From Luteibacter aegosomatis (GTDB lineage Bacteria; Pseudomonadota; Gammaproteobacteria; Xanthomonadales; Rhodanobacteraceae): 64,000 bases of DNA. Every line of letters starts with the position of its first letter. Positions within the stretch are counted from its first letter, which is position 1. Shown here piece by piece: positions 1 to 64,000 of the stretch. The position numbers were made by a program, and so were the translations under genes. The stretch spans positions 2,096,001 to 2,160,000 of the forward strand of contig NZ_CP095740.1 of assembly GCF_023078455.1 (NCBI RefSeq), in the 5' to 3' direction. The notes beneath the pieces were generated by a model. It had not been told where the DNA came from. It ran no database searches and was given only the letters and a program-made list of their open reading frames with translations.

Positions 1-80
1 CCCCTTTCCGGCAACCGGGCACCTTGCATAATCTCCCCCCGGGGCGCTGGCATCGTCGGCGGAAAACAGGGTACGAAAGC

Positions 81-1499
81 ATGGATGCGTTCAGCACTGA
101 TGTTGAGTTGTTCATCCGGGACTACGTCCGCCAGCTGGCCGATGGCACCGCTGCGGTCTTTGCAGGGGCGGGCATGTCTCGTAGCGCGGGCTACGTCGAC
201 TGGAAGGGGCTGCTCCGCAACATCGCAAAAGAACTTGGTCTTGACCTGAGGCTCGAAAACGACCTCATCGCCATGGCGCAGTTCCATGTCAACAAGAACA
301 TGGGACACGACGCGCTCGCCAAGGAAATCCTCGAGCAGTTCTCCGAGCTCGCCGAGGAAACGCCGACGCACGAAATCCTCGCCCGCCTGCCCATTACCAC
401 TTGGTGGACGACCAACTACGACAAGCTCGTCGAGCAGTCGCTCACGAAAGCCTACCGCGTGCCGGACGTCAAGGACGCGCCGTCTCAGCTTCGGGACACC
501 AAGCCTCGTCGTTCGGCGGTCGTCTACAAGATGCACGGCGATGTCGACCGCCCGTCCGATGCCATCCTCTACAAGGCACAGTACGAGCGCTATTACAAGA
601 CGCACGACGGCTTCATCACCGCGCTCAGTGGTGACCTGACCACGAAGACCTTCATCTTCATCGGCTTCAGTTTCACCGACCCGAACCTCGACTACGTCCT
701 CTCCCGCCTGCCGCACGAAACCAAACGTCAACACTACTGCTTCGTCAAGAGGCCTGACCGTGCTGATTTTGCTGATGACGCCGCGTTCGACTATGCGGTC
801 CGCCGTGAGGCCATGCGGACAGGCGACCTCAAGCGATACGGCATCAAGGCGCTGGAAATCGATTCATTCGATGAAATCCCAGTCATCTTCCAGGAAGTCG
901 ACCGACAGTACCGCATGCGCACGGTGTTCATCTCGGGCTCTGCTGAAGAGTATGGCGACTGGTCGCGCAAAGAAGCCTCTGACTTCCTTCACAACCTCTC
1001 GTCGGCCCTGGTCAGGAAGGGATTCCGGGTCGTCACGGGCTTCGGTTGGGGCGTGGGCAGCGCTGTCATCAATGGCGCGCTCCAGGCCATCTACGACAAG
1101 CCCGAGAAATTCAGCGAAGATCAGCTCGTCATGCGCCCGTTTCCGCAGGAAGACAGTGGCGGTGTGGACCGTAAAAAGCTCTGGCAGGCGTACCGTGAGC
1201 GCATGATTGCGCTCGCTGGCGTTGCACTCTTCGTCTTCGGCAACAAGGTCGAGGACGACAAGCTGGTTGAAGCCAATGGCGTGCGCACCGAGTTTGATAT
1301 CGCAAGGGCCCTCGGATTGGTCACGCTGCCCCTCGCGTCGACAGGGTTCATGGCCGAAACACTGGCAGGCGAGCTCGTCTCCGACCACACGCAGCCCGCC
1401 GAAGTGCGCAACGTCGTCGGCGAGCTAAAAAAAGCGGGCCGCAATGGCAATGACCTCATCCGCATCATCACGGGCCATATGGAGAGCCTACTCAAGTGA
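81..1499 (+). CDS. thsA: Thoeris effector ThsA (SIR2 + SLOG)
   Basis: 472 residues from the ATG at 81; a longer in-frame start at 24 adds only a basic, non-conserved leader. The N-terminal SIR2-like NADase domain shows GAGMS, TTNYD, KMHGD and GFSFTDPN. Counted from this start the Asn of TTNYD is residue 112 and the His of KMHGD is residue 152, the same numbers I recall for the catalytic pair of Bacillus cereus ThsA. The C-terminal third (from about residue 275) is a SLOG domain with ISGSAEE and TGFGWGVGSAVINGA. In Thoeris, a TIR protein makes a cyclic ADP-ribose signal on infection, SLOG binds it, and SIR2 then depletes NAD+. Its stop overlaps the start of the first TIR gene (GTGA), so they are co-translated. 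Confidence 0.93.
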   Translation: MDAFSTDVELFIRDYVRQLADGTAAVFAGAGMSRSAGYVDWKGLLRNIAKELGLDLRLENDLIAMAQFHVNKNMGHDALAKEILEQFSELAEETPTHEILARLPITTWWTTNYDKLVEQSLTKAYRVPDVKDAPSQLRDTKPRRSAVVYKMHGDVDRPSDAILYKAQYERYYKTHDGFITALSGDLTTKTFIFIGFSFTDPNLDYVLSRLPHETKRQHYCFVKRPDRADFADDAAFDYAVRREAMRTGDLKRYGIKALEIDSFDEIPVIFQEVDRQYRMRTVFISGSAEEYGDWSRKEASDFLHNLSSALVRKGFRVVTGFGWGVGSAVINGALQAIYDKPEKFSEDQLVMRPFPQEDSGGVDRKKLWQAYRERMIALAGVALFVFGNKVEDDKLVEANGVRTEFDIARALGLVTLPLASTGFMAETLAGELVSDHTQPAEVRNVVGELKKAGRNGNDLIRIITGHMESLLK

Positions 1500-1984
1500 G
1501 CACGTACGACGTTTTTTACAGCTTCCATTTCCAGCCGGACGTGTTCCGGGTACAGCAAATCCGTAACATGGGCGTCATTACCGGCGACGAGCCGGTCAAG
1601 GCCAATGAGTGGGAAACGATCAAGGCAACCCCGTCAGGCGTGGAGAAATGGATTGACGCCAATATGAAGGGCAAGGATGCCGTCGTTGTCCTCATCGGGG
1701 CGGAGACTGCCAGCCGGCCCTGGGTCAAGTACGAAATCAAACGGGCGTGGGAGACGGGGAAAGCAGTCCTCGGCATCTATATTCACAACCTCAAGAACAT
1801 CGATGGCAAGACGACCAACGTCGGCAACAACCCGTTCTCCGCCTTCACGTTCAAGCTTGCAGACGGCACGGTGGTGGTCCCCCACGTTTTCGACCCAAAG
1901 GCGTCGGACGCCTACAACGACATCGAAGCCAACATCCAGGACTGGATTGCAAAGGCTCGTCGCCAGCGCGGCCTCAAGGCCTGA
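1496..1984 (+). CDS. thsB: Thoeris TIR sensor ThsB, DUF1863 (MTH538) type
   Basis: 162 residues starting at a GTG that overlaps the thsA stop. The protein opens with the strand YDVFYSFHF, has VVVLIGAETASRPWVKYEI in the middle, and the Glu of KYEIKRAWE (about residue 80) sits where TIR NADases carry the catalytic acid. This is the TIR-like DUF1863 family to which B. cereus ThsB belongs. The expected role is to sense phage and convert NAD+ to the cyclic ADP-ribose isomer that activates the preceding SIR2-SLOG protein. Order, overlap and family all support a type I Thoeris system. Which phage feature it senses cannot be read from sequence. Confidence 0.88.
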   Translation: MSTYDVFYSFHFQPDVFRVQQIRNMGVITGDEPVKANEWETIKATPSGVEKWIDANMKGKDAVVVLIGAETASRPWVKYEIKRAWETGKAVLGIYIHNLKNIDGKTTNVGNNPFSAFTFKLADGTVVVPHVFDPKASDAYNDIEANIQDWIAKARRQRGLKA

Positions 1985-2078
1985 GCAGACACGCCTTCAA
2001 AACTTGCAACACTGATTGTCTCCTCCGCGGCACCATCCCCTTTGCGGGGCGTTGTCAACACCGCACCATAGGACCCCG

Positions 2079-2660
2079 ATGACGTCATACTTCACGACGG
2101 CCGAGGCGCGCGCTGCGCGCCAACGTCGCTTCGGACAACGCCCGAGCATGGAAGTCTTAAACGAATCCGCATCGGCCAAATCGGCCACGGGATTCGACGT
2201 TTTTCTCTCCCATTCAAGCAAGGATGCCGACCTCGTGCTCGGCACGATGGCCCTGCTCGAAGATCAGGGATTGAAGGTCTACGTTGATTGGGTCATCGAT
2301 CCGCAGCTCGACCGCAGCCGTGTCTCGCCCGAGACCGCACGCCTTTTGCGTGAGCGAATGGGGCAGTGCAGTTCCCTAGTCTATATGGCAACGTCAAGCG
2401 CCGTGATGTCGAAGTGGATGCCGTGGGAGCTGGGCTACTTCGACGGTCGAAAAGGGGAAGACAAGATTGCCATCCTTCCCATTCTCGAGCGCCAGCACGA
2501 TGGCTTCGCAGGTCAGGAATACATTGGCCTCTATTCCGTTCTGCGCAAGCACACCATGACCGACGGTATCGAAAGGGTCCTCGTCGAGGATGTCGGCAAC
2601 CGCTGGAAGTTTGCCTTCGCGCTCCCGCTGAACGACGGGTGGCGGCGGTACGGCGCCTGA
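2079..2660 (+). CDS. Second TIR-domain protein of the Thoeris locus
   Basis: 193 residues from the ATG at 2079 (AGGA just upstream). After about 38 variable residues there is a classical TIR domain: FDVFLSHSSKDADLV, a middle SLVYMATSSAVMSKWMPWELGYFDG, and Glu about 117 (PWELGYF) as the likely catalytic residue. It belongs to a different TIR branch from the DUF1863 protein 95 bp upstream. Thoeris loci often carry several ThsB genes, each giving a different phage range, so this is probably an alternative sensor feeding the same ThsA. It could instead be an independent TIR protein with its own target. The 95-bp gap contains no obvious terminator, so co-transcription is likely. Confidence 0.82.
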   Translation: MTSYFTTAEARAARQRRFGQRPSMEVLNESASAKSATGFDVFLSHSSKDADLVLGTMALLEDQGLKVYVDWVIDPQLDRSRVSPETARLLRERMGQCSSLVYMATSSAVMSKWMPWELGYFDGRKGEDKIAILPILERQHDGFAGQEYIGLYSVLRKHTMTDGIERVLVEDVGNRWKFAFALPLNDGWRRYGA

Positions 2661-2883
2661 GCGGGAGGATGCCCCCGTTGTCTCGGCCGCGTGGATAAGC
2701 CCCCCCGTGGGCGTCGGAGGGGCGGCGCCGGGGCCGGTGCCGCGAAACCTCGGTCGTGCAGTCCTGGGTGGCGAGGATGTCGGCACGATGCCTGCAGGCT
2801 TCCGGCTTTCGTGGTGCACGCTTTTCCTCTGTGCTGTGCATGCCTTGACAGCTACGCGGGGCGGCGCAGGTGGGGAATGCCTC

Positions 2884-3267
2884 ATGGAGTCGCCCATGCA
2901 TCATCTGCAAGCAAGCAGCCTGCGAACTGTCGAACTTTCGTCCCTTGGGAACGGGGACGTGTTCGTCATTGCGTCAGTCGGCGGCCATGGCCACCGGACC
3001 GGCATCGTCTTCAGTGAGCGCGGTGTGTTCATCCTCTCCGGGGGCGACCAGCTTACGGCGTATCAGAGGGCGAGCTTCGATCGCTCGACTGTCGTGGCGT
3101 GTCCTGATTGACGGGGGCTTGTTGTGTGTGCCCCGCAGGGGCTCGAGACGGCGCATCGCGAAAGCGTCAAGGCCGGCCGCATCGTAGTCGATGACGGGGG
3201 TGAGCACCTGACCTTCCGTTGGCGGGGAAGCCCGGGAGCGCCACGTTCACGCATCCAAATGAACTGA
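2884..3267 (+). pseudogene. Small gene interrupted by an in-frame TGA
   Basis: An ATG at 2884 (GTGGGGA upstream) opens a protein-like frame (MHHLQASSLRTVELSSLG, then FVIASVGGHGHRTGIVFSE and FILSGGDQLTAYQRASFDR) that stops at TGA 3109-3111. The same frame continues without a shift as LVVCAPQGLETAHRESVKAG, then RIVVDDGGEHLTFRWRG, to a stop at 3265-3267. The two halves have similar composition, so a CGA-to-TGA type nonsense change in a gene of about 127 codons is the simplest reading. I do not recognise the family. The first 75 codons could still be made as a truncated protein. Confidence 0.4.
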
Positions 3268-3486
3268 AGCGTGGCATGCGGTATCACCCTCAACTCGTTG
3301 GTACGGATTACTTCCATCGGATCGGCGCGATAAATTGAGTTGCCGAACGTGATTTTTGGCTGATGGAAGTTACTGGACGAACTCCTGCGCAAGTGGCCGC
3401 CTAGCATGTTTTGTGTGTGTATTCCGGACCGGGGAAGTCTTGAGGCTGCCCTGAGTTCCATGGCAACGGAGTAGCTGCGGAAACAC

Positions 3487-3618
3487 ATGCTCATTGAAGC
3501 CCGAGGCCTGGCGATCTGCGCTCTTGTGGCGGCCTCATACTCCCTCTTAAGATATCTGGAGGTGGGCTGGGTCGGCGATCGCGATTTGAAGGGGGCGGCG
3601 GACACCCGTCGCGACTGA
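3487..3618 (+). CDS. Possible 43-residue membrane peptide
   Basis: A short frame just ahead of the RHS-core cassette encodes one hydrophobic segment (LAICALVAASYSLLRYLEVGW) followed by a charged tail. The ribosome site is weak (GCGGA). There is a stop codon five codons upstream, so it is not the end of a longer frame. It may be a real small membrane protein or chance; composition is its only support. The remaining bases between 3268 and 3643 show nothing else recognisable. Confidence 0.22.
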   Translation: MLIEARGLAICALVAASYSLLRYLEVGWVGDRDLKGAADTRRD

Positions 3619-3643
3619 CGTTACATACCATGGGGATCGGGTC

Positions 3644-4558
3644 ATGATGACCTGTGTCGCGCGTAGGGCAGGGTTGGCTGTAGCTTCACTGCTTTGTATA
3701 AGCCGCGTACTCGCGGCCGAGACCGTTACTTACTATTACACCGATCCCCAAGGTACCGTTCTAGCAACGGCGGACTCGGCTGGCAATATCATAAGCACCA
3801 TCGATTACCGGCCCTACGGTAGTCAAGTACTCGGCACACTGGCCGAAGGGCCCGGCTACACAGGACATGTCAACGACACCGACACCGGGTTGGTGTATAT
3901 GCAGCAACGATATTACGACCCTGGCATAGGCCGGTTTTTGAGTGTCGATCCTTTGCGAGCCATGCTTCGGGCGCCAAGTCACACCAATCGGTATGGTTAT
4001 GCCAACGATAACCCTTATCGATTCATCGACCCGGACGGACGCGCAACCGTCGCGATAGGTGGGACTTTTAATGCATCCGCTTTGGCCGGCGGTACGGTCT
4101 CAGGCCAGCTTACCTTCAGTGCAACGTCTTGGAATCCAAGTACGTGGCGTTTAGGTGGCTACGGGTCGACGGGAGGACTGGCAAGCACCGATGTCGGGGT
4201 AGGTGGAGGAATTGCCATAAGCTATTCCGACGCGGATTCCGCAGAAGAGATGGCCTCGGCCAGCAGCAATGCTTCGGCGGGTGGGGGCATTAATGTATTG
4301 GGCGCTTCGTTGGGCTATGAGCAGAGCCTTTGCACGGATTGCACGGCAGTTAGAACGTTAACCCTTGGCACAAAAATCGCTGTTGCACCCGTTGAAATCC
4401 ATACCTCTGTCACCCAGTCCGCAGGCGTGACGTGGTTGGGATCGAAGCCGATCCAACCGACGGTTACCGTCGGCCCTGCTACCACGGCACCACCGCCTCC
4501 GCCTCCGCCCGTTGAGCAGTCGAAGGATTCGAATCGCATGCAGCAGGACTTGAACTGA
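3644..4558 (+). CDS. Secreted RHS-core protein with glycine-rich C-terminal domain
   Basis: 304 residues with a signal peptide (about 1-25, cut after VLA-AE). It has a single RHS repeat-associated core: YYYTDPQGTVLATADSAGN, YRPYGSQVLG, GYTGHVNDTDTGLVYMQQRY and GRFLSVDPL, with a conserved NPYRFIDPDG end at about residue 130. The C-terminal 170 residues are Gly/Ser-rich with SAEEMASAS, ASAGGGINVLGAS and a CTDC pair, ending in a Pro7 run. The whole protein is paralogous to the one at 21340-22266. The core normally closes a giant RHS shell; here it stands alone with its own export signal and no large RHS gene beside it. The C-terminal part may be a toxin or effector, but no catalytic motif is visible. 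The next gene overlaps by one base (TGATG). Confidence 0.8.
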   Translation: MMTCVARRAGLAVASLLCISRVLAAETVTYYYTDPQGTVLATADSAGNIISTIDYRPYGSQVLGTLAEGPGYTGHVNDTDTGLVYMQQRYYDPGIGRFLSVDPLRAMLRAPSHTNRYGYANDNPYRFIDPDGRATVAIGGTFNASALAGGTVSGQLTFSATSWNPSTWRLGGYGSTGGLASTDVGVGGGIAISYSDADSAEEMASASSNASAGGGINVLGASLGYEQSLCTDCTAVRTLTLGTKIAVAPVEIHTSVTQSAGVTWLGSKPIQPTVTVGPATTAPPPPPPPVEQSKDSNRMQQDLN

Positions 4559-4896
4559 TGAGCGCCAGCGCAGTGGGTTTTTTTCTCGGCGTCGCGCCCG
4601 GAATTGGCTATACGCTGTGGAATCTCGCACGTGGACAGCGCGCTTTGGAGGATGCGCGGCGCACCGCCCATGAGCATGGCGAGATGCTTGATATGGCTTC
4701 TTCGCCACGGCTGCGCTTCTATTACCTATTCAAGCCCGCGCAGTTCGTTTGTCCGCAAGACGGTGAAGGCGTCCGTCAGGCTAAGATGCGGCTATTGGCG
4801 ATGCGCAAATCTTTTATTGGTCGTCACGCACTGGGCGGTTTGCTGGTGATTATTGGAGGATTCGTGGGAGTCGCCATAGGGCTTGGCGTGGGATAA
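4558..4896 (+). CDS. Small membrane protein, putative immunity partner of the RHS-core protein
   Basis: 112 residues. An N-terminal hydrophobic stretch (VGFFLGVAPGIGYTLW) and a C-terminal transmembrane segment (ALGGLLVIIGGFVGVAIGLGVG) flank a charged middle with HGEMLDM and GEGVRQAK. The start overlaps the stop of the RHS-core gene, so the two are translationally coupled. It is a diverged paralogue of 22295-22654, which has the same position relative to the second RHS-core gene; both share the GxxPGxxY start, HGE(M/F)LD and the DGxGVR motif. Cognate immunity is inferred from coupling and co-duplication only. It could also be an assembly or export helper. Confidence 0.65.
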   Translation: MSASAVGFFLGVAPGIGYTLWNLARGQRALEDARRTAHEHGEMLDMASSPRLRFYYLFKPAQFVCPQDGEGVRQAKMRLLAMRKSFIGRHALGGLLVIIGGFVGVAIGLGVG

Positions 4897-4901
4897 ATTT
4901 C

Positions 4902-5261
4902 GTGAAAGCGGAAATTTACAGCAAGGCCGTGTTGCTCGAACTGAAAGGCCTGCTGTCTTCGATTCTGGAAGACAATCCCATCGATCTATCGGTCCTTCGC
5001 CGTATCGACGAACTCCGACGCGGCGTCGTGCATGGCGACGACACCGCGTTTTTCTCGATACGAGCCGCAGTTTCCGATCTGGATGACATTCCAGACGAAG
5101 CCCGAGCTTCGTTATTCTCAGAGAAGTTTCTCAATGAGCAGCGGCAAAAAAGCGCGGAGTACTTGCGCGACGCTGCGCTCGACATCCGAGCAGCAGCCAA
5201 AGCACTGCTATCTTCCAGCTGGATGAATCACGCTGAAGCCACCCCGCCTACAGACAACTGA
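4902..5261 (+). CDS. Hypothetical helical protein, third gene of the RHS-core cassette
   Basis: 119 residues from a GTG five bases after the previous stop. The sequence is acidic and helical (LLELKGLLSSILEDNPIDLSVLRRI, then a basic ELRRGVVHGDD, then long helices rich in Ala and Glu). There is no signal peptide or membrane segment, so it should be cytosolic. I do not recognise the family. Close spacing puts it in the same operon as the two preceding genes; an accessory immunity role is possible but unproven. The second cassette at 21-23 kb has no counterpart. Confidence 0.6.
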   Translation: MKAEIYSKAVLLELKGLLSSILEDNPIDLSVLRRIDELRRGVVHGDDTAFFSIRAAVSDLDDIPDEARASLFSEKFLNEQRQKSAEYLRDAALDIRAAAKALLSSSWMNHAEATPPTDN

Positions 5262-5743
5262 ATGTTGATTTGGTAGGGTCTTCACGTCGTCTGCGCTGCT
5301 GGTCACGTGGTGCCGCAGACGACCATCGCTCGAAGCGGTGAGCGCGGGGCAGAGGTGCTAGGAACACCGACTGCCCCGCTGACCACAATCAACACGTAGA
5401 GTTGACCATGGCTAAGCCGAATACTAAGGCATCCACGCGCCCGCCGCTTCCCCGCGGCAGCACCCTCGACGGTTACCGGGCTGTCTGGCCACCTTCCAGA
5501 CGCGGTTGACGAACCGCGGCGCCCGCCGTCTTCACTGCGACTTTTCTCAGCCGTACGACCCGGCGCGTAAGCGCTCGGCCTGAATCCGGCTGACGCCGCA
5601 CCCCACTTCCCAACCCAAACGCCCGGCGCCCGGACACGGGCAGGCCGTCGAGCCTCATCGTCTTCGAGCGATGGCTCCACCCGCGGCACGCCCGTTCAAG
5701 GCGTGTCGCACCTAAGGCCATGGGCAAACACAAGGAGTACCTA
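5262..5743. other. Gene-poor stretch
   Basis: About 480 bases without a convincing gene. A frame at 5408-5509 (MAKPNTKASTRPPLPRG, 33 codons) exists but has no clear ribosome site and is Pro/Arg-rich as chance frames are in this GC range. The last bases (CACAAGGAGTACCTA) are the ribosome site of the next gene. Confidence 0.4.
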
Positions 5744-6046
5744 ATGGACGAACGCAAAGAACCCTGGATGCTTGGCAACGGAAGCTACGGCCTCGTGCCC
5801 GAGGCTACCACCGACGAACTGCTCAACGACGCCACCGAGTGGCTGCAATATGCCAAGGGCCTGACCGAGCTGGTGAGCGAGATGATCGGTGACTCGGAGA
5901 TCCTCGATCGCCGTCGACTGATGCTCTCCATGGGTGCCATCAGCGTGCTGACCGACATGGGCACGCAGTGCGCCATGCAGGCTCATGCGTATGCAGTGGG
6001 ACAAAGTGTGAGTTCTCGATACCGGTGTCGCTTTGGCAGGTTGTAG
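5744..6046 (+). CDS. Small repeat-family protein (DUF6124-like?), 3' end probably disrupted
   Basis: The ATG at 5744 has a strong AAGGAG. It encodes WMLGNGSYGLVPEATTDELL, then NDATEWLQYAKGLTELVSEM, which resembles small DUF6124/DUF3077-like proteins of Pseudomonas and Xanthomonadales (a recollection, not a search). The DNA from 5755 to about 5969 is repeated at 10206-10412, and a shorter, decayed copy lies at about 40436-40545. Homology to the second copy stops at GGGCACGCAGT; beyond it this gene runs into sequence belonging to a transposase remnant, so its last 25 residues are probably not native. Function unknown. Confidence 0.55.
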   Translation: MDERKEPWMLGNGSYGLVPEATTDELLNDATEWLQYAKGLTELVSEMIGDSEILDRRRLMLSMGAISVLTDMGTQCAMQAHAYAVGQSVSSRYRCRFGRL

Positions 6047-6240
6047 GTAGCAAACGTCCAGCTCACCCAACCGCGCACCGCGGCGAGGCCGACCATCGGT
6101 AGCTTGCGCAGCCCACCGATGGTCTTGATCCAGCCAAAGCCCTGTTTCGATGCGCTGCGCACCTTCTGGCTGATCGTGTAGTCACCCGTCTGCGCCACGC
6201 CGACCACCAGAACATGACGGTTCTCCATCAGACGGCTGGC
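6030..6240 (-). pseudogene. 3' remnant of an IS5/IS1182-type transposase
   Basis: Read on the minus strand, this segment encodes YTISQKVRSASKQGFGWIKT, then IGGLRKLPMVGLAAVRGWV and SWTFATYNL. That is the typical C-terminal end of IS5-superfamily DDE transposases (the FGWxKTxGG block followed by the YNL helix). No N-terminal DDE part and no terminal inverted repeats were found, so it is a decayed fragment. It abuts the altered end of the small gene at 5744, which suggests that insertion or deletion of this element truncated that gene. Confidence 0.6.
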
Positions 6241-6384
6241 CAGGTACGCATCGGATCGGGTGGTCCGTGATTGAAAGTGGTTCCGACAGCTGCAAGGCAC
6301 GGAGGTTTCTCAACAGCCTGTTAGTCCCGAGACCCGGCTCTGCGGCCCCCGAGCTAAATCGGTGACGTGCAAGGGGTTGCAAAG

Positions 6385-6430
6385 TTCCCAAATATTCCCT
6401 TTAATGCCATAGTAAGAATAATTTTGGGAA
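6385..6430 (+). promoter_or_regulatory. Inverted repeat in the promoter of the HTH operon
   Basis: TTCCCAAAT at 6385-6393 is matched by ATTTTGGGAA at 6421-6430 as an inverted repeat with one bulge. It lies in an AT-rich stretch just before the ATG at 6443. A possible -35 TTGCAA (6377) and -10 TTTAAT (about 6400) sit between and beside the arms. It probably is an operator, perhaps for the HTH protein encoded immediately downstream. Confidence 0.4.
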
Positions 6431-6442
6431 TTATAAGTAACC

Positions 6443-6862
6443 ATGTCTGAAGAGTTTTACACGGTAGCTCAGGCGGCGGAACGTTTGACGCTGCACCCGA
6501 AAACCGTGCTTCGGCTTATCCGCGAAGGACGGCTGAAAGGGGCGAGGATCGGTAAATCCTATCGAATTCCACGATCCCACCTGGATACGTTCGCCGGCGC
6601 GGGGCAGGCTCCGCAGCAGCCGATCACGGCGCGAGTATCCTGTGTTGTTGATGTGCCGGATGTCTCCCCCGAGCTGTCGCATCGCCTGACGGTAACCATT
6701 CAGGCGATGCTGCTTTCTCACGAACGCAGCCCCGACCGCATTCAGTTCAACTCCGTCTATGACGCGGAGTTGCAGCATTTGAAGCTGATCGTGATCGGCT
6801 CCGTATCCGATACCTCCGAACTCTTGAGAAGCCTCGACAGGCAATTGGAGGCGGTCAGGTGA
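6443..6862 (+). CDS. Excisionase-type (MerR-like) HTH protein
   Basis: 139 residues. Residues 5-52 form a helix-turn-helix 17 / excisionase-family domain: FYTVAQAAERLTLHPKTVLR followed by LIREGRLKGARIGKSYRIPR. The C-terminal half (about 60-139) is an alpha/beta domain of unknown function with VSPELSHRLTVTIQAML and LRSLDRQLEAVR. It is the first gene of a tight three-gene operon: the next gene's GTG overlaps its stop by four bases. An AT-rich region with an inverted repeat precedes it, so it may autoregulate the operon. No integrase is nearby, so a phage excisionase role is unlikely. Confidence 0.75.
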   Translation: MSEEFYTVAQAAERLTLHPKTVLRLIREGRLKGARIGKSYRIPRSHLDTFAGAGQAPQQPITARVSCVVDVPDVSPELSHRLTVTIQAMLLSHERSPDRIQFNSVYDAELQHLKLIVIGSVSDTSELLRSLDRQLEAVR

Positions 6863-7731
6863 CGACGGCCGTATCGAATACGTCGAAGCTCGACGCCACG
6901 CTCCTTGATCAGTATCGGACCGTTCTTGGCCAATGGCCCGTTCCTTGCGATGACCTGTGGGTCGATACACGAGAGGGCACGACTTTTGTCGTCGCCTGTG
7001 GTCCCAAGGATGCGCCTCCGCTCGTCCTCTTGCATGGAGCGCTGACCAATTCGGCAATCTGGATGTTCGACGCCGAACTCTGGTCGCAGTCGTTTCGTGT
7101 CTATGCCGTCGACGTGATCGGGGAGCCGGGACTAAGTACAGCTAAAGAGCTTCCCATGGAAGGCGGTAGGTACGCGGCATGGCTCGACGACGTGCTCGCC
7201 GGGCTGGATCTGACAAGCGTCGCCTTCGTCGGCACGTCTTTCGGAGGATGGCTTGCCCTGGATTACGCCGTACGCCAGCCGCATCGTGTCGATCGTCTCG
7301 CGTTGCTTTGTCCGGCAGGAATCGGGAGTCAGAAGTCGTTCTTCCTAAAGGCCTTGCCGCTTCTGCTGCTCGGACCTTGGGGGAAAGCCAAGGTTCGCGC
7401 TATGGTCATGGGGCCGTACCCTAAAACGATCGCAGACAGGGCACGACCATTAATGGATCTTCTCTCCAGCATCCATTCGAAAGTCCGCCCAAGGTCAATG
7501 AGGATTCCGCTTGTCTCGGATGCGGGCCTGCGCAGCCTGAAGATACCAGTGCTCATCGTCATTGGGGGACGAGATGCTCTCATCAATTCCAACGAGACTA
7601 GGCGCCGGGTGGAGAGCATTATGCCGGATGCCCAGCTCCACTATCTGGAGCAGGCTTTTCATTACCTCCCCAATCAGCGAGAAACCATCTTCAATTTTCT
7701 TCGGGACAAGCAAGTCGGACGCATTCCATGA
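6859..7731 (+). CDS. Alpha/beta hydrolase
   Basis: 290 residues from a GTG overlapping the HTH gene stop. The alpha/beta-hydrolase fold is shown by LVLLHGALTNS (oxyanion region), the nucleophile elbow GTSFGG with Ser about 127, Asp about 239 in IGGRDALI, and His about 268 in AFHYLPNQ. No signal peptide; cytosolic. The substrate is not deducible. The downstream DUF4180 gene overlaps by four bases (ATGA), so HTH, hydrolase and DUF4180 protein form one translationally coupled unit, suggesting a regulated detoxification or signalling function. Confidence 0.82.
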   Translation: MTTAVSNTSKLDATLLDQYRTVLGQWPVPCDDLWVDTREGTTFVVACGPKDAPPLVLLHGALTNSAIWMFDAELWSQSFRVYAVDVIGEPGLSTAKELPMEGGRYAAWLDDVLAGLDLTSVAFVGTSFGGWLALDYAVRQPHRVDRLALLCPAGIGSQKSFFLKALPLLLLGPWGKAKVRAMVMGPYPKTIADRARPLMDLLSSIHSKVRPRSMRIPLVSDAGLRSLKIPVLIVIGGRDALINSNETRRRVESIMPDAQLHYLEQAFHYLPNQRETIFNFLRDKQVGRIP

Positions 7732-8090
7732 GCGACGTCATTACAATCTTGGGCAATACACGCGTACTGTCTTGCGACCCGAACGGCACCCACATTTCTA
7801 CAGAGGCTGATATCAACGGCGTCATCGGAACCGCTTTTGACGAAAGGGCCGACCTGGTTGCATTGCCGGCAGCGCGACTAAGCCAGAATTTCTTCGATCT
7901 CCAAACGGGATTTGCGGGGCTGCTCGTTCAGAAATTCGTCAATTACCAACTTCGCCTGGCAGTCCTCGGTGACATTTCAAGTGCATGCACGCGAAGCAGG
8001 GCTCTGAAGGACTTCGTGTACGAATCAAATCACGGATCGTCGTGCTGGTTCTTGGACGATTTGGAGGACCTGGGCAGGAAGTTGGTCTGA
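7728..8090 (+). CDS. DUF4180 domain protein
   Basis: 120 residues: SEADI-like motif (ISTEADINGVIGTAFDERAD), ALPAARLSQNFFDLQTGFAG, LVQKFVNYQLRLAVLGD and a C-terminal GSSCWFLDDLEDL, all typical of DUF4180. Members are small cytosolic proteins often encoded beside regulators; no biochemical role is established to my knowledge. Its ATG overlaps the hydrolase stop. It is the last gene of the operon; about 120 bases follow before the ADP-ribosylglycohydrolase gene. Confidence 0.8.
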   Translation: MSDVITILGNTRVLSCDPNGTHISTEADINGVIGTAFDERADLVALPAARLSQNFFDLQTGFAGLLVQKFVNYQLRLAVLGDISSACTRSRALKDFVYESNHGSSCWFLDDLEDLGRKLV

Positions 8091-8212
8091 CGTTTCTAAC
8101 CCGAATTCCGACAATTTCACCCGACAGAAAGAAGCTCGCCATTTGCTCATTCCACTTCGTGGTACTCGCATGGGATCTTCATTGACGGACGACCAGGATC
8201 TGAGGGCCTCGA

Positions 8213-9169
8213 ATGACTTCCTTACTTGAACGTTACCAAGGCTGCCTTGTCGGGCTTGCCTGTGGTGACGCTGTGGGTACCACCGTGGAGTTCTCCCCGC
8301 GAGGGGCATTCGCGCCGGTGACCGACATGGTCGGTGGCGGGGTTTTCGATCTGAAACCCGGTGAGTGGACCGACGACACCTCCATGGCGCTGTGCCTCGC
8401 GCAGAGCTTTCTCTGCCAGCGGCGGCATGACCCTGCCGACCAGTTGCGGCGCTACATCAATTGGCGCGATCACGGCTACATGAGTTCGAACGGCGAATGT
8501 TTCGATATCGGATCGACGGTGTCCACCGCGCTGCATTTTCACGAAAAATACGGCAATCTCGTTGCCGAGACATCGGACCCCATGATGGCTGGCAATGGCT
8601 CCATCATGCGGCTTGCCCCCGCCGTTCTGTGGAGTTTTCCCGACGTTGGTGATGCGGTGGACGTTGCCGCCGCCACCTCCCTGACGACGCATGCGGCGCC
8701 AGAGGCGGTGGATGCCTGTCGCGTGCTTGCGGTGGTGCTGGTCAATGCCTTGCGAGGCATGGCCCCAGCTGAGTTGCTCGAAGGCGCCTCCTCGGTCGCC
8801 CGGGAGCCCAGGCTCCGGGCATTGGCGGTACGGCGCATCATGGATCTCGACGTCTCAGCCGTCCGGGGTAGCGGCTATTCGGTCGAATCACTGGAAGCCG
8901 CGCTTTGGTGCGTGATGACCACGGACAATCTTCCGGACGCTGTACTCGCGGCCGCAAACCTTGGCGATGACGCGGATACGACGGCGGCTATCGCAGGACA
9001 GATCGCGGGTGCCGTCTATGGCGTCAATGGCATCCCGAAGGGTTGGCGGGACACCCTGGCCTACGGACCGATGATTTTCGATATTGCCACGCGCCTACAT
9101 GCCGAACGGCCGCTCAGGCAGCGTGGCGAGTTGGACAGCGACGGGGCCTTCTATGGCGATAGGCCCTGA
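8213..9169 (+). CDS. ADP-ribosylglycohydrolase (DraG family)
   Basis: 318 residues. DraG-family metal-binding motifs are all visible: LACGDAVGTTVEF (Asp 19), GEWTDDTSMAL (53-57), GNGSIMRLAP near residue 128, and LGDDADTTAAIAGQIAGA near residue 250. These bind the Mg/Mn pair that cleaves ADP-ribose from Arg or similar acceptors, or from small molecules. No signal peptide. There is no DraT-like transferase nearby. It lies about 5.5 kb from an NAD-consuming Thoeris system, but nothing links them directly; the intervening genes are unrelated. The gene stands alone, with an ATG start after GAGGGCCTCG. Confidence 0.9.
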   Translation: MTSLLERYQGCLVGLACGDAVGTTVEFSPRGAFAPVTDMVGGGVFDLKPGEWTDDTSMALCLAQSFLCQRRHDPADQLRRYINWRDHGYMSSNGECFDIGSTVSTALHFHEKYGNLVAETSDPMMAGNGSIMRLAPAVLWSFPDVGDAVDVAAATSLTTHAAPEAVDACRVLAVVLVNALRGMAPAELLEGASSVAREPRLRALAVRRIMDLDVSAVRGSGYSVESLEAALWCVMTTDNLPDAVLAAANLGDDADTTAAIAGQIAGAVYGVNGIPKGWRDTLAYGPMIFDIATRLHAERPLRQRGELDSDGAFYGDRP

Positions 9170-9280
9170 CACAGGGTGACGTAGTCGGCCCACCCGATGT
9201 TCGACGGGTCACCCGGGCCAGGTCGCAGGATTTGAGACGACCTCAGCTCAGGCTCTTGCCCAGATAATCGGGGGCGGGAA

Positions 9281-9628
9281 ATGACGTACCAGACCAGGAT
9301 GCTCGCGCGGCTTTTGGCCCCGGCAGCTTTCGTGTCCATCATGAGCATGATTCTCGCCTATGCGGCCGAGACTCTCAGCGGTGCGCCTGTCGCACTAGGT
9401 GGAAGGGCGCTTTTCCCATGGGCGGGTGACGCCATCGCGCTTGCGGGCGCCGGCGTCTCCTTCGTTATCTGCGCCTTCCAGTTGTTTCGGTACTGGCGGT
9501 GGACGCGCGATGAAGGGGACCTTTGCTACGTTTGCAGCTGTCTTCTGGGGCGCGAGCGGGAAGGTCGCTTTGGTCCGTACCGGAAGTGCCTTGGGTGCGG
9601 AAAGAACCACGGCTTGGGGAGGATCTGA
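9281..9628 (+). CDS. Small membrane protein with zinc-ribbon-like tail
   Basis: 115 residues. Two hydrophobic segments (LLAPAAFVSIMSMILAYAA and AIALAGAGVSFVICAFQLF) are followed by a cytosolic tail with CYVCSCLLG and YRKCLGCGKNHG, whose two CxxC pairs could form a zinc ribbon. I do not recognise a named family. The next gene starts five bases after its stop, so the two are probably an operon. Confidence 0.6.
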   Translation: MTYQTRMLARLLAPAAFVSIMSMILAYAAETLSGAPVALGGRALFPWAGDAIALAGAGVSFVICAFQLFRYWRWTRDEGDLCYVCSCLLGREREGRFGPYRKCLGCGKNHGLGRI

Positions 9629-9632
9629 CGCC

Positions 9633-10193
9633 ATGGCCATCGAACTGTCCGAAAAGTCATCGGCGCGCATGGCGATCATCTCGACCATACTGTCGGTAGT
9701 GGCGATATTCTCTACTTTGTTGCAGGCTTTTTCCGAGCGCCATTACAGCAAGCTCGGCGTACATCCCAACGTAGTCATCACACCGCTTGCTGAAGGCGCA
9801 TCCAGGCTCGGGTTATATATCAGCAACGATGGACTCGGGCCCGCCTTATTGAAAGATATCCGGGTCGATGTTAACGGGCAGCATTTCAGGGGGTTCGGGA
9901 GCAGCCCGCTGTCTCAGGCTGCCAAGGTGGCGGGTCTCGATCCGATGTGCTTTGCAAGGGGTTGGCCTAAGGAAGGCACGTGGCTCAAGGTGGGGCAGGA
10001 AACCCCGTTCCTGGCGATGACAAGCGCGATCAGACCCGAGTGCATAAAAGAAGCGCTTCGCCTGATAACGGTGACCGATATGCACATCGAGATCGATTAC
10101 GAGGACCTCGATGGAGACGCGTTTCAATTCGTTGGGAACTCGAAGACGAACGACGCCGACGCGATGGACTTGGTGCGTCGGTTGGGTGATTGA
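9633..10193 (+). CDS. Hypothetical membrane-anchored protein
   Basis: 186 residues from the ATG at 9633 (GGGGAGGA upstream). One N-terminal membrane segment (MAIISTILSVVAIFSTLLQAF) is followed by an immunoglobulin-like beta domain (LGVHPNVVITPLAEG, LGLYISNDGLGPALLKDIRV, MHIEIDYEDLDGDAFQF). The topology suggests an exported C-terminal domain. Proteins of this shape are common beside membrane stress or defence genes, but I cannot name the function. Confidence 0.6.
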   Translation: MAIELSEKSSARMAIISTILSVVAIFSTLLQAFSERHYSKLGVHPNVVITPLAEGASRLGLYISNDGLGPALLKDIRVDVNGQHFRGFGSSPLSQAAKVAGLDPMCFARGWPKEGTWLKVGQETPFLAMTSAIRPECIKEALRLITVTDMHIEIDYEDLDGDAFQFVGNSKTNDADAMDLVRRLGD

Positions 10194-10205
10194 GAAAAAC
10201 ATCCC

Positions 10206-10412
10206 TTAAAAACCCTGGATGCTCGGCAACGGAAGCTATGCCCTCGTGCCCGAAGCCACCACCGACGAGCTGCTCAACGGTGCGACCGAGTGGCTGCAAT
10301 GCGCCAAGGGCTTGACCGAGCTGGTGAGCGAGATGATCGGTGACTCTCGATCGCCGTCGACTGATGCTTTCCATGGGTGCCATCGGAGTGCTGACCGACA
10401 TGGGCACGCAGT
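10206..10412 (+). pseudogene. Second, frameshifted copy of the small repeat-family gene
   Basis: Nearly identical to 5755-5969 (WMLGNGSYALVPEATTDELL, then LTELVSEMIGD). It has an 8-base deletion after GGTGACTC that shifts the frame, so the protein no longer matches. It also lacks the native start and ribosome site; upstream sequence belongs to the preceding gene. Homology ends at the same base as in copy 1. A pseudogene or mobile fragment. Confidence 0.65.
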
Positions 10413-10463
10413 TCTGCGAACTTCGAATCCTTCATGGAACCTACGGTTGTTTTAAGCAATTAC

Positions 10464-10850
10464 TTACTTTGATTGTTCGCCCGCCAGCCAAAAGACTAAG
10501 TCCTGAATGGTGTCTACCGATGATGGACGATTTGAGGTCTTTTTGCGAATCAAGTCTTCGAGCGCGTCCTGTGCTCCGCCTAACTGCCAACTGTCCACCT
10601 TAAAGATCTCATCGAGCTTATCCGAAGGTCTAAGTTGTCCGGGACGGATACGGAGTTCCTTCGCAATCGTGCGAAAAACCTCCTCGAACAGAGAGAACGG
10701 TATGGTCATATTCGACATTTCCCATAGGCGTCGAAGGTCGGCATCTTCCCGTGCGCCAAATAGCTTATTTCGCGAATGTCGCGTGAAATAGACGATCAAG
10801 ACGACTAGCGCAATACCGGAAGCGGCAACTACGGACCAAGTCGATATCAT
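10464..10850 (-). CDS. Membrane-anchored putative immunity protein for the RHS gene
   Basis: 128 residues with one N-terminal membrane segment (WSVVAASGIALVVLIVYF) and a cytosolic, acidic domain (FEEVFRTIAKELRIRPGQLR, PSDKLDEIFKVDSWQLGG). It begins two bases after the stop of the giant RHS gene, the normal place for a cognate immunity gene. GC content is visibly lower than in the RHS shell, as is usual for exchanged toxin-immunity tips. Its role is inferred from position. Confidence 0.65.
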   Translation of the reverse strand: MISTWSVVAASGIALVVLIVYFTRHSRNKLFGAREDADLRRLWEMSNMTIPFSLFEEVFRTIAKELRIRPGQLRPSDKLDEIFKVDSWQLGGAQDALEDLIRKKTSNRPSSVDTIQDLVFWLAGEQSK

Positions 10851-10852
10851 GG

Positions 10853-13800
10853 CTAATTCTCAGGAATCGCGTAGATGAAGCCTTCCAGAATGATTGTCGC
10901 ATTGTAGAAGCCTATTCCTACGGTAGCAACGCCGATTAATGCGGCACCGGCCCTTACGGCTGGAGCATTTGCACCTGGTACGCCAAAACCACGCGGCACG
11001 CTGGTCAGCGGATTTTTTGATCCGAGAAGTGCGGGCCGTCCCCCTGTCGCAGGAGCAAGGGATTTAGGCCAGAGCCCTCCAGCCATAGCGGCCGCGTAGG
11101 GCCCCACATCAATCACGTGATCGGCAGTCCAGTCAATGTACCGGTCGCGGTAACGATCCCAGTATCCGTCGTCGCATGAGCGACCTGCCAAGGGCGAGCC
11201 AGGATTCCAGAAGTCGGGGTTGTACATGCTGGCGGAGTCATCTAGCCCAAGCGTGTCTCTGTTATTCAGCGGACGCCCACTTGTGTACAGGTAAGTCGAA
11301 ATGCCAGCAGAGAGGCCCATGGGGTCGCTTTGAATATATCGGCCCGTCGCCGGTTCATAATCGCGGTTAACGTTGTAATTCAATCCGCTCTCCGCATCGA
11401 AGTATTGTCCGGGGAGGCGCAGGTTGAGGACGTATCCCGTCGCAGACGTTGGTGGCATTTCGCCGAACGGATTGCTGGCGTAGGGCCACTGCCAGAGTGT
11501 CGAGCCCGCCGCACTCGTTACCGCGCGGGGGGTATCGAGACCATCGGCATGGATGAAAGCCACCGAAGTGGTGGTGCCGGCGTGGTCGACGATCCCGACC
11601 GGAAGGTCGTCCAGCCATACATAGTCACGTGAGGCTGTTCCCATCGACTCTGCCAGCAGCTGGTTCGTTTCGTTGTAGTCAAAACGCGTAACGGCACTCC
11701 CCACCGTTTTCTGCACGCGTTGGCCCAGCGCGTTGAGCACATAGGTACCCACGGTAGCGCCGTCCTTCTGTACCGAGGTCAGGCGGTTCCGCTGGTTGTA
11801 GCCGAACGTATAAGCCCCGGAGGCCAGTACGCTGGACGTGGTGTTCCCGCGTGCGTCCACTTGGCGCGTCGTCGCGCCGACGCCGATGAGATGATGCGTG
11901 CCGGTGGCATAGCTATAAGCGCCAGTGAGGATGCCGGGCCCTGTCTTGCTCAGTCGGTCGCCGGTCTTGTTATAGGTATAGGCCTCGATGGCGGTCCCGG
12001 CTGGGTTCTTTACGCTGCTCAAGCGGTAGAGCGGGTCGTAGCTGTAGGTCTCGCTCGCCGTCGGCACCCCTGCGGCATTGCCGATGGCCGTGATGTTGCC
12101 GAGCACGTCCCGTTTCACATGGAGGGAAAGTGCCGTGCCCACGATGTCGGTCAGCGCACCGGAGACGTCGTGCGTAATGGTCACCGTCTGGCCGTCGCCG
12201 AGCTTGTACGAAGCCACGGGGCCGAACGAACGGTAGACGACGTTGCTGACGACGGTGGTTGCCGTGCCACCCTGCGGCGTGGCGGTGACGGCCGTGATGT
12301 TGCCGATGCTGTCGCGGGTGTAGGCGATGAGCGTGCCGTTCGGCGTGGTCACCGAGTTGAGGCGATTACCGCGCGTCCAGGTGTAGGCGGTCGTCGTGGT
12401 CGTGGTGCCGACGGTCTGCTGCTTCCTGGCCACGTTGCCGCGTGCGTCGTAACAGAACACGATGCCGCCGTTGCCTTCGACGATGCGGGTCAGGCGGCCC
12501 TTGCCGAAGCTGCCGCTGCATCCAGTGACCGAGTCCGCTTCGTCGTACTTGTACTGCACGTTGAGCGTGGTGTCGGCGTAACTCGTGGAGAGGATGCGGT
12601 TGTTCACGTCATACGTCGACGTGCTGCTGTTGTTGGTGGCATCCGTTGACGTGGTCAGGTTTCCGGCGGCATCGAACGCGCGGGACGTCGTGCCGGTGTC
12701 CGGGCTGTGCAGGCCGGTGACGTTGCCGAGGGAATCGATGTCGTAGGTGGTGTTCAATCCGTCCGGATCGCTGAAACCCGTGACTCGGTCGAGTGCATCG
12801 AAGGAGGTGACCGACTGGGCGTCCTTCGTGGCCGTGTCCGTGCCCTGATAGTTGTGGAGCGTGCTGACCAGCCGGTTGAGCCCATCGAACACCTGCTTGC
12901 GCTGGATGCCGAGGCCGTCCTGGCTGTGGACGAGGTTGCCGTCGGCGTCGTAGCTGTCGGCATACGTCGCCGAGAACACCGTGCGATTCAGCCCGTCGGT
13001 GATGGCCGTGAGCTGGCCCAGGGTGTTGAAGCTTTGCGAGGTGCTGCGAACCACGGTACCGGCGGCCGTGATGACCTGTTCCTTCGTGCGGTTGCCGGCG
13101 GCATCGAGGGTGTAGTGGTAACGCCGTCCCTGGCCATCCGTCACATCGGTCAGGCGGTGGGCGGCGTCGTAGGTGTAGGTCGTGGTGACCTTATCGGGAT
13201 CGGTCACCTGGTGAACGGTGCCGTCCGGGTTGTAGGTGACGGTGGTCACCGCGTCGCTGCTCGACGGCGCCCCGGACGCCTGTGCGCGGACCGTGGTCGT
13301 CGCCAGCCAGCCGCGGGGAGTGTACGTGTAGTCGGTGAGCACGCCGTTGGGAGCCTTGATACGCGTCGGCCGTCCGGCCTTGTCGTAGCTCACGAAGGTG
13401 GTGACCAGACCCGCACCGTCCGTGACGGTCTTCAGGTCTCCCGGACGGTGGCACGCGCCGCCCAACGTGGCGCAGCCCGACTCGTCGAGTTGCTGGTACC
13501 AGGCGTAAGTCAGGGTGTCGCCCACATCCGTGCGCGGTCCGTCGACCTTGAGCAGCAGACCGAGGAGCGGGCAGGTGGTCGACACGCTCTCGCAATAGGC
13601 GAGGTTGGTGCGACGAACCCCAGCGGGCACGGTGCCGGTGGCGGCACAGCTGTAGGAGGGGGCCTTGACCGGGTCGATGAGGCATTGGGCCGTGGTCTGG
13701 CCCCGGCTGTTGTACGCCCAACCTTCCTTCTGCACGATGCTGCCCGAAGCGTCCTTGACCGTGCGAAGCAGCGGCACGCGCAACGACGTGTTCCAGGTGG

Positions 13801-15451
13801 TATCGATGGTGCGTTGGTCGGCGGAACCCTGGGCGTCGATTTCCTGCGTCGGCAGGCCGTTGGCGTCGTAGGTCATCGCCCGGACGTTGCCGTTGAAGTC
13901 GGTGTAGCTCGCCGGGCGTGAGTTGGCGTCGTAGGTGCGGGAAGCATACGGCTGGCCGCATTCGCCACAGGGCTTGTCGATGGTGGCTACCCGGAACAGG
14001 CCCTGGACCGTGGCATAGCCTTGGTGGGAGACCCCGCCGAGGGGATAAGTCACGTCGGACGATCCATCGGCGTTGTAGGCGACAGCCACCCGCCCGGTAC
14101 CGCCGGCGAATTGGGTCGAGGTGGCCCGGCCGGTGCCGTCGAAGGCCGTGTCCTCGTAACGCACGCCGTTCTCGTCGACGAGGCCGGTCATGGCCGACGG
14201 CAGGTTGTTGCCGCCCGTGAGGGTCGATTCGTTGTAGACGTACTGGCGCGTTTTGCCGTCGGGATACTGAACCGACGTCAGGTTGCCGGTGGTGTCGTAT
14301 CCGTAGACGAACGTGCCGCCGTCGGGAAGGGTGAGTTGGTGGATATGCGCATTGGCATCGTAGGTAAACGACAGCGCGCGGCCTCCGGGAGCAGTGACGG
14401 TGAGCAGCAGGCCAGGCTTCGGAGCGATGGACGGATCGGTCAGCGTGTCACTGTAGGTGAGCGTGGCCGTCTGGCCGGTCGGGTCCTGGATGGTCAGCAG
14501 ATGACCGTCGGGGCTGTAGGTTTCGGTATGGCGGAGGGCGGCGACCCATAGCGAGTAGCCGGCCGTCGCCCCTTGGGCATCGACCGACTCGGTGAGGATG
14601 TCGGGATTATTCGGGGTGGTGGTCCAGGCGGTCGTTGCGTTTCTATGGAAAACTTCCGCCAAGCCGCTCGGCCGTGAAGCAGTCGCTACGACGACTCCCG
14701 CGGTACTGGTGGTGACCGTCAGACCACGGTTGAACGAATGACTCCAATGGGCGCCCATCGAACTGTCGGGCGCGGACGGATGGCTGTTGTAGAACCGTCG
14801 GAACCGGAGCCAGTCGCTGGCCGTGTAGTCGTCTTCCTGTATGTACTTATTGCCAGTGGCCGTGTTGATGGGGTCGCCAGCCGAAGGCGTTCCCGTATCC
14901 GGCACACCCTTGCCCGACTCGCAACTCGGGCTATCGCCGCCACCGGAGCTGCTGTTGCCACCGCCGCCGTCGCTGCCTTCGCCGCCGTCGCAACCCGCTC
15001 CCTCGCCGTTGTTCTGGCCCGCGTCGAAGCTGTACTCGGTGGCGAAGATGCCGTTGCCGCCGCCGCAAGGCGACTGGAGCAGCATGCCGGCGACCTGGCC
15101 GCCTGTCTCGTAAGGGTCGTAATACTCGGGGTCATAGCCACAATCGTAGCCAGGCCAGACCCGTTGCCAATCGGCCCACCAGTGGTCCATGGCTTCGCCT
15201 ATGGAAGCGAAAGGGCCGTTGTCGGCATAGCCATGGTGGTAATAAGGAGCATCCCAGTAGATTCCCGATCCGTCGGAGGCAACGGCAGCAACGTTAAATC
15301 GTTTGACGGCGTACGGCGTTGTCGACGGCACCGCGACTGCTGGGGGACGCGTACTGCTTGAGGACGCCGGGCCGTCGCCAGGAAGGGCGTGGGCAGCGAA
15401 TGAGAGCAGCAAAGCGAAGAGCATCGCAACGCCGTATCGGACGAGGTTCAT
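10853..15451 (-). CDS. Giant RHS repeat protein with short variable C-terminal domain
   Basis: 1532 residues starting at MNLVRYG, giving a signal peptide (AMLFALLLSFAAHALPG). An upstream in-frame start at 15496 would hide it. A Ser/Gly-rich linker and DUF6531-like entry (GDPINTATGNKYIQEDDYTA, about residue 190) are followed by many YD repeats (GxxxxYxYDxxGNL) forming the RHS shell. The core (NPFGE, GYVLNLRLPGQYFDAESGLN, GRYIQSDPMGL) is at about 1320-1380. The last 140 residues are variable, of lower GC, with a hydrophobic end (AGAALIGVATVGIGFYNATI). RHS proteins deliver a C-terminal toxin to neighbouring cells. No nuclease motif is visible; the tip may act on membranes. Secretion appears Sec-dependent, as no PAAR or VgrG part is present. 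Confidence 0.88.
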   Translation of the reverse strand: MNLVRYGVAMLFALLLSFAAHALPGDGPASSSSTRPPAVAVPSTTPYAVKRFNVAAVASDGSGIYWDAPYYHHGYADNGPFASIGEAMDHWWADWQRVWPGYDCGYDPEYYDPYETGGQVAGMLLQSPCGGGNGIFATEYSFDAGQNNGEGAGCDGGEGSDGGGGNSSSGGGDSPSCESGKGVPDTGTPSAGDPINTATGNKYIQEDDYTASDWLRFRRFYNSHPSAPDSSMGAHWSHSFNRGLTVTTSTAGVVVATASRPSGLAEVFHRNATTAWTTTPNNPDILTESVDAQGATAGYSLWVAALRHTETYSPDGHLLTIQDPTGQTATLTYSDTLTDPSIAPKPGLLLTVTAPGGRALSFTYDANAHIHQLTLPDGGTFVYGYDTTGNLTSVQYPDGKTRQYVYNESTLTGGNNLPSAMTGLVDENGVRYEDTAFDGTGRATSTQFAGGTGRVAVAYNADGSSDVTYPLGGVSHQGYATVQGLFRVATIDKPCGECGQPYASRTYDANSRPASYTDFNGNVRAMTYDANGLPTQEIDAQGSADQRTIDTTWNTSLRVPLLRTVKDASGSIVQKEGWAYNSRGQTTAQCLIDPVKAPSYSCAATGTVPAGVRRTNLAYCESVSTTCPLLGLLLKVDGPRTDVGDTLTYAWYQQLDESGCATLGGACHRPGDLKTVTDGAGLVTTFVSYDKAGRPTRIKAPNGVLTDYTYTPRGWLATTTVRAQASGAPSSSDAVTTVTYNPDGTVHQVTDPDKVTTTYTYDAAHRLTDVTDGQGRRYHYTLDAAGNRTKEQVITAAGTVVRSTSQSFNTLGQLTAITDGLNRTVFSATYADSYDADGNLVHSQDGLGIQRKQVFDGLNRLVSTLHNYQGTDTATKDAQSVTSFDALDRVTGFSDPDGLNTTYDIDSLGNVTGLHSPDTGTTSRAFDAAGNLTTSTDATNNSSTSTYDVNNRILSTSYADTTLNVQYKYDEADSVTGCSGSFGKGRLTRIVEGNGGIVFCYDARGNVARKQQTVGTTTTTTAYTWTRGNRLNSVTTPNGTLIAYTRDSIGNITAVTATPQGGTATTVVSNVVYRSFGPVASYKLGDGQTVTITHDVSGALTDIVGTALSLHVKRDVLGNITAIGNAAGVPTASETYSYDPLYRLSSVKNPAGTAIEAYTYNKTGDRLSKTGPGILTGAYSYATGTHHLIGVGATTRQVDARGNTTSSVLASGAYTFGYNQRNRLTSVQKDGATVGTYVLNALGQRVQKTVGSAVTRFDYNETNQLLAESMGTASRDYVWLDDLPVGIVDHAGTTTSVAFIHADGLDTPRAVTSAAGSTLWQWPYASNPFGEMPPTSATGYVLNLRLPGQYFDAESGLNYNVNRDYEPATGRYIQSDPMGLSAGISTYLYTSGRPLNNRDTLGLDDSASMYNPDFWNPGSPLAGRSCDDGYWDRYRDRYIDWTADHVIDVGPYAAAMAGGLWPKSLAPATGGRPALLGSKNPLTSVPRGFGVPGANAPAVRAGAALIGVATVGIGFYNATIILEGFIYAIPEN

Positions 15452-15980
15452 CGGACAGCTTCCCTGGAGTGTGCCGTAGGCTGAAGGGCCGGGCATCGCG
15501 GGAAGGGTGCGCCCTTAGGCTTGGGTCGGTCTGTAGGGGAAATCTTACAGTCGTCAGATTTGTGACGTAGGTCAGCCTGGCGATTGACGTCCCCCGGGGG
15601 CGTGACATCTTGAGCGCGTTGTTCCCGTCAGCGGTCGCAATCCATTAAGCGGGCAAGATGGCTTCGCCCGTTGCTCCATGTCCCCGCGACTGAAGACCTA
15701 CTGGGACGCCTTCTGCCGAACCGCCAACTCCTCGACGACGTCACGGACGCCTTATGCGCACAAACTTGCGTTACGCGCCGTTTGTAGTGGCCGATCTTGC
15801 AAAAGTAACCATTGAACACCAAGGTTGGGCAAAAATCGTAAATTCCTGACATCTCGCATTTACGAAGACTTAATTCCCCGTTTCAGATGCTAACGCCACC
15901 GTATTCACTTACGGCAAGGGGGCGGTCGTGGGGTAGGGACTCGCGACCCGACAATTCAAGCGGGAACCAGGGGACTACGG
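15452..15980. promoter_or_regulatory. Divergent promoter region between two giant RHS genes
   Basis: About 530 bases separate the two outward-facing RHS genes. A perfect 10-bp palindrome CCCCCGGGGG lies at 15591-15600, and the right third (15780-15890) is AT-rich as a promoter would be. A 45-codon frame at 15678-15815 (MSPRLKTYWDAFCRTANSST) reads like the start of an ASCH-type protein and could be a relic. I cannot place the -10/-35 boxes with confidence. Confidence 0.4.
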
Positions 15981-18900
15981 ATGTCGAACGTCGCAGTGCG
16001 GGGGAGGGTCGCGCCGGTGGCGCTTGCCCTGATGTTGGCGTGGGTGAGCGGGGAGGTGCTGGCGCAATCGGCCGCGGTGAGCCCCGAAAGCGAGTTCCAG
16101 AAGCGCATCAAGGTGTCCGAGGACATTCAGCCGGTCGGGGAGCATCCCTTCGGCGAAAGCATCAGTCTCTACAACGGCGCACTGTCGTTCGAAGAGAACG
16201 ACATCAAGCTGACCGGCCAGGGGCCGGATATCGAGTTGACGCGCTCATTCCATCCGGCGGACGCGCCGCCCGACTCCGTCTACTACAGCTTCATCGATAA
16301 CGCGTTCGTCGACTGGTCGCTGGAAACGCCGCGCATCGAAACGCTTTCGGCCGCGAGCGGCACCGCCAATCTCGATCCTCCGTCCACGGCGCGCTGGTCC
16401 TTCATTTCCGATACGCAACGCTGCAGCTTTCCCGACGGCGGTCCCGACGAATTCATCACCTTCAAGGGTACGGTCCTGACCTATGCCGCGGACGACTGGT
16501 GGCACGGCTACCAGCTGATCGTGCCAGGGCATGGAAGCCAGGATCTGCTGACGCGGGATACCAACAACACGCAGTTTCCGGCGATGACGGGAACGGACGG
16601 TAACCCCATCAAGTTTCCGCTGGTCACGAAAGAGCGCTGGGCGGTGGGATGCACTCCGGCGACCTCGAACGGTCAGCCGGGGGAGGGCTTTGTCGCGGTG
16701 TCCCCGGACGGCACGAAGTACTACCTGGACGTGCTGCTCTGGAAGAAAACCGACTACATGGCTACCGGCGGCGGTGGGGCGTTGCATCGCCGACTGGCCA
16801 CCATGAACGTCTCCCGCGTGGTGGACCGCTTCGGCAACTCGGTGACCTACAGCTACGACGGCAACGGCAATCTCACCGAGATCGACGGCAGCGACGGCCG
16901 AAAGGTCACGCTTGCCTATGAGACCTGGCAAAACCCGGCCAAGGATCCCTTCGGCAACTTCTATGACCCGGTGGCCTATCGGGTCCACAGCATCACCGTC
17001 CAGCCGGCCAGCGCAGCGCCCCGCACCTGGACCTACGGTTACGGCACCGATCCGGTATTGCCTCGCCTCAACCGTGTCCAGTTGCCCGACGGCAGCGCAT
17101 GGAGCTTCAACCTCGGCGGCTTTGCGCCGCTGCCGACCGACGGCCTGCTCATCCTCAATCAGGGATGTTCTTATGTGCTTCGGCCACAGGACGCCGTCAC
17201 GTCGTCGGGATCGATCACCCAGCCGTCGGGGGTGACGGGCACCTTCACCTTGCGCAGCACGATCCGCGGGCGCTCCTATGTGCCGGCCGTCTGCCTCAAC
17301 GTCAACGGCGCGCCTCAGAACCGTTTTCCTGCCGCTTACAAACGGAACTCGCTCATCCAGCGCACATTGAGCGGGGCGGGCATCGGTACGCAAACCTGGA
17401 CCTACAGCTACTCCGCGCCCAACGACAGCTGGTCGACCTGCACGACCGGTTGCCCATCGACGGTGACGACGGAGATGGTGGATCCGTCGAACCGGACCAC
17501 GCGCTATACCTTCAGCAATCGCTTCGACGCGTCGGAGAGCCTGTTGCTGCAAAGCGACTTCTTTTCGGCGGACGACACCTCGGCCGTCGTGCGCACCGAA
17601 GCGTCGCAATACGCGCTCCCGAACGCCGACGGCAGCTCCCCATGGCCCTGGCCGGCCACGCTCGGCCGCTCGCAGATCCTCGCGGTCAACGCCGACCAGA
17701 TGGGGCGCCTGACCCCTGTCACGACGCGCACCATCGTGCAGGATGGAGACACCTATACCTGGACGGCCCAGTCGTTCGACGCCTTCGCCAACCCGGTCCA
17801 GGTGCGCCGGGGCAACACCATCGCGGGCCAGTCGCCGTTCGTCGAATCCACGAGTTACCTGAATGATCCTGCGTTGTGGGTGCTCGGATTGCCGACGCAG
17901 GTGACCAATCTCTCTGGCACCACGGCGGAGACCGAATCCCTCAACACGTACAATGCGCTCGACCTGCTGCAGAGTCGCGCCCGGTTCGGGCAGACCCTGA
18001 TGAGCTACACCTATGACGGCGCCGGGCAACTCGCCACCTATACCGACGGCAACGGTCACACGACGTCGCTGTCCGGCTATCAACGCGGCTTGCCGACCCT
18101 CGTCACGTATCCCGATCAAACGACGGAACACATCGGGGTGAGCGACTTCGGCGAAGTAGCGTCCCTGACGGACCAGGCGGGCAATACCACCAGCTACGCT
18201 TACGACAGCATGGGTCGGATCGCGCAGATTTCCTATCCCGCGGGCGATTCCGTGGCATGGGCGCCGAAGGTCTTCTCCTACGCCTTCGTATCCACGGCGG
18301 AGCGGGGCGTGGACGCCAATCATTGGCGGCGCATCGTCACCCAGGGTGTTCACGCGGACGCCACCTATTTCGACGCGCTCCTGCGCCCGATGGTGACGGG
18401 GCATTGGCGCACGAGCGATTCGGGGATGCAGACCACGACGGTCACCGCGCACGATTGGCGTGGCAACGTCACCTTCCAGTCGTATCCCGTCGATGGCTCG
18501 CCGGATTTCAACGGTGTCACCAGCGGCATCACCACCAATTACGATGCTTTGTCACGCGTGGTGCAAAGCATCCAGCCGTCGGAGACGGGCGCGGCGCTGA
18601 CGACCACCACGAGTTATCTGTCGGGAGCGCGCAAGCAGGTGACCGATCCCAACGGCAACGTCGTGACCACGGCGTATCAGGTTTTCGATGAGCCCGCGCT
18701 CGATCATCCGGTGATCGTGCAGGCGCCGGAGGGTGTCACCCAGTCGATCACGCGCGACGTGTACGGCAATCCGACACAGATCGCCCAGGGAGGTATCGTC
18801 AAAACCTTCGTCTACGACGCCTTCCATCGCCTGTGCCGCTCGGTGGAGCCGGAGACCGGCAGCACCGTCACGGCCTACGACGCCGCGAACAACGTGCTGT

Positions 18901-21335
18901 GGACCGCCGAGGGCCAGTCCATTGCCGGTACCGGAGCCTGCGGAAACGACCAGGTGGCGGCGAGTGCCCAGGTCATGCGGGCCTACGATGCGCTGAACCG
19001 GGTGACGCAGGTGACCTATCCGGGCACGACGCCGGCGAGCGTGTTCACGTATACCCCGACCGGCAAAGTGCTCACCGAAGCGACCGACGGTATCGTCTGG
19101 ACCTTCGCCTACGACAAGCGCGACCTGCCGACGGCGCAAAGCCTGTCGGTGGATGGTCATGTCTGGCCGGTGGGTTTCGGCTACGACGCCAACGGCGCGC
19201 TGGCCGCGATGACGTATCCGGACGGCAAGGCCGTGCCGTTTTCCCCTGACGCCTACGGGCGCCCCACGCAGGCGGGAGCCTATGCCACCGCGGCCACGTA
19301 TTTTCCGGATGACCAGCTCCAGCACGCGACCCTGGGCAACGGCACGGAATACCTGGGCCAACGCAACGCGCGGAACCTCCTTTCGGATTTCACCTTCTCG
19401 CGTGGCGGTACCTTTCAGGTCAGCGAAGGCCTGAGCTACGACAACGACGCCAATATCACCGGAGTATCCGACCTGGTCGACGGCACGACCCGCAATCGTT
19501 CGTTTCAGTACGACGGCCTGAGCCGTCTGAAATCCGCCACCGCGTCGCTCTATGGCACGGAGACCTACGCCTACGATCCGCTCAACAACATCGTCAGCAT
19601 GGCCTCGGGCGGTTCGACCAACACCTACACCTACGACGGCAGCAACCTGCTTCGCAGCATTTCGGGAGGAAGCGTTTCGCGTACCTTCGCCTATGACGCC
19701 CGAGGCAATGTCACCCAGAACGGCGGTGCGCAGTACACGTTCGACGAAGCCAACCGCCTGACGTCGTTCGTGGGTGTCGATACCTACCGGTACGATGCCG
19801 AAGGGCGGCGCGTCAAAGCCACTGCGGCGAACGGTGCCATCACCTATTCGCTGTATAGCCATGATGGCCAGTTGCTCTGGCAGTTCGATCCTGCTGCCAA
19901 TAGCGGAACTGACTACATCTATCTCGGCAAGAAGCTCGTCGCCCGTACGAACCATGTGTTGGTGCCGGCCGCGCCCGTCCTGACCGTGCCGGCGACCGGC
20001 ACGGCCACGACCGCTTACACCGTGTCCTGGACGGCGACGGCAGCGACCACCAGCTATGAACTTCAGGAAGAGCCCGATGGGGGCGCATGGACCACGATCT
20101 ACACCGGGACCGCGCTGAGCAAGTCCATCACCCAGACGGGCGCTGGAGCCTTCCACTATCAGGTTCATGCGTGCAATGCAGGCGGATGCGGAAACTGGAG
20201 TGCCATCGGGACGATCGCGGTTGCTCCGGCGCCCACCGCTCCCGTGGCGCCGGCCTCGGTCAGTGCGAGCGTCGCGGGAGATCTTTCGTCCATCTCGGTC
20301 ACCTGGTCGAGTTCGCCGACCGCAACCTCCTACAATCTCCAGCAACGGTTCAACTCGGGCGCCTTTGCCGACGTCGGGCCTGCGCCCGGGGGCAACACCA
20401 CCGTGACGATTGCCAACCCGGCGGACGGCACCTATGCGTACCAGGCCCGCGCCTGCAACGCGGTCGGCTGTAGCGTGTGGGTGGCGAGCGCCACCGTCCG
20501 CGTCGCGCACATTCCGCCGGCACCAGGCTCCATCAGTGTGCCGGGAACGAGTACGGGAGTACTGGGCATCAGTTGGCCGGCAGTGGCCTATGCGACGAGC
20601 TACTCGCTCGAACAGAGCACGGATAATGCCAATTACGGTGCGGTCTACAACGGTGCGGCGACGAGCGCGAGCATCGGGGTCGGGGCGACCGGCGTTTACT
20701 ACTATCGGGTCAGGGGATGCAACGCCAACGGTTGTGGCGCCTACAGTCCCGTGGGCGTGTCCTCGGTCACCATTCCGCCCTCCCAGGCGCCCGCCATCTC
20801 TGGTCCTGGAAGCAGCAGCAACGGGTGCTACACCATCAACTGGGGCGGCGTGCCGGGCGCGATTTCCTATGTGATGCAGGAAAACACCAACGGGGCAGGA
20901 TGGGTCACGATTGGAAACGACGGCTCGGGCGCCCTTGGCATCTGCGGGAAGGGTAACGGCACCTATTACTACCAGGTGCAGGGCTGCAACGCGGGCGGGT
21001 GCGGGCCCTTCAGTGGGGTGGTCTCCGTGGTTGTGGCCTTGGTTCCTGCTCCGCCTGCAAATCTGACGGCCAGCACCACCCGGGCTCCCGGAAAAATGGA
21101 AGCCGTCGCAAAATGGAACGCTTCAGCGGGTGCCACAAGTTATCAGCTCACGGCCAAGATAACGCCGCCGCCAGGCAGCGGAGACGGCTTGGTCTACACC
21201 GGGCCCAACACTACCGCCACGATCTTTCCGCAGGGGGTCAACGCCACCGTTGTGTTTACGGTCAAGGCATGCAATGCCAACGGATGCTCCGCCAACAGCA
21301 ACGCCGCATCGACGCAGGTGGCCAATGGAAACTGA
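15981..21335 (+). CDS. Giant RHS repeat protein ending in five FN3-like domains, no RHS core
   Basis: 1784 residues with a signal peptide (ALALMLAWVSGEVLAQS). A beta-rich N-terminal part (SLYNGALSFEENDIKLTG) and many YD repeats run to about residue 1313 (YIYLGKKLVARTNH). Then the RHS shell stops without the usual core and is followed by five tandem fibronectin-III-like domains of about 90 residues, each ending in a CNAxGC pair (ACNAGGCG, ACNAVGCS, GCNANGCG, GCNAGGCG, ACNANGCS). The RHS core is instead encoded in the small secreted protein starting 5 bases downstream. The two probably work together as a split RHS. The FN3 tail suggests surface or glycan attachment. Confidence 0.85.
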   Translation: MSNVAVRGRVAPVALALMLAWVSGEVLAQSAAVSPESEFQKRIKVSEDIQPVGEHPFGESISLYNGALSFEENDIKLTGQGPDIELTRSFHPADAPPDSVYYSFIDNAFVDWSLETPRIETLSAASGTANLDPPSTARWSFISDTQRCSFPDGGPDEFITFKGTVLTYAADDWWHGYQLIVPGHGSQDLLTRDTNNTQFPAMTGTDGNPIKFPLVTKERWAVGCTPATSNGQPGEGFVAVSPDGTKYYLDVLLWKKTDYMATGGGGALHRRLATMNVSRVVDRFGNSVTYSYDGNGNLTEIDGSDGRKVTLAYETWQNPAKDPFGNFYDPVAYRVHSITVQPASAAPRTWTYGYGTDPVLPRLNRVQLPDGSAWSFNLGGFAPLPTDGLLILNQGCSYVLRPQDAVTSSGSITQPSGVTGTFTLRSTIRGRSYVPAVCLNVNGAPQNRFPAAYKRNSLIQRTLSGAGIGTQTWTYSYSAPNDSWSTCTTGCPSTVTTEMVDPSNRTTRYTFSNRFDASESLLLQSDFFSADDTSAVVRTEASQYALPNADGSSPWPWPATLGRSQILAVNADQMGRLTPVTTRTIVQDGDTYTWTAQSFDAFANPVQVRRGNTIAGQSPFVESTSYLNDPALWVLGLPTQVTNLSGTTAETESLNTYNALDLLQSRARFGQTLMSYTYDGAGQLATYTDGNGHTTSLSGYQRGLPTLVTYPDQTTEHIGVSDFGEVASLTDQAGNTTSYAYDSMGRIAQISYPAGDSVAWAPKVFSYAFVSTAERGVDANHWRRIVTQGVHADATYFDALLRPMVTGHWRTSDSGMQTTTVTAHDWRGNVTFQSYPVDGSPDFNGVTSGITTNYDALSRVVQSIQPSETGAALTTTTSYLSGARKQVTDPNGNVVTTAYQVFDEPALDHPVIVQAPEGVTQSITRDVYGNPTQIAQGGIVKTFVYDAFHRLCRSVEPETGSTVTAYDAANNVLWTAEGQSIAGTGACGNDQVAASAQVMRAYDALNRVTQVTYPGTTPASVFTYTPTGKVLTEATDGIVWTFAYDKRDLPTAQSLSVDGHVWPVGFGYDANGALAAMTYPDGKAVPFSPDAYGRPTQAGAYATAATYFPDDQLQHATLGNGTEYLGQRNARNLLSDFTFSRGGTFQVSEGLSYDNDANITGVSDLVDGTTRNRSFQYDGLSRLKSATASLYGTETYAYDPLNNIVSMASGGSTNTYTYDGSNLLRSISGGSVSRTFAYDARGNVTQNGGAQYTFDEANRLTSFVGVDTYRYDAEGRRVKATAANGAITYSLYSHDGQLLWQFDPAANSGTDYIYLGKKLVARTNHVLVPAAPVLTVPATGTATTAYTVSWTATAATTSYELQEEPDGGAWTTIYTGTALSKSITQTGAGAFHYQVHACNAGGCGNWSAIGTIAVAPAPTAPVAPASVSASVAGDLSSISVTWSSSPTATSYNLQQRFNSGAFADVGPAPGGNTTVTIANPADGTYAYQARACNAVGCSVWVASATVRVAHIPPAPGSISVPGTSTGVLGISWPAVAYATSYSLEQSTDNANYGAVYNGAATSASIGVGATGVYYYRVRGCNANGCGAYSPVGVSSVTIPPSQAPAISGPGSSSNGCYTINWGGVPGAISYVMQENTNGAGWVTIGNDGSGALGICGKGNGTYYYQVQGCNAGGCGPFSGVVSVVVALVPAPPANLTASTTRAPGKMEAVAKWNASAGATSYQLTAKITPPPGSGDGLVYTGPNTTATIFPQGVNATVVFTVKACNANGCSANSNAASTQVANGN

Positions 21336-21339
21336 AGCG

Positions 21340-22266
21340 ATGAAGACGATGACTCGCATTGGCCGTTGGCTCGTGGTCGCCCTGTTGCTGGTGATGAGTC
21401 CGGTATGTTTCTCGCAGGCAGCGGAGACCGTCACCTACTATTACACCGACCAGCAGGGGACCCCGCTGGCGACGGCGGACGCCTCCGGGAATATCCTGAC
21501 GACGTCGGACTACCGGCCCTATGGCAGCGAGGTGCTGGGCACCCCAGTGGAAGGGCCGGGATACACCGGACATGTGAATGACCTCGATTCGGGTCTGCTA
21601 TACATGCAGGCCCGGTACTATGACCCGGTGGTGGGTAGGTTTTTGAGTACAGATCCGCAAGGCGTCACCGTAGGACATGTTCATAACTTCGGACTTTACG
21701 AATATGCCAATTCGAATCCGGTCGGAAACGTCGATCCGGATGGCAAGGAAACCTTCGCGATTGGATTCAACGTTAGTATATCTGCGCTGGGTGGTGTCAC
21801 CGGCACCAGGCAGATCACTGTGAGCATGGATGGCCTGAAAATTTCGACTCTGAGCGTCGGTTATTACAACGCTGCTGGAGGAACCGCATCAACCGCAATT
21901 GGCCCGAGTCTGGTCATTGTTGGTAGTTATTCAAAGGCAAACTCAGCGGAAGAATTTGCGGATACCGGTGGCGCCGCGAGCGCGGGCGGAGGCGTGAATG
22001 TTTTCGGTGCTTCAGGGGGGTATGAGCAAAGCATCTGCGATCGATGCAACTCGGTTAGCAGTCTCTACGTAGGCGGAAAAATACCGCAGTTGCCTTTTGA
22101 AGTGCATGCATCAATAACTCAGTCAGTGGGCTACACCATATTCGGCAACCCACCTGCAGTGAGGCCAACGGTGAAGGTCGGTGATCCCAAGCCTTCGCCG
22201 CCTCCGCCGCCTCCGCCGCCAACAACGCCTTTGGTACCATCGACGTGGACCATCCCCAGTACGTAA
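21340..22266 (+). CDS. Secreted RHS-core protein, partner of the split RHS
   Basis: 308 residues from the ATG at 21340 (an ATG at 21325 overlapping the previous stop is possible). The signal peptide is RWLVVALLLVMSPVCFSQA. The RHS core is complete (YYYTDQQGTPLATADASGN, YRPYGSEVLG, GYTGHVNDLDSGLLYMQARY, GRFLSTDPQ, NVDPDG). The C-terminal half matches the 3644-4558 protein: SAEEFADTGG, ASAGGGVNVFGASGGYEQS, CDRC pair, a Pro8 run. It is coupled to the core-less RHS gene. The C-terminal half is a candidate effector. GC falls after the core, consistent with an exchangeable tip. Confidence 0.8.
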   Translation: MKTMTRIGRWLVVALLLVMSPVCFSQAAETVTYYYTDQQGTPLATADASGNILTTSDYRPYGSEVLGTPVEGPGYTGHVNDLDSGLLYMQARYYDPVVGRFLSTDPQGVTVGHVHNFGLYEYANSNPVGNVDPDGKETFAIGFNVSISALGGVTGTRQITVSMDGLKISTLSVGYYNAAGGTASTAIGPSLVIVGSYSKANSAEEFADTGGAASAGGGVNVFGASGGYEQSICDRCNSVSSLYVGGKIPQLPFEVHASITQSVGYTIFGNPPAVRPTVKVGDPKPSPPPPPPPPTTPLVPSTWTIPST

Positions 22267-22294
22267 GACCAATACCATTGACTAGGATCGGCAC

Positions 22295-22654
22295 ATGGAC
22301 TTAGGTTTATTTGGTTTCTTAGTCGGAGGCGCTCCGGGATTCAGTTACGTCTTGACAACGATGTTCCGTGTTCGGCAGGCGCAAGCCGAGGCGCAAAAAG
22401 TTGCCAGACAACACGGGGAGTTTCTAGACTTTGACTCTTCGGAAAATCAGTCTTACGACTTCTTGCTGAATCCGCGGAACTTTATCAAGCCGTCCGACGG
22501 GCCCGGCGTCCGCAGGGGGAAAAATCTGCTTCTCGCAATCAGGGACAAGATGTGGAAACGCCTGTGGATAGGAGTGATCTTAATGATCGTCGGAATGCCG
22601 GTCGGCATTTTCGCAGCCGCTGCCTACACTCAGTACTTCTTGACGCCTCACTAG
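22295..22654 (+). CDS. Small membrane protein, putative immunity partner
   Basis: 119 residues; a paralogue of 4558-4896 in the same position after an RHS-core gene. It has an N-terminal hydrophobic segment (LFGFLVGGAPGFSYVL), HGEFLDFDS, the DGPGVRRGK motif and a C-terminal membrane helix (MWKRLWIGVILMIVGMPVGI). The last 40 codons (22535-22654) are duplicated at 24114-24233 without the rest of the gene. An immunity role is inferred from position and co-duplication. Confidence 0.68.
   Translation: MDLGLFGFLVGGAPGFSYVLTTMFRVRQAQAEAQKVARQHGEFLDFDSSENQSYDFLLNPRNFIKPSDGPGVRRGKNLLLAIRDKMWKRLWIGVILMIVGMPVGIFAAAAYTQYFLTPH
22535..22654 (+). repeat. Direct repeat, copy A (3' end of immunity-like gene)
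   Basis: 120 bases encoding the C-terminal membrane helix and stop of the gene at 22295. Copy B at 24114-24233 aligns without gaps at about 90% identity by eye. The repeat is in the same orientation 1.6 kb apart. Confidence 0.85.
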
Positions 22655-22812
22655 ACGCACCAAAATCGTGTCCGGTCTTGGGATGAGGATACGGGAGAGC
22701 TGCAATCACCGGTGTCAAAAGTTGGCCCGATGATTAATTCGGTTTGGGAACACCAGGCTCCCTCCAAGCCGACGAGTCCAACCAGTTGTACCGGCGAGGG
22801 TGGGAGTACGGG

Positions 22813-23244
22813 ATGTCTATTGTGAAGACCGGCATCATGCGGCAGGTCGCAGCCTTCGCCGTCGCTCCTCTCGTAGCACCCGCATTCATGTTTCTGGTAT
22901 CCATTGGGAAACCTGCGGAGGGGATCTGGGTTGCGTTGTTTGCTCTGCCGTTTACGACGGGTGCAACCGTTTTCCCCGGGGTCCCGTTGTACTTCCTGTT
23001 CCGGAAACTCGGTTGGACGTCTAAATGGGCTTACATGCTCATTGGAGTACTTTGTGGACTGTCAGCGTCTCTGTTTCTTTTTGCGGGTACTGCAATCAAG
23101 GCGCTTACGACGCATGAATCGGGCCCATGGATCGGTATGGTCGCTTTTACACTCATTTTTTGCTTCCTGGGCAGCTTGTCAGGACTTGTGTTCTGGCTAG
23201 TTGCCCGGACGGATCGACCCTCTTCGACAGGTGAGGCGCAATAA
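22813..23244 (+). CDS. Four-helix membrane protein, paralogue of 24809-25261
   Basis: 143 residues from the ATG at 22813, chosen for its GGGAGTACGGG ribosome site; a TTG at 22744 would add 23 polar residues. Four hydrophobic segments: VAAFAVAPLVAPAFMFLVSI, a second with IWVALFALPFTTGATVF, PGVPLYFLF, and two more toward the end (YMLIGVLCGLSASLFLFAG; IGMVAFTLIFCFLGSLSGLV). The GKPAEGIWV and FPGVPLYF blocks recur in the downstream paralogue. Function unknown; it lies among small membrane genes after an RHS-core gene, so a displaced immunity protein is one reading. Confidence 0.6.
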   Translation: MSIVKTGIMRQVAAFAVAPLVAPAFMFLVSIGKPAEGIWVALFALPFTTGATVFPGVPLYFLFRKLGWTSKWAYMLIGVLCGLSASLFLFAGTAIKALTTHESGPWIGMVAFTLIFCFLGSLSGLVFWLVARTDRPSSTGEAQ

Positions 23245-23399
23245 CGAGCTATATGATCGCTCGACGACGGGTGCATAAAGAGGTCGGTGCGTTGCGGCGT
23301 CTGGATCCGGCGCAGACCTTACCCTGGTAGGGTTGATCGTTGAGAGATTCGGTCCATGCTTTTGAGGCTCTTAATAGTTCCAATCCTAATGGAGGCTCC

Positions 23400-23627
23400 A
23401 TGACGACGCCTCGGCTGCCCGTCGATTTCAACAGCGCACACGATGAGCGAACCATCCGGCTCAACACGCGCGGCACGCTGGAAGCTTTGCGCGAGCAAGG
23501 CCTCACCCTTCAGGAAGGGATGGAAATCTTCGTGACCGACGATGAACTGTTGGCGCGAGCAAGGATTGGCAGGCGAGATGGAGTATGGGTGGCCGTCATT
23601 GAAGCGTGGCTGGAAGGATCACCTTGA
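23400..23627 (+). CDS. Hypothetical 75-residue protein
   Basis: The ATG at 23400 has GGAGG five bases upstream. The sequence VDFNSAHDERTIRLNTRGTL, then EALREQGLTLQEGMEIFVTD, and a C-terminal VWVAVIEAWLEG is well composed, with no membrane segment. I do not recognise the family. The good ribosome site supports a real gene. Between it and the preceding gene (23245-23399) only a 25-codon frame occurs. Confidence 0.55.
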   Translation: MTTPRLPVDFNSAHDERTIRLNTRGTLEALREQGLTLQEGMEIFVTDDELLARARIGRRDGVWVAVIEAWLEGSP

Positions 23628-23706
23628 ACGCTTGACCGACGCGGGCGGTGACGCAACCACATCGCCCAAAACAGCCCCTACCTCGTGACTCTAAAGGATG
23701 GAATTC

Positions 23707-24150
23707 ATGAAAGTGGTGATTGAAGGAACGCCTCTCCCTTCACTGACCGATATCATGGATGCGATGGGTATCCAGGTCAGCGACTTTGACTGGTATGTGT
23801 CCGAGTTGGAAGGTTGCCCGTGGCCGATAGCGTCCAACAATCGGTGGCTCACAGGGGAGGATATGGCCGCCCTCTATTCTTCGCACGAGCCGACCTTCTC
23901 ATGGGGCATCTTTGACGCGGTGGCTCGGGGCGAGCGACCCGCAATCGCGGCATCGCCTTTTGCCGATGGGAATGAAGCGATATGGGCCCCAACGTCATAT
24001 GCTCCGCAGGTGCCCGGGGCGAAGTTCGAGGTAGTGTTTTGGGACAGTTCTGCTGTTGTTGTAACCGGGCTGTCGGACGCGCAGGGCAAGGCGCTTCATA
24101 TGGCGTTCCCGCGGCGATCAGGGGCAAAATGTGGAAACGCCTGTGGATAG
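23707..24150 (+). CDS. Hypothetical protein with chimeric 3' end
   Basis: 147 residues from the ATG at 23707 (AAAGGATGG upstream; an ATG at 23698 is less well placed). The body (PSLTDIMDAMGIQVSDFDWY, NNRWLTGEDMAALYSS, FSWGIFDAVARGERPAI) looks like a cytosolic immunity-type protein, but I cannot name its family. From 24114 the gene enters the duplicated 3' end of the membrane gene at 22295 in a different frame, so its last dozen residues (RRSGAKCGNACG) are an artefact of the junction. The native C-terminus was probably lost. Confidence 0.5.
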   Translation: MKVVIEGTPLPSLTDIMDAMGIQVSDFDWYVSELEGCPWPIASNNRWLTGEDMAALYSSHEPTFSWGIFDAVARGERPAIAASPFADGNEAIWAPTSYAPQVPGAKFEVVFWDSSAVVVTGLSDAQGKALHMAFPRRSGAKCGNACG

Positions 24151-24233
24151 GAGTGGTCTTAATGATCGTCGGAATGCCGGTCGGAATTCTCGCAGCCGCT
24201 GCCTACACTGATTACTTCTTGGCGTCTCAGTGA
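24114..24233 (+). repeat. Direct repeat, copy B (orphan 3' end of immunity-like gene)
   Basis: Encodes MWKRLWIGVVLMIVGMPVGI, then LAAAAYTDYFLASQ and a stop. It matches the end of the 22295 gene but has no start of its own. It marks a recombination junction. Confidence 0.85.
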
Positions 24234-24240
24234 GACACTT

Positions 24241-24618
24241 ATGAATCGCGATATTATGGAAGGCTATCATGATGTCGAACTAACAGGTGTCGAAAAGGTT
24301 GACCCGGGTGGCGTCGTCCTTTCTTTCGCTTTCCCACAAGGAGAAAGAAGAAAACTGCAACTCCACGAGTGCGAATTTCTCAGGATGAGTGACTTCGTTT
24401 CGCAGAACGTGGTCTCCAGGATGATGGTCATCACGGGGAAGAATATCAGCAGGTCATTCGTGGAAGATCGGTTGGCGTGGGCAACCAGCTTGTCCGACTC
24501 AAGTTCGTTCCTGGCGGAGGAACGCATGGTTACCATTGTCGGACAGATTATGGCTGGCCGGCGATCATTGTTGGTACTCGAACCCAGTTGGGGGGGGGGG
24601 CTGAGCTTGTCGCTTTGA
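24241..24618 (+). CDS. Hypothetical protein with poly-G tract near its 3' end
   Basis: 125 residues: YHDVELTGVEKVDPGGVVLS, FAFPQGERRKLQLHECEFLR and SRMMVITGKNISRSFVEDRL; a small beta-rich cytosolic protein, possibly an immunity protein. The family was not recognised. An 11-G run at 24590-24600 lies six codons before the stop. One more G (or two fewer) would continue the protein as AELVALIASVSELVG to a stop near 24647, which reads more naturally than the present GLSLSL end. This may be slippage-based variation, a mutation, or a sequencing error. Confidence 0.5.
   Translation: MNRDIMEGYHDVELTGVEKVDPGGVVLSFAFPQGERRKLQLHECEFLRMSDFVSQNVVSRMMVITGKNISRSFVEDRLAWATSLSDSSSFLAEERMVTIVGQIMAGRRSLLVLEPSWGGGLSLSL
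24590..24600 (+). repeat. Poly-G tract (G11)
   Basis: Eleven consecutive G within the 3' end of the gene at 24241. Length changes of +1 or -2 switch to a longer C-terminus. Confidence 0.8.
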
Positions 24619-24808
24619 TTGCCAGCGTGTCCGAGTTGGTGGGTTGATTGGTTGCATTGGTATCCCGTTATTTCGTTCTTCGTCACCGGCGAGCGGCAGC
24701 CGACGGATACTCCACTCATTCAGCGATGCTGTAGGGGGCGGGCCCCGTGGAGTGGAGGGTTCCACGCCTTCCGGAGGTCTTTCACTGCCGTTCAGTGGAG
24801 GATTCAGG

Positions 24809-25261
24809 ATGTTGGTAATGACGCAAGCTAGACGCCGTCAGATCAAAGCGCTCGCGATAGCTCCGTTGGTGCCATCCTCTTTGCTCATGCTCATTGCGTT
24901 GATGGGTAGACCCGCGGAGGGCCTCTGGGTTTGCATGTTCACGCTCACACTGAGCTACGCAACGCTCGTTTTCCCAGGAATTCCCTTGTACCTGTTTGTC
25001 CTTAAGATGAAGTGGCGATCCGCTTGGGCCTACGCCGCCATTGGAATTTTTTGTAGCTTTGCGGCTTCTGTGATTGTGTGGTGGGGAACTTTCGCAGACA
25101 AAATGGCGGAACGTACCTTGTTGGTGTGGAAGCCGTTCATCGCGTTTTCTGTCGTCGCCGCGGTCCTGGGATTCGCCACGGGTCTACTTTTTTGGGGAAT
25201 CGCGCGCCCCGACCGCGACACGGTAGAGGTCGAACAGCCTCCGCGGGATAAGCATCCTTGA
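24809..25261 (+). CDS. Four-helix membrane protein, paralogue of 22813-23244
   Basis: 150 residues from the ATG at 24809 (GTGGAGG upstream). Hydrophobic segments: ALAIAPLVPSSLLMLIALMG, LWVCMFTLTLSYATLVF, AWAYAAIGIFCSFAASVIVW and FIAFSVVAAVLGFATGLLFW. Blocks GRPAEGLWV, FPGIPLYLF and the final LLFWGIARPDR match GKPAEGIWV, FPGVPLYFL and LVFWLVARTDR in the paralogue 2 kb upstream. Tandem duplication with divergence fits an array of displaced immunity genes, but the function is unproven. Confidence 0.6.
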   Translation: MLVMTQARRRQIKALAIAPLVPSSLLMLIALMGRPAEGLWVCMFTLTLSYATLVFPGIPLYLFVLKMKWRSAWAYAAIGIFCSFAASVIVWWGTFADKMAERTLLVWKPFIAFSVVAAVLGFATGLLFWGIARPDRDTVEVEQPPRDKHP

Positions 25262-25509
25262 TGTCTCAGCTTCCCATGGAATTTGGGGGGGGGAGTCCCG
25301 TTCGTACGACGAAACTGATGGTTTCACAATGCCAGGCGAAGACCCTTCCTGGTAGTCGAGTGACCCTCGACTTCGTCACTTCCCAGATCGTGGGCGTCAA
25401 CCCCGTATGCCTCGGATGCACAAAAGACGGCGTGTCGTGCCTTTGCGTGATTTTACTGATGCGCGATGGTGGTCTTCCTGGTTTGAAAACACATATTCAA
25501 CCCGGCTGA
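25258..25509 (+). CDS. Hypothetical frame with poly-G tract, probably frameshifted
   Basis: An 83-codon frame starting at or near 25261 with a nine-G run at 25284-25292. Its first half (TKLMVSQCQAKTLPGSRVTL, DFVTSQIVGVNPVCLGCT) looks like protein. Near 25445 the better-looking sequence moves to another frame (DFTDARWWSSWFENTYSTRL, IYIIAHVAAMASEVLALDRY), which ends at 25598. A broken gene or a small immunity remnant; I cannot decide which frame is used. Confidence 0.3.
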   Translation: MMSQLPMEFGGGSPVRTTKLMVSQCQAKTLPGSRVTLDFVTSQIVGVNPVCLGCTKDGVSCLCVILLMRDGGLPGLKTHIQPG

Positions 25510-25603
25510 TCTACATCATTGCCCATGTAGCGGCGATGGCGTCAGAGGTGCTTGCCCTCGATCGCTATGGCATCCTGACGACCTGGTCCTCAGGGTGAAT
25601 ATG

Positions 25604-26671
25604 ATGAAGGCATGCGTCCTTGTCCTCGGCCTTTGTATGGCAATTAGCGGTCCGGCACGGTCGACCGATCTGGAGGACGCCCTCAACGCCCAGCTCAAGG
25701 CGAACGCTTTAGGTCACGGCATTCCGGCTCAGGCGGTGCGCGTTCGTCACAACGACCAGCTCATCTACGAGGGGATGACGGGGACGACGGCACTGGGGGG
25801 TGGAAAGCCCATCACTCGAAGCACGCCTTTTCCCATCTATTCGGTGAGCAAGTTATTCACCAATACGTTGGTCCTTCAGCTCGCCCAAGAGGGCAAGATT
25901 GATCTGAGTGCCCCTGCTTCGCGTTACGTCCCGAACCTGCCCACGGCGTGGCGCGCCATCCGAATAGATCAGTTCATGAATCACGTGTCGGGTCTGCCCG
26001 ATTTCTTCGATTCGCAGCATATGGACCGCCCCTTTCCTCCCTCACTCGAAGCGGCATGGGACGCCGCGAGCCGGCAGCCAGTCACTTCCGCCCCCAACGT
26101 GCAGACGCGCTATTCGGGAACGAACTACTTGGTGTTGGAGGCGGTACTGGAAAACGTGACGCACGAGCGATACCGGGCCCTTGTGGAAGAGCGAATCATT
26201 CGCCCCTTGGGCCTGCATCACACGTCGTTGGAGCCTTCGCACCCGCCCGGCGGCATGGTGAGCAGCTATCGCGCGGAAAATGGGCGCGCCATCCTCGATC
26301 CGCAGGTCAACTGGCCCGATTACGCCATCGCCCAGGGCTGTATCGTCTCCACGTTGGAAGACTTGGAGACCTTCATCTCGGCCGTTGCCGATGGGAAGCT
26401 CGTTCCACGCGACGCCCTGGTCAAGTACTGGCATCCGTATGTTTTTCCCAATGGCAATTCAGGTGGTTTTGCATCCGGTTGGGAATACGGTGAAGCCGGC
26501 CGATGGCATGAGCTCGGGCACGACGGAGGCACGAAAGTACGCGTCCGCATCCTCTACGGTGCGAATCTGGACGATCACTATGTCATCGTCTACCTGACCA
26601 ACGGCAATCGCGACGATGTGTGGTCACGCACGCTAGTGGACTCCGTGCAGGCGATCGCCGTGCCTCGCTGA
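25604..26671 (+). CDS. Secreted serine hydrolase, beta-lactamase class C / esterase fold
   Basis: 355 residues from the ATG at 25604 (AGGGTGA five bases upstream). The signal peptide is CVLVLGLCMAISGPARS. The serine beta-lactamase-like triad is clear: SVSK (about residue 80), YSGTNY (about 169) and HDGGT (about 305). The fold is shared by class C beta-lactamases, DD-peptidases and EstB-type esterases; the substrate is not predictable. HELGHDGGT rather than a KTG motif points to the esterase/peptidase branch. Stand-alone gene. Confidence 0.85.
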   Translation: MKACVLVLGLCMAISGPARSTDLEDALNAQLKANALGHGIPAQAVRVRHNDQLIYEGMTGTTALGGGKPITRSTPFPIYSVSKLFTNTLVLQLAQEGKIDLSAPASRYVPNLPTAWRAIRIDQFMNHVSGLPDFFDSQHMDRPFPPSLEAAWDAASRQPVTSAPNVQTRYSGTNYLVLEAVLENVTHERYRALVEERIIRPLGLHHTSLEPSHPPGGMVSSYRAENGRAILDPQVNWPDYAIAQGCIVSTLEDLETFISAVADGKLVPRDALVKYWHPYVFPNGNSGGFASGWEYGEAGRWHELGHDGGTKVRVRILYGANLDDHYVIVYLTNGNRDDVWSRTLVDSVQAIAVPR

Positions 26672-27055
26672 CTGCATTTTTTCCAAGCAATTGACGATCA
26701 GAAGAACCTTGTGAGTATCGTGGATGAGCTGGTTCCGACCGTTGGCGCGGACATCGATCTGGTTCGTATCCGTGACGGCCTAGGGGGATGTCTTTGCCTA
26801 CCGTCGGCCGGTGGATTTTGTTTTCGTCACGGAAAGTGAGCTGCATGCAACCGCCGTGGCGGGATTCATGCGCTGCATCGCAGCTTTGTTCATGATCACC
26901 CGACCACTTTCCCAGCTTTCCCGACGAATCGGGTGATTTCTTGCGGCGCTTTGAAAGTCCGATGAAAGGAGGCTGGACAAGAGTGCTTGCGCGTATTTGA
27001 CGGGCCCGGTCGGTGCGCAGAAACGCTTGTTCAAGTTCAGGATGGAGGCGTCGCC
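26672..27055. other. Gene-poor stretch
   Basis: About 380 bases. A GTG frame at about 26712-26840 (VSIVDELVPTVGADIDLVRI) reads like a gene start but decays into low-quality sequence after 25 codons and may be a relic. Nothing else is recognised. Confidence 0.35.
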
Positions 27056-27301
27056 GTGACGCAAGCCCAATACTCAATCATTCACGTCATTGCAGCCGTG
27101 GTTCTCTGTGTATCCGGGCTTATCGCCACGCGGCTCTATTACAAATACCTGAAGGTCTATGGCCGAGACGTTTCCGCCATCGAACAGGTAAGACGATTGA
27201 TGGCGGAGGGTAAGCGCGATGGGTACGTCGCACTGGTGTGCAATGTGATCGGCATCCTTTCTGGTGTCGTACTTCTGATTCTCACCTTTTTACGACGATA
27301 G
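27056..27301 (+). CDS. Small two-helix membrane protein
   Basis: 81 residues from a GTG at 27056 (ATGGAGG upstream). Two membrane segments, IIHVIAAVVLCVSGLIATRL and YVALVCNVIGILSGVVLLIL, flank a basic loop with YKYLKVYGRDVSAIEQVRRL. No family recognised; composition and the ribosome site support a real gene. Confidence 0.55.
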   Translation: MTQAQYSIIHVIAAVVLCVSGLIATRLYYKYLKVYGRDVSAIEQVRRLMAEGKRDGYVALVCNVIGILSGVVLLILTFLRR

Positions 27302-27333
27302 GGTATCCCGGGAGGGTTCCTTCCCTCACGTTG

Positions 27334-27420
27334 CCCCTGCGAAGGCAGGGGGCTGGCGTCGTTTGCCCGGTGCTGGGGTGAGGCGAAAGACGCTGGATTC
27401 CAGCCTTCGCAGGAATGACG
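27334..27420. repeat. Palindromic intergenic repeat
   Basis: CCTGCGAAGGC (27336-27346) pairs with GCCTTCGCAGG (27403-27413); flanks include GGGCTGG and CTGGATTCCAGCC and the end AGGAATGACG. This form (TTCGCAGGAATGACG) is common in Xanthomonadaceae intergenic repeats, to my recollection. It lies between two converging genes and may fold into a hairpin that ends both transcripts. Confidence 0.6.
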
Positions 27421-27437
27421 GGCCGGTGGGCGCTGTC

Positions 27438-27896
27438 TTACCGACCGGGCGAACCATGCACGCGAAGGACATTGGCTCCAAAGGCGGGCTCGACCGTACG
27501 CACGAGGCGCCGGCTCTTCGGCGCGATGCGGACGATGGCGATTTCCAAAGAGCCAGTTCCGACCTCGAGTGAGAGAAGATGGCCGCCGTGACAGGCAAAC
27601 GTGCTGTCGCAGGCAACGCCATGCGCGTGTATCGACGGCGCGTCGTCCTTCCACGCCAGGGAGCCCGTCATGTTGGCCAATTCGCAGCGGGTGAACGTGC
27701 GCGGGTCGTACTCGCGCCGGTCGAAATCGAAGAAACCGAAGGTCACGGTCTTGACGAAGCCGAAGCCCGTGAACGTCGCCTCGCCGATATCTTCCGTCTC
27801 CATCAGCCGGTTGAGATGATCGAAGACGACGTCGTCCTGCTCGAGCACCATGAGGAACCCGTCCTTGGTCGGGATGTAGCGCGACGTGTCCGGCAT
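27438..27896 (-). CDS. PPC (DUF296) domain protein
   Basis: 152 residues: GFLMVLEQDDVVFDHLNRLM, TFTGFGFVKTVTFGFFDFDR, LANMTGSLAWKDDAPSIHAH and CHGGHLLSLEVGTGSLEIAI. This is a whole PPC/DUF296 domain with the conserved GHL turn and the H-A-H metal-like residues. In plants PPC accompanies AT-hooks; bacterial ones are stand-alone trimers of unknown role, sometimes annotated as DNA-binding. Divergent from the Mo-dehydrogenase operon, with 244 bases between them that must hold both promoters. Confidence 0.82.
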   Translation of the reverse strand: MPDTSRYIPTKDGFLMVLEQDDVVFDHLNRLMETEDIGEATFTGFGFVKTVTFGFFDFDRREYDPRTFTRCELANMTGSLAWKDDAPSIHAHGVACDSTFACHGGHLLSLEVGTGSLEIAIVRIAPKSRRLVRTVEPAFGANVLRVHGSPGR

Positions 27897-28140
27897 GGTT
27901 CACCTCATCAAAAAGGGCGTCATGGCGTCGATGCGACGTAGGGCGTCCCATTGTCCATGCCGTGGATAAACAGGGCGTCACGAAGGGGTGGCCTGACCGG
28001 GCCCGTCAGCCCCTATACCCGTCCGTCGATCGGCCCGATTCGTCTCTTTCTGACAATGAACGCGACCCCGGATCGCGCTACGCTAGGCGCGTCCGCGCGA
28101 CAGCCACTCGGGTATCCGCCCGACAGCCAGGGGTCCAGCC

Positions 28141-28635
28141 ATGTACACGTTGCATATCAACGGCGATAGCCATCCGGCCGACGTGCCGCCCGACATGCCC
28201 CTGCTCTGGGTGCTCCGCGACGTCATCGGACTGACCGGCACCAAGTTCGGCTGTGGCATTGCCCAGTGCGGGGCCTGCACGGTGCATCTCGACGGCCAGC
28301 CGGTTCGATCCTGCCAGTTGCGGGTCGCCGACGTCGGTGACCGTGCCATCACCACCATCGAAGGCATCGGCCAGACCCCGGAGGGGGCGAAGGTGCAGCA
28401 GGCCTGGCTGGCCGTCGACGTGGTCCAGTGCGGCTACTGCCAGTCGGGGCAGATCATGTCGGCGGCGGCGCTCATCAAGCGCCAGCCGAACCCGACCGAC
28501 CGCGACATCGACACGGCCATGGCCGGTAACGTGTGCCGGTGCGGCACCTACGTGCGCATCCGCGAGGCCATCAAGCAGGCGGCGACCGGACGCCCGTTCG
28601 GCCTGCAGGTCGTCGTCGACGGGAGCACGCCATGA
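28141..28635 (+). CDS. 2Fe-2S subunit of a molybdenum dehydrogenase (IorA-like)
   Basis: 164 residues. A plant-type ferredoxin domain ([15 protein letters not shown] and CxxC further on) is followed by the helical 2Fe-2S domain [16 protein letters not shown] and [16 protein letters not shown]. Both clusters have all their cysteines. The order and the partner gene match isoquinoline 1-oxidoreductase / aldehyde dehydrogenase types that pass electrons to a cytochrome c. The next gene overlaps by four bases (ATGA). Confidence 0.92.
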
Positions 28636-30899
28636 ACGGACGGCCGGACCTCGACGTCATCGACCCGAACCGTCGGCGAGCCCTGAAGCTCACCGGGGGC
28701 GGCCTCGCGGTGGCTTTCCTCTGGACGGCGGGCCTGGGGCCGGCGGTCGCCCAGATGAGCCCGCGTCGCCAGCCGGGCGATGAGGCGGCGGCCGCCGCGG
28801 ACGGCAAGCCGCCGTTTGCGCCGAATGCCTTCATCCGCATCGATGCCGACGGCACGATCCGCCTCGTCATGCCGACCGTGGAAATGGGGCAGGCGATCTA
28901 TACGGGCATCTGCATGATGCTCGCCGAGGAGCTCGGCGTGGGTCTCGACCAGATCCGGGTCGAGCATTCCATACCGAGCGACGAACTCTACGGCCAGGCC
29001 CTCCTCGGCGGCACGCAGATCACCGGCGGCTCGACGAGTACCCGGGGGCAGTGGCAGTCCCTGCGTGAGGCCGGCGCGGTGGCCCGCGACATGCTCGTCG
29101 CCGCCGCCGCCGCGCGATGGAAAGTCGACCCGGCCACCTGCACGGTCGCCCGTGCGGTCATCACGCACGGTCCCACCGGGCGCACGCTCGCGTTCGGCGC
29201 CGTGGCGGCGGCCGCGGCGGACATGCCACAGCCGACCCAGGTCAAGCTCAAGGACCCGAAGGACTTCACCGTCATCGGCAAGCCGCTTCGCCGTGTCGAT
29301 TCGCCCGACAAGGTCAACGGGACCACCCAGTTCGGCATCGACGTAAAGGTGCCGGGCATGAAATTCGCCGCCGTTCGCACCTCGCCCGAACTCGCCGGCA
29401 CGCTCGGCGCGGTCGATGACACGAAGGCCCGGGCCATGGCGGGTGTCATCGATGTCCTGCGGCTCGACAACGCCGTCGCGGTCGTCGGCGAAAACTTCTG
29501 GATCGCCTCCCGCGGACTGGAAGCGCTCGACATCGAGTGGCGCCACGGCGTCAACGAACACCTCGACAACGAAACACTGCTCAACGGCCTGAAGGAAAGC
29601 TCGCGCACCGGCCCCGCCCTGGTCGGCCGGAAGCCCAAGGGGGAGGGCGCGGCCGCCGGTACACCGGTGGAGATGACCTTCGTCTCCCCGATGCTCGCGC
29701 ATGCGCCCATGGAGCCCCTCAACGCCACCGTGCACGTCACCCCGGGCCGGTGCGACATCTGGACCGGCACGCAGGTCCCGACGCGGGCCCAGGCGGAGGC
29801 GGCGCGCATCTGCAAGATCCCGGTCGATGCCGTCGGCGTCCACAACCAGTACCTCGGCGGCGGCTTCGGCCGGCGCCTTGAAACCGACCAGGTCGAACAG
29901 GCGGTGGCCTTCGCTCGCCAGGTCGGCTATCCGCTCAAGGTCATCTGGAGCCGCGAGGAAGATATTCGCCACGACCGGGTGCGGCCGCTTTACTTCGATC
30001 GCATCTCGGCAACGCTGGGGGCGGACGGCAGGCCGACATCCTGGAAACACCGGATCACCAGCGGAACGGTGCTCGGCCGTTGGGCACCCGGTGCCATGGG
30101 CAAGGACGGCATGGATTCCGACGCCATCGAATCGGCGGCGGACCTGCCCTACGAGATGGACAATGTCCTCGTCGAATGGGTACGCCACGACATGCCCCCG
30201 GGTCTCGTCACCGGCTGGTGGCGCGGCGTGGGTCCGACGCACAACCTCTTCGTCGTCGAGTCCTTCGTCGACCAGCTCGCCCACGCCGCCGGGAAGGAGC
30301 CGCTCGCCTACCGTCGCTCCCTGATGAAACCCGGCTCCCGTGCACTCGGCGTCCTCGATCTCGCGGCCGAAAAGGCGGGGTGGGGCAAACCGTTGCCTCC
30401 ACGGGTAGGACGCGGCGTCGCCGTCGGTTCCCCGTTCGGCAGCCACGTCTGCGCCATCGTCGAAGTCGAGGTCTCCCCGCAAGGCCAGGTGCATCTCCGG
30501 CATGCGGTGGTCGCCGTCGACGTCGGCATCGTCATCAACCCCAGTTCCGTGGAGGCCCAGGTGCAGGGTGGATTGCTCTTCGGACTCAGCGCAGCCCTCT
30601 TCAACGGCATCACCCTCAAGGACGGCATGATCGAGCAGAGCAACTTCCACGACTACCGGACGTTGCGCATCGACGAAACCCCGACCCTCGACGTCCATGT
30701 CGTCAAGAGCGGCGAATCGCCCGGTGGCCTGGGCGAAGTCGGCACCGCCATCGCCGCGCCGGCGCTCGCCAATGCCATCTTTGCCGCGACCGGTATCCGC
30801 CTGACCGAGCTGCCGGTCAGCCGGACGCCGCTCAACGCGTCGAAGGATGTATTGAACGACGTCACTGACGGCGTTCGCCCTGCGGGAGACCGCGCATGA
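28632..30899 (+). CDS. Molybdopterin-binding subunit of a periplasmic dehydrogenase (IorB-like)
   Basis: 755 residues from the ATG at 28632. The Tat-like leader [18 protein letters not shown] predicts export with the small Fe-S subunit. Xanthine-dehydrogenase-family blocks include [56 protein letters not shown] and [20 protein letters not shown]. Likely role: oxidation of an aldehyde or N-heterocycle by hydroxylation at Mo, with electrons through 2Fe-2S to the cytochrome c encoded next. Substrate unknown. The minus-strand frames opposite this gene are shadows. Confidence 0.92.
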
Positions 30900-32200
30900 A
30901 ACGCCTCCTCGCCGTCGTCGCGATCCTGCTCGTCATCGGTGCGGGCCTTTACCTCTATCTCAATCGCATCGACCCCGACCCGGGCACCGCGCCCGTGCTC
31001 GCCGGCGCACCCGCCGGCATGAACCCGGTACAGCGTGGCGAGTACCTCGCCCGCATGGCCGACTGCATCGCGTGCCACACGGTGCCCGACACAGGAAAGC
31101 CCTACGCCGGCGGGCTTCCGTTCAAGCTGCCGTTCGGAACGATCTATTCGTCGAACATCACGGCCGACGTGGAGACCGGCATCGGCAGCTGGACCGACGA
31201 CGAGTTCGTCCATGCCGTGCGCGACGGCATCCGCAAGGACGGCAAGCACCTTTATCCCGCCTTCCCATACACCGCCTACACCGCGCTCAGCCGCGACGAC
31301 GTGCTGGCCATCAAGGCCTATCTGTTCACCCTGCCCAAGGTCCGGCAGCCCGAGCGCCCCAACGACCTCGGCTTTCCGTTCAACCAGCGCTGGGCGATGG
31401 GCTTCTGGAACGCGGTGTTCTTCAAGAACGAACGCTTCCAGGCCGACCCGTCGCGTTCCGCGCAATGGAACGCGGGGGCGTACATCGCCGGTCCGCTGGG
31501 CCACTGCGCCGAATGCCACACGCCGCGAAACATCGGTTTCGGCCTCAAACACGGTGAATCGCTTGCCGGGGCCGAGCTGCAAGGGTGGCGCGCCTGGAAC
31601 ATCACGTCCGACCCGGTGCATGGCATCGGTGGATGGAGCGAAGAAGCGCTGACCGCTTACCTGCGCACGGGTCACGCCGAAGGCCACGCCTCGGCGATGG
31701 GCCCGATGGGCGAAGCGGTCTCCCACAGCCTGCAGTACCTCACCCCCGCGGATGCGGCGGCGCTCGTGACGTGGCTGCGCACCGTGCCCGCGCGCACGGG
31801 CGACGACCCGGTCACGGTCGACCCCCAGCCGGCGGGCGTGCGCACATCGACCGCCTTTGCCCCAGGCGATGACGACGAGGCACGGTATGCCGATGGCAGG
31901 CGACTGTTCGAGGGGGCATGTGCGAGCTGCCACCAGTGGAACGGTGTCGGACAGCAAACGCGTTACGCCAGCCTGGCCGGTACCCGGGGCGTCAACGATC
32001 CCTCGGGGTTGAACGTCACCCAGGCCATCCTGCAGGGCGTGAAGCTGCACATCGGCGAGACGGAGGTGTACATGCCCTCGTTCGCCCACGCCTACAGCGA
32101 TCCGGAAATCGCGGCGCTCGCCAATTACGTCATCCACCATTTCGGTGGCAAGGAAGGCACCGTCACGGCCGCGGACGTCGCCAAACGACGGGACATGTGA
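30896..32200 (+). CDS. Membrane-anchored triheme cytochrome c
   Basis: 434 residues overlapping the previous gene by four bases. An N-terminal anchor (LLAVVAILLVIGAGLYLYL) and three CxxCH sites: CIACH (about 56), CAECH (about 203), CASCH (about 341). This arrangement is that of the cytochrome subunit of alcohol/aldehyde dehydrogenases, which hands electrons to the terminal oxidase or quinone. With the two upstream genes it forms a complete periplasmic dehydrogenase. Confidence 0.92.
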   Translation: MKRLLAVVAILLVIGAGLYLYLNRIDPDPGTAPVLAGAPAGMNPVQRGEYLARMADCIACHTVPDTGKPYAGGLPFKLPFGTIYSSNITADVETGIGSWTDDEFVHAVRDGIRKDGKHLYPAFPYTAYTALSRDDVLAIKAYLFTLPKVRQPERPNDLGFPFNQRWAMGFWNAVFFKNERFQADPSRSAQWNAGAYIAGPLGHCAECHTPRNIGFGLKHGESLAGAELQGWRAWNITSDPVHGIGGWSEEALTAYLRTGHAEGHASAMGPMGEAVSHSLQYLTPADAAALVTWLRTVPARTGDDPVTVDPQPAGVRTSTAFAPGDDDEARYADGRRLFEGACASCHQWNGVGQQTRYASLAGTRGVNDPSGLNVTQAILQGVKLHIGETEVYMPSFAHAYSDPEIAALANYVIHHFGGKEGTVTAADVAKRRDM

Positions 32201-32215
32201 CGTCGCCTCCAACTT

Positions 32216-32300
32216 GTTCCTCGTCGGTGCCCAACTGACGCGCCGTGTCCTCGATGTAGGCCTCGAGCGACATGGCGCGCGGGTCACCGTCCTTGTGGGC
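32216..32300 (-). pseudogene. SDR gene fragment left of hipBA
   Basis: On the minus strand it encodes HKDGDPRAMSLEAYIEDTAR, then QLGTDEEQ, close to YKSDDPRAMPLEAYIEDTMR, QLGTDEEE in the intact SDR at 34173-34934 (bases about 34286-34370). Same orientation, about 80 bases. The hipA stop codon lies inside this segment. It is therefore a partial copy of the SDR gene. Confidence 0.75.
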
Positions 32301-33615
32301 GAGTTTCGGTCGGGATGATGATTTCTCGCCGCATGGCTCGATGAATGGATTGCGCGGTTTTTTCGGCCACGCCGGCCTGTTCCGCAACGGCTGGCCAGTT
32401 TTCGACCTGCGTATGAATCTCGCGAATAATATCGTCGGCTTTTTTGCGCTTGAGGTCACAGAAAACGCCGAACTGGATAAGGTCGGATAGCTCGAAATGA
32501 TCGCGCTTGCCGTTCAGGCTCATCTGGTGTTGATGAGTCCAGCTGCCACCCGGATTGTAGGCATAGCTGACGTCGAACGCCGGTGACAGCCGCCACTCGC
32601 CCTTTCGATCCATGAGGAAGGCGATGTTCTTGACGTGGTCGTCCTGGTTTCGGACGAGAATATTGAAAACCGCGCGACGAAACTGCTGCTCGATGTCATA
32701 AGCGGGCAGACCGAGGAGCCGGATCGTCTCGACCGCCTGTTCGTAGGAATAGGCTCCGGCCGCGTTGAAATCATAGTGGCGCAAAGCAGCGAGCGACTGC
32801 ATGTGGAGCTTCTGGCCGCTGGCGTTGCGATCGAAGCGTCGCGTCATGAAATGCGATCGGCCGCCTTCGTGATGAACGCGGCATTCGGTCATGTCGATGC
32901 CGGCGGCGCGGGCCAAGAGAAAGAAGCCATACTCGATAAGGCCAAAGCCTTGCGGATCGGCGAGCTCCTTATCACGATTGTTGGAGATGCCGTCGAATTT
33001 CATGAGCCAATAGGTGAAGCCTTCACCGGCTTTGACTTGACCGGATCGGAATTCGCCTGTCTTCTCGTTCCATGCAAGGATAGCCTTGGCACGCGCACCA
33101 CCCGCAGACGTGCCGACGCGCAGGATCTCCTGCAAGGTTTCGTGGTCGTCCTCGCCCTTGAGGACACCCGCGAGGTTCGCGCGATTGTTGAGGACCTCGT
33201 TGGCGAGTTTGGTCAGCTCATCAATTTCAAGGCGATGGGATTTGCGCGGCTCTCTGAGGATCGTGGGATGAAACTCGAGCGCGCCCATGCCGCGTGTACC
33301 GATATAGCAAAGGCGCTCTACCGGGTTGAAGCTGCCGGCTGAGCGCCCCTGCGTCGCGAGCCATGTATCGATCAGGGCGTTGCCGAATTTGTCGGGGAGA
33401 GAGTCGGCGAGCATACCGGGCAGCCCCTTGAAGGCATCACTCGGCAGACCGGGGAAATCGTATGGGGTCGGCCGCAGCGGCATCATGATCGGCGCCAGTT
33501 CGATGGTGCTTTCGACGAACTCAGGCATGTATTGAAATACGCCGATCGCTCTGTCGTCGAGCCAACTTACGGCACCGATGTCTCTGCCCCATAGGCGGAC
33601 GGTCGCATCCGTCAT
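32284..33615 (-). CDS. hipA: HipA-type serine/threonine kinase toxin
   Basis: 443 residues. HipA_C kinase features: GTSAGGARAKAILAW (ATP-binding region), the catalytic block NQDDHVKNIAFLMDR (about residue 320) and AFDVSY (metal-binding Asp, about 345), with N-terminal couple domain FQYMPEF and PGLPSDAFKGLPGMLADSLP. HipA phosphorylates a target such as GltX, halting growth until neutralised by HipB. The upstream hipB overlaps by four bases. The C-terminal codons read into an SDR gene fragment, so the extreme end may be altered. Confidence 0.92.
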   Translation of the reverse strand: MTDATVRLWGRDIGAVSWLDDRAIGVFQYMPEFVESTIELAPIMMPLRPTPYDFPGLPSDAFKGLPGMLADSLPDKFGNALIDTWLATQGRSAGSFNPVERLCYIGTRGMGALEFHPTILREPRKSHRLEIDELTKLANEVLNNRANLAGVLKGEDDHETLQEILRVGTSAGGARAKAILAWNEKTGEFRSGQVKAGEGFTYWLMKFDGISNNRDKELADPQGFGLIEYGFFLLARAAGIDMTECRVHHEGGRSHFMTRRFDRNASGQKLHMQSLAALRHYDFNAAGAYSYEQAVETIRLLGLPAYDIEQQFRRAVFNILVRNQDDHVKNIAFLMDRKGEWRLSPAFDVSYAYNPGGSWTHQHQMSLNGKRDHFELSDLIQFGVFCDLKRKKADDIIREIHTQVENWPAVAEQAGVAEKTAQSIHRAMRREIIIPTETRPQGR

Positions 33616-33986
33616 TGCTCATCCTCCTCGCCCCACGCCCAGTCGCTGGCTTTGGGGGCCTCCGTCTGAGTTCGTGCGCGACGCCGCTCGTGGCCTTCAT
33701 TTTGAACCCGCTCGACCGGCCGAACATCTGGGTTGGGGAGAATATCGAGAAGGCGGTCGCCCAGGTCGAGTGCTCTTAAGACGCGGAGAAGGGTATCGAG
33801 AGAACTGTTCCGGCCGGCCTCCAGCCGCTTGATGCTGGGAAGCGAGGTTCCGGCCTCATGCGCCAACCTTGCTTGGGTTAGGTTGCGGCTGAGACGAACT
33901 CTCGCCAAACGCATTCCTAAATCCCGCATGGCGCTTTCGACGCTCCCTGACTTTGGCGCTACGTTAGGGATCATAGATGAACTCAT
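33612..33986 (-). CDS. hipB: HipB-type antitoxin
   Basis: 124 residues, four-base overlap with hipA. An XRE helix-turn-helix at about 22-75: LGMRLARVRLSRNLTQARLA, HEAGTSLPSIKRLEAGRNSS. The acidic/basic C-terminal tail (QTEAPKASDWAWGEEDEQ) is the usual flexible end that docks to HipA. Starts at the ATG at 33986; two matching operator-like palindromes lie just upstream. It should repress its own operon. Confidence 0.88.
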   Translation of the reverse strand: MSSSMIPNVAPKSGSVESAMRDLGMRLARVRLSRNLTQARLAHEAGTSLPSIKRLEAGRNSSLDTLLRVLRALDLGDRLLDILPNPDVRPVERVQNEGHERRRARTQTEAPKASDWAWGEEDEQ

Positions 33987-34008
33987 ATCGGCGGATGGTG
34001 CGCCAATA

Positions 34009-34024
34009 GTATCAAATATGATCC
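34009..34024 (-). promoter_or_regulatory. Putative HipB operator 1
   Basis: GTATCAAATATGATCC: arms TATCA/TGATC around AATA. It lies 23 bases upstream of the hipB start and has the same pattern as the site at 34055-34070 read in reverse (GTATCACTAGCGATCC), giving GTATCA-N4-(T/C)GATCC. Paired sites are typical of HipB control. Confidence 0.55.
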
Positions 34025-34054
34025 CTTTTTCAAAGTAGCATGAATGCCTTCATA

Positions 34055-34070
34055 GGATCGCTAGTGATAC
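34055..34070 (-). promoter_or_regulatory. Putative HipB operator 2
   Basis: GGATCGCTAGTGATAC; its reverse complement shares GTATCA-N4-(T/C)GATCC with operator 1. The two sites are 46 bases centre to centre, and the promoter presumably lies between or around them. Confidence 0.55.
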
Positions 34071-34172
34071 CTAATAGCATGAATTTGCTTTTAAGGGGTC
34101 ATAAATGATGCGTTACCATAACGGATGAAGCGGCAGGACGAGTGGCGCGGCGATCAAACGTGGTCGGGGTGG

Positions 34173-34934
34173 TCAACCGACCGGGATCGGGTTGTCGACG
34201 AGCGACTGGTTAAAGCGGGCAATCAGCGCGTACTCGCCGGTACCCGGGTTGTCGCGCAGCGCGCGGATGCCGTCGACGATGATTTCTTCCTCGTCGGTGC
34301 CCAACTGGCGCATCGTGTCTTCGATGTAGGCCTCCAGCGGCATGGCGCGCGGGTCGTCGCTCTTGTAGATGAGGTCGGTGTTGACCCACGGCGGCGCGAT
34401 TTCGATGACCTTGACGCGGGTGTCCCGCAAGGCGAAGCGCTGCGTCTGCGTATACGAGTGCAGCGCCGCCTTGCTGGCGGAGTAGACCGCGTTGCCGGCC
34501 AGCGGCATGAAGGCCACGACCGAGGTGTTGTGGATGATGGCCGCCGACGGCTGCGCCTTGAGGTGCTCGATGAGCGCCGAGGTCATGCGGATGGGGCCGA
34601 GGAGATTGGTCGTCAGGATGGTGAGGCTGACGGCGTCGTCGATCTCGGCGGCCGGATCGTCGAACGGCATCAGACCGGCGTTATTGATGAGGACGTTGAG
34701 CGTCGGGTGAGTGCTCATCAGCCACTCGGACACCGACTTGATGCTCTCCGGCGAGGTGATGTCGAGCTCGATGCCCTGCATGCCGGGGTTGGCCGCGGTG
34801 ACCTCGTCGAGCAGTGCCTTGCGGCGACCGCTGATGATGACCTGGTTTCCGAGGCGGTGGAACGCCTCGGCAAGGCCACGGCCGATGCCGGACGTGGCGC
34901 CGGTGATGAAGATGGTGTTTCCCGACAACTGCAT
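34173..34934 (-). CDS. SDR family oxidoreductase (DltE-like)
   Basis: 253 residues from the ATG at 34934 (MQLSGNTIF; CCGGAG upstream). Rossmann TGATSGIGR, NNAGLMPF, catalytic YSASK, and the C-terminal PPWVNTDL and DDPRAMPLEAYIEDTM. The family is the DltE-type SDR (COG3967). The protein is complete. Encoded just downstream of a GlxA-type regulator on the same strand, which probably controls it. A partial copy of this gene lies at 32216-32300. Confidence 0.88.
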   Translation of the reverse strand: MQLSGNTIFITGATSGIGRGLAEAFHRLGNQVIISGRRKALLDEVTAANPGMQGIELDITSPESIKSVSEWLMSTHPTLNVLINNAGLMPFDDPAAEIDDAVSLTILTTNLLGPIRMTSALIEHLKAQPSAAIIHNTSVVAFMPLAGNAVYSASKAALHSYTQTQRFALRDTRVKVIEIAPPWVNTDLIYKSDDPRAMPLEAYIEDTMRQLGTDEEEIIVDGIRALRDNPGTGEYALIARFNQSLVDNPIPVG

Positions 34935-34960
34935 GATGTGCTCCGGACAAGGAAGGGAAG

Positions 34961-34980
34961 GGCGACCACCCGTGGTCGCC
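34961..34980 (-). promoter_or_regulatory. Perfect 9-bp-arm palindrome before the SDR gene
   Basis: GGCGACCAC-CC-GTGGTCGCC, 26 bases upstream of the SDR start and 75 bases after the regulator stop. It could be an operator for the GlxA-type regulator or a transcript hairpin between the two genes. No T-run follows on the minus strand, so a terminator is less likely. Confidence 0.45.
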
Positions 34981-35054
34981 GCCTCGCCTTGTTGTATGGA
35001 CGCCATCGGCTTCGTCACATGACGGATCGGCACCTTTTCCGGACGACTCTCGCG

Positions 35055-36017
35055 TCAGTCGGCGGTGGTGTCCTGGTCCGCCCGGCTCCGCCGGCGCAGT
35101 TCGGTCGGCGCCGTCCCCTGCCAACGCACGAAGGCCCGTCGCATCCGCTCGGTATCGCCGAAGCCCGTGTCACGGGCGATGGTCTCCATCGCCAGCGTGC
35201 CCTGCGTGATGAGCATCCGCGCCTGCTCCATGCGCAATGCGGCCACCGCTTGCGCCGGCGTCTGTCCGGTCTCCGCGCGAAAAGCCCGGGCAAAGTGACG
35301 GGGGCTCAGGTGGGCGACGGTCGCCAGCTCGGCGACGCTGAGCTCGTTTCGCAGGTTGCGCCGGGCATAGGCGAGGCTCGCCTGGATCCTGTCGCTTCTC
35401 GCATCGATGTCCAGGAGGGTCGAGTGCTGCGATTGGCCGGGGGCGCGTCGGTGGTGGAGCACCATTCCCTTCGCGATCATGGCGGTCAGCTCGCGGCCGT
35501 GGTCCTCCTCGACGAGCCCGAGGGCGAGGTCGATGCCGGCGGACATGCCCGCCGACGACCAGATGCGACCGCTCTGCACGTAGATGCGGTCGAGGTCGAC
35601 CGTGCACTTCGGATACCGCGCGCGCATGCGGTCGCCGAAATTCCAGTGGGTCGTCGCTTTCTTTCCGTCCAGCAGTCCCGCGTCGCCGAGCACGAAGCTG
35701 CCGAGGCAGATGGATGCGATGCGCCTCGTGCGCGCACTCGTGTCGACCAGGAAGTCCGACACCGCCGGGTCGTGCTCCGGGATATCGATGCCGACGCCAA
35801 CGAGAAGGGTGTCGAAACCGGTGTCGACGAGCGGGGCGCACGTCACCTCCTGGCCAAACGAACCCCTTACCGACCTGCCTCCGTTGCCGAGCACCTCGAG
35901 GTCATACAGGCGCTTGCCCGCTTCGCGGTTGGCGACCTCGAACACGGAGAAAGCGGCGAAACACAGCACCTGGAAATCCGGATAGACGATCATCCCCACC
36001 CGCTGCATCGACGACAC
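35055..36017 (-). CDS. GlxA/FtrA-type AraC family regulator
   Basis: 320 residues. An N-terminal DJ-1/PfpI-like domain (VGMIVYPDFQVLCFAAFSVF, IASICLGSFVLGDAGLLDGK with the nucleophile-elbow Cys, TTHWNF) and a C-terminal AraC helix-turn-helix pair (LSVAELATVAHLSPRHFARA, FRAETGQTPAQAV; GFGDTERMRRAFVRW). The layout is that of GlxA-like regulators. It probably controls the downstream SDR gene. Start could be at 36008 (MQRVG). Confidence 0.88.
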   Translation of the reverse strand: MSSMQRVGMIVYPDFQVLCFAAFSVFEVANREAGKRLYDLEVLGNGGRSVRGSFGQEVTCAPLVDTGFDTLLVGVGIDIPEHDPAVSDFLVDTSARTRRIASICLGSFVLGDAGLLDGKKATTHWNFGDRMRARYPKCTVDLDRIYVQSGRIWSSAGMSAGIDLALGLVEEDHGRELTAMIAKGMVLHHRRAPGQSQHSTLLDIDARSDRIQASLAYARRNLRNELSVAELATVAHLSPRHFARAFRAETGQTPAQAVAALRMEQARMLITQGTLAMETIARDTGFGDTERMRRAFVRWQGTAPTELRRRSRADQDTTAD

Positions 36018-36183
36018 CTCTCTTTGGAACCGCCAAGATTAACATTCGCCGCGCACACCCCTTGCGAGGGACGCGTGTGTTTCAGCCAACGTACGCGGTC
36101 CTTGTCCGTATTTGATGGTATTTCGACCGTCCGATTGTGAAGGCCTTGGGTACTCTCTCAAGGAAAAGGCCCGAAGGGTATCG

Positions 36184-36711
36184 ATGAAGCCGGCGGCGGC
36201 GCTCTCGCTCCCCTCATCCGGAATCGGTCCCGGAAAGCGATCTTGGTCCCGTGGTCCGCGATCGACCACGTGTGACTTCCATGAAACAGCATTCGGTGAG
36301 GCAGCGGTGGCTTTGCATGTTTTGCACGGCGTGGGATGCCCATCCCGTGCGCCCGACCAAACCAGGGGTGGGCTGACGAGCCGTCAGTACGATGTGGCAC
36401 TCGCCGGCATCGAACGACAGGTCGGGCGCGCCATCTCCGTCGCCGAGCTCGCGCGCGCATGTGGGCTCTCGAAGAACCATTTCTCGAGGGCATTCCGCAA
36501 AACGCACGGCGTTTCGCCACGCGAGTGGCTGATCCGGCGGCGCATCGAGCGGGCCAAGGCGCTCCTTGTGGGGTCCGATCTTCCTCTTGCCGACATCGCG
36601 CTCGATTGCGGCTTTTGTGAGCAGAGCCACTTTTCCCGCCAGTTCACGAAGGTGGTCGGTGCGACCCCAGGCGCATGGCGCCGCGCCGCCCGGATCGGGG
36701 GATGCGCGTGA
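36184..36711 (+). CDS. AraC-type regulator, short
   Basis: 176 residues from the ATG at 36184 (GAAGGG upstream; a start at 36112 is possible). The N-terminal part is low in pattern; the C-terminal 100 residues are a complete AraC helix-turn-helix domain (ISVAELARACGLSKNHFSRA, FRKTHGVSPREWLIRRRIER, DIALDCGFCEQSHFSRQFTK). It lacks the usual sensor cupin, so it may respond to a partner or act constitutively. The next gene, an alcohol dehydrogenase, is the likely target. Confidence 0.8.
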   Translation: MKPAAALSLPSSGIGPGKRSWSRGPRSTTCDFHETAFGEAAVALHVLHGVGCPSRAPDQTRGGLTSRQYDVALAGIERQVGRAISVAELARACGLSKNHFSRAFRKTHGVSPREWLIRRRIERAKALLVGSDLPLADIALDCGFCEQSHFSRQFTKVVGATPGAWRRAARIGGCA

Positions 36712-36802
36712 AGTCTCCGGCGGTCACCAACGACATGCTTCACGAACTCTCCCCGGAGAGCATCCTTCTTTTCGGGCCCAATGCCCCATCTGGAAACATC
36801 GC

Positions 36803-37828
36803 ATGCTGAATAACACCTATCGCGCCGCGCAGGTCACGGCGCCTGGCGTCCTGGACATGGTGACCCGCGATCTGCTCGAGCCCGCGCCCGGGTTCGTGCG
36901 TATCCGCGTGGAGGCGTGTGGCGTCTGCCACTCCGACGCCGCGACCGTCGATGCGGTCTTCCCGATCGCGTTTCCCCGCGTTCCAGGCCACGAAGTCATC
37001 GGCATCATCGACGCCGTAGGGGAGGGGGTGGCCGGCTGGCGCATCGGTCAGCGTGTCGGTGTCGGTTTTCTTGGCGGCGCCTGCGGATGGTGCGAGATGT
37101 GTCACGAGGGCGACCTCGTGAATTGCCGCAACCAGGAAATCACCGGAGTCCATCTCGACGGAGGATATGCCGAGTCGATGCACGCAAGGCCAGCGGCGCT
37201 CGTCGCGATTCCCGATGAATTCGAGCCGGAGGAGGCCGCGCCACTGCTCTGTGCGGGCCTGACCACGTTCAACGCGATCCGCAAGTCGCCGGCGCGTGCA
37301 GGTGACCGGCTCGCCGTCCTCGGCATCGGTGGACTGGGGCACCTCGCGCTGCAATATGCCCACACGATGGGTTTCGACACCGTCGCCATCGGCCGGGGCG
37401 CGGACAAGGAAGACCTCGCACGGTCCTTGGGTGCCAACCATTACATCGATGGCGACGCTGTCGATGTGGCCGATGCGCTGATGGCGCTCGGTGGCATGCA
37501 TGTCGTGATCGCCACCGCCCCCGGCGCGAAGGCCATTTCCGCATGCCTGAGGGGATTGCGGGAGCGCGGACGGCTGGTCGTCGTGGCGGCGGCCCACGAG
37601 CCGATCGAGATCTCCGCATCGGACCTCATCTTCGGTGGACGTGGCATCGACGGGTCCCTGACCGGTGACATCGCCGCCACCGAGGCGACCCTGGCTTTCA
37701 GCCGCCAGGCGAGCGTACGACCCGTGATCGAAACCATGCCCCTCGAAAACGCACCGGAGGCGTACGCCGCGATGATGGCCGGCAAGGCACGCTTCCGCAT
37801 CGTGCTCACGATGGGCAAGCGTGCTTGA
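36803..37828 (+). CDS. Zinc-dependent alcohol dehydrogenase
   Basis: 341 residues, medium-chain (MDR) type. Catalytic zinc: Cys42 (CGVCHSD) and GHE (about 62-64). Structural zinc: Cys94, 97, 100 and 108. The NAD fold GIGGLGHLALQYA is present. The Asp/Gly pattern after the fold (GRGADKEDLARSLGANHYID) is AdhA-like. An alcohol/aldehyde oxidoreductase in the cytosol; probably regulated by the AraC gene upstream. The downstream gene follows closely and may be co-transcribed. Confidence 0.92.
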   Translation: MLNNTYRAAQVTAPGVLDMVTRDLLEPAPGFVRIRVEACGVCHSDAATVDAVFPIAFPRVPGHEVIGIIDAVGEGVAGWRIGQRVGVGFLGGACGWCEMCHEGDLVNCRNQEITGVHLDGGYAESMHARPAALVAIPDEFEPEEAAPLLCAGLTTFNAIRKSPARAGDRLAVLGIGGLGHLALQYAHTMGFDTVAIGRGADKEDLARSLGANHYIDGDAVDVADALMALGGMHVVIATAPGAKAISACLRGLRERGRLVVVAAAHEPIEISASDLIFGGRGIDGSLTGDIAATEATLAFSRQASVRPVIETMPLENAPEAYAAMMAGKARFRIVLTMGKRA

Positions 37829-37856
37829 CCGTCGCTTTCCGTCCTGGGGTTTTTTC

Positions 37857-38576
37857 ATGAACAAGATGGCCGAAGACATCATCAACGCCCATGGCGGACT
37901 CGATACCTGGCGAACGTTTCGTCGTGTCAGCGCCACCCTCGACCAGGGCGGCGCACTCTGGGGGCTCAAGGGTAAGGCCGGCATCCTCGACCGGACAAGG
38001 GTGACCGTCGCAACGGACACGCAGTGGGCATCGCATGCGCCGTTCGGAGCGATCGCCGCCCGCAGCGACTTCACGACACGTCGCATCGCACTCCTCGATG
38101 CGCAGGACCGCATCGTCTCGGCTCTCGACGAGCCGCGCGACTCGTTTCGGGGGCATGCGCTCGACACGCCCTGGGACGACCTGCAGCTCGCGTTCTTCGC
38201 GGGCTGCGCCATGTGGACCTACCTCAACACCCCCTTCCTCCTTGCCTGGGACGGCGTCGAATGCGTGGACGCGGGCGAGTGGGTCGAAGACGGCGAGACC
38301 TGGCGCAAGCTGTCCTTGCGCTACCCGGACACGCTCGAAGTCTTCAGCAAGGTGCAGGCCCTCTATGTCGGTGCCGACCACCTCGTTCGCCGCCTCGACT
38401 ACGACGTGGAAATCGCGGGCAACACGCCAGGGGCCCACTATGTCTCCGACTACATCACGGTCTCGGGCATCGCGTTCCCGACGAAGCGTCGCATCTACCC
38501 GCGTGGGCCGGACGGGCAGCGCATCCCGGAACCCCTGGTCGTCTCCATCGACCTCTCCGACATCAGCGTTGGCTGA
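37857..38576 (+). CDS. Hypothetical protein following the alcohol dehydrogenase
   Basis: 239 residues from the ATG at 37857; a GTG at 37821 overlapping the dehydrogenase stop would add 12. Features: IINAHGGLDTWRTFRRVSAT, LAFFAGCAMWTYLNTPFLLA, LDYDVEIAGNTPGAHYVSDY and TKRRIYPRGPDGQRIPEPLV. The long antiparallel-strand composition resembles LolA-like or DUF folds, but it has no signal peptide and I do not recognise a named family. Its tight placement suggests co-transcription with the dehydrogenase. Confidence 0.6.
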   Translation: MNKMAEDIINAHGGLDTWRTFRRVSATLDQGGALWGLKGKAGILDRTRVTVATDTQWASHAPFGAIAARSDFTTRRIALLDAQDRIVSALDEPRDSFRGHALDTPWDDLQLAFFAGCAMWTYLNTPFLLAWDGVECVDAGEWVEDGETWRKLSLRYPDTLEVFSKVQALYVGADHLVRRLDYDVEIAGNTPGAHYVSDYITVSGIAFPTKRRIYPRGPDGQRIPEPLVVSIDLSDISVG

Positions 38577-38612
38577 GGGAGGCGGGGGATCGGGCGTCGC
38601 GTGTGTTTCGCC

Positions 38613-39362
38613 TCAGGCGGCGAAACCACCATCGATGAGCAGGTTGGCTCCGGTGATGTTTCCCGCTTCCGGACCGGCGAGATAGGCGACGAACCCCGCG
38701 ATCTCTTCCGGGCGTCCATACCGGCCGATGGCAAGCATCGGCAGCAGGGTGTCCGCCATGGGACCGCTCGCGGGGTTCATGTCGGTGTCCACGGGACCCG
38801 GTTCGACATTGTTGACCGTGATGCCGCGCGGACCCAGGTCCCGCGCGAGGCCCTTGGTCAGTCCCCGCAGGGCCGCCTTGGTCATGGCATACACGGCCCC
38901 GCCGGCGAACGGCATGCGGTCGGCGTTGGTGCTCCCGATATGGATGATGCGACCGCCGTGCGTCATCGCGCGTGCGGCCGCGCGGCTTGCGATGACGGCG
39001 GCCCGGACGTTGACGGCGAGAAGCCGGTCGAGCTCGTCGGTCGGGAAGTCCTCGATCGCGCCCGGAACGAAGAGGCCTGCGCTGTTGACCAGGATGTCGA
39101 GGCCGCCGAGTGCCTGGACGGTCGTTTGCACGGCGTTTTCGATGGCGACTTCGCTGGCGCTGTCGGCTTCGATGGCCATGGCCTGGCCGCCGGCGCCCTT
39201 GATGTCGTCGACGACCGCCTGGGCGGCGTCGGCACCACGCACATAGGTCAGCGCGACGGCCGCGCCGCCTGCCGCAAGCCGACGCGCAATCGCCGCGCCG
39301 ATGCCTCGTGAGCCGCCGAGGACGAGGGCGGTCTTGCCGGAGATGGAATTCGTGTCGGTCAT
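38613..39362 (-). CDS. SDR family oxidoreductase (FabG-like)
   Basis: 249 residues. GGSRGIGAAIARRLAAGGAA cofactor motif, NSAGLFVPG, catalytic Ser/Tyr/Lys with YAMTKAAL, and the C-terminal TGANLLIDGGF typical of FabG-class SDRs. The length is standard. Divergent from the LysR gene (105 bases), the usual pair for a LysR-controlled reductase. The stop is 36 bases from the converging gene at 38576. Confidence 0.9.
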   Translation of the reverse strand: MTDTNSISGKTALVLGGSRGIGAAIARRLAAGGAAVALTYVRGADAAQAVVDDIKGAGGQAMAIEADSASEVAIENAVQTTVQALGGLDILVNSAGLFVPGAIEDFPTDELDRLLAVNVRAAVIASRAAARAMTHGGRIIHIGSTNADRMPFAGGAVYAMTKAALRGLTKGLARDLGPRGITVNNVEPGPVDTDMNPASGPMADTLLPMLAIGRYGRPEEIAGFVAYLAGPEAGNITGANLLIDGGFAA

Positions 39363-39467
39363 GGACGTGAGCCGCTAGGGAAGGTTGTCACAGTGTGCAG
39401 GCGGACCGTCGCCGCCGGTAGGGCACGGACGGTCGTTTCATTCGATCCATACGCTTTACAATCGGCC

Positions 39468-40397
39468 ATGGACACCCTCAACCGCATCGCGTCGTTCCTG
39501 CGCGCCGCCGAACTCGGCAGCTTTGCCGCGGCGGCCCGCGCTCTCGGGGTCACGCCGGCGGCGGTCGGCAAGAACGTGGCAGGGCTCGAGAGCGACCTCG
39601 GCGTGCGGCTCTTCCAGCGGAGCACGCGTCATCTGTCGCTGACCGAGGCGGGCGAGACGTTCCGCCTGGAGGCGCAGGGCAGCCTCGACCACCTGAATGC
39701 GGTCATCGCCAACGCGAGGGCTCGGACCTCTGGCCCGGCCGGGATCCTTCGCGTTGCTCTTCCCAACGCCTTCGGTCGCGACTACATCGTCCCGATGCTG
39801 CCGGGCTTCCTGCAGGCCTACCCGCGCGTCACGCCGGACTGGCGATTCGACAACCGGCCGGTCGACCTCATCGCCGACGGCTTCGACGTGGCCATCGGAG
39901 GCGGGTTCGACCTTCGCCCCGGCCTCGTCGCCCGCGCGCTGGCACCGGCCCACCGCATCCTCGTCGCCTCGCCGACCTTCGTCCGCGACCATGCCGTCGT
40001 CCGTACCCCCGGCGATCTGGCAAACCGCCCCGGCATCCTCATCCGCTCCCCGCAAACGGGTCGCGTGCGTGACTGGATGTTGACGAACGCCGGAGGCGAG
40101 GCGGCACCCATCGCCCTCGAGCGGCGTGTCCTCTTCGACGACCCCGATGCGGCGGCACGTGCCGCGGCCCTCGGCCTGGGCATCGCGTTGGTCTCGGTCC
40201 AGTCCGCGCTGCCCTGGATCGAGCGCGGTGAACTGCAGCGCGTGCTGCCCGACTGGTGGGTGGACGGCGGCAACCTCTCGCTGTATTTCGCCGCCCAGGC
40301 GCTGTTGCCGGAAAAAACACGCGCCTTCATCGACTACGTCGTCCGCCAGTTCGACCTCCAGGGACTCAGCCAACGGTTTTCCACCCGGCACGGCTGA
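39468..40397 (+). CDS. LysR family transcriptional regulator
   Basis: 309 residues from the ATG at 39468. Winged HTH at 1-60 (DTLNRIASFLRAAELGSFAA, AARALGVTPAAVGKNVAGLE, GVRLFQRSTRHLSLTEAGE) followed by the periplasmic-binding-like effector domain. Divergently placed from the FabG-like SDR, which it most likely regulates from the shared 105-base gap. Confidence 0.92.
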   Translation: MDTLNRIASFLRAAELGSFAAAARALGVTPAAVGKNVAGLESDLGVRLFQRSTRHLSLTEAGETFRLEAQGSLDHLNAVIANARARTSGPAGILRVALPNAFGRDYIVPMLPGFLQAYPRVTPDWRFDNRPVDLIADGFDVAIGGGFDLRPGLVARALAPAHRILVASPTFVRDHAVVRTPGDLANRPGILIRSPQTGRVRDWMLTNAGGEAAPIALERRVLFDDPDAAARAAALGLGIALVSVQSALPWIERGELQRVLPDWWVDGGNLSLYFAAQALLPEKTRAFIDYVVRQFDLQGLSQRFSTRHG

Positions 40398-40435
40398 TCC
40401 GCGCTTTTGCCGAAGCGGCGAGCATGCCTTATCCG

Positions 40436-40545
40436 AAGAACACGGGATGCCTGGCGACGGAAGCCATGGCCCGTGTCCGAAGCCACCACCGACGAACCGC
40501 TGCTCGCCACGTGGGCCATCGGCGTGGGCATCCAAACCCGTGTCC
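40436..40545 (+). repeat. Third, decayed copy of the 5.7-kb small repeat-family gene
   Basis: AAGAACACGGGATGC, GGCGACGGAAGCCATGGC and GTCCGAAGCCACCACCGACG follow the start of copies 1 and 2 with point changes. The middle is deleted and a short end piece (GTGGGCCATCGGCGTG) remains. It is non-coding now. Confidence 0.5.
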
Positions 40546-40662
40546 ATCGACGATCGTCCGGCAGACCCTGCCGTCCCGTTGAGGCGGGGTATTCGAACCT
40601 CCCGCGTGGACAAAAAAGTGTCACATATCGACCCCGGCTGACATAACTGGATCATGCATTGC

Positions 40663-40678
40663 TGTGACGTGCATCGCA
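40663..40678 (+). promoter_or_regulatory. CRP/Clp-like site upstream of the autotransporter
   Basis: TGTGA-CGTGCA-TCGCA matches the CRP consensus TGTGA-N6-TCACA at nine of ten arm bases. It lies about 120 bases upstream of the start at 40800. Xanthomonadales use the CRP homologue Clp for surface and virulence genes. Confidence 0.4.
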
Positions 40679-40799
40679 CTTTTTCGGCAAGTCGCCTTAT
40701 GCGGGCCTTACAGAAGGTCCCAGGTTGGCATGAATCATGCGAAGGCCGTGCGCTACGAGCGTTGGGGCTCGGTCATGTCATCCATCGGGGAAATTCGTT

Positions 40800-43700
40800 T
40801 TGAATAAGGTCTTCAGCATTGTGTGGAGCCGCGCGCTGCGGCAATTCGTCGTGGCGTCGGAGCTGGTCACCCACGCCGGCAAGGGAGCACGGGCCTCGGG
40901 GGGGAGCGCTTCGTCGGGCGCGCTCGGTTCGCGTCGCGCGCTGGTGCTGGCCCTTGGCCTGGTCACGGCGTCCGGTGCGATCGCCCACACCACGTCCATC
41001 GGCTATGCCAATGCGGGCAACAACTCGCTGTCGTTCTACTACGGCACCTACCATTCCTCATCCGAAACGACCTATACGGAAGGCTCGTTGCACCTGACCA
41101 GCACCGCGGGCTTCGACCAGACCGTGTCGTTCAGCATCCTCACGTCAAACAAGCCCGCCGGGCTCGTCGACGGAGATACCAACTTCTATTCGAACGGGAC
41201 GCAGCTCGTCGGAACGCCGACGTACTCCATCGCCAACTGGCAGGGCGTCACGTTCAACAACCTGGTGCATGGCACCTACACCTTCACGTACGTGCCGATC
41301 GCCAACCCGACGCAGGTCTGGGCGCCGATCGACAGCGTCATCCTGTCGAACACCATCACCATCATCAACGCCGACCTGAGCACCGCGCATCGCATCGTCG
41401 CGGGTGAGGTCGTCGACCAGACCTATGCCACCGATCCGGTCATCCTCGACGGCGGCAAGGTGCGGAACACGGCCGACGGTACGCTTACCCAGGAGGTCAG
41501 CATCACCGGCAACAACGGCACGTTCGACACCAACGGCCACACCCTGACCCTGACCGGCGAGATGGACGGCCGCGGCGCGCTCATCAAGGAAGGCGAAGGC
41601 ACCCTGAACCTGCGTGGCGACAACACCTCCGTGGGCGAGATCGACCTCAACGGCGGCAACGTCAACGTGTTGTCCGACGCCGCGCTGGGCGACGTCAGCA
41701 ACGACCTCAAGTTCAACGGCGGCACGCTGCAGTGGGGCGCGCAGTTCGACCTGAACGCGGGCCGCGACATGTCGCTCGGTGCCAACGGCGGCACGCTCGA
41801 CCTGCAGGGCTTCGATACGAACGTCGCCAACGTCATCACCGGCACGGGCTCGCTGACCAAGACCGGCACGGGCACGCTGACGGTTTCGGGCGCCAACACC
41901 TATACCGGCGGCACGAACGTCGCCCAGGGCGACGTCGTGGTCGCCAACACGGGCGCGCTCGGCACGGGCGTGCTGACCGTCAACACCGGTTCCACCGTGT
42001 CGATGAACAATGCGGCCCAGACCGTGGCGGGCCTGGCCGGCGGCGGTAGCATCGCGCTCGACGGCACGGCGCTCACGCTCAACGGCACGGGCACGAACAC
42101 CACGTTCGGCGGCGAGCTTTCGGGTACCGGCGGCCTCGTCAAGAACGGTTCGGGCACGCAGACCCTGTCCGGCGCCAACACCTACACCGGCGGCACGACG
42201 ATCAATGGCGGCACGCTCGCCATTTCGGCCGACAACAACCTCGGCGCCGCCAGCCCCGTCACCTTCGGCGGCGGCACCCTGGAAACGACCGCGACGATGA
42301 CCACCGGCCGCGACCTGCTGCTGTCGGGCAACGGCACGCTGAACACCGACGCGGGCACCACGTTGACCGCGACGGGCGACGTCAGCGGCAACGGCGGCCT
42401 CACCAAGTCGGGCCAGGGCAGCCTGGTGGCCAGCGGCGTGCTGTCGCAGAGCGGTGGCGTGACCAATACCGCCGGCACGTTGTCGCTCACCGGCAACAAC
42501 ACCTACACGGGCGGCACGCACATGAACGGCGGCACGATCGTCGTCGGCGGCGATGCCAACCTGGGTGACGCGAGCAGCCCGCTCACCTTCGGCGGCGGCG
42601 CGCTGGAATTGACCAACGGCTTCGATACGTCGCGCAACATCACCATGATGGGCACGGGTACGGTCCGGGTCGACCAGGGCGAGGCCAACCTCGACGGTCC
42701 GATCAATGGATCGGGCGTGTTGACGGCGGCCGGTCCGGGTAGCGTCTCCATCAACGGTCCGGTCACGGGGCAGGTGGGCCTGGCGGTGTCGCAGGGCGTG
42801 CTGGCCGTCACCGGTAACAACAGCTACACCGGCGGTACGTTCGTCAGCGGCACGGGCACCCTGGTGGTGTCCGATGACGCGAACCTCGGCGACGTGTCCG
42901 GCGCGCTCGACGCCAACGGCGGCAACATCGTCACCACGGGCGACTTCGCCAGCGCCCGCACGATCAACACCCACGGTGCCGGCCTGCAGTGGTCGGCCGA
43001 CAACGGCGGCAACACGGTCCTGTCCGGCACCATCCAGGGCAACGGCGGCGTGAGCGTCACCGGCTCGGGCACGACGGTGCTGAGCGGCGCCAATACCTAT
43101 GCGGGCGGTACCGCGATCCATGGCGGCACGTTGCAGCTCGCCGCCGATGCCAACCTCGGCGCGGCGAACGGCGGGCTGCTGCTGGACGGCGCGACGCTGC
43201 ACACCACGGCCGACCTGTCCACCAGCCGTGCCGTCACGGTCATGAACGGCTCGTCGCTGTCGACCGACTCGGGCACCACGTTGACGGCGTCCGGCCCCAT
43301 CGGCGGCGACACCCTGGTCAAGACGGGTGAAGGCACGCTGGTCCTGGACGGCGCGAACACCTACACCGGTGGCACGGTCATCCAGCAGGGCACGCTCCAG
43401 GTCGGCAGCGACGCCGCACTCGGCGCGGCCGCCGGCGGGCTGACCCTGCAGGGCGGCACGCTGCACACCACGGCCGACATGGCCTCGGCTCGCGATCTCT
43501 CGCTGGCCGGCGGCGACATCGCGGTCGACGCGGATACCACGTTCACCACCTCCGGTGGCGCGACCGGACCGGGTGGTCTGATCAAGAACGGCGAGGGTAC
43601 GCTCGAGATCGACGGCGTCGCGGCGCATACGGGCGGTACCACGGTCAACCAGGGTACCCTCGTGCTCACCGGCAACAACACGTACACCGGTGGCACGACG

Positions 43701-46433
43701 CTCAACGGCGGTACGCTGCAGGTCGGTAGCGACGCGAACCTCGGCGCCGCATCCAGCGGCCTGGTCTTCAACGGCGGCACGCTGCACGCGACCGGCAACG
43801 TCGCCGGCAACCGCGCGGTGACGCTCGACGCGGATGCGCAGATCCAGACCGACGCGGGCGCCTCCTTCGCTACCGCCGGTGTCGTATCGGGTGCGGGCGG
43901 CATCGTGAAGTCCGGCGAGGGCACGCTCGTGCTGTCCGGTACCAACACGTACGCGGGCAATACCACGCTGGATGAAGGCACGCTCGAGATTTCCGCGGAT
44001 GCCAACCTGGGTGCGCCGGGCTCCTCGCTGGTGTTCAACGGCGGCATGTTGCATACCACGGCCAACCTCGCCAGCCAGCGCGCCCTCAACCTCGCGCAGA
44101 CTGCCGTCGTCGCCACCGATGCGGGCACCGTCTTCAGCTCGACCGGTGCCGTGAGCGGCAACGGCGGTCTGGTCAAGAACGGCGCCGGTACGCTGGCCCT
44201 GGGCGGCACGCTCTCGCATGCCGGCGGCACCACGGTGAACGACGGCACGCTCGTGCTCTCGGGCAACAACAGCTACACGGGCGGCACGCAGCTCAACGGC
44301 GGCACGCTGAGCATCGCCAGCGATGCCAACCTCGGCGACGCGGCCAATGCGGTGACCTTCAACGGTGGCAACCTCACCACGACCGGCAGCTTCTCCACGG
44401 CGCGCAGCCTGGTGGTGACCGGTGCGGGCGGCTCGCTCACCACGGCCGCAGGCACCACGCTGACCCAGACCGGCACCATCAGCGGCAGCGGCAACCTCAC
44501 CAAGCTCGGCGACGGCCTGTTCGTGGTCAGCGGCGCGAACACCTTCACCGGCAACACCTACATCGAAGGCGGCACGGTCCGCATCGACAACGGTTCGTCG
44601 CTGGGCTTCGGCGACATCTACCTGCAGGGCGGTACGCTGCAGACCTTCGCCACGCTCGGCACCGGCCAGAACGTGCTCGTCAGCGGCAGCTCGGGCGTGA
44701 ACGTCACCGGCAACACGACGACCGTGCTCTCGGGCAACATCGACGCCGCGGGTGCGACGGGATGCTTCGTCAAGAGCGGTTCGGGTGCGCTGAGCCTCAC
44801 CGGTCACGCCACGCTCGGCGCGGGCACCTGCGTGCAGGAAGGCCTGCTGCGCGCCAACGGCGCGTTGGACAGCGCCTTCGTCCAGGTGGATTCGGGCGCG
44901 GCCCTGCGCGGCATCGGCAAGGTCACGGGTCCGGTGAACGTCAGCGGACGCCTCGCTCCGGGTAATTCGCCGGGCACGCTGACCGTGGACGGCACGGTGA
45001 CGATGAACGCCGGCAGCACCTTCGAAGCCGACATCGACGGCTACGGCACGGGCACCGGTCGGGGCAATTATTCGCGCCTGCTCGTGGTCGGCGCCGGCCA
45101 TCAGTTCATCGCCAACGGCACGCTCGATCCGACGCTCCGCGGCATCACGGGTGATGCCAGCAACACGTTCACCCCGGTGTTGGGCGATTCGTTCCGCATC
45201 GTCACGGCCGAGGGTGGCATCGTCGGCCAGTTCGCCAATATCGCGCAGCCCGCGGAGGGCCTCCCGGCGAACACGCGTTTCCTGGCCTTCTACAACCTCG
45301 CCGGCAGCAACAGCATCGACCTGCGCGTGGTGCCTCGCGCCTATAGCGACTTCCTCGGTACGGGCGCCAGCAAGAACACGCTGGCCCTCGCCGGCGCGCT
45401 CGATGCCGCGATCGACGCCCAGGCGGCCGGCAACGGCACGGGTTACACCGGTGCGATCAACGCCATCGGTGCGCTCGGCACGGATCGCATCGCCGATACC
45501 GTCAAGGCGATGGCGGGTGAAGTGCACGCCGACCAGGCCGCCGCGGCTCGGGGCATGGGCCTCGCGCTCAACCGTGACGCGTTCGGTCACCTCGCCGTGG
45601 ACGGCGTGGACCCGGCGAACAAGGTGTGGGCGAACGTCACCCAGGACGGCCAGCGCTTCGTCGCCGACCACCAGGGTTCGGGCTACAACACCAGCACGAG
45701 CCATGTCACGGGCGGCGTGGACCTCATCTCGAACGAGTCGACGGTGATCGGCGTGGGCGCGTCCCACGGCGAGAGCAACACCATCGCCACGGGCGGGGAG
45801 GGCACGATTCGCGGCAACGCCGGCATGATCTACGGCCAGCAGAAGGCCGGTGCGATCTTCCTCGACGGCGTGGTGTCGTACGGCACGTCCGATTGGTCGA
45901 CCCGTCGCGCGGATCCGTTCGGCAACGGCTCGCTGGAGACGCGCGCCGACGGCCACGACACGATGGCCAGCCTCACCGCCCGCCTTCCGCTGGCGACGTC
46001 CGGTGGCGTTCGTCTCGAGCCGTATGCCAGCGTCATCTGGCAGAAGGTCGAGCGTGACGCGGTGAACGAGACCGGCAACTCGCCGGCCGCGTTGAGCCTG
46101 GGCAAGCTGTCCGCCACGGGCGTGCGTAGCCTCGTCGGGCTCACGGCCGGTTCGAACGCGGCCGATCCGCTGGCGACCGAGCTGACCTGGCGTGTCGGCG
46201 TGGCCGCGGGCGTCGACTCGGGCCGGGCACTCGACCCGGCGGTGCAGGCGAGCGTGGCCGGTCAGACGTTCCAGACCAAGGCCCCGAACGCCGGTCGCGG
46301 CTTCGTGCAGGTCAATGCCAACGGCACGATGCGACTGGGTGCGAGCACCTACCTGTTCGGTGGCCTCACCGGCGAGCAGGGCTCGGGTCGCACGGGCTAT
46401 GGCGTGACGGCAGGCGTTCGCGTCGCGTTCTGA
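40800..46433 (+). CDS. Giant autotransporter with beta-strand repeats
   Basis: 1877 residues from a TTG at 40800 (GGGGA eight bases upstream), chosen because it begins the extended signal peptide NKVFSIVWSRALRQFVVASE, followed by the hydrophobic core LVLALGLVTASGAIA. The passenger is a long beta-helix with about twelve autotransporter-associated strand repeats (GANTYTGGT, NNTYTGGT and variants; GxLxxNGGTL). A linker (residues near 1500) leads to the C-terminal beta-barrel of about 280 residues ending GYGVTAGVRVAF. It is a type Va secreted surface protein; adhesin or biofilm functions are typical. No protease or passenger catalytic site is visible. Confidence 0.9.
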   Translation: MNKVFSIVWSRALRQFVVASELVTHAGKGARASGGSASSGALGSRRALVLALGLVTASGAIAHTTSIGYANAGNNSLSFYYGTYHSSSETTYTEGSLHLTSTAGFDQTVSFSILTSNKPAGLVDGDTNFYSNGTQLVGTPTYSIANWQGVTFNNLVHGTYTFTYVPIANPTQVWAPIDSVILSNTITIINADLSTAHRIVAGEVVDQTYATDPVILDGGKVRNTADGTLTQEVSITGNNGTFDTNGHTLTLTGEMDGRGALIKEGEGTLNLRGDNTSVGEIDLNGGNVNVLSDAALGDVSNDLKFNGGTLQWGAQFDLNAGRDMSLGANGGTLDLQGFDTNVANVITGTGSLTKTGTGTLTVSGANTYTGGTNVAQGDVVVANTGALGTGVLTVNTGSTVSMNNAAQTVAGLAGGGSIALDGTALTLNGTGTNTTFGGELSGTGGLVKNGSGTQTLSGANTYTGGTTINGGTLAISADNNLGAASPVTFGGGTLETTATMTTGRDLLLSGNGTLNTDAGTTLTATGDVSGNGGLTKSGQGSLVASGVLSQSGGVTNTAGTLSLTGNNTYTGGTHMNGGTIVVGGDANLGDASSPLTFGGGALELTNGFDTSRNITMMGTGTVRVDQGEANLDGPINGSGVLTAAGPGSVSINGPVTGQVGLAVSQGVLAVTGNNSYTGGTFVSGTGTLVVSDDANLGDVSGALDANGGNIVTTGDFASARTINTHGAGLQWSADNGGNTVLSGTIQGNGGVSVTGSGTTVLSGANTYAGGTAIHGGTLQLAADANLGAANGGLLLDGATLHTTADLSTSRAVTVMNGSSLSTDSGTTLTASGPIGGDTLVKTGEGTLVLDGANTYTGGTVIQQGTLQVGSDAALGAAAGGLTLQGGTLHTTADMASARDLSLAGGDIAVDADTTFTTSGGATGPGGLIKNGEGTLEIDGVAAHTGGTTVNQGTLVLTGNNTYTGGTTLNGGTLQVGSDANLGAASSGLVFNGGTLHATGNVAGNRAVTLDADAQIQTDAGASFATAGVVSGAGGIVKSGEGTLVLSGTNTYAGNTTLDEGTLEISADANLGAPGSSLVFNGGMLHTTANLASQRALNLAQTAVVATDAGTVFSSTGAVSGNGGLVKNGAGTLALGGTLSHAGGTTVNDGTLVLSGNNSYTGGTQLNGGTLSIASDANLGDAANAVTFNGGNLTTTGSFSTARSLVVTGAGGSLTTAAGTTLTQTGTISGSGNLTKLGDGLFVVSGANTFTGNTYIEGGTVRIDNGSSLGFGDIYLQGGTLQTFATLGTGQNVLVSGSSGVNVTGNTTTVLSGNIDAAGATGCFVKSGSGALSLTGHATLGAGTCVQEGLLRANGALDSAFVQVDSGAALRGIGKVTGPVNVSGRLAPGNSPGTLTVDGTVTMNAGSTFEADIDGYGTGTGRGNYSRLLVVGAGHQFIANGTLDPTLRGITGDASNTFTPVLGDSFRIVTAEGGIVGQFANIAQPAEGLPANTRFLAFYNLAGSNSIDLRVVPRAYSDFLGTGASKNTLALAGALDAAIDAQAAGNGTGYTGAINAIGALGTDRIADTVKAMAGEVHADQAAAARGMGLALNRDAFGHLAVDGVDPANKVWANVTQDGQRFVADHQGSGYNTSTSHVTGGVDLISNESTVIGVGASHGESNTIATGGEGTIRGNAGMIYGQQKAGAIFLDGVVSYGTSDWSTRRADPFGNGSLETRADGHDTMASLTARLPLATSGGVRLEPYASVIWQKVERDAVNETGNSPAALSLGKLSATGVRSLVGLTAGSNAADPLATELTWRVGVAAGVDSGRALDPAVQASVAGQTFQTKAPNAGRGFVQVNANGTMRLGASTYLFGGLTGEQGSGRTGYGVTAGVRVAF

Positions 46434-46461
46434 CGATCCGCCTCGGTTCGTTCGCTTCGTC

Positions 46462-46492
46462 AAAGGCCCCGGTCCCCGTGACCGGGGCCTTT
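46462..46492 (+). terminator. Rho-independent terminator of the autotransporter gene
   Basis: AAAGGCCCCGGT pairs with ACCGGGGCCTTT around a short loop, followed by GATTTTGG. Begins 29 bases after the stop codon. Confidence 0.85.
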
Positions 46493-46619
46493 GATTTTGG
46501 ATGTCCGTCCAAACCTTCCCGGTTCATCCGGCCGCTTCGGAAGGTATCCTGCAACCTTTTCCCAACGACGACGCAGGGACGAGGCCATGGCGTACGTCCC
46601 CCCCGACTGGAGTACGACG

Positions 46620-48734
46620 ATGGACACTTCCCACCGCCTGGCGTGCGCATGGCTTCTGACAGGCGCGGCGTGTGCGTCGATGGCCCAGGAAGCCCCAAGG
46701 AAAACGGATCTCGAAGGCTATACGGTGGAGGCCGACCAGGCGTCGTATCGCACCGAGTCGGTGGGCATGGGGCCTCTGGGCGACATCGCGCCCATCGAAA
46801 CCCCTTACTCCGTCCAGGCCGTCAACAACGACCTTGCGCGTAACCAGCAGCTGCAGAGCGTGCGGGAAGCGTTCCGCTTCCTGCCGACGGTGCAGGGCGA
46901 GAACGTTCGCCCCCAGACCCGTGGCCTGCAAGCGGGTGTCGTGCAGAATACGCGCATCGATGGGCTCAATATCGCGGCAACCACCGATTACCCGATCGAA
47001 CAGTTCGAGCAGATCGAAGTACTCAATGGCCTTGCCGGCGCGCTCTATGGGCCGGCGAGTCCCGCCGGCGTCTTCAACTATGTTTTCAAGCGACCCACCG
47101 ACGCGCCGCTACGCGAAGTCGATGTGCGGTACAACTCGCGGGAATCCGGCCTTGCCCACGCCGACCTCGGCGGCCACTTCGGGGACCATGACCGGTACGG
47201 GTACCGCGTCAACGTGCTCGACCAGAACGGGCCCGGTTACGTCGACGGCAGCCGCCTCGCCCGGCGCATGGGCACGGTCGGCTTCGACGTGAAACTCGCC
47301 GAGCGTACGGTGCTCGAAAACGACGCGAGCTACTACCACTACACGGCCACGGGGTTTCCCGGCACCTTTGCCCTCGGCAAGGGCGTCACCCTGCCGTCGG
47401 CTCCCGATCCCGGGCGGCAAGGCTACGGACAGACCTGGGGCGGCGACGACAACATCACCCGCATCCTGAGCTCGCGCCTGAAGACCGCACTCAATGACGA
47501 CTGGTCGCTGCGCGCGGGCGTGCTCAAGGAATCGAACGATCGCCGCTCCACCGTGCCGACCCATACGCTGACCACTCCATCGGGCAACTACACGACCACG
47601 GCTGCGACGACCACGTACAGCTACGACATGATCGTCAGCAACATGGTCGCCCTCAACGGCCACGTCGACACGGGCCCGCTGGCGCACGACCTCGTCGTCG
47701 CCAACAACGGTTTTTACTGGAGCCGCTACACGCCGTTTTCCACCGGTGCCGTGACCGTGGGCAGGGCGAGCCTCGCCCATCCCGTGCGCTTCGACGAGCC
47801 GACGAACTTCCCGCGCTTTGCCCACCGCTACCGCTCGATGAACACCCGGCAGCAATCGCTGTCCCTGGGCGACACCATCCGTTTCGACGACCGGTGGTCG
47901 ACGCTGGTGGCGGCAAGCCAGAGCTGGCTGCATGTGAGGAGCTACAACAAGCAGGGCCGGACGACCTCGTCGTATGACGCCCATGGCATCAGCCCGACCG
48001 CCAGCGTGATGTTCAAGCCGGTCGCGGGCCAGATGGCCTACGTCACCTACGCCGACAGCCTCCAGCAGGGCGATATCGCACCGGCCGGCAGCGCCAACGA
48101 AAACGAGAGCCTCAAACCCTACCGGAGCCGCCAGTGGGAAGCCGGTTACAAGGCCCGGGCGGGCACCATCGACCTAGGCGCCGCGCTTTACCGCATCGAA
48201 CGGCCTTATGCCTATCTCGATGCGGCGAACGTCTATGCCAACCGCGGTCGCCAGGTCAACCGCGGAATCGAGCTCACCGCCAACGGTGACATCACGCGTG
48301 ACCTGACCGTGTTCGCGGGCGCCTCACTTCTCGATCCTCGTCTGTACCACACCGGATCGACCGCCACGGAAGGCAACCAGATCCTCGGTCTGTCCCGCGT
48401 GGTCTACGACACGCTCTTCGAATACCGCATGCCGTGGGTGGAGGGCTTGACGCTGACGCTCAACGTCAACCATGCAACGAAGCGGGCAGGGGACTTCGCC
48501 AACACTTACCGCGTCGACGGCTATACGGTCGCCGACATCGGCGGGCGCTACCAGATGCGCATCCATGGTTGCCCGGTCACCTTCCGTCTCGCCCTCGACA
48601 ACGCCACCGATCGCCGTTACTGGGCCAACGTGAGCCCCGCGAGCCAGAACGGCTATAACGCCGCCGGCAGCGCGACCGGTACACTGGGTGCCCCGCGCAC
48701 GGTGCGCGCATCGATGCAGGTGGACCTGTTGTGA
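46620..48734 (+). CDS. TonB-dependent outer-membrane receptor
   Basis: 704 residues from the ATG at 46620 (a start at 46587 is possible). Signal peptide LACAWLLTGAACASMAQ, plug domain (TPYSVQAVNNDLARNQQLQS, GLQAGVVQNTRIDG, FEQIEVLNGLAGALYGPASP) and a 22-strand barrel. It belongs to the siderophore-receptor group. The last residue is Leu rather than the usual aromatic (MQVDLL). The downstream binding-protein gene overlaps by four bases, so the two are co-translated, suggesting a shared ligand that need not be iron. Confidence 0.88.
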   Translation: MDTSHRLACAWLLTGAACASMAQEAPRKTDLEGYTVEADQASYRTESVGMGPLGDIAPIETPYSVQAVNNDLARNQQLQSVREAFRFLPTVQGENVRPQTRGLQAGVVQNTRIDGLNIAATTDYPIEQFEQIEVLNGLAGALYGPASPAGVFNYVFKRPTDAPLREVDVRYNSRESGLAHADLGGHFGDHDRYGYRVNVLDQNGPGYVDGSRLARRMGTVGFDVKLAERTVLENDASYYHYTATGFPGTFALGKGVTLPSAPDPGRQGYGQTWGGDDNITRILSSRLKTALNDDWSLRAGVLKESNDRRSTVPTHTLTTPSGNYTTTAATTTYSYDMIVSNMVALNGHVDTGPLAHDLVVANNGFYWSRYTPFSTGAVTVGRASLAHPVRFDEPTNFPRFAHRYRSMNTRQQSLSLGDTIRFDDRWSTLVAASQSWLHVRSYNKQGRTTSSYDAHGISPTASVMFKPVAGQMAYVTYADSLQQGDIAPAGSANENESLKPYRSRQWEAGYKARAGTIDLGAALYRIERPYAYLDAANVYANRGRQVNRGIELTANGDITRDLTVFAGASLLDPRLYHTGSTATEGNQILGLSRVVYDTLFEYRMPWVEGLTLTLNVNHATKRAGDFANTYRVDGYTVADIGGRYQMRIHGCPVTFRLALDNATDRRYWANVSPASQNGYNAAGSATGTLGAPRTVRASMQVDLL

Positions 48735-49552
48735 GACGCCTTGTCGCCATCGTCCTTGCCGCCTCCGTGACGGCGGCCCCCGCTTCCCGGAGTGCCGAGG
48801 CACCGCTGGTCGTCTACGCCGCGGGCAGCCTCACGGGCGCGCTTGCCGACATCGCGCGTCACTACACGGAAGACACCGGCCAGCCGGTCCGTATCGTCAA
48901 CGGGCCGGCCGGCTTGCTGCGCGAGCGCATCGAGAAGGGCGAGCCGGTCGATGTCTACGTGTCCGCCAACATGGCTCATCCGGAACGCCTGGCCGACGAA
49001 GGCAAGGCGACCCGTCCGGTGGTCTTTGCCCGGAACGCCCTTTGCGTCCAGGTGCTGCCGTCGTCCCGCATCACCCGCGCCAATCTCCTCGACCAGCTCC
49101 TGGCACCCGGTGTGCGCATCGGTACGTCGACCCCGGGCGCCGACCCGGGCGGGGATTACGCGTGGGCGTTCTTCGCGAAGGCCGGCACCGTGCGTCCCGG
49201 GGCGCGCACGGCGCTCGAGGCCCGTGCACGAAAGCTGGTCGGTGGCCCGGTCGCGCCGGTCATTCCCGGCAACGGCAACGCCGTGCGCTATTTCCTCGAG
49301 CACCATGAGGTCGATGCCTTCATCGGCTACTGCAGCTCGCACGATGCGACCCCCGACCCGTCGCTGCGCAAGGTCGAGGTGCCCGCCGACCTGGCCGTGC
49401 CCGTCGATTACGGCATGAGCGTGATCCTTCGCGACGCCGATCCGGCGCGGCTCGCGCGGGCATACGGCTTTGCGCTCTACGCCATGACGCCGGAGGCGCA
49501 GAGCCGCCTGCCTGCTTACGGATTCCGCGCCGTGGGGGCGACATCGCATTGA
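48731..49552 (+). CDS. ModA-like periplasmic substrate-binding protein
   Basis: 273 residues from a GTG overlapping the receptor stop. Signal peptide LVAIVLAASVTAAPASRS. ModA-like features: VVYAAGSLTGALADIARHYT (oxyanion-binding Ser), GEPVDVYVSANMAHPERLAD, FARNALCVQVL, GTSTPGADPGGDYAWAFF and VDAFIGYCSS. It could bind molybdate, tungstate or another small ligand. No ABC permease or ATPase genes follow; transport through the inner membrane must use components elsewhere. Confidence 0.8.
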   Translation: MRRLVAIVLAASVTAAPASRSAEAPLVVYAAGSLTGALADIARHYTEDTGQPVRIVNGPAGLLRERIEKGEPVDVYVSANMAHPERLADEGKATRPVVFARNALCVQVLPSSRITRANLLDQLLAPGVRIGTSTPGADPGGDYAWAFFAKAGTVRPGARTALEARARKLVGGPVAPVIPGNGNAVRYFLEHHEVDAFIGYCSSHDATPDPSLRKVEVPADLAVPVDYGMSVILRDADPARLARAYGFALYAMTPEAQSRLPAYGFRAVGATSH

Positions 49553-49564
49553 AGTGCGCGTGGG

Positions 49565-51226
49565 CTACGCACCCGCCACATGCGTCGGATCACCGATGGC
49601 CTCGAGCTCGAGTACCAGGACTTCACACAGCGCAGCGTGTTCGAGCGCACCGCTCGTCAGCCGCGTAGTGGACTGCCCGAGCCGGCGAGCCTCGTTGACG
49701 CCGAAGAGATCGAGCTTGTCGAGGGCGTAGGCACTGAGCGCCATGACGACGGCGGTGATCGAGCCGACGATCACCGCGGTGGCCACGTCAGCGAGAAAAC
49801 CGAGCGCCGGGACCGAGGAAATGTACTTGTGGACGATTTCCTCGAGCACGATGCCGCCGATGACGACCCCGCCCGCGAACGCGATCTTCGTGGCCTCGTG
49901 CAAGGTCTCGCGATAGCTCGTGCCGTCGGGAGGGAAGACGACCATCTTCAGCGCGCGAACCAGCGACAGCAGTCCCTCACGGACCATTCGCGCGAGGCGC
50001 TTCTGTGTCGTGACGAAGACGTTCACGAGCGTGGTGACGATGCTGTTGAGCAGGCCTGCGATGGCGCCACCCTTGAACGCCTGGACCGCGTGGGACCACT
50101 TCGAGGCGACGCGGGTCGCGACGCTCCTGAATCGTTCGAGAAGCTCGTCGGTCATGGCGGCATGTTTGCGGCCTTGCCGGTACCAGTCGTCGGCCTCCTC
50201 GAACACGCTGGCGAAAAATTCGGTCAGCAATTCGCCGAAGGCCTGCTGAATGCCCACCGTGACGGCTTCGCGGCCTCCCTGGAGCGCCACGTTGCCCGCG
50301 AACTTCCTGCTGCCGTAATACGCTTTGTCGACCACGGCATCGCCGTCGGCTTCCGCCTTCCTGCCTGCCGACTCACTGTGTTCGCGGTCGACGCTTTCCA
50401 GCGCTTCGAGCTTGGCGAGGGTTTTTCGATCCTTGTCCGTCAACGGGGTCGCCACGCCCTGTTCGCGTAACTGCGCTATCTGCGCCTGCCGCTGCTCGCG
50501 CGTCTGCGACAGGCGTTCGTTGAAGCGCTCGGCACCATCGGCCTTCTTGGACTTGTTGATGCTTTCTTGGGTCGAAGCGAGGTTGGCCTCCCGGTTGGCG
50601 AGATCCGGGCCATCGACGCCGGCGAGCACGCGGCCCGGATCGTCGTGGATCGCCTTCGCGGACTTGAGGTGGTCGAGGTTGCGTTTCGCGTCGGCGGCGA
50701 GCGGCTTGCCGGTGTGGACGTCGATCAGCGTTCCCGCCGCGTGCTGTTCACCCTGGCGCTTGTTCGTGGCGACGTAGTCTTGATGGGCGTGATAGGCGCC
50801 GGAGTCGTACTCGCCGCGGTTGGCATAGGCATCGGCCTCGCCCTGGGTCGCGTAGATGCCTTGCCGGGCGTTGTGGATGGTGTCGACGTTGCCGCCCACG
50901 CGGTCCGCCGCGCCGACCACGGCGCCGAGTCCGAACGGTCCGGCGATGGATTGCAGCACGCCACGGCGCGCGTCGACCATCAGTCGCCCGAACCGCTCGC
51001 GCTCGATGTCCTGAGACATGCGGTTGAGTAGGCTCTCGACTTCTGCGTGGCAGACCGAGAGATCCACCGGTTGCTCGCGGTCGGCCACGCGGTCGACGAA
51101 GGCCTGATCGACATGGCCGATGTCGAGGGGTTCGCCGTTTTCCGAAGGCAATCCGACGAGTCGGGGCCCGTCGCTGGCTTGGGTGAGAATCTTTCTGGCT
51201 TTGAAGCGATCCAGGCGATCTGACAT
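49565..51226 (-). CDS. Membrane protein of the helicase/TerB operon
   Basis: 553 residues, third gene of the operon, starting 10 bases after the TerB gene stop. A long charged, coiled-coil-like N-terminal part (about 1-300; HDDPGRVLAGVDGPDLANRE, RLSQTREQRQAQIAQLREQG) leads to a C-terminal membrane region (FAGGVVIGGIVLEEIVHKYI; FLADVATAVIVGSITAVVMA). No catalytic motif is visible and I do not recognise a named family. It could anchor the helicase/TerB partner to the membrane or form an effector pore. Confidence 0.65.
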   Translation of the reverse strand: MSDRLDRFKARKILTQASDGPRLVGLPSENGEPLDIGHVDQAFVDRVADREQPVDLSVCHAEVESLLNRMSQDIERERFGRLMVDARRGVLQSIAGPFGLGAVVGAADRVGGNVDTIHNARQGIYATQGEADAYANRGEYDSGAYHAHQDYVATNKRQGEQHAAGTLIDVHTGKPLAADAKRNLDHLKSAKAIHDDPGRVLAGVDGPDLANREANLASTQESINKSKKADGAERFNERLSQTREQRQAQIAQLREQGVATPLTDKDRKTLAKLEALESVDREHSESAGRKAEADGDAVVDKAYYGSRKFAGNVALQGGREAVTVGIQQAFGELLTEFFASVFEEADDWYRQGRKHAAMTDELLERFRSVATRVASKWSHAVQAFKGGAIAGLLNSIVTTLVNVFVTTQKRLARMVREGLLSLVRALKMVVFPPDGTSYRETLHEATKIAFAGGVVIGGIVLEEIVHKYISSVPALGFLADVATAVIVGSITAVVMALSAYALDKLDLFGVNEARRLGQSTTRLTSGALEHAALCEVLVLELEAIGDPTHVAGA

Positions 51227-51236
51227 GGTCGTGGCC

Positions 51237-51902
51237 TCAGGCAGCGGCTTTCAATTGCGCCCACTGGGCGCGGAAGGCCACTTCCTTTTCATGGACGTGC
51301 CCATCGGACTGGATGACCATGTCGATGATTTCGTCGAAGAGATCCATGGAGTCGGTGCCGTAGGCCTTGGCCAGTTCGAAGGCGGTCGCCATGGAAGGCG
51401 GATGGGCCGCCATGGCCTCCAGGTCTTCCCTGACCTTGGCAGGCAATGCGGTGCTCGCGAGGCCTCCGATGAACTCCTCGATGTCCCGCTTTTCCTCGGG
51501 TGCGACCACGCCGTCGCACGCGGCGCAGGCCATGCCCACCGCGTGCATGGCGGTAATCAATGCGAAGTACTGGTGGCTTTCCCTCGCGCGACCGACAGCC
51601 GCATCGAGCGCGGCCTTGAGCTTGTCGTATTGGGCATTGGACCGGGCGGCGCCGCGCGCCTCGCCGCGGGCTTCGGCTTTCTTTTCGGTATCGTCGAACA
51701 TCGATGCGGCAGCGCCTGCCGCACCTCCGACCGCCGACGCGATGGCCGCGCCGGCAAGCGTGACCGCGCCTACGCCTCCTGCCACGGGCAGCGCGACGAC
51801 CGCCGCCACGCCGGCGGCCGCGCCGCCGAGCACTTTCCAATAGCTGACCGAACCATCGGCGCGCTTGAGAAAATCAAGGTCAAAATCGAAGTCCCAACCC
51901 AT
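51237..51902 (-). CDS. TerB-like protein
   Basis: 221 residues. N-terminal glycine/alanine-rich hydrophobic region (VLGGAAAGVAAVVALPVAGG, VGAVTLAGAAIASAVGGAAG) followed by a TerB-like helical domain (FALITAMHAVGMACAACDGV, VAPEEKRDIEEFIGGLASTA; DEIIDMVIQSDGHVHEKEVA) with the acidic residues of the TerB metal site (CDGVVAPEE; SDGHVHEKE). TerB-family proteins are linked to tellurite/stress and phage-response systems and are often encoded beside helicases. Spacing to the helicase is 78 bases, to the membrane gene 10 bases. Confidence 0.75.
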   Translation of the reverse strand: MGWDFDFDLDFLKRADGSVSYWKVLGGAAAGVAAVVALPVAGGVGAVTLAGAAIASAVGGAAGAAASMFDDTEKKAEARGEARGAARSNAQYDKLKAALDAAVGRARESHQYFALITAMHAVGMACAACDGVVAPEEKRDIEEFIGGLASTALPAKVREDLEAMAAHPPSMATAFELAKAYGTDSMDLFDEIIDMVIQSDGHVHEKEVAFRAQWAQLKAAA

Positions 51903-51980
51903 GTGCTTCCCCCTGGTGAAAAGGCCGGACTGTCGTCGGCCGTCGATGTCGGTTGCGTGATGTATGTTCGAGCGTTCGGC

Positions 51981-54900
51981 TCATGCCTGGAATGACGTTG
52001 CCACGTGTGGATCTCGTTCGCTGAGATCCTGGACGGGCAACAGTTCCATGACGTCGCGGAATAGGTTGCGATGCCGCCAGTCGTCCTGGTCGCCGATGAC
52101 GTAGAAACGGCGCTTGGCGCGCGTCGCCGCCACGTTGAGCAGGTTGGGTTCGGCCACGGCCCAGTCCCGTGCGCCGGGCGCGTCGGCATGGCCTCCCATC
52201 ACCATGATGACCACGGCCGATTCCTTGCCCTGCATCGTATGGATGGTGCCGAACGTCATGCCCTTGGGTAATAGGGGGGACAATCGCTGCCTGACCTCCT
52301 TGAACGGAGTGACGACGGCGATGTCCGAGGTCTTCACACCCTCCCTGGCCAGCCGGGCAAGCAGGAGCGATAGCACCTCGCCCTCGGCCGGAACCCAGTT
52401 GCCCTGGGACGGCCCGCGTGCCCGGAACCAGCCCGTGGGCAAGCTGGCGGGTGTTTCCCTCGCCGGCTTCGGTGCGATCGTGCCGTAGACCATCGCACCG
52501 TCGTAAGCGATCCGGTTGGCGAGGGTATACATGGGACGGTCGCATCGCCGATGGACCACCAGCGGAAGACCGACCCATGCCTTGGCGCCCGAAGGGCCGA
52601 TGCGGCGTCCCCAGGTGGTGGCCTCGTCGGCGAGGGTCTGCGCGGACTGGCGCGAGGGGAGCCAATGGGGATCGACCCGGTAGATCGTTCGCATCCCTTC
52701 GAGCACGGCATCGGACACGGTGACGATGGGCTTGAGCTGCATCGGATCGCCCACCAGCACGGCACGGCGCGAACGCCACAAGGCACCCACGGCCGCCTGC
52801 GGCGTGGCCTGGCCTGCCTCGTCGACGAGCAGCCAACCGATATCGCCTTTGCGCAAGGAGCCGAACGAGCGCGCGAACGAGGCGAACGTGCTGCTGAGAA
52901 CGGGCACCACCATGAACAGGGTCGCCCATGCCGAGCGTATGGCGTCGTGCGATAGCCCCTGATAGCGGGCGCCCATGACGATGGCGTTCGCGAGGGATAG
53001 GTTGGAGCGGACGCGCTTGGGCTCCAGTTCCATGAACGTGCGGTGCAGCTTCAGCGCCTGAATGAAGACGCCGGCCCGAGCCCGCCGATGGCCTTCGATC
53101 ATCCATGGCTCGGCCAGCTCGATGGCATGGGTCAGGTCGAGCGAGCCGGTATGCGCCCACTGTTCGAGGTGCGTCGCACCGTGCGTCGCCGCCAGGGCGG
53201 CGATGCTCTGGCGTAGCGTGGCATGCTGGCTTTCCAGTCGCGCCAGTTCGTCCTGGATACTGGCGATGTCCGCTGCCGTGGTTGCGTCTTTGTACTCCCG
53301 AGCCAACCGAACGCGAGCATCCGCCCACAAGCGTCCGGCCCGCCAAAGACTAAAGAGGTTCGACCAGAATCCGGGACGAAGCCGGTCGTGACGATTCAGC
53401 GCATCCAGGCTCGCATCGAGTCGTTCGCCTATCTCGACGCCCTTGTTCTCCTCCAGCGCCTTTTTAAGCTTGATGTCGAGGAGTGTCGCCCGGAGAGCCG
53501 CGAGTTTCTTCCGCGTAGCGAGGACGCTCCCGCCGCGTTTGATGGCGTTCGGCAGAAGCAACCGGATGCGATCGGCATCCTCGCGGCATGTGTCGACGCG
53601 TGCCTTGGCCGCTAGATACTCCGAAACGGCGATTTTCCACATCGCCTGGCGATCACTCGGCGAGCGTCCTTTGTTGGCGTCGACATACTCGCTGAGGTAG
53701 GCATTGATACCCTTGGAGGGGCTTTCCGGATTGGCATCGGCGCCTTCCGTATCCGTCGTTTCGCCAGCGGCGAACAGGTCGGCGAGCGGATGGGACGTCT
53801 CTTCCTCTTCCTCCATCGACTCGTCGGCCATCGCCTCGGCGGCGGCTTCCTCCGCGGTCGGAGCGCGTGGCCGTTTGCCGTCGAAGTAGCGTTCCACGAA
53901 GGCCTTTCGGCGCGACTGACTGCCGAGGGCGCCGGAGACGAGACCCCAGGCGTCACTGCCGGCCAGCAAGGAGGCGACATCGGCGAAGTGTTCCGCTTCC
54001 GGAAGCCAGCTCTCGTCCACTCTGTCGCGTTGGGGAAGCTCCAGCGTGATGTTTTCGACGGCGCCGTTGTTGGACGAAGCCACCACGATCTCGAAGCCGT
54101 GTAGCGCGTCCCTGAGCGGGTAGCCGATGCATTCGCCCTCGACGCCGTTCGCTTTCTCGAGGCTTCCCGTGAACGCGTCGGACGCCCGGTTCAACCCGGC
54201 CAGGACATCCGCCCGCTGCACCACGATGGCGGCGATCAGGTCACGGAGCAGGGTGGTCTTGCCCGTACCGGGTGGCCCGTTGATGCCGATCAGGCCCTGT
54301 CCCGTTCCGAGCGTGGAAAGAATCCGGTTCACCGCCAGCTGCTGCGAGTGGACGAGGCCGAGATGCCTTTCCGAAGGCCAGCAGCCCGGTGCATAAGTAT
54401 GGGGAAACAGGCTTTCGATGCATGCCGGACCCGATGCGCGCTCGTCGATCGTGAAGCGCGCACTTTCGTCGTGTCGAGAAAGGTACCGGCGCAGCGGTTC
54501 GCTGATCACTCCTTGGCCCACGCTCGTGGCTACGGCGGACAGGTCATCTAGCAGGAAGCTGTTGAGCGGGTCGTCTTCGCGCTCGGGCTTTTTCTTGCGA
54601 ATGGGTTGCGATCGGATATGCACGCGTGCGGCGTCCGCGTCGCCGAACACGTCGCGGACCTGAAGCAAGTCGAGTATCCAGTGCGTCAGTGCCCGAAGCG
54701 CGTCCCCCGTCGCCGGGGTTTCGAACGTCGTTTGCGCATGTTCCCTGGCTCGCTTCTGGTCCGCGTCGAAGCCCAGGGTCCAGTCGTTTCCGTTCAACGC
54801 CTTGCCGAGAAACCAGGCTTCGCTGGAAAGTACGAGCGAATCGGGCACCATCGCGCCTTGCTCGTCGAATTTCACGGCGAAGACGGTGGAGGTCCTTTGT

Positions 54901-55190
54901 TGAGGCTCGCTGTACCCGAGGTCGGGAACGAAGATCTTCTTCAACTGTTCGGCGACGATTCGGCTGTCGTACGCATGCACGTAAACGGTGTGGCTCCATG
55001 CCCATCCCTTGGGGATGGCCTTGCCCCGCATGATGCTGCCGGGGTGCCACGGGAGCACCGGTGCTCCCACCGACGTGGGATGGACGAGCGAGTCGTACCG
55101 GTGCTTCTGCCCCTTCACATCTGGCACCGCCTGAGGTTGAAGCAACTCAACCGAGTGCCAGTATCGGACGATGCGTTCCTGGTCCATCAA
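51981..55190 (-). CDS. SF1 (Upf1/DNA2-like) helicase-ATPase
   Basis: 1069 residues. Walker A GINGPPGTGKTTLLRDLI (about residue 305), Walker B WLLVDEAGQATPQAAVG with GDPMQLKPIV (about 790), and C-terminal motifs TPFKEVRQR, TIHTMQGKES (about 986) and NVAATRAKRRFYVIGD (about 1025). A 430-residue insert between the Walker motifs contains coiled-coil. The N-terminal 290 residues are of unknown fold (YWHSVELLQPQAVPD). This is the DNA2/NAM7 helicase class seen in several defence systems (for example with PLD or other nuclease domains), but here no nuclease is fused. First gene of the operon with TerB and the membrane protein. Confidence 0.85.
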   Translation of the reverse strand: MMDQERIVRYWHSVELLQPQAVPDVKGQKHRYDSLVHPTSVGAPVLPWHPGSIMRGKAIPKGWAWSHTVYVHAYDSRIVAEQLKKIFVPDLGYSEPQQRTSTVFAVKFDEQGAMVPDSLVLSSEAWFLGKALNGNDWTLGFDADQKRAREHAQTTFETPATGDALRALTHWILDLLQVRDVFGDADAARVHIRSQPIRKKKPEREDDPLNSFLLDDLSAVATSVGQGVISEPLRRYLSRHDESARFTIDERASGPACIESLFPHTYAPGCWPSERHLGLVHSQQLAVNRILSTLGTGQGLIGINGPPGTGKTTLLRDLIAAIVVQRADVLAGLNRASDAFTGSLEKANGVEGECIGYPLRDALHGFEIVVASSNNGAVENITLELPQRDRVDESWLPEAEHFADVASLLAGSDAWGLVSGALGSQSRRKAFVERYFDGKRPRAPTAEEAAAEAMADESMEEEEETSHPLADLFAAGETTDTEGADANPESPSKGINAYLSEYVDANKGRSPSDRQAMWKIAVSEYLAAKARVDTCREDADRIRLLLPNAIKRGGSVLATRKKLAALRATLLDIKLKKALEENKGVEIGERLDASLDALNRHDRLRPGFWSNLFSLWRAGRLWADARVRLAREYKDATTAADIASIQDELARLESQHATLRQSIAALAATHGATHLEQWAHTGSLDLTHAIELAEPWMIEGHRRARAGVFIQALKLHRTFMELEPKRVRSNLSLANAIVMGARYQGLSHDAIRSAWATLFMVVPVLSSTFASFARSFGSLRKGDIGWLLVDEAGQATPQAAVGALWRSRRAVLVGDPMQLKPIVTVSDAVLEGMRTIYRVDPHWLPSRQSAQTLADEATTWGRRIGPSGAKAWVGLPLVVHRRCDRPMYTLANRIAYDGAMVYGTIAPKPARETPASLPTGWFRARGPSQGNWVPAEGEVLSLLLARLAREGVKTSDIAVVTPFKEVRQRLSPLLPKGMTFGTIHTMQGKESAVVIMVMGGHADAPGARDWAVAEPNLLNVAATRAKRRFYVIGDQDDWRHRNLFRDVMELLPVQDLSERDPHVATSFQA

Positions 55191-55477
55191 CCCTGTTCTC
55201 CTGCCATGTCCATGCGTACAGGCTAAGTCTATCCTCAGCGGGAGGCGCGGTGAACTCGTCTGGCGAGGGCCAAAAATTTGACGATCGACGGATTATCTTC
55301 GCGCCATGCCGGTGCCGTGCTCGAACGACCTTCGGGGATGGTTTACCGCATGCGCCTGGCTCGTGCGTGACGCTACGACGTCAGGGAAGATTGTTTCGCG
55401 AAGCCGGAGCGATATTCCCTGGAAACGGAAGGGGAACGAACGTCGACGGTTTGCCAAGCGGACTTTGTTTTCCGCCT
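55191..55477. other. Intergenic stretch
   Basis: About 290 bases between the helicase operon start and the AraC gene end, both on the minus strand. It must contain the promoter of the helicase operon. No gene or clear box is recognised. Confidence 0.4.
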
Positions 55478-56236
55478 TCACCGGAAGGACATCACGCCAC
55501 GCCGTTTCCGTACTTCCGCCATGAACTTCCGCGGCGTCGTGCCCGCTATGGCGTGAAAGTCCGCGATGAGATGGGCCTGGTCGTAATATCCGGCATCGAT
55601 CGCGAGGCCTGACCAGTTCGTTCGGCTTTCGTCGAGCGCCTGGCGCACGGCGCGATCGAATCGCTTCAAGCGGGCGAACGTCTTGGGACTGAGGCCAGTC
55701 GACTGCTGGAACATGCGGCGCATGTGGCGCTCGCTCACGCCGAGTTGGCGGGATACCTCGCCAACGCTCGCAAAGGCCAGGCGTTCCGCCGCGTGTTGGA
55801 CGAAGCGGCACGTCGCACCCGGCGGCGATGAGGCATAGCGGTCGGCAAGCGCATGTTCCAGCGCCGAGGTTGCTTCGGCGTCGTCTGGCATCCGCGCGAG
55901 CTTTTCCATCAATGCGTGTGCAGCATCGCGCCCCCACAACGCGTCGACGGGAATCGTATGCCCCGCCAATGCCGTGGCCGCCACGCCGAAGACGGCTTGG
56001 TGTGCGCCCAGCGGAACCCGCGCGAACACGATGCGTTGCCCCGCGCATACCCGCTTGCGACGAACACGCTCGCGCATGCCGAGGACGTGCAGATCCACCC
56101 CGCCGGGAATGGACGGACCGCGGCGAGCCACCAGATAGGCGTCGGTGTTCGGACCGGCCACGAGGTCAAGGAAGCCGGCCGGTGGGAGGGAGGACATGTC
56201 GGGATGCTCATGACATGGGGTGATGTCTGTACGCAT
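55478..56236 (-). CDS. AraC family regulator
   Basis: 252 residues from the ATG at 56236 (MRTDITPCHE); a longer frame reads back into the next gene and is not used. A DUF6597-like N-terminal part (FLDLVAGPNTDAYLVARRGP, VFARVPLGAHQAVFGVAATA) and C-terminal AraC HTH pair (EVSRQLGVSERHMRRMFQQS, TGLSPKTFARLKRFDRAVRQ; AGYYDQAHLIADFHAIAGTT). Divergent from the epimerase gene (112 bases), which it probably controls. Confidence 0.85.
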   Translation of the reverse strand: MRTDITPCHEHPDMSSLPPAGFLDLVAGPNTDAYLVARRGPSIPGGVDLHVLGMRERVRRKRVCAGQRIVFARVPLGAHQAVFGVAATALAGHTIPVDALWGRDAAHALMEKLARMPDDAEATSALEHALADRYASSPPGATCRFVQHAAERLAFASVGEVSRQLGVSERHMRRMFQQSTGLSPKTFARLKRFDRAVRQALDESRTNWSGLAIDAGYYDQAHLIADFHAIAGTTPRKFMAEVRKRRGVMSFR

Positions 56237-56348
56237 GGACGCACTTTTAGCACAAGCGCGGCATGTCGGAACCGCTGTCCGGTTTATCCAATCCTCCCTC
56301 CGTGCCGTCGATACCCTAGGTATCTGGTCATTCGAAAGGACATACGGC

Positions 56349-57179
56349 ATGAAGATTCTCGTCACCGGTGCGACCGGCAAGGTCGGTTCGCGCCTCGTGG
56401 GTCGCCTGCTCGAAAGCGGCGAGCAGGTGAGGGTGCTGGTACGCGATGAGGAACGTGCCCGGGCTATGTTGGGCGACCACGTGGAGCGGGTGCAGGGCGA
56501 CCTGCTGGCCCCTGACTCCCTGGTCCAGGCCGTCGAAGGCATGGACGCGGTCGTCCACTGCGCGGCGTACTTCCGGGGAGCGACCAGCGAACAGGCGCAC
56601 GCCACCAACGACATGGGAACCCGACACCTGGCGGAAGCCAGCAAGAAGGCCTCGGTGGGCCGTTTCGTCTTCGCCAGCACGGGCCTCGTGTACGGTCCCA
56701 AAGGCGGCGCGCTCGCCAACGAAGACGATTCTTGCGATCCACCGGATGCCTATCCCCTGAGCAAGCTTGCCGCCGAGAGGATGCTGCTTTCCATGGACGG
56801 GCTGGACGTGCGCATTCTCCGCTTTCCGTTCGTCTATGGCGCGGGCGATCCGCACATCCAGGAGGTCGTTCCGCTCATGCGCGGGTTTCCCCCAGGCATG
56901 AAGATGTCCCTCGGCCATCATGACGACATCGCCCAGGCGGTCATCCGCCTGCTTCATGCGAAAGCGCCGAAGCATCGCATTTACAACGTGGTCGACGACG
57001 AAGCCCCGGACATCGCCGAGTTGTTCGCGGCGGTCGGGGAGCTTCCTCCCGATGGATCGCGGGCCGAACGGGCGGCGGCGTTCTCTACGCGGATGGATGG
57101 CCGGCGGATTCGGGAGGACCTGGGTTTCACGCCGATCTTCCCGCGCTTCCAGGATGCCGTGGAAGCCGACGCCCTTTGA
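56349..57179 (+). CDS. NAD-dependent epimerase/dehydratase
   Basis: 276 residues from the ATG at 56349. Rossmann GATGKVGSR, DAVVHCAAYFRG, ASTGLVYG and YPLSKLAAE (YxxxK). Extended-SDR type acting on nucleotide sugars or related small molecules; substrate unknown. Cytosolic. Likely target of the divergent AraC gene. Confidence 0.88.
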   Translation: MKILVTGATGKVGSRLVGRLLESGEQVRVLVRDEERARAMLGDHVERVQGDLLAPDSLVQAVEGMDAVVHCAAYFRGATSEQAHATNDMGTRHLAEASKKASVGRFVFASTGLVYGPKGGALANEDDSCDPPDAYPLSKLAAERMLLSMDGLDVRILRFPFVYGAGDPHIQEVVPLMRGFPPGMKMSLGHHDDIAQAVIRLLHAKAPKHRIYNVVDDEAPDIAELFAAVGELPPDGSRAERAAAFSTRMDGRRIREDLGFTPIFPRFQDAVEADAL

Positions 57180-57392
57180 TCTTGCCCGTGCGGGCACGCA
57201 CATCTTCTTCGATCGATGAGGGCCCTTCGGAGCGTGATACCAAAAAGACAAGAATCGGACGCGAAATGGTATATACCGGGAAGCAGCGGCAGCCACGCTC
57301 GCTCGCGGGCGTGCGTGGCCCCCATCGTTTCGCATGGGGCGGCCCTGAAGTCACCGCGTCGCTTCCCTCGACCGATCGCAAAGGAACGGAGC

Positions 57393-59114
57393 ATGGCCAA
57401 CGTCGCAGAACGCATCGTCGAAGTACTCGAGGCCGCCGCCGTCGAGCGGATCTACGGGCTGGTAGGCGATTCGCTCAACGGCATCACCGAAGCGCTGCGA
57501 GTTCACGGGCACATCGCATGGGTGCCGGTGCGCCATGAGGAGGTCGCCGCCTTCGCCGCGGGAGCCGAGGCGGCGTTGACGGGCAAGCTCGCCGTCTGCG
57601 CCGGAAGCTGCGGGCCCGGAAACCTGCATCTCATCAACGGGTTGTTCGACTGCCATCGCAATCGCGTGCCGGTCCTCGCCATTGCGGCGCATATCCCGGG
57701 CACGGAGATCGGTTCGAGTTATTTCCAGGAGACCCATCCCCAGCAGCTCTTCCAGGAATGCAGCCACTACGTCGAACTGGTCTCGGATCCGGCGCACGTG
57801 CCGCGCATCATCGAGACCGCCATCCGCGAGGCCATCGTCAAGCAGGGCGTCGCCGTCGTCGTCATCTCCGGCGACATGGCGCTGCGCGAGGCCGGCGAGT
57901 GGCTCGCGGCGAAGCGGCCGGTGCCGCGCGCGCCGCGCATCGTCCCGTCGTCGGACGATATCGATGACCTCGCGACGATCCTCAACGACAGCCGCCGCCT
58001 GACGATCCTGTGCGGTGCCGGCTGCAAGGGCGCGCACGATGCCGTCGTGGAACTGGCCGAGCGCCTGCAGGCGCCCATCGTCCACGCGCTCCGGGGCAAG
58101 GAGCACGTCGAGTGGGACAACCCCTATGACGTCGGCATGACCGGACTCATCGGGTTCTCGTCGGGTTATGTCGCGATGAACGAATGCGACACCTTGCTCA
58201 TGCTCGGAACGGATTTCCCGTACCGGCAGTTCTATCCGCAGAAGGCGAAAATCGTCCAGGTCGACGTGCGCGGCGAGAACCTCGGGCGACGCTGCCGGTT
58301 GGAACTCGGCGTCGTCGGCGACGTCAGCGAAACGTTGGCCATGCTTCTTCCGAAGCTCGAGGCCAAAAGCGACGGGTCGCATCTTGCCGCCGCGGTCGAC
58401 CACTACAAACAGGCCCGGCGCGATCTCGATGCTCTGGCGCGTCCCGACTCCACCCACCGGCCCATCCATCCGCAGCTGGTCGCGCGGCTCGTCAGCGAGC
58501 TTGCCGACCGGGATGCCATCTTCACCTGTGACGTCGGCGAGCCGACCGTATGGGCGGCCAGGTACCTCGCGATGAACGGGGAGCGCCGGCTCCTGGGTTC
58601 GTTCCTGCACGGGTCCATGGCCAACGCGATGCCGCAGGCGATCGGAGCGCAGGTCAGCCATCCCGGCCGCCAGGTCATCTCGCTGTCGGGCGACGGCGGC
58701 TTCTCCATGCTGATGGGCGACCTGCTCACCATCCGCCAGTCGAAGCTCCCGGTGAAGGTCGTCATCTTCAACAACGGCCTGCTCGGCTTCGTGGACATCG
58801 AGATGAAGGCCGCGGGCTTCCTTCCCGTCCATACGGATCTGCACAACCCGGACTTCGCGGCGATGGCGAACGCGGCCGGTATCACCGGCATCCGCGTCGA
58901 AGACCCGGCGCAGCTACGCCAGGCATTGGAAACGGCTTTCGCGCATGACGGGCCCGTGGTGGTCGACGTCGTCACCGATCGCCTCGAACTCGTCATGCCG
59001 CCGAAGATCACCCGCGAGCAGGCGAAAGGCTTCAGCCTGTGGATGTTGAAGGCCGTACTCAACGGAAAGGCGACGGAAATCGTGGACCTCGCCCGAAGCA
59101 CCCTCGTTCGCTGA
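57393..59114 (+). CDS. poxB: Pyruvate:quinone oxidoreductase (PoxB-like ThDP enzyme)
   Basis: 573 residues, close to the 572 of E. coli PoxB. Features: catalytic Glu50 (RHEEVAAFAAGAEA), FAD-binding middle, ThDP/Mg motif GDGGFSMLMGDLLTIRQSKL through IFNNG (from about 432), and the C-terminal lipid-binding-like helix (EQAKGFSLWMLKAVL). PoxB converts pyruvate to acetate and CO2 and reduces ubiquinone at the membrane. Start ATG at 57393 (AAAGGAACGGA upstream). The preceding 210 bases are its leader. Confidence 0.88.
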   Translation: MANVAERIVEVLEAAAVERIYGLVGDSLNGITEALRVHGHIAWVPVRHEEVAAFAAGAEAALTGKLAVCAGSCGPGNLHLINGLFDCHRNRVPVLAIAAHIPGTEIGSSYFQETHPQQLFQECSHYVELVSDPAHVPRIIETAIREAIVKQGVAVVVISGDMALREAGEWLAAKRPVPRAPRIVPSSDDIDDLATILNDSRRLTILCGAGCKGAHDAVVELAERLQAPIVHALRGKEHVEWDNPYDVGMTGLIGFSSGYVAMNECDTLLMLGTDFPYRQFYPQKAKIVQVDVRGENLGRRCRLELGVVGDVSETLAMLLPKLEAKSDGSHLAAAVDHYKQARRDLDALARPDSTHRPIHPQLVARLVSELADRDAIFTCDVGEPTVWAARYLAMNGERRLLGSFLHGSMANAMPQAIGAQVSHPGRQVISLSGDGGFSMLMGDLLTIRQSKLPVKVVIFNNGLLGFVDIEMKAAGFLPVHTDLHNPDFAAMANAAGITGIRVEDPAQLRQALETAFAHDGPVVVDVVTDRLELVMPPKITREQAKGFSLWMLKAVLNGKATEIVDLARSTLVR

Positions 59115-59146
59115 GGGGGATATCCCATATCGTCGACGGCTCGTTC

Positions 59147-59734
59147 CTAACGATGTCCGACGCGTAATCCACCGAGCAGTAGGTCGACCATCCGAATCGC
59201 CGACGCACGCCATTCGTCGTCGGGATTCAGGTTGGCGATCCCGCCGATGGCCCGCAGCAGATCGACGGGAGAAATATCCCATCGGATATCTCCTGTCGCC
59301 GAGGCGGCGTTCGCCAATCGATCGAGCGCGGCAGTCACGCGTACCGAAGCGTCCGATGCCAGCGAATCCGTCCCACCGATCAGCGTGCCCAGCACCTCGG
59401 CCATGCCTTTCTTGACGGCCAGGAAGTCGACGAACAACAGCAACCATTCGCGCAGCGCCGCAACCGGTGGATGCGCCGACTGGAGTCGCGTCGCGGCATC
59501 CACGAGCGCATCGGTTTCCTGCCGATAGATCGCCTCGATCAACACGTCCCGCGAGGGAAAGTGCCGGTAGAGCGTGCCGATGCCCAGACTCGCGTCGCGC
59601 GCGATCTGTTCCAGGCTGGCGCTCGCGCCGCGTTCGGCGAAAGCACGCTTTGCGAATTCGATCAGGAGCGCGCGATTGCGTTCGCCGTCGGCGCGGGCTT
59701 TACGACGGGGAGGGGAAGGGGAATCTTTGGCCAT
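59147..59734 (-). CDS. TetR family regulator
   Basis: 195 residues from the ATG at 59734. N-terminal HTH (ASLEQIARDASLGIGTLYRH, FPSRDVLIEAIYRQETDALV) and ligand domain. Divergent from the SDR at 59836, with a 36-bp palindrome in between that fits a TetR-type operator. It probably represses the SDR and itself. Confidence 0.9.
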   Translation of the reverse strand: MAKDSPSPPRRKARADGERNRALLIEFAKRAFAERGASASLEQIARDASLGIGTLYRHFPSRDVLIEAIYRQETDALVDAATRLQSAHPPVAALREWLLLFVDFLAVKKGMAEVLGTLIGGTDSLASDASVRVTAALDRLANAASATGDIRWDISPVDLLRAIGGIANLNPDDEWRASAIRMVDLLLGGLRVGHR

Positions 59735-59759
59735 GGCGACGAGGGAAGCTTGATAAACG

Positions 59760-59795
59760 GAGGCTGCCGCCGTATAAATATTCGGAGGTAGCCTC
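59760..59795. promoter_or_regulatory. TetR operator-like palindrome
   Basis: GAGGCTGCC and GGTAGCCTC (one mismatch) flank an inner near-palindrome CCGTATAAATATTCGG. The whole 36 bases lie between the divergent TetR and SDR genes, overlapping their likely promoters. Confidence 0.65.
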
Positions 59796-59835
59796 ACCTT
59801 ATCACATTCCGCCCCCACGACCTCGGAGCAAACCC

Positions 59836-60702
59836 ATGAAAACATGGTTGATCACAGGCATCAGCAGCGGTTTCGGCCGAATTATGGCCGAGAAACTCCT
59901 GGCGGCGGGCGACCGCGTTGTCGGCACCGTCCGCAACCCTGATCCCCTTGGAAGCCTCAAGGCCTCCTATGGGAAAGCGCTCCACCTCGCCGAACTGGAC
60001 CTCGCCCGCACCGACACCATCCGTCCGGTCGTCGACCAAGCCTGGGCAACCATGGGGCGGATCGACGTCGTTGTCAGCAACGCCGGCTACGGCCTGATGG
60101 GCGCGGCCGAAGAAGTCACCGACGACCAGGTCCGCCACCAGATCGAAACGAACCTGGTCGGCTCGATCCAGCTCATCCGCGCCGCGTTGCCGCACCTGCG
60201 GGCGCAGGGCGGCGGACGCATCCTTCAGCTTTCCAGCATGGGCGGTCAGGTGACCTTTCCCGGCGGCTCGCTCTATCACGCCACCAAATGGGGCATCGAA
60301 GGCTTCGTCGAGTCGGTCGCGCAGGAGGTGGCGATGTTCGGCATCGGCTGCACCATCGTCCAGCCGGGTGGTGCGCGCACCGACTTCATCCATCGCAGCG
60401 CGACCGTCGGACCGCGCAACCCCGCGTATGACGACGCCCCGTCACGCATGGTCAATCGTGTGATAGAAGACACGACCTTCAAGTCGGCGGGGGATCCCGA
60501 AAAGATGGTCGACGCCATGATTGCCAGCGTTTCGCAGGATCCGGCGCCCTTGCGCCTTGCACTGGGCAGCGACGCGTACACGCTGTTGTCGAAAGCCTAT
60601 GCCTCACGTGTCGAGGCTCTCGAAGCGCAACGCGAGCTCGCTTGCTCGACCGATCTGGCCGGGCAGGAGGCAACGCGTTGGTACGAGAGGCAGGACGCCT
60701 GA
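59836..60702 (+). CDS. SDR family oxidoreductase
   Basis: 288 residues from the ATG at 59836. TGISSGFGR cofactor motif, SNAGYGLMGAAEEV, catalytic Ser and YHATKWGIEGF, and the C-terminal QPGGARTDF of the 17-beta-HSD-like SDR group. Cytosolic. Regulated by the adjacent TetR gene. Substrate unknown. Confidence 0.9.
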   Translation: MKTWLITGISSGFGRIMAEKLLAAGDRVVGTVRNPDPLGSLKASYGKALHLAELDLARTDTIRPVVDQAWATMGRIDVVVSNAGYGLMGAAEEVTDDQVRHQIETNLVGSIQLIRAALPHLRAQGGGRILQLSSMGGQVTFPGGSLYHATKWGIEGFVESVAQEVAMFGIGCTIVQPGGARTDFIHRSATVGPRNPAYDDAPSRMVNRVIEDTTFKSAGDPEKMVDAMIASVSQDPAPLRLALGSDAYTLLSKAYASRVEALEAQRELACSTDLAGQEATRWYERQDA

Positions 60703-60778
60703 TGAAAGCGAATCGGGTCATAACGACTCGCTGCCATCTCCTATCCGCGCGGCTTCGCAGCCGCGCGTGGCAACGTCA

Positions 60779-62668
60779 TCAACGAGGCGGGACGTAGCTC
60801 GCCATGACGCTCACGTTCGCGAAGTCCTGCACGGCGTAAAGCCGGACGTAGTAGGTGCCCGCGACGGGCGTCGGAATAACGACGCTTTCGGTCGTGCCCG
60901 GGCGTACCGATCGAACATCGGCGTCGGAGCCGTCGGCGGCCGGGATGCTCCCGACCTTGACGAACAGCGACGCATCGCCCGTGCCGCCCACGCTGCGAAT
61001 CACGAGGTTGCGCGCACCGGCGGGCACGTCGATGCTGAAAGCGACCGAGCCGCCGGCGGCGCGCTGACTCGGCGCGGAGAGCTGGTTCGCCACCAGCGGC
61101 GTGACCTGGGGTGGCAGCGTCACTCCGAGCACGGCCGCCACCGCCGCTTGCGCGTCGAGCACGCCGCTTCCGATGGCGACGTCCGGCGTGCGGGAAAACG
61201 GCCGCGTGTTCGCGGCCAGCAGGTTTTTCAATGCCGCTGGCGTGGGCACGGGGCGATTCGCCTGGATCGCGGCGCCGATCATCAGGGCCGCCACGGCGGA
61301 GACGTGGGGCGTGGCCTGCGACGTACCCGCCATGCCGGCGTAGGTGGCGCCTCCGTCTTCGACGGCGACCGGCGAGGTCGTGCCGGTGTTGTAGGCCGCC
61401 CAGATGAAACCCGCCGGATTGGCGATGGCGCCGGTCGACGCGTCGTTCGCGTAGATACCGCCGCCAGGCGCGGCCAAGGTAACGATGTTGCCGAAGTTGG
61501 AATAGAACGCGCGACGGCCGGTGATGCCGGTAGCGGCGACGGTCACCACGCCCGGACAACTCGCGGGCGTGTAGTTGGCGGCGTCGTCGTCCGCGTTGCC
61601 GGCGGCCACCACGACGAGCGCGCCGTTGCCCATCGCGCTCGCGATGGCATCGCGCGTGACGCCGTCCGAGGCGCATCCGCCGCCGCCGCCGAGGCTCATG
61701 TTGATGACCGTCGCCGGATGCGTGTTGTCCGGCACGCCGTCGACGTGGCCGCCCGCGGCCCACACGATGGCATCGGCGATGTCCGAGGTGTAGCCGCCGC
61801 AATGGCCCAGCGCACGGATGGGAAGCACCTTGGCGCCCGGCGCGACGCCCGCCGTACCCATCCCGTTGTTCGTGCGCTCGGCGATGACGCCGGCGACGTT
61901 GGTGCCGTGCCAGGTACTTTGCTCGGGCGGATTCGCGCCGTCGGTGCACGCGCTTTGCCAGGGCTCGCCGTTGGTCCAGTCGCCGATGTCCCAGCCGCCC
62001 GGCACGCGGCCGTCGGTGTCGCGTCCCGATACCATGTGGTCGACGATGAAGTCGTAGCCGGCGTCCGCCAGCGACGTATCCAGGTCATCGTGCGCCGTGA
62101 TGCCGGTGTCGATCACCGCCACCGTCACGCCGGTGCCGTCGACCCCCGCGAACGTGTCCCACAGCGCGGGCAGGTTGATGCCGCCGACGGGGTCGCCGAA
62201 ATCCCATTGCAGTTCCGCATATCCCGGATCGTCCGGCGCGACGGCGGCGGCGCGCGACGAACGCACCGCATGCATCATCAGATCGGGCTCGACGTGCAGT
62301 ACGGCGGGATCGGCGGCGAGGGCGTTCATGGCCGCGCGGGCGCCGTTGGCGTCGAGCGGACGCGACAGGGTCATGACCGTTCCGCCGGCCGTCATGTGGC
62401 GCACCGTCCTGGCGGTCGCGGGAAGCGCGCGACTCGCCGTGGCGCCGCGGTTCAAGGCGGCGTTGGCGTTCTGCGCCGCGGCGTCCAGCCGGATGCGTTC
62501 GGTACTGCCGTCGCGGTAGCGCACGATGAAGCGTTGGTAGCGGCCGGTGGCCTGGAGGCCCGAGGCGTCCACCTTGCCGTCGGTGGAGGCGGCGAGGGCA
62601 TCCACGGGAAGGGCGCCGAGGACGGCGACCGCGAGGAGGCAGGGCGTGATGAAGTGCTTGAAGATCAT
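60779..62668 (-). CDS. Secreted subtilisin-like serine protease (S8)
   Basis: 629 residues from the ATG at 62668. Signal peptide FITPCLLAVAVLGALPVDAL, a propeptide (about 25-130; YRDGSTERIRLDA, LHVEPDLMMH), and the S8 triad: Asp in VAVIDTGITAHDD (about 186), His in HGTNVAGV (about 254), Ser in GTSQATPHVS (about 449). A C-terminal PPC (prepeptidase C-terminal) domain of about 100 residues (GGSVAFSIDVPAGARNLVIR; VAGTYYVRLYAVQDFANV). The start is 10 bases after the stop of the adhesin gene, so the two are one transcript. Confidence 0.92.
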   Translation of the reverse strand: MIFKHFITPCLLAVAVLGALPVDALAASTDGKVDASGLQATGRYQRFIVRYRDGSTERIRLDAAAQNANAALNRGATASRALPATARTVRHMTAGGTVMTLSRPLDANGARAAMNALAADPAVLHVEPDLMMHAVRSSRAAAVAPDDPGYAELQWDFGDPVGGINLPALWDTFAGVDGTGVTVAVIDTGITAHDDLDTSLADAGYDFIVDHMVSGRDTDGRVPGGWDIGDWTNGEPWQSACTDGANPPEQSTWHGTNVAGVIAERTNNGMGTAGVAPGAKVLPIRALGHCGGYTSDIADAIVWAAGGHVDGVPDNTHPATVINMSLGGGGGCASDGVTRDAIASAMGNGALVVVAAGNADDDAANYTPASCPGVVTVAATGITGRRAFYSNFGNIVTLAAPGGGIYANDASTGAIANPAGFIWAAYNTGTTSPVAVEDGGATYAGMAGTSQATPHVSAVAALMIGAAIQANRPVPTPAALKNLLAANTRPFSRTPDVAIGSGVLDAQAAVAAVLGVTLPPQVTPLVANQLSAPSQRAAGGSVAFSIDVPAGARNLVIRSVGGTGDASLFVKVGSIPAADGSDADVRSVRPGTTESVVIPTPVAGTYYVRLYAVQDFANVSVMASYVPPR

Positions 62669-62678
62669 GTTGCGGTCC

Positions 62679-64000
62679 TCACAGGTCGACGCCGAAACCG
62701 ACGCCGGTGGATTTCTCGGAGCCGCTGAAAGCGCCACCGATGCTCATGCGGGCGTGCTCGCCCAAGGTCGTGGCGTAACCGACGGACAGCGCGCGCTGAT
62801 TGCCCTGTGCGCCGGCACCGACCGCGATGCGGCCGGCGGCCGAGGTCACGCCCGCCGCGTTGATGGCCATCTGCGTGCTGGCGGCCCCGATGGCGCCGAT
62901 CCGGTCGACGCGTCGGTCCAGGTTGCGGAACCGGTCGTCGAACTGCCCGCGCATCGCGTCGAACCGTTGATCGGTGTACGCCTTGGCGCTCTTCAACGTG
63001 GTCGCGTCCTGCTGGTCGGCATAAGTCCGGGCCGATTGAATGGCCTGGTTCACCTGACCCACGTTGGCGGCATCGCTCGCCGCCGTTCCGGCGGCCACGT
63101 TGGTCATGCGACGCTGGCTGGTGGCGTTACCCACCGAGACCGTGTCGGCCTGGTCGGCGATCGCGCCCGCACCCAGCGCCACGCTGTTGGCGGCCGTCGC
63201 GGTAGCGCCCTGGCCCACGGCCGTGCCCGATGCCGCGGTGACGTGCGTGTCCGCACCGATCGCCACCGCGTTGGTGGCCGTGGCATCGATGGTCGCGTTG
63301 CTGCCCACCGCCGTGCTGCCGTCCGCGCCTATGGTGGCGTTCTTGCCCACGGCCGTGTCGCGGCCGTCGGTCGCCACGCTGCCGTCGCCGATCGACACGC
63401 CGTTGCCGTGACCATGGCCGGGCCCCTGGCCGCCGCCATGGCCCAGTTGATCCCGCAGGCCGCGGATGTCGTGCAACGCGCCCGACAGCGAGCCATCCAG
63501 CGCCGCGAACGCCGAGCCCACGTCGTTATAGGTGGCGCCCTGGACGAGGTAGGCCGGTGCCGTGAGGCTGCCGGCCACGTACGCGGCACCGCCGCCGAAT
63601 GCCGCCGCCACCGCCGCGCCGTTCTGGCCCGCGCCCCCCGTCACGCCCGCCACGGCGTCGTTGAGCTGGCCCAGGTTCACCGCGTCCGTGGCCTCGGTGC
63701 CCGCCGCGAGGTTGGTCAACTGGCGGGTCTGGATGTCGTGCTGGTTGCCCTGCGAATCCGTCCATGGGGCGGCTGCGCCGATCGAGACGGTGTTGTCGCG
63801 ATCGGCCTGCGAACCCACGCCCAACGCGACGCTGTTGGCGCCCAGCACCATGGTGTGGCTGCCGAGGGCGAGGCCACCCGTGCCGAACGCCTGGGCGGCG
63901 TTACCGAGGGCGACCGCGTCGACGGCGTCCTCCACGGGATTCACGGCCTGCGTGCCCGCGCGACAGATCCAGCAGCCACCGTCATCACCACCGCCATCGT
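62679..64000 (-). CDS. Trimeric autotransporter adhesin (YadA-like), N-terminus outside window
   Basis: At least 440 residues; the frame runs through the right edge. YadA-head type repeats (AVALGNAAQ, SVALGVGSQADRDNTVSIGA, TAVGKNATIG, SVALGAGAIADQADTVSVGN), the stalk neck (TNVAAGTAASDAANVGQVNQ), a coiled coil and the YadA membrane anchor at the end (RIAVGAGAQGNQRALSVGYA, SIGGAFSGSEKSTGVGFGVD). It is a type Vc surface adhesin. The subtilase gene follows after 10 bases. Confidence 0.9.
   Translation of the reverse strand, partial: DGGGDDGGCWICRAGTQAVNPVEDAVDAVALGNAAQAFGTGGLALGSHTMVLGANSVALGVGSQADRDNTVSIGAAAPWTDSQGNQHDIQTRQLTNLAAGTEATDAVNLGQLNDAVAGVTGGAGQNGAAVAAAFGGGAAYVAGSLTAPAYLVQGATYNDVGSAFAALDGSLSGALHDIRGLRDQLGHGGGQGPGHGHGNGVSIGDGSVATDGRDTAVGKNATIGADGSTAVGSNATIDATATNAVAIGADTHVTAASGTAVGQGATATAANSVALGAGAIADQADTVSVGNATSQRRMTNVAAGTAASDAANVGQVNQAIQSARTYADQQDATTLKSAKAYTDQRFDAMRGQFDDRFRNLDRRVDRIGAIGAASTQMAINAAGVTSAAGRIAVGAGAQGNQRALSVGYATTLGEHARMSIGGAFSGSEKSTGVGFGVDL

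Follow-up and report, generated by a model that had tools for sequence, protein, structure and literature searches.

Features of the locus

The window, i.e. the whole 64,000-nucleotide stretch of the Luteibacter aegosomatis genome that was analysed, contains two copies of a small two-gene cassette on the forward strand. The first gene of copy 1 (3644..4558) encodes a protein of 304 aa composed of a leader, an RHS core (plug and autoprotease) and a toxin-type C-terminal domain. The signal-like leader (approximately residues 1-25, 3644..3718) was called by a heuristic, not by SignalP, from a hydrophobic stretch and a small-x-small motif directly before the core, and is followed at once by VTYYYTDPQGT. 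The core spans residues 28-133 (3725..4042), within which residues 55-132 matched TIGR03696 with an E-value of 3.7e-20 and 72.2 bits (cut-off 32.5). It contains a putative autoprotease Asp pair at 3947-3949 (SVDP) and 4028-4030 (PxxxxDPDG), regarded as a dyad by analogy with D1324 and D1346 of RhsA (PMC8765631). The C-terminal half is a Gly-rich candidate toxin domain (4043..4558) in which Gly, Ala, Ser and Thr make up 50% of the residues and charged residues 10%; its CxxC motif lies at 4331-4342, and both cysteines were invariant in 20 of 20 aligned sequences. The initial annotation of this DNA had described a protein with its own leader, an RHS core and a Gly-rich CxxC domain, as was found here. 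No named family was assigned to the toxin domain of either copy in profile searches against Pfam, NCBIfam, PHROG, Padloc and PDB.

The partner gene of copy 1 (4558..4896, forward strand) encodes a candidate immunity protein of 112 aa, in which residues 91-109 at the C-terminus form one clear hydrophobic segment, a segment near the N-terminus being no more than moderately hydrophobic. The two genes are joined by TGATG, with A4558 common to both reading frames. The unit had initially been extended to position 5261; the last ORF (4902-5261), considered as a third component, was dropped, since its sole match in the searched loci was to itself, and it probably does not belong to the unit. No sigma-70-like promoter was found at 3000-5700. 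Genome searches yielded full-length relatives of copy 1 in other genomes, so copy 1 is more than a chance reading frame.

Copy 2 recurs as noted from the letters alone, with a leader-bearing core-toxin gene (21340..22266, the start being at 21325 or 21340; TIGR03696 E-value 5.6e-19) and a second candidate immunity gene of 119 aa (22295..22654), which are 56% and 39% identical, respectively, to their counterparts in copy 1. The one-base overlap with a membrane partner, part of the initial description, holds for copy 1, whereas 28 nt separate the two genes of copy 2. Likewise, the initially stated absence of a neighbouring giant RHS gene applies to copy 1 alone, because a coreless YD/FN3 gene (15981..21335, forward strand) lies directly before copy 2. 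Its stop at 21335 overlaps or abuts the start of copy 2, depending on which start is used. The product of 1784 aa consists of a signal-like leader (identified by eye), YD repeats that extend to about residue 1321 and an FN3-like tail (about 19944-21335). It matched PF05593 RHS_repeat (E-value 5.3e-40, seven stretches), YD_repeat and ChitinaseA_N (1.5e-8), but the core HMM described below gave no match within it. This protein is referred to as a shell, and the leader-bearing core-toxin protein as a plug. Further features of the window are a relic of the partner gene (24114..24230, forward strand; 39 residues, 82% identical to the partner of copy 2) and, on the reverse strand, an ordinary full-length RHS gene (10853..15496, 1547 aa) with its own core in the same chain, as read from the translation; the latter is not part of the split system and is given for contrast.

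Elsewhere in the genome (one contig, 4.76 Mb), copy 1 as a query gave ten matches, including both window copies and two in long RHS frames. Three other short intact core genes are located at 267 kb, 2.33 Mb and 4.03 Mb; the genes at 1.93 and 4.69 Mb are broken, and that at 4.69 Mb accounts for two matches. The 2.33 Mb locus has the layout of copy 2, i.e. a gene for a shell of 1831 aa, a core ORF overlapping it by 11 nt and a SUKH-1-type gene. The genes at 267 kb and 4.03 Mb are without a shell, and each is followed by a small gene. Two VasE-family T6SS genes are distant, at 3.51 and 3.53 Mb; the leader on the plug argues for Sec export instead of T6SS.

Survey of cores, leaders and shells

A total of 61 related genomes were searched, from which 60 places and later 12 more were fetched, and a further 78 named loci were taken from a genome collection (from the best 80 matches). 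A core HMM built from 111 segments was run on all loci and on the window and detected 162 distinct full cores, partial cores being excluded from the count. Regarding their context, 134 had their own leader directly before the core, 21 were fused in frame to a YD shell and seven belonged to neither class, two of the latter (L030 and L167) resembling near-threshold leaders; the ratio of 134 to 21 is not a natural frequency, because the collection was seeded with plug sequences. The leader-bearing cores were distributed over at least ten named genera (Luteibacter, Rhodanobacter, Frateuria, Dyella, Luteimonas, Stenotrophomonas, Lysobacter, Pinirhizobacter, Mizugakiibacter, Fulvimonas and Pseudoxanthomonas), and their stop-to-stop frames had a median length of 345 aa, 118 of the 134 falling within 280-420 aa. 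The leader test is simple and loose, being passed also by 3 of 21 fused cores, 834 of 2680 shuffled leaders and 26 of 1120 windows from long ORFs. This core-anchored test replaced an earlier heuristic based on predicted starts (passed by 91 of 120 sequences vs. 427 of 2400 shuffles and 34 of 474 internal segments), which was unsatisfactory because starts are often mispredicted.

A shell-like ORF ended within 700 nt upstream of 67 of the 134 leader-bearing cores; the other 67 had none, although ten of these had little flanking sequence. The shell stop and the core were separated by a median of 132 nt. None of the 67 neighbouring shell-like ORFs contained a core of its own; 65 had an FN3 match and two had YD repeats only. 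Viewed from the shell side, 75 coreless FN3-tailed ORFs were followed by a core within 700 nt in 63 cases and by no core in eight, and in four cases lay at the locus edge; for the 34 ORFs of at least 1500 aa the corresponding numbers were 27, six and one. A YD match was present in 87 ORFs, a set from which duplicates were incompletely removed; 60 of them also had FN3, 16 a core, ten neither and one both, and in this single ORF the FN3 match is located a long way before the YD repeats belonging to the core and not between shell and core.

These counts bear on whether the small genes are merely pieces of ordinary RHS genes broken near the 3' end by frameshifts or stops, the leader being a chance hydrophobic stretch. 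The overlapping reading frames at the junction and some clearly broken copies (L014, L015, L107 and L203) are what such decay would produce. A leader whose position is shared by 134 cores of ten or more named genera is not, nor is the occurrence of FN3 or other tails at the spot where the core would follow, a position directly before the core that FN3 occupies in none of the 21 fused cores. Shells of about 1560-1950 aa are, moreover, open without an adjacent core. This origin, which the initial annotation had itself named as the finding that would count against a stand-alone module, was therefore rejected on the leader, the tailed coreless shells and the break point described below, and is regarded as extremely improbable. 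The compact leader-bearing module with a partner that had been proposed is thus upheld by the 134 of 162 cores.

A tree of 171 cores (FastTree, 105 columns) left 81 of its 168 inner branches open. In this tree L030 and L167 were labelled as leader-bearing and two cores of L085 as fused, the other three of the seven unclassed cores being left out. The fused state required 10 changes, compared with 22.8 in shuffles, and is thus clustered, which does not amount to showing a single origin; the labels for adjacent and orphan cores required 39 changes each, compared with about 53 in shuffles.

Break point between shell and core

The window shell and the core of copy 2 were aligned to ten fused relatives. 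The shell match ended at residue 1321 (DYIYLGKKLVA) in five of the ten, and the core resumed 5, 14, 9 and 9 residues past the shell end in the four fused relatives with a clean break; the local alignments to the remaining six overlapped, so that no gap value was obtained. In the clean alignments shell and core tile one RHS cocoon, with a constant break point. Within solved RHS structures the core profile matched near the C-terminal end of the shell part, namely at 1049-1151 of 1152 residues in 8h8a, 1765-1878 of 1879 in 8qja, 1180-1289 of 1426 in 7q97 and 1282-1420 of 1596 in Tse15 (8uxt). Shell matches preceded the core in these chains at 843-1015 (8h8a), 1560-1683 (8qja) and 979-1232 (Tse15). 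In RhsA the C-terminal region is described as a plug and aspartyl autoprotease that spirals inside the cocoon and seals it, and cleavage is stopped by changing D1324 or D1346 (PMC8765631).

Conservation of the plug and variation of the toxin ends

The two Asp residues were kept in 134 of 134 and 133 of 134 leader-bearing cores, in lone and shell-paired plugs alike, although the requirement for a full HMM match somewhat favours cores with the Asp motifs. They also formed invariant columns in an alignment of 118 database relatives, which excluded P0015 and P0017, the former being copy 2 itself and the latter a fragment. The residue after DPxG was R or K in 102 of the 134 cores, not the W, L or F of the published motif. 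The dN/dS ratio of the core was 0.113 (pooled over 87 non-independent pairs), which indicates constraint at the protein level, i.e. purifying selection on the core as judged from the substitutions; the leader was more weakly constrained (0.535). Toxin families recognised by Pfam in the 118 relatives were Tox-REase-7 (11), HNH (7), LHH (2) and Ntox21, Ntox24 and Ntox50 (one each), a variety that marks these ends as those of polymorphic toxins, and the plug of L012 is followed by a SUKH-1 gene. By these signs the plugs look functional.

Regarding the partner of copies 1 and 2, 24 database relatives were found, and no family was named by those profile searches that were run on it. The 233 genomes of the family contained 18 copies in 12 genomes, of which five follow an intact core and toxin domain, one follows a fragment and 12 have neither within 1.5 kb upstream; the partner-bearing genomes G019 and G008 gave no match and one weak match (7.9e-5) to copy 1. 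Conversely, the partner was present behind five of the five intact toxin domains of the copy 1/2 type among the loci. The partner may stand alone, and the toxin was not seen without it, a pattern expected of an immunity gene; we infer that in copies 1 and 2 the partner may confer immunity to a toxin acting on the envelope.

Co-occurrence of shells and plugs

Among 23 genomes of the genus, 15 had both plug and shell, one had a plug only, none had a shell only and seven had neither (hand-counted, with shell matches at an E-value of 1e-30 or better; Fisher p = 3.3e-5, which ignores kinship). The count includes a shell cut by a contig end (G007) and one with a single internal stop (G021), and a genome counted as having neither (G013) contains an FN3 frame of 170 aa. 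In the plug-only genome (G009) just a 95-aa FN3 frame, a remnant, was found.

Intact shells without a core directly behind them were observed at L106, at L108 (two consecutive shells that follow a fused RHS gene), at L109 (with a core upstream) and at L111 (with partial core pieces upstream), and the shell of L154 has its core 1.2 kb away; the dN/dS ratios of lone shells against their best relatives were 0.24-0.36. A single intact FN3-tailed shell was found in Luteibacter sp. Sphag1AF (G020); it has no adjacent core, and the genome contains at least four plugs at other positions. Two of four plugs in this genome adjoin decayed shell remnants, and such remnants suggest that some lone plugs may be relics. 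The existence of both lone intact shells and lone plugs is nevertheless consistent with one shell loading several plugs in trans, as TcB does with orphan TcC proteins, and lone plugs would then use shells encoded elsewhere. Plugs were no more alike within genomes than between them (0.571 vs. 0.563; 323 of 2000 permutations as high; 53 cores from 16 genomes), so this test gave no sign of plugs being fitted to a resident shell.

The co-occurrence data also bear on whether the secreted core-toxin acts alone as a small bacteriocin-like exotoxin, with the core as a leftover or autoprocessing domain and the shell as a separate adhesin. The 67 plugs without a nearby shell-like ORF, the adhesion-type tails of the shells and the plug with no more than an FN3 remnant in G009 are compatible with such a role. 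Set against it are the joint occurrence of plug and shell in the genus and their adjacency in half of the cases, the ending of the shell and the beginning of the plug at one point of the RHS fold, and the path of the corresponding region inside the shell in solved RHS proteins (PMC8765631); an independent exotoxin is considered decidedly unlikely.

A probable split RHS toxin

An ordinary RHS toxin is one chain that forms a beta-shell and then an end plug with an aspartyl autoprotease, with the toxin held inside. The cassettes of copies 1 and 2 are probably the toxin half of an RHS polymorphic toxin that is split into two genes. In soil bacteria of the Luteibacter group the giant RHS capsule thus appears to consist of two proteins exported separately, one a hollow shell and the other a small plug carrying the poison. 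What the sequences themselves offer in support is the division over two genes, a break point that is constant, the leader, the conserved Asp residues, purifying selection on the core, the varied toxin ends and the existence of lone shells and lone plugs. The first gene would encode an exported YD-repeat shell that stops at the last strand before the core and continues into extracellular-type modules (FN3 in the window), and the second a separately exported plug and autoprotease with a variable toxin, the immunity gene being next. Both proteins would be exported by Sec and would meet in the periplasm or outside the cell, where the plug would seal the open shell and cut itself, leaving the toxin held inside. 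Because the plug goes inside, a chain continuing into it could not easily carry modules directed outward, and splitting would free the end of the shell for them.

We tentatively propose, at a likelihood somewhat short of even, that the parts are mixed and matched, a few coreless shells serving as shared carriers that are loaded in trans, outside the cytoplasm, by many separately exported plug-toxins, each with an immunity gene of its own and often encoded at distant loci, while the freed C-terminus of the shell bears adhesion-type modules (FN3, PKD, cadherin, CBM, TSP3) that choose or grip targets. RHS toxins are thought to change their weapon by DNA recombination at the 3' end; if the proposal is true, the choice of toxin would be set by expression and export instead. 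The initial annotation had suggested that the module exchanges cores between RHS shells. Its tie to RHS shells is retained, but the module was not recognised as the second half of a split RHS toxin and the coreless shell beside copy 2 was missed; separate export of the plug and its assembly in trans, if they take place, would make exchange by recombination unnecessary. Its observations are accordingly confirmed in part and its interpretation is partly supported.

Comparison with known systems

The system shares with RHS polymorphic toxins, at the level of sequence, a YD shell, a core with PxxxxDPxG and the Asp dyad, and a variable toxin with an immunity gene, but it is not a single polypeptide, the ORFs being separate in 67 loci including that of copy 2. 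Single-chain Sec-exported RHS toxins (PMC3482391) and T6SS effectors such as RhsA (PMC8765631) are described with the same YD shell, PxxxxDPxG core, variable toxin and immunity gene, all but the last in one chain; here two separately translated chains each bear a leader, and extracellular-type modules follow the shell in place of the core.

The two-protein RHS cocoon of TcB and TcC, in which the second protein has the core, the autoprotease and the toxin (PMC11067744), is the nearest working analogy, and an orphan YenC3 from a distant locus is reported to assemble with the shared YenB shell in trans (PMC11067744). The proportions differ, however. The length of 97.2% of TcC proteins, which contribute part of the shell wall, is given as 851-1050 aa (PMC7861908), and a common N-terminal domain of about 680 residues is described for the YenC proteins (PMC11067744), compared with about 300 aa for the whole protein and about 105 residues for the core here. 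No SpvB or beta-propeller Pfam family was detected in the window shell at an E-value of 0.1. As regards a two-protein cocoon with an exchangeable C component, what is observed here is that the genes are split and that lone C-like genes occur. Unlike in Tc complexes, immunity-type genes follow, and the targets are presumed to be bacterial.

Orphan rhs-CT/rhsI modules and dissociated tips resemble the plugs in having a core remnant, a variable toxin and an immunity gene and in being scattered or arrayed (PMC3150448, PMC3967940, PMC2935791); they are described as usually lacking start and export signals and as being activated by recombination (PMC3967940, PMC3150448). The small genes could on this model be displaced RHS tips that serve as donors for recombination into resident RHS genes, as in enterobacteria. 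Variable toxin ends, the position of small genes downstream, the arrays that a few genomes (L078, L085 and L094) have next to fused RHS genes, the relics in the window and the decayed shell remnants beside plugs all fit this model. Described tips, however, are usually without start and export signals (PMC3967940), whereas 134 of 162 cores here have a leader at a fixed place. Described core fragments vary in length and are nearly identical to the resident core (PMC2935791), whereas the left end of the core is fixed here and the cores within a genome average 57% identity (53 cores). Nor do the small genes lie downstream of full-length rhs genes, since half of them follow coreless ORFs and the other half have no shell-like ORF nearby; a core to recombine with was found in none of the 67 neighbouring shells, and the dN/dS ratio of the core likewise speaks against a mere reservoir. 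A pure orphan-tip origin was set aside on these features and is considered unlikely.

A full-text literature search, judged by titles and abstract openings of the papers listed, gave no description of separately exported plugs with coreless adhesin-tailed shells, to which limits the claim is confined, and the consulted portion of PMC13340143 contained nothing on a split shell and plug. If the plug-toxin is indeed a separate exported protein, a cell with one shell could deploy many toxins simultaneously, and the logic of TcB/TcC would reach exported RHS toxins, presumably antibacterial, of Xanthomonadales and of other groups. A split system would explain many short genes annotated as 'RHS repeat-associated core' and would make testable the loading of an RHS shell with an untethered plug, and RHS autoproteolysis could be studied conveniently with a minimal plug that is separable and has about 105 residues.

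Occurrence beyond the order

With regard to mobile carriage, 57 plasmid records matched at an E-value of 1e-10, none of them covering 80% of the query, and three phage records matched weakly. A survey of the gammaproteobacterial class gave matches at 1e-15 in 22 of 274 class genomes. Eight regions with frames of 277-434 aa were fetched from seven genomes outside the order (G074 and G251, with shorter frames, were left out), and leader-bearing cores were identified by eye in six of the seven genomes. The shell tails in these regions consisted of PKD, cadherin, FN3 and CBM modules (L201), PKD (L202) or TSP3 (L204); the shell of L203 is broken into pieces and has no tail at its end. Plasmid pAMED10_300 of Alteromonas mediterranea carries three genes, each overlapping the next by 4 nt, which are annotated as 'RHS repeat protein', 'RHS repeat-associated core domain-containing protein' and 'hypothetical protein'. 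Its core protein has a leader followed at once by the core, and its shell has the same final strand as the window shell with a different tail. A plasmid of A. macleodii carries an orphan core with an in-frame shell remnant.

Genomic neighborhood

Thoeris-type defence genes occupy window positions 84-2657, directly upstream of copy 1 of the leader-bearing RHS core gene with a toxin-type C-terminal domain (3644-4558, + strand), and comprise ThsA (match with an E-value of 4e-184) and two ThsB/TIR genes (3e-62 and 2e-67). Three RHS systems are located within a span of approximately 20 kb, and the minus strand at 10464-15496 carries a full-length exported RHS gene of the ordinary type, with an internal core and a small gene downstream. 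The relic (24114-24230, + strand) of the partner, a small candidate immunity gene, is flanked by two related proteins (22813-23244 and 24809-25261) that share 37% identity and contain three to four hydrophobic segments. An autotransporter-like protein of 1898 aa is encoded at 40737-46433; numerous NTYTGGT-type repeats were read from its translation.

Shells and cores at other loci

At L013, a leader-bearing core stands alone (9777-10805); its C-terminus contains, by eye, a HELGGH metalloprotease-like motif, and it gave no match to a toxin family in Pfam. The orphan core at 8668-9789 of L206, a plasmid of Alteromonas macleodii, is accompanied by a shell remnant and has a Gly/Ser/Ala-rich end which, judged by eye, resembles the toxin domain of copy 1. 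A single 6-kb contig from outside the order (L200) carries a shell tail plus leader-bearing core gene twice in tandem. At L107, a truncated core gene follows an open coreless shell (YD-repeat RHS ORF) of 1819 aa, which represents decay in the reverse direction.
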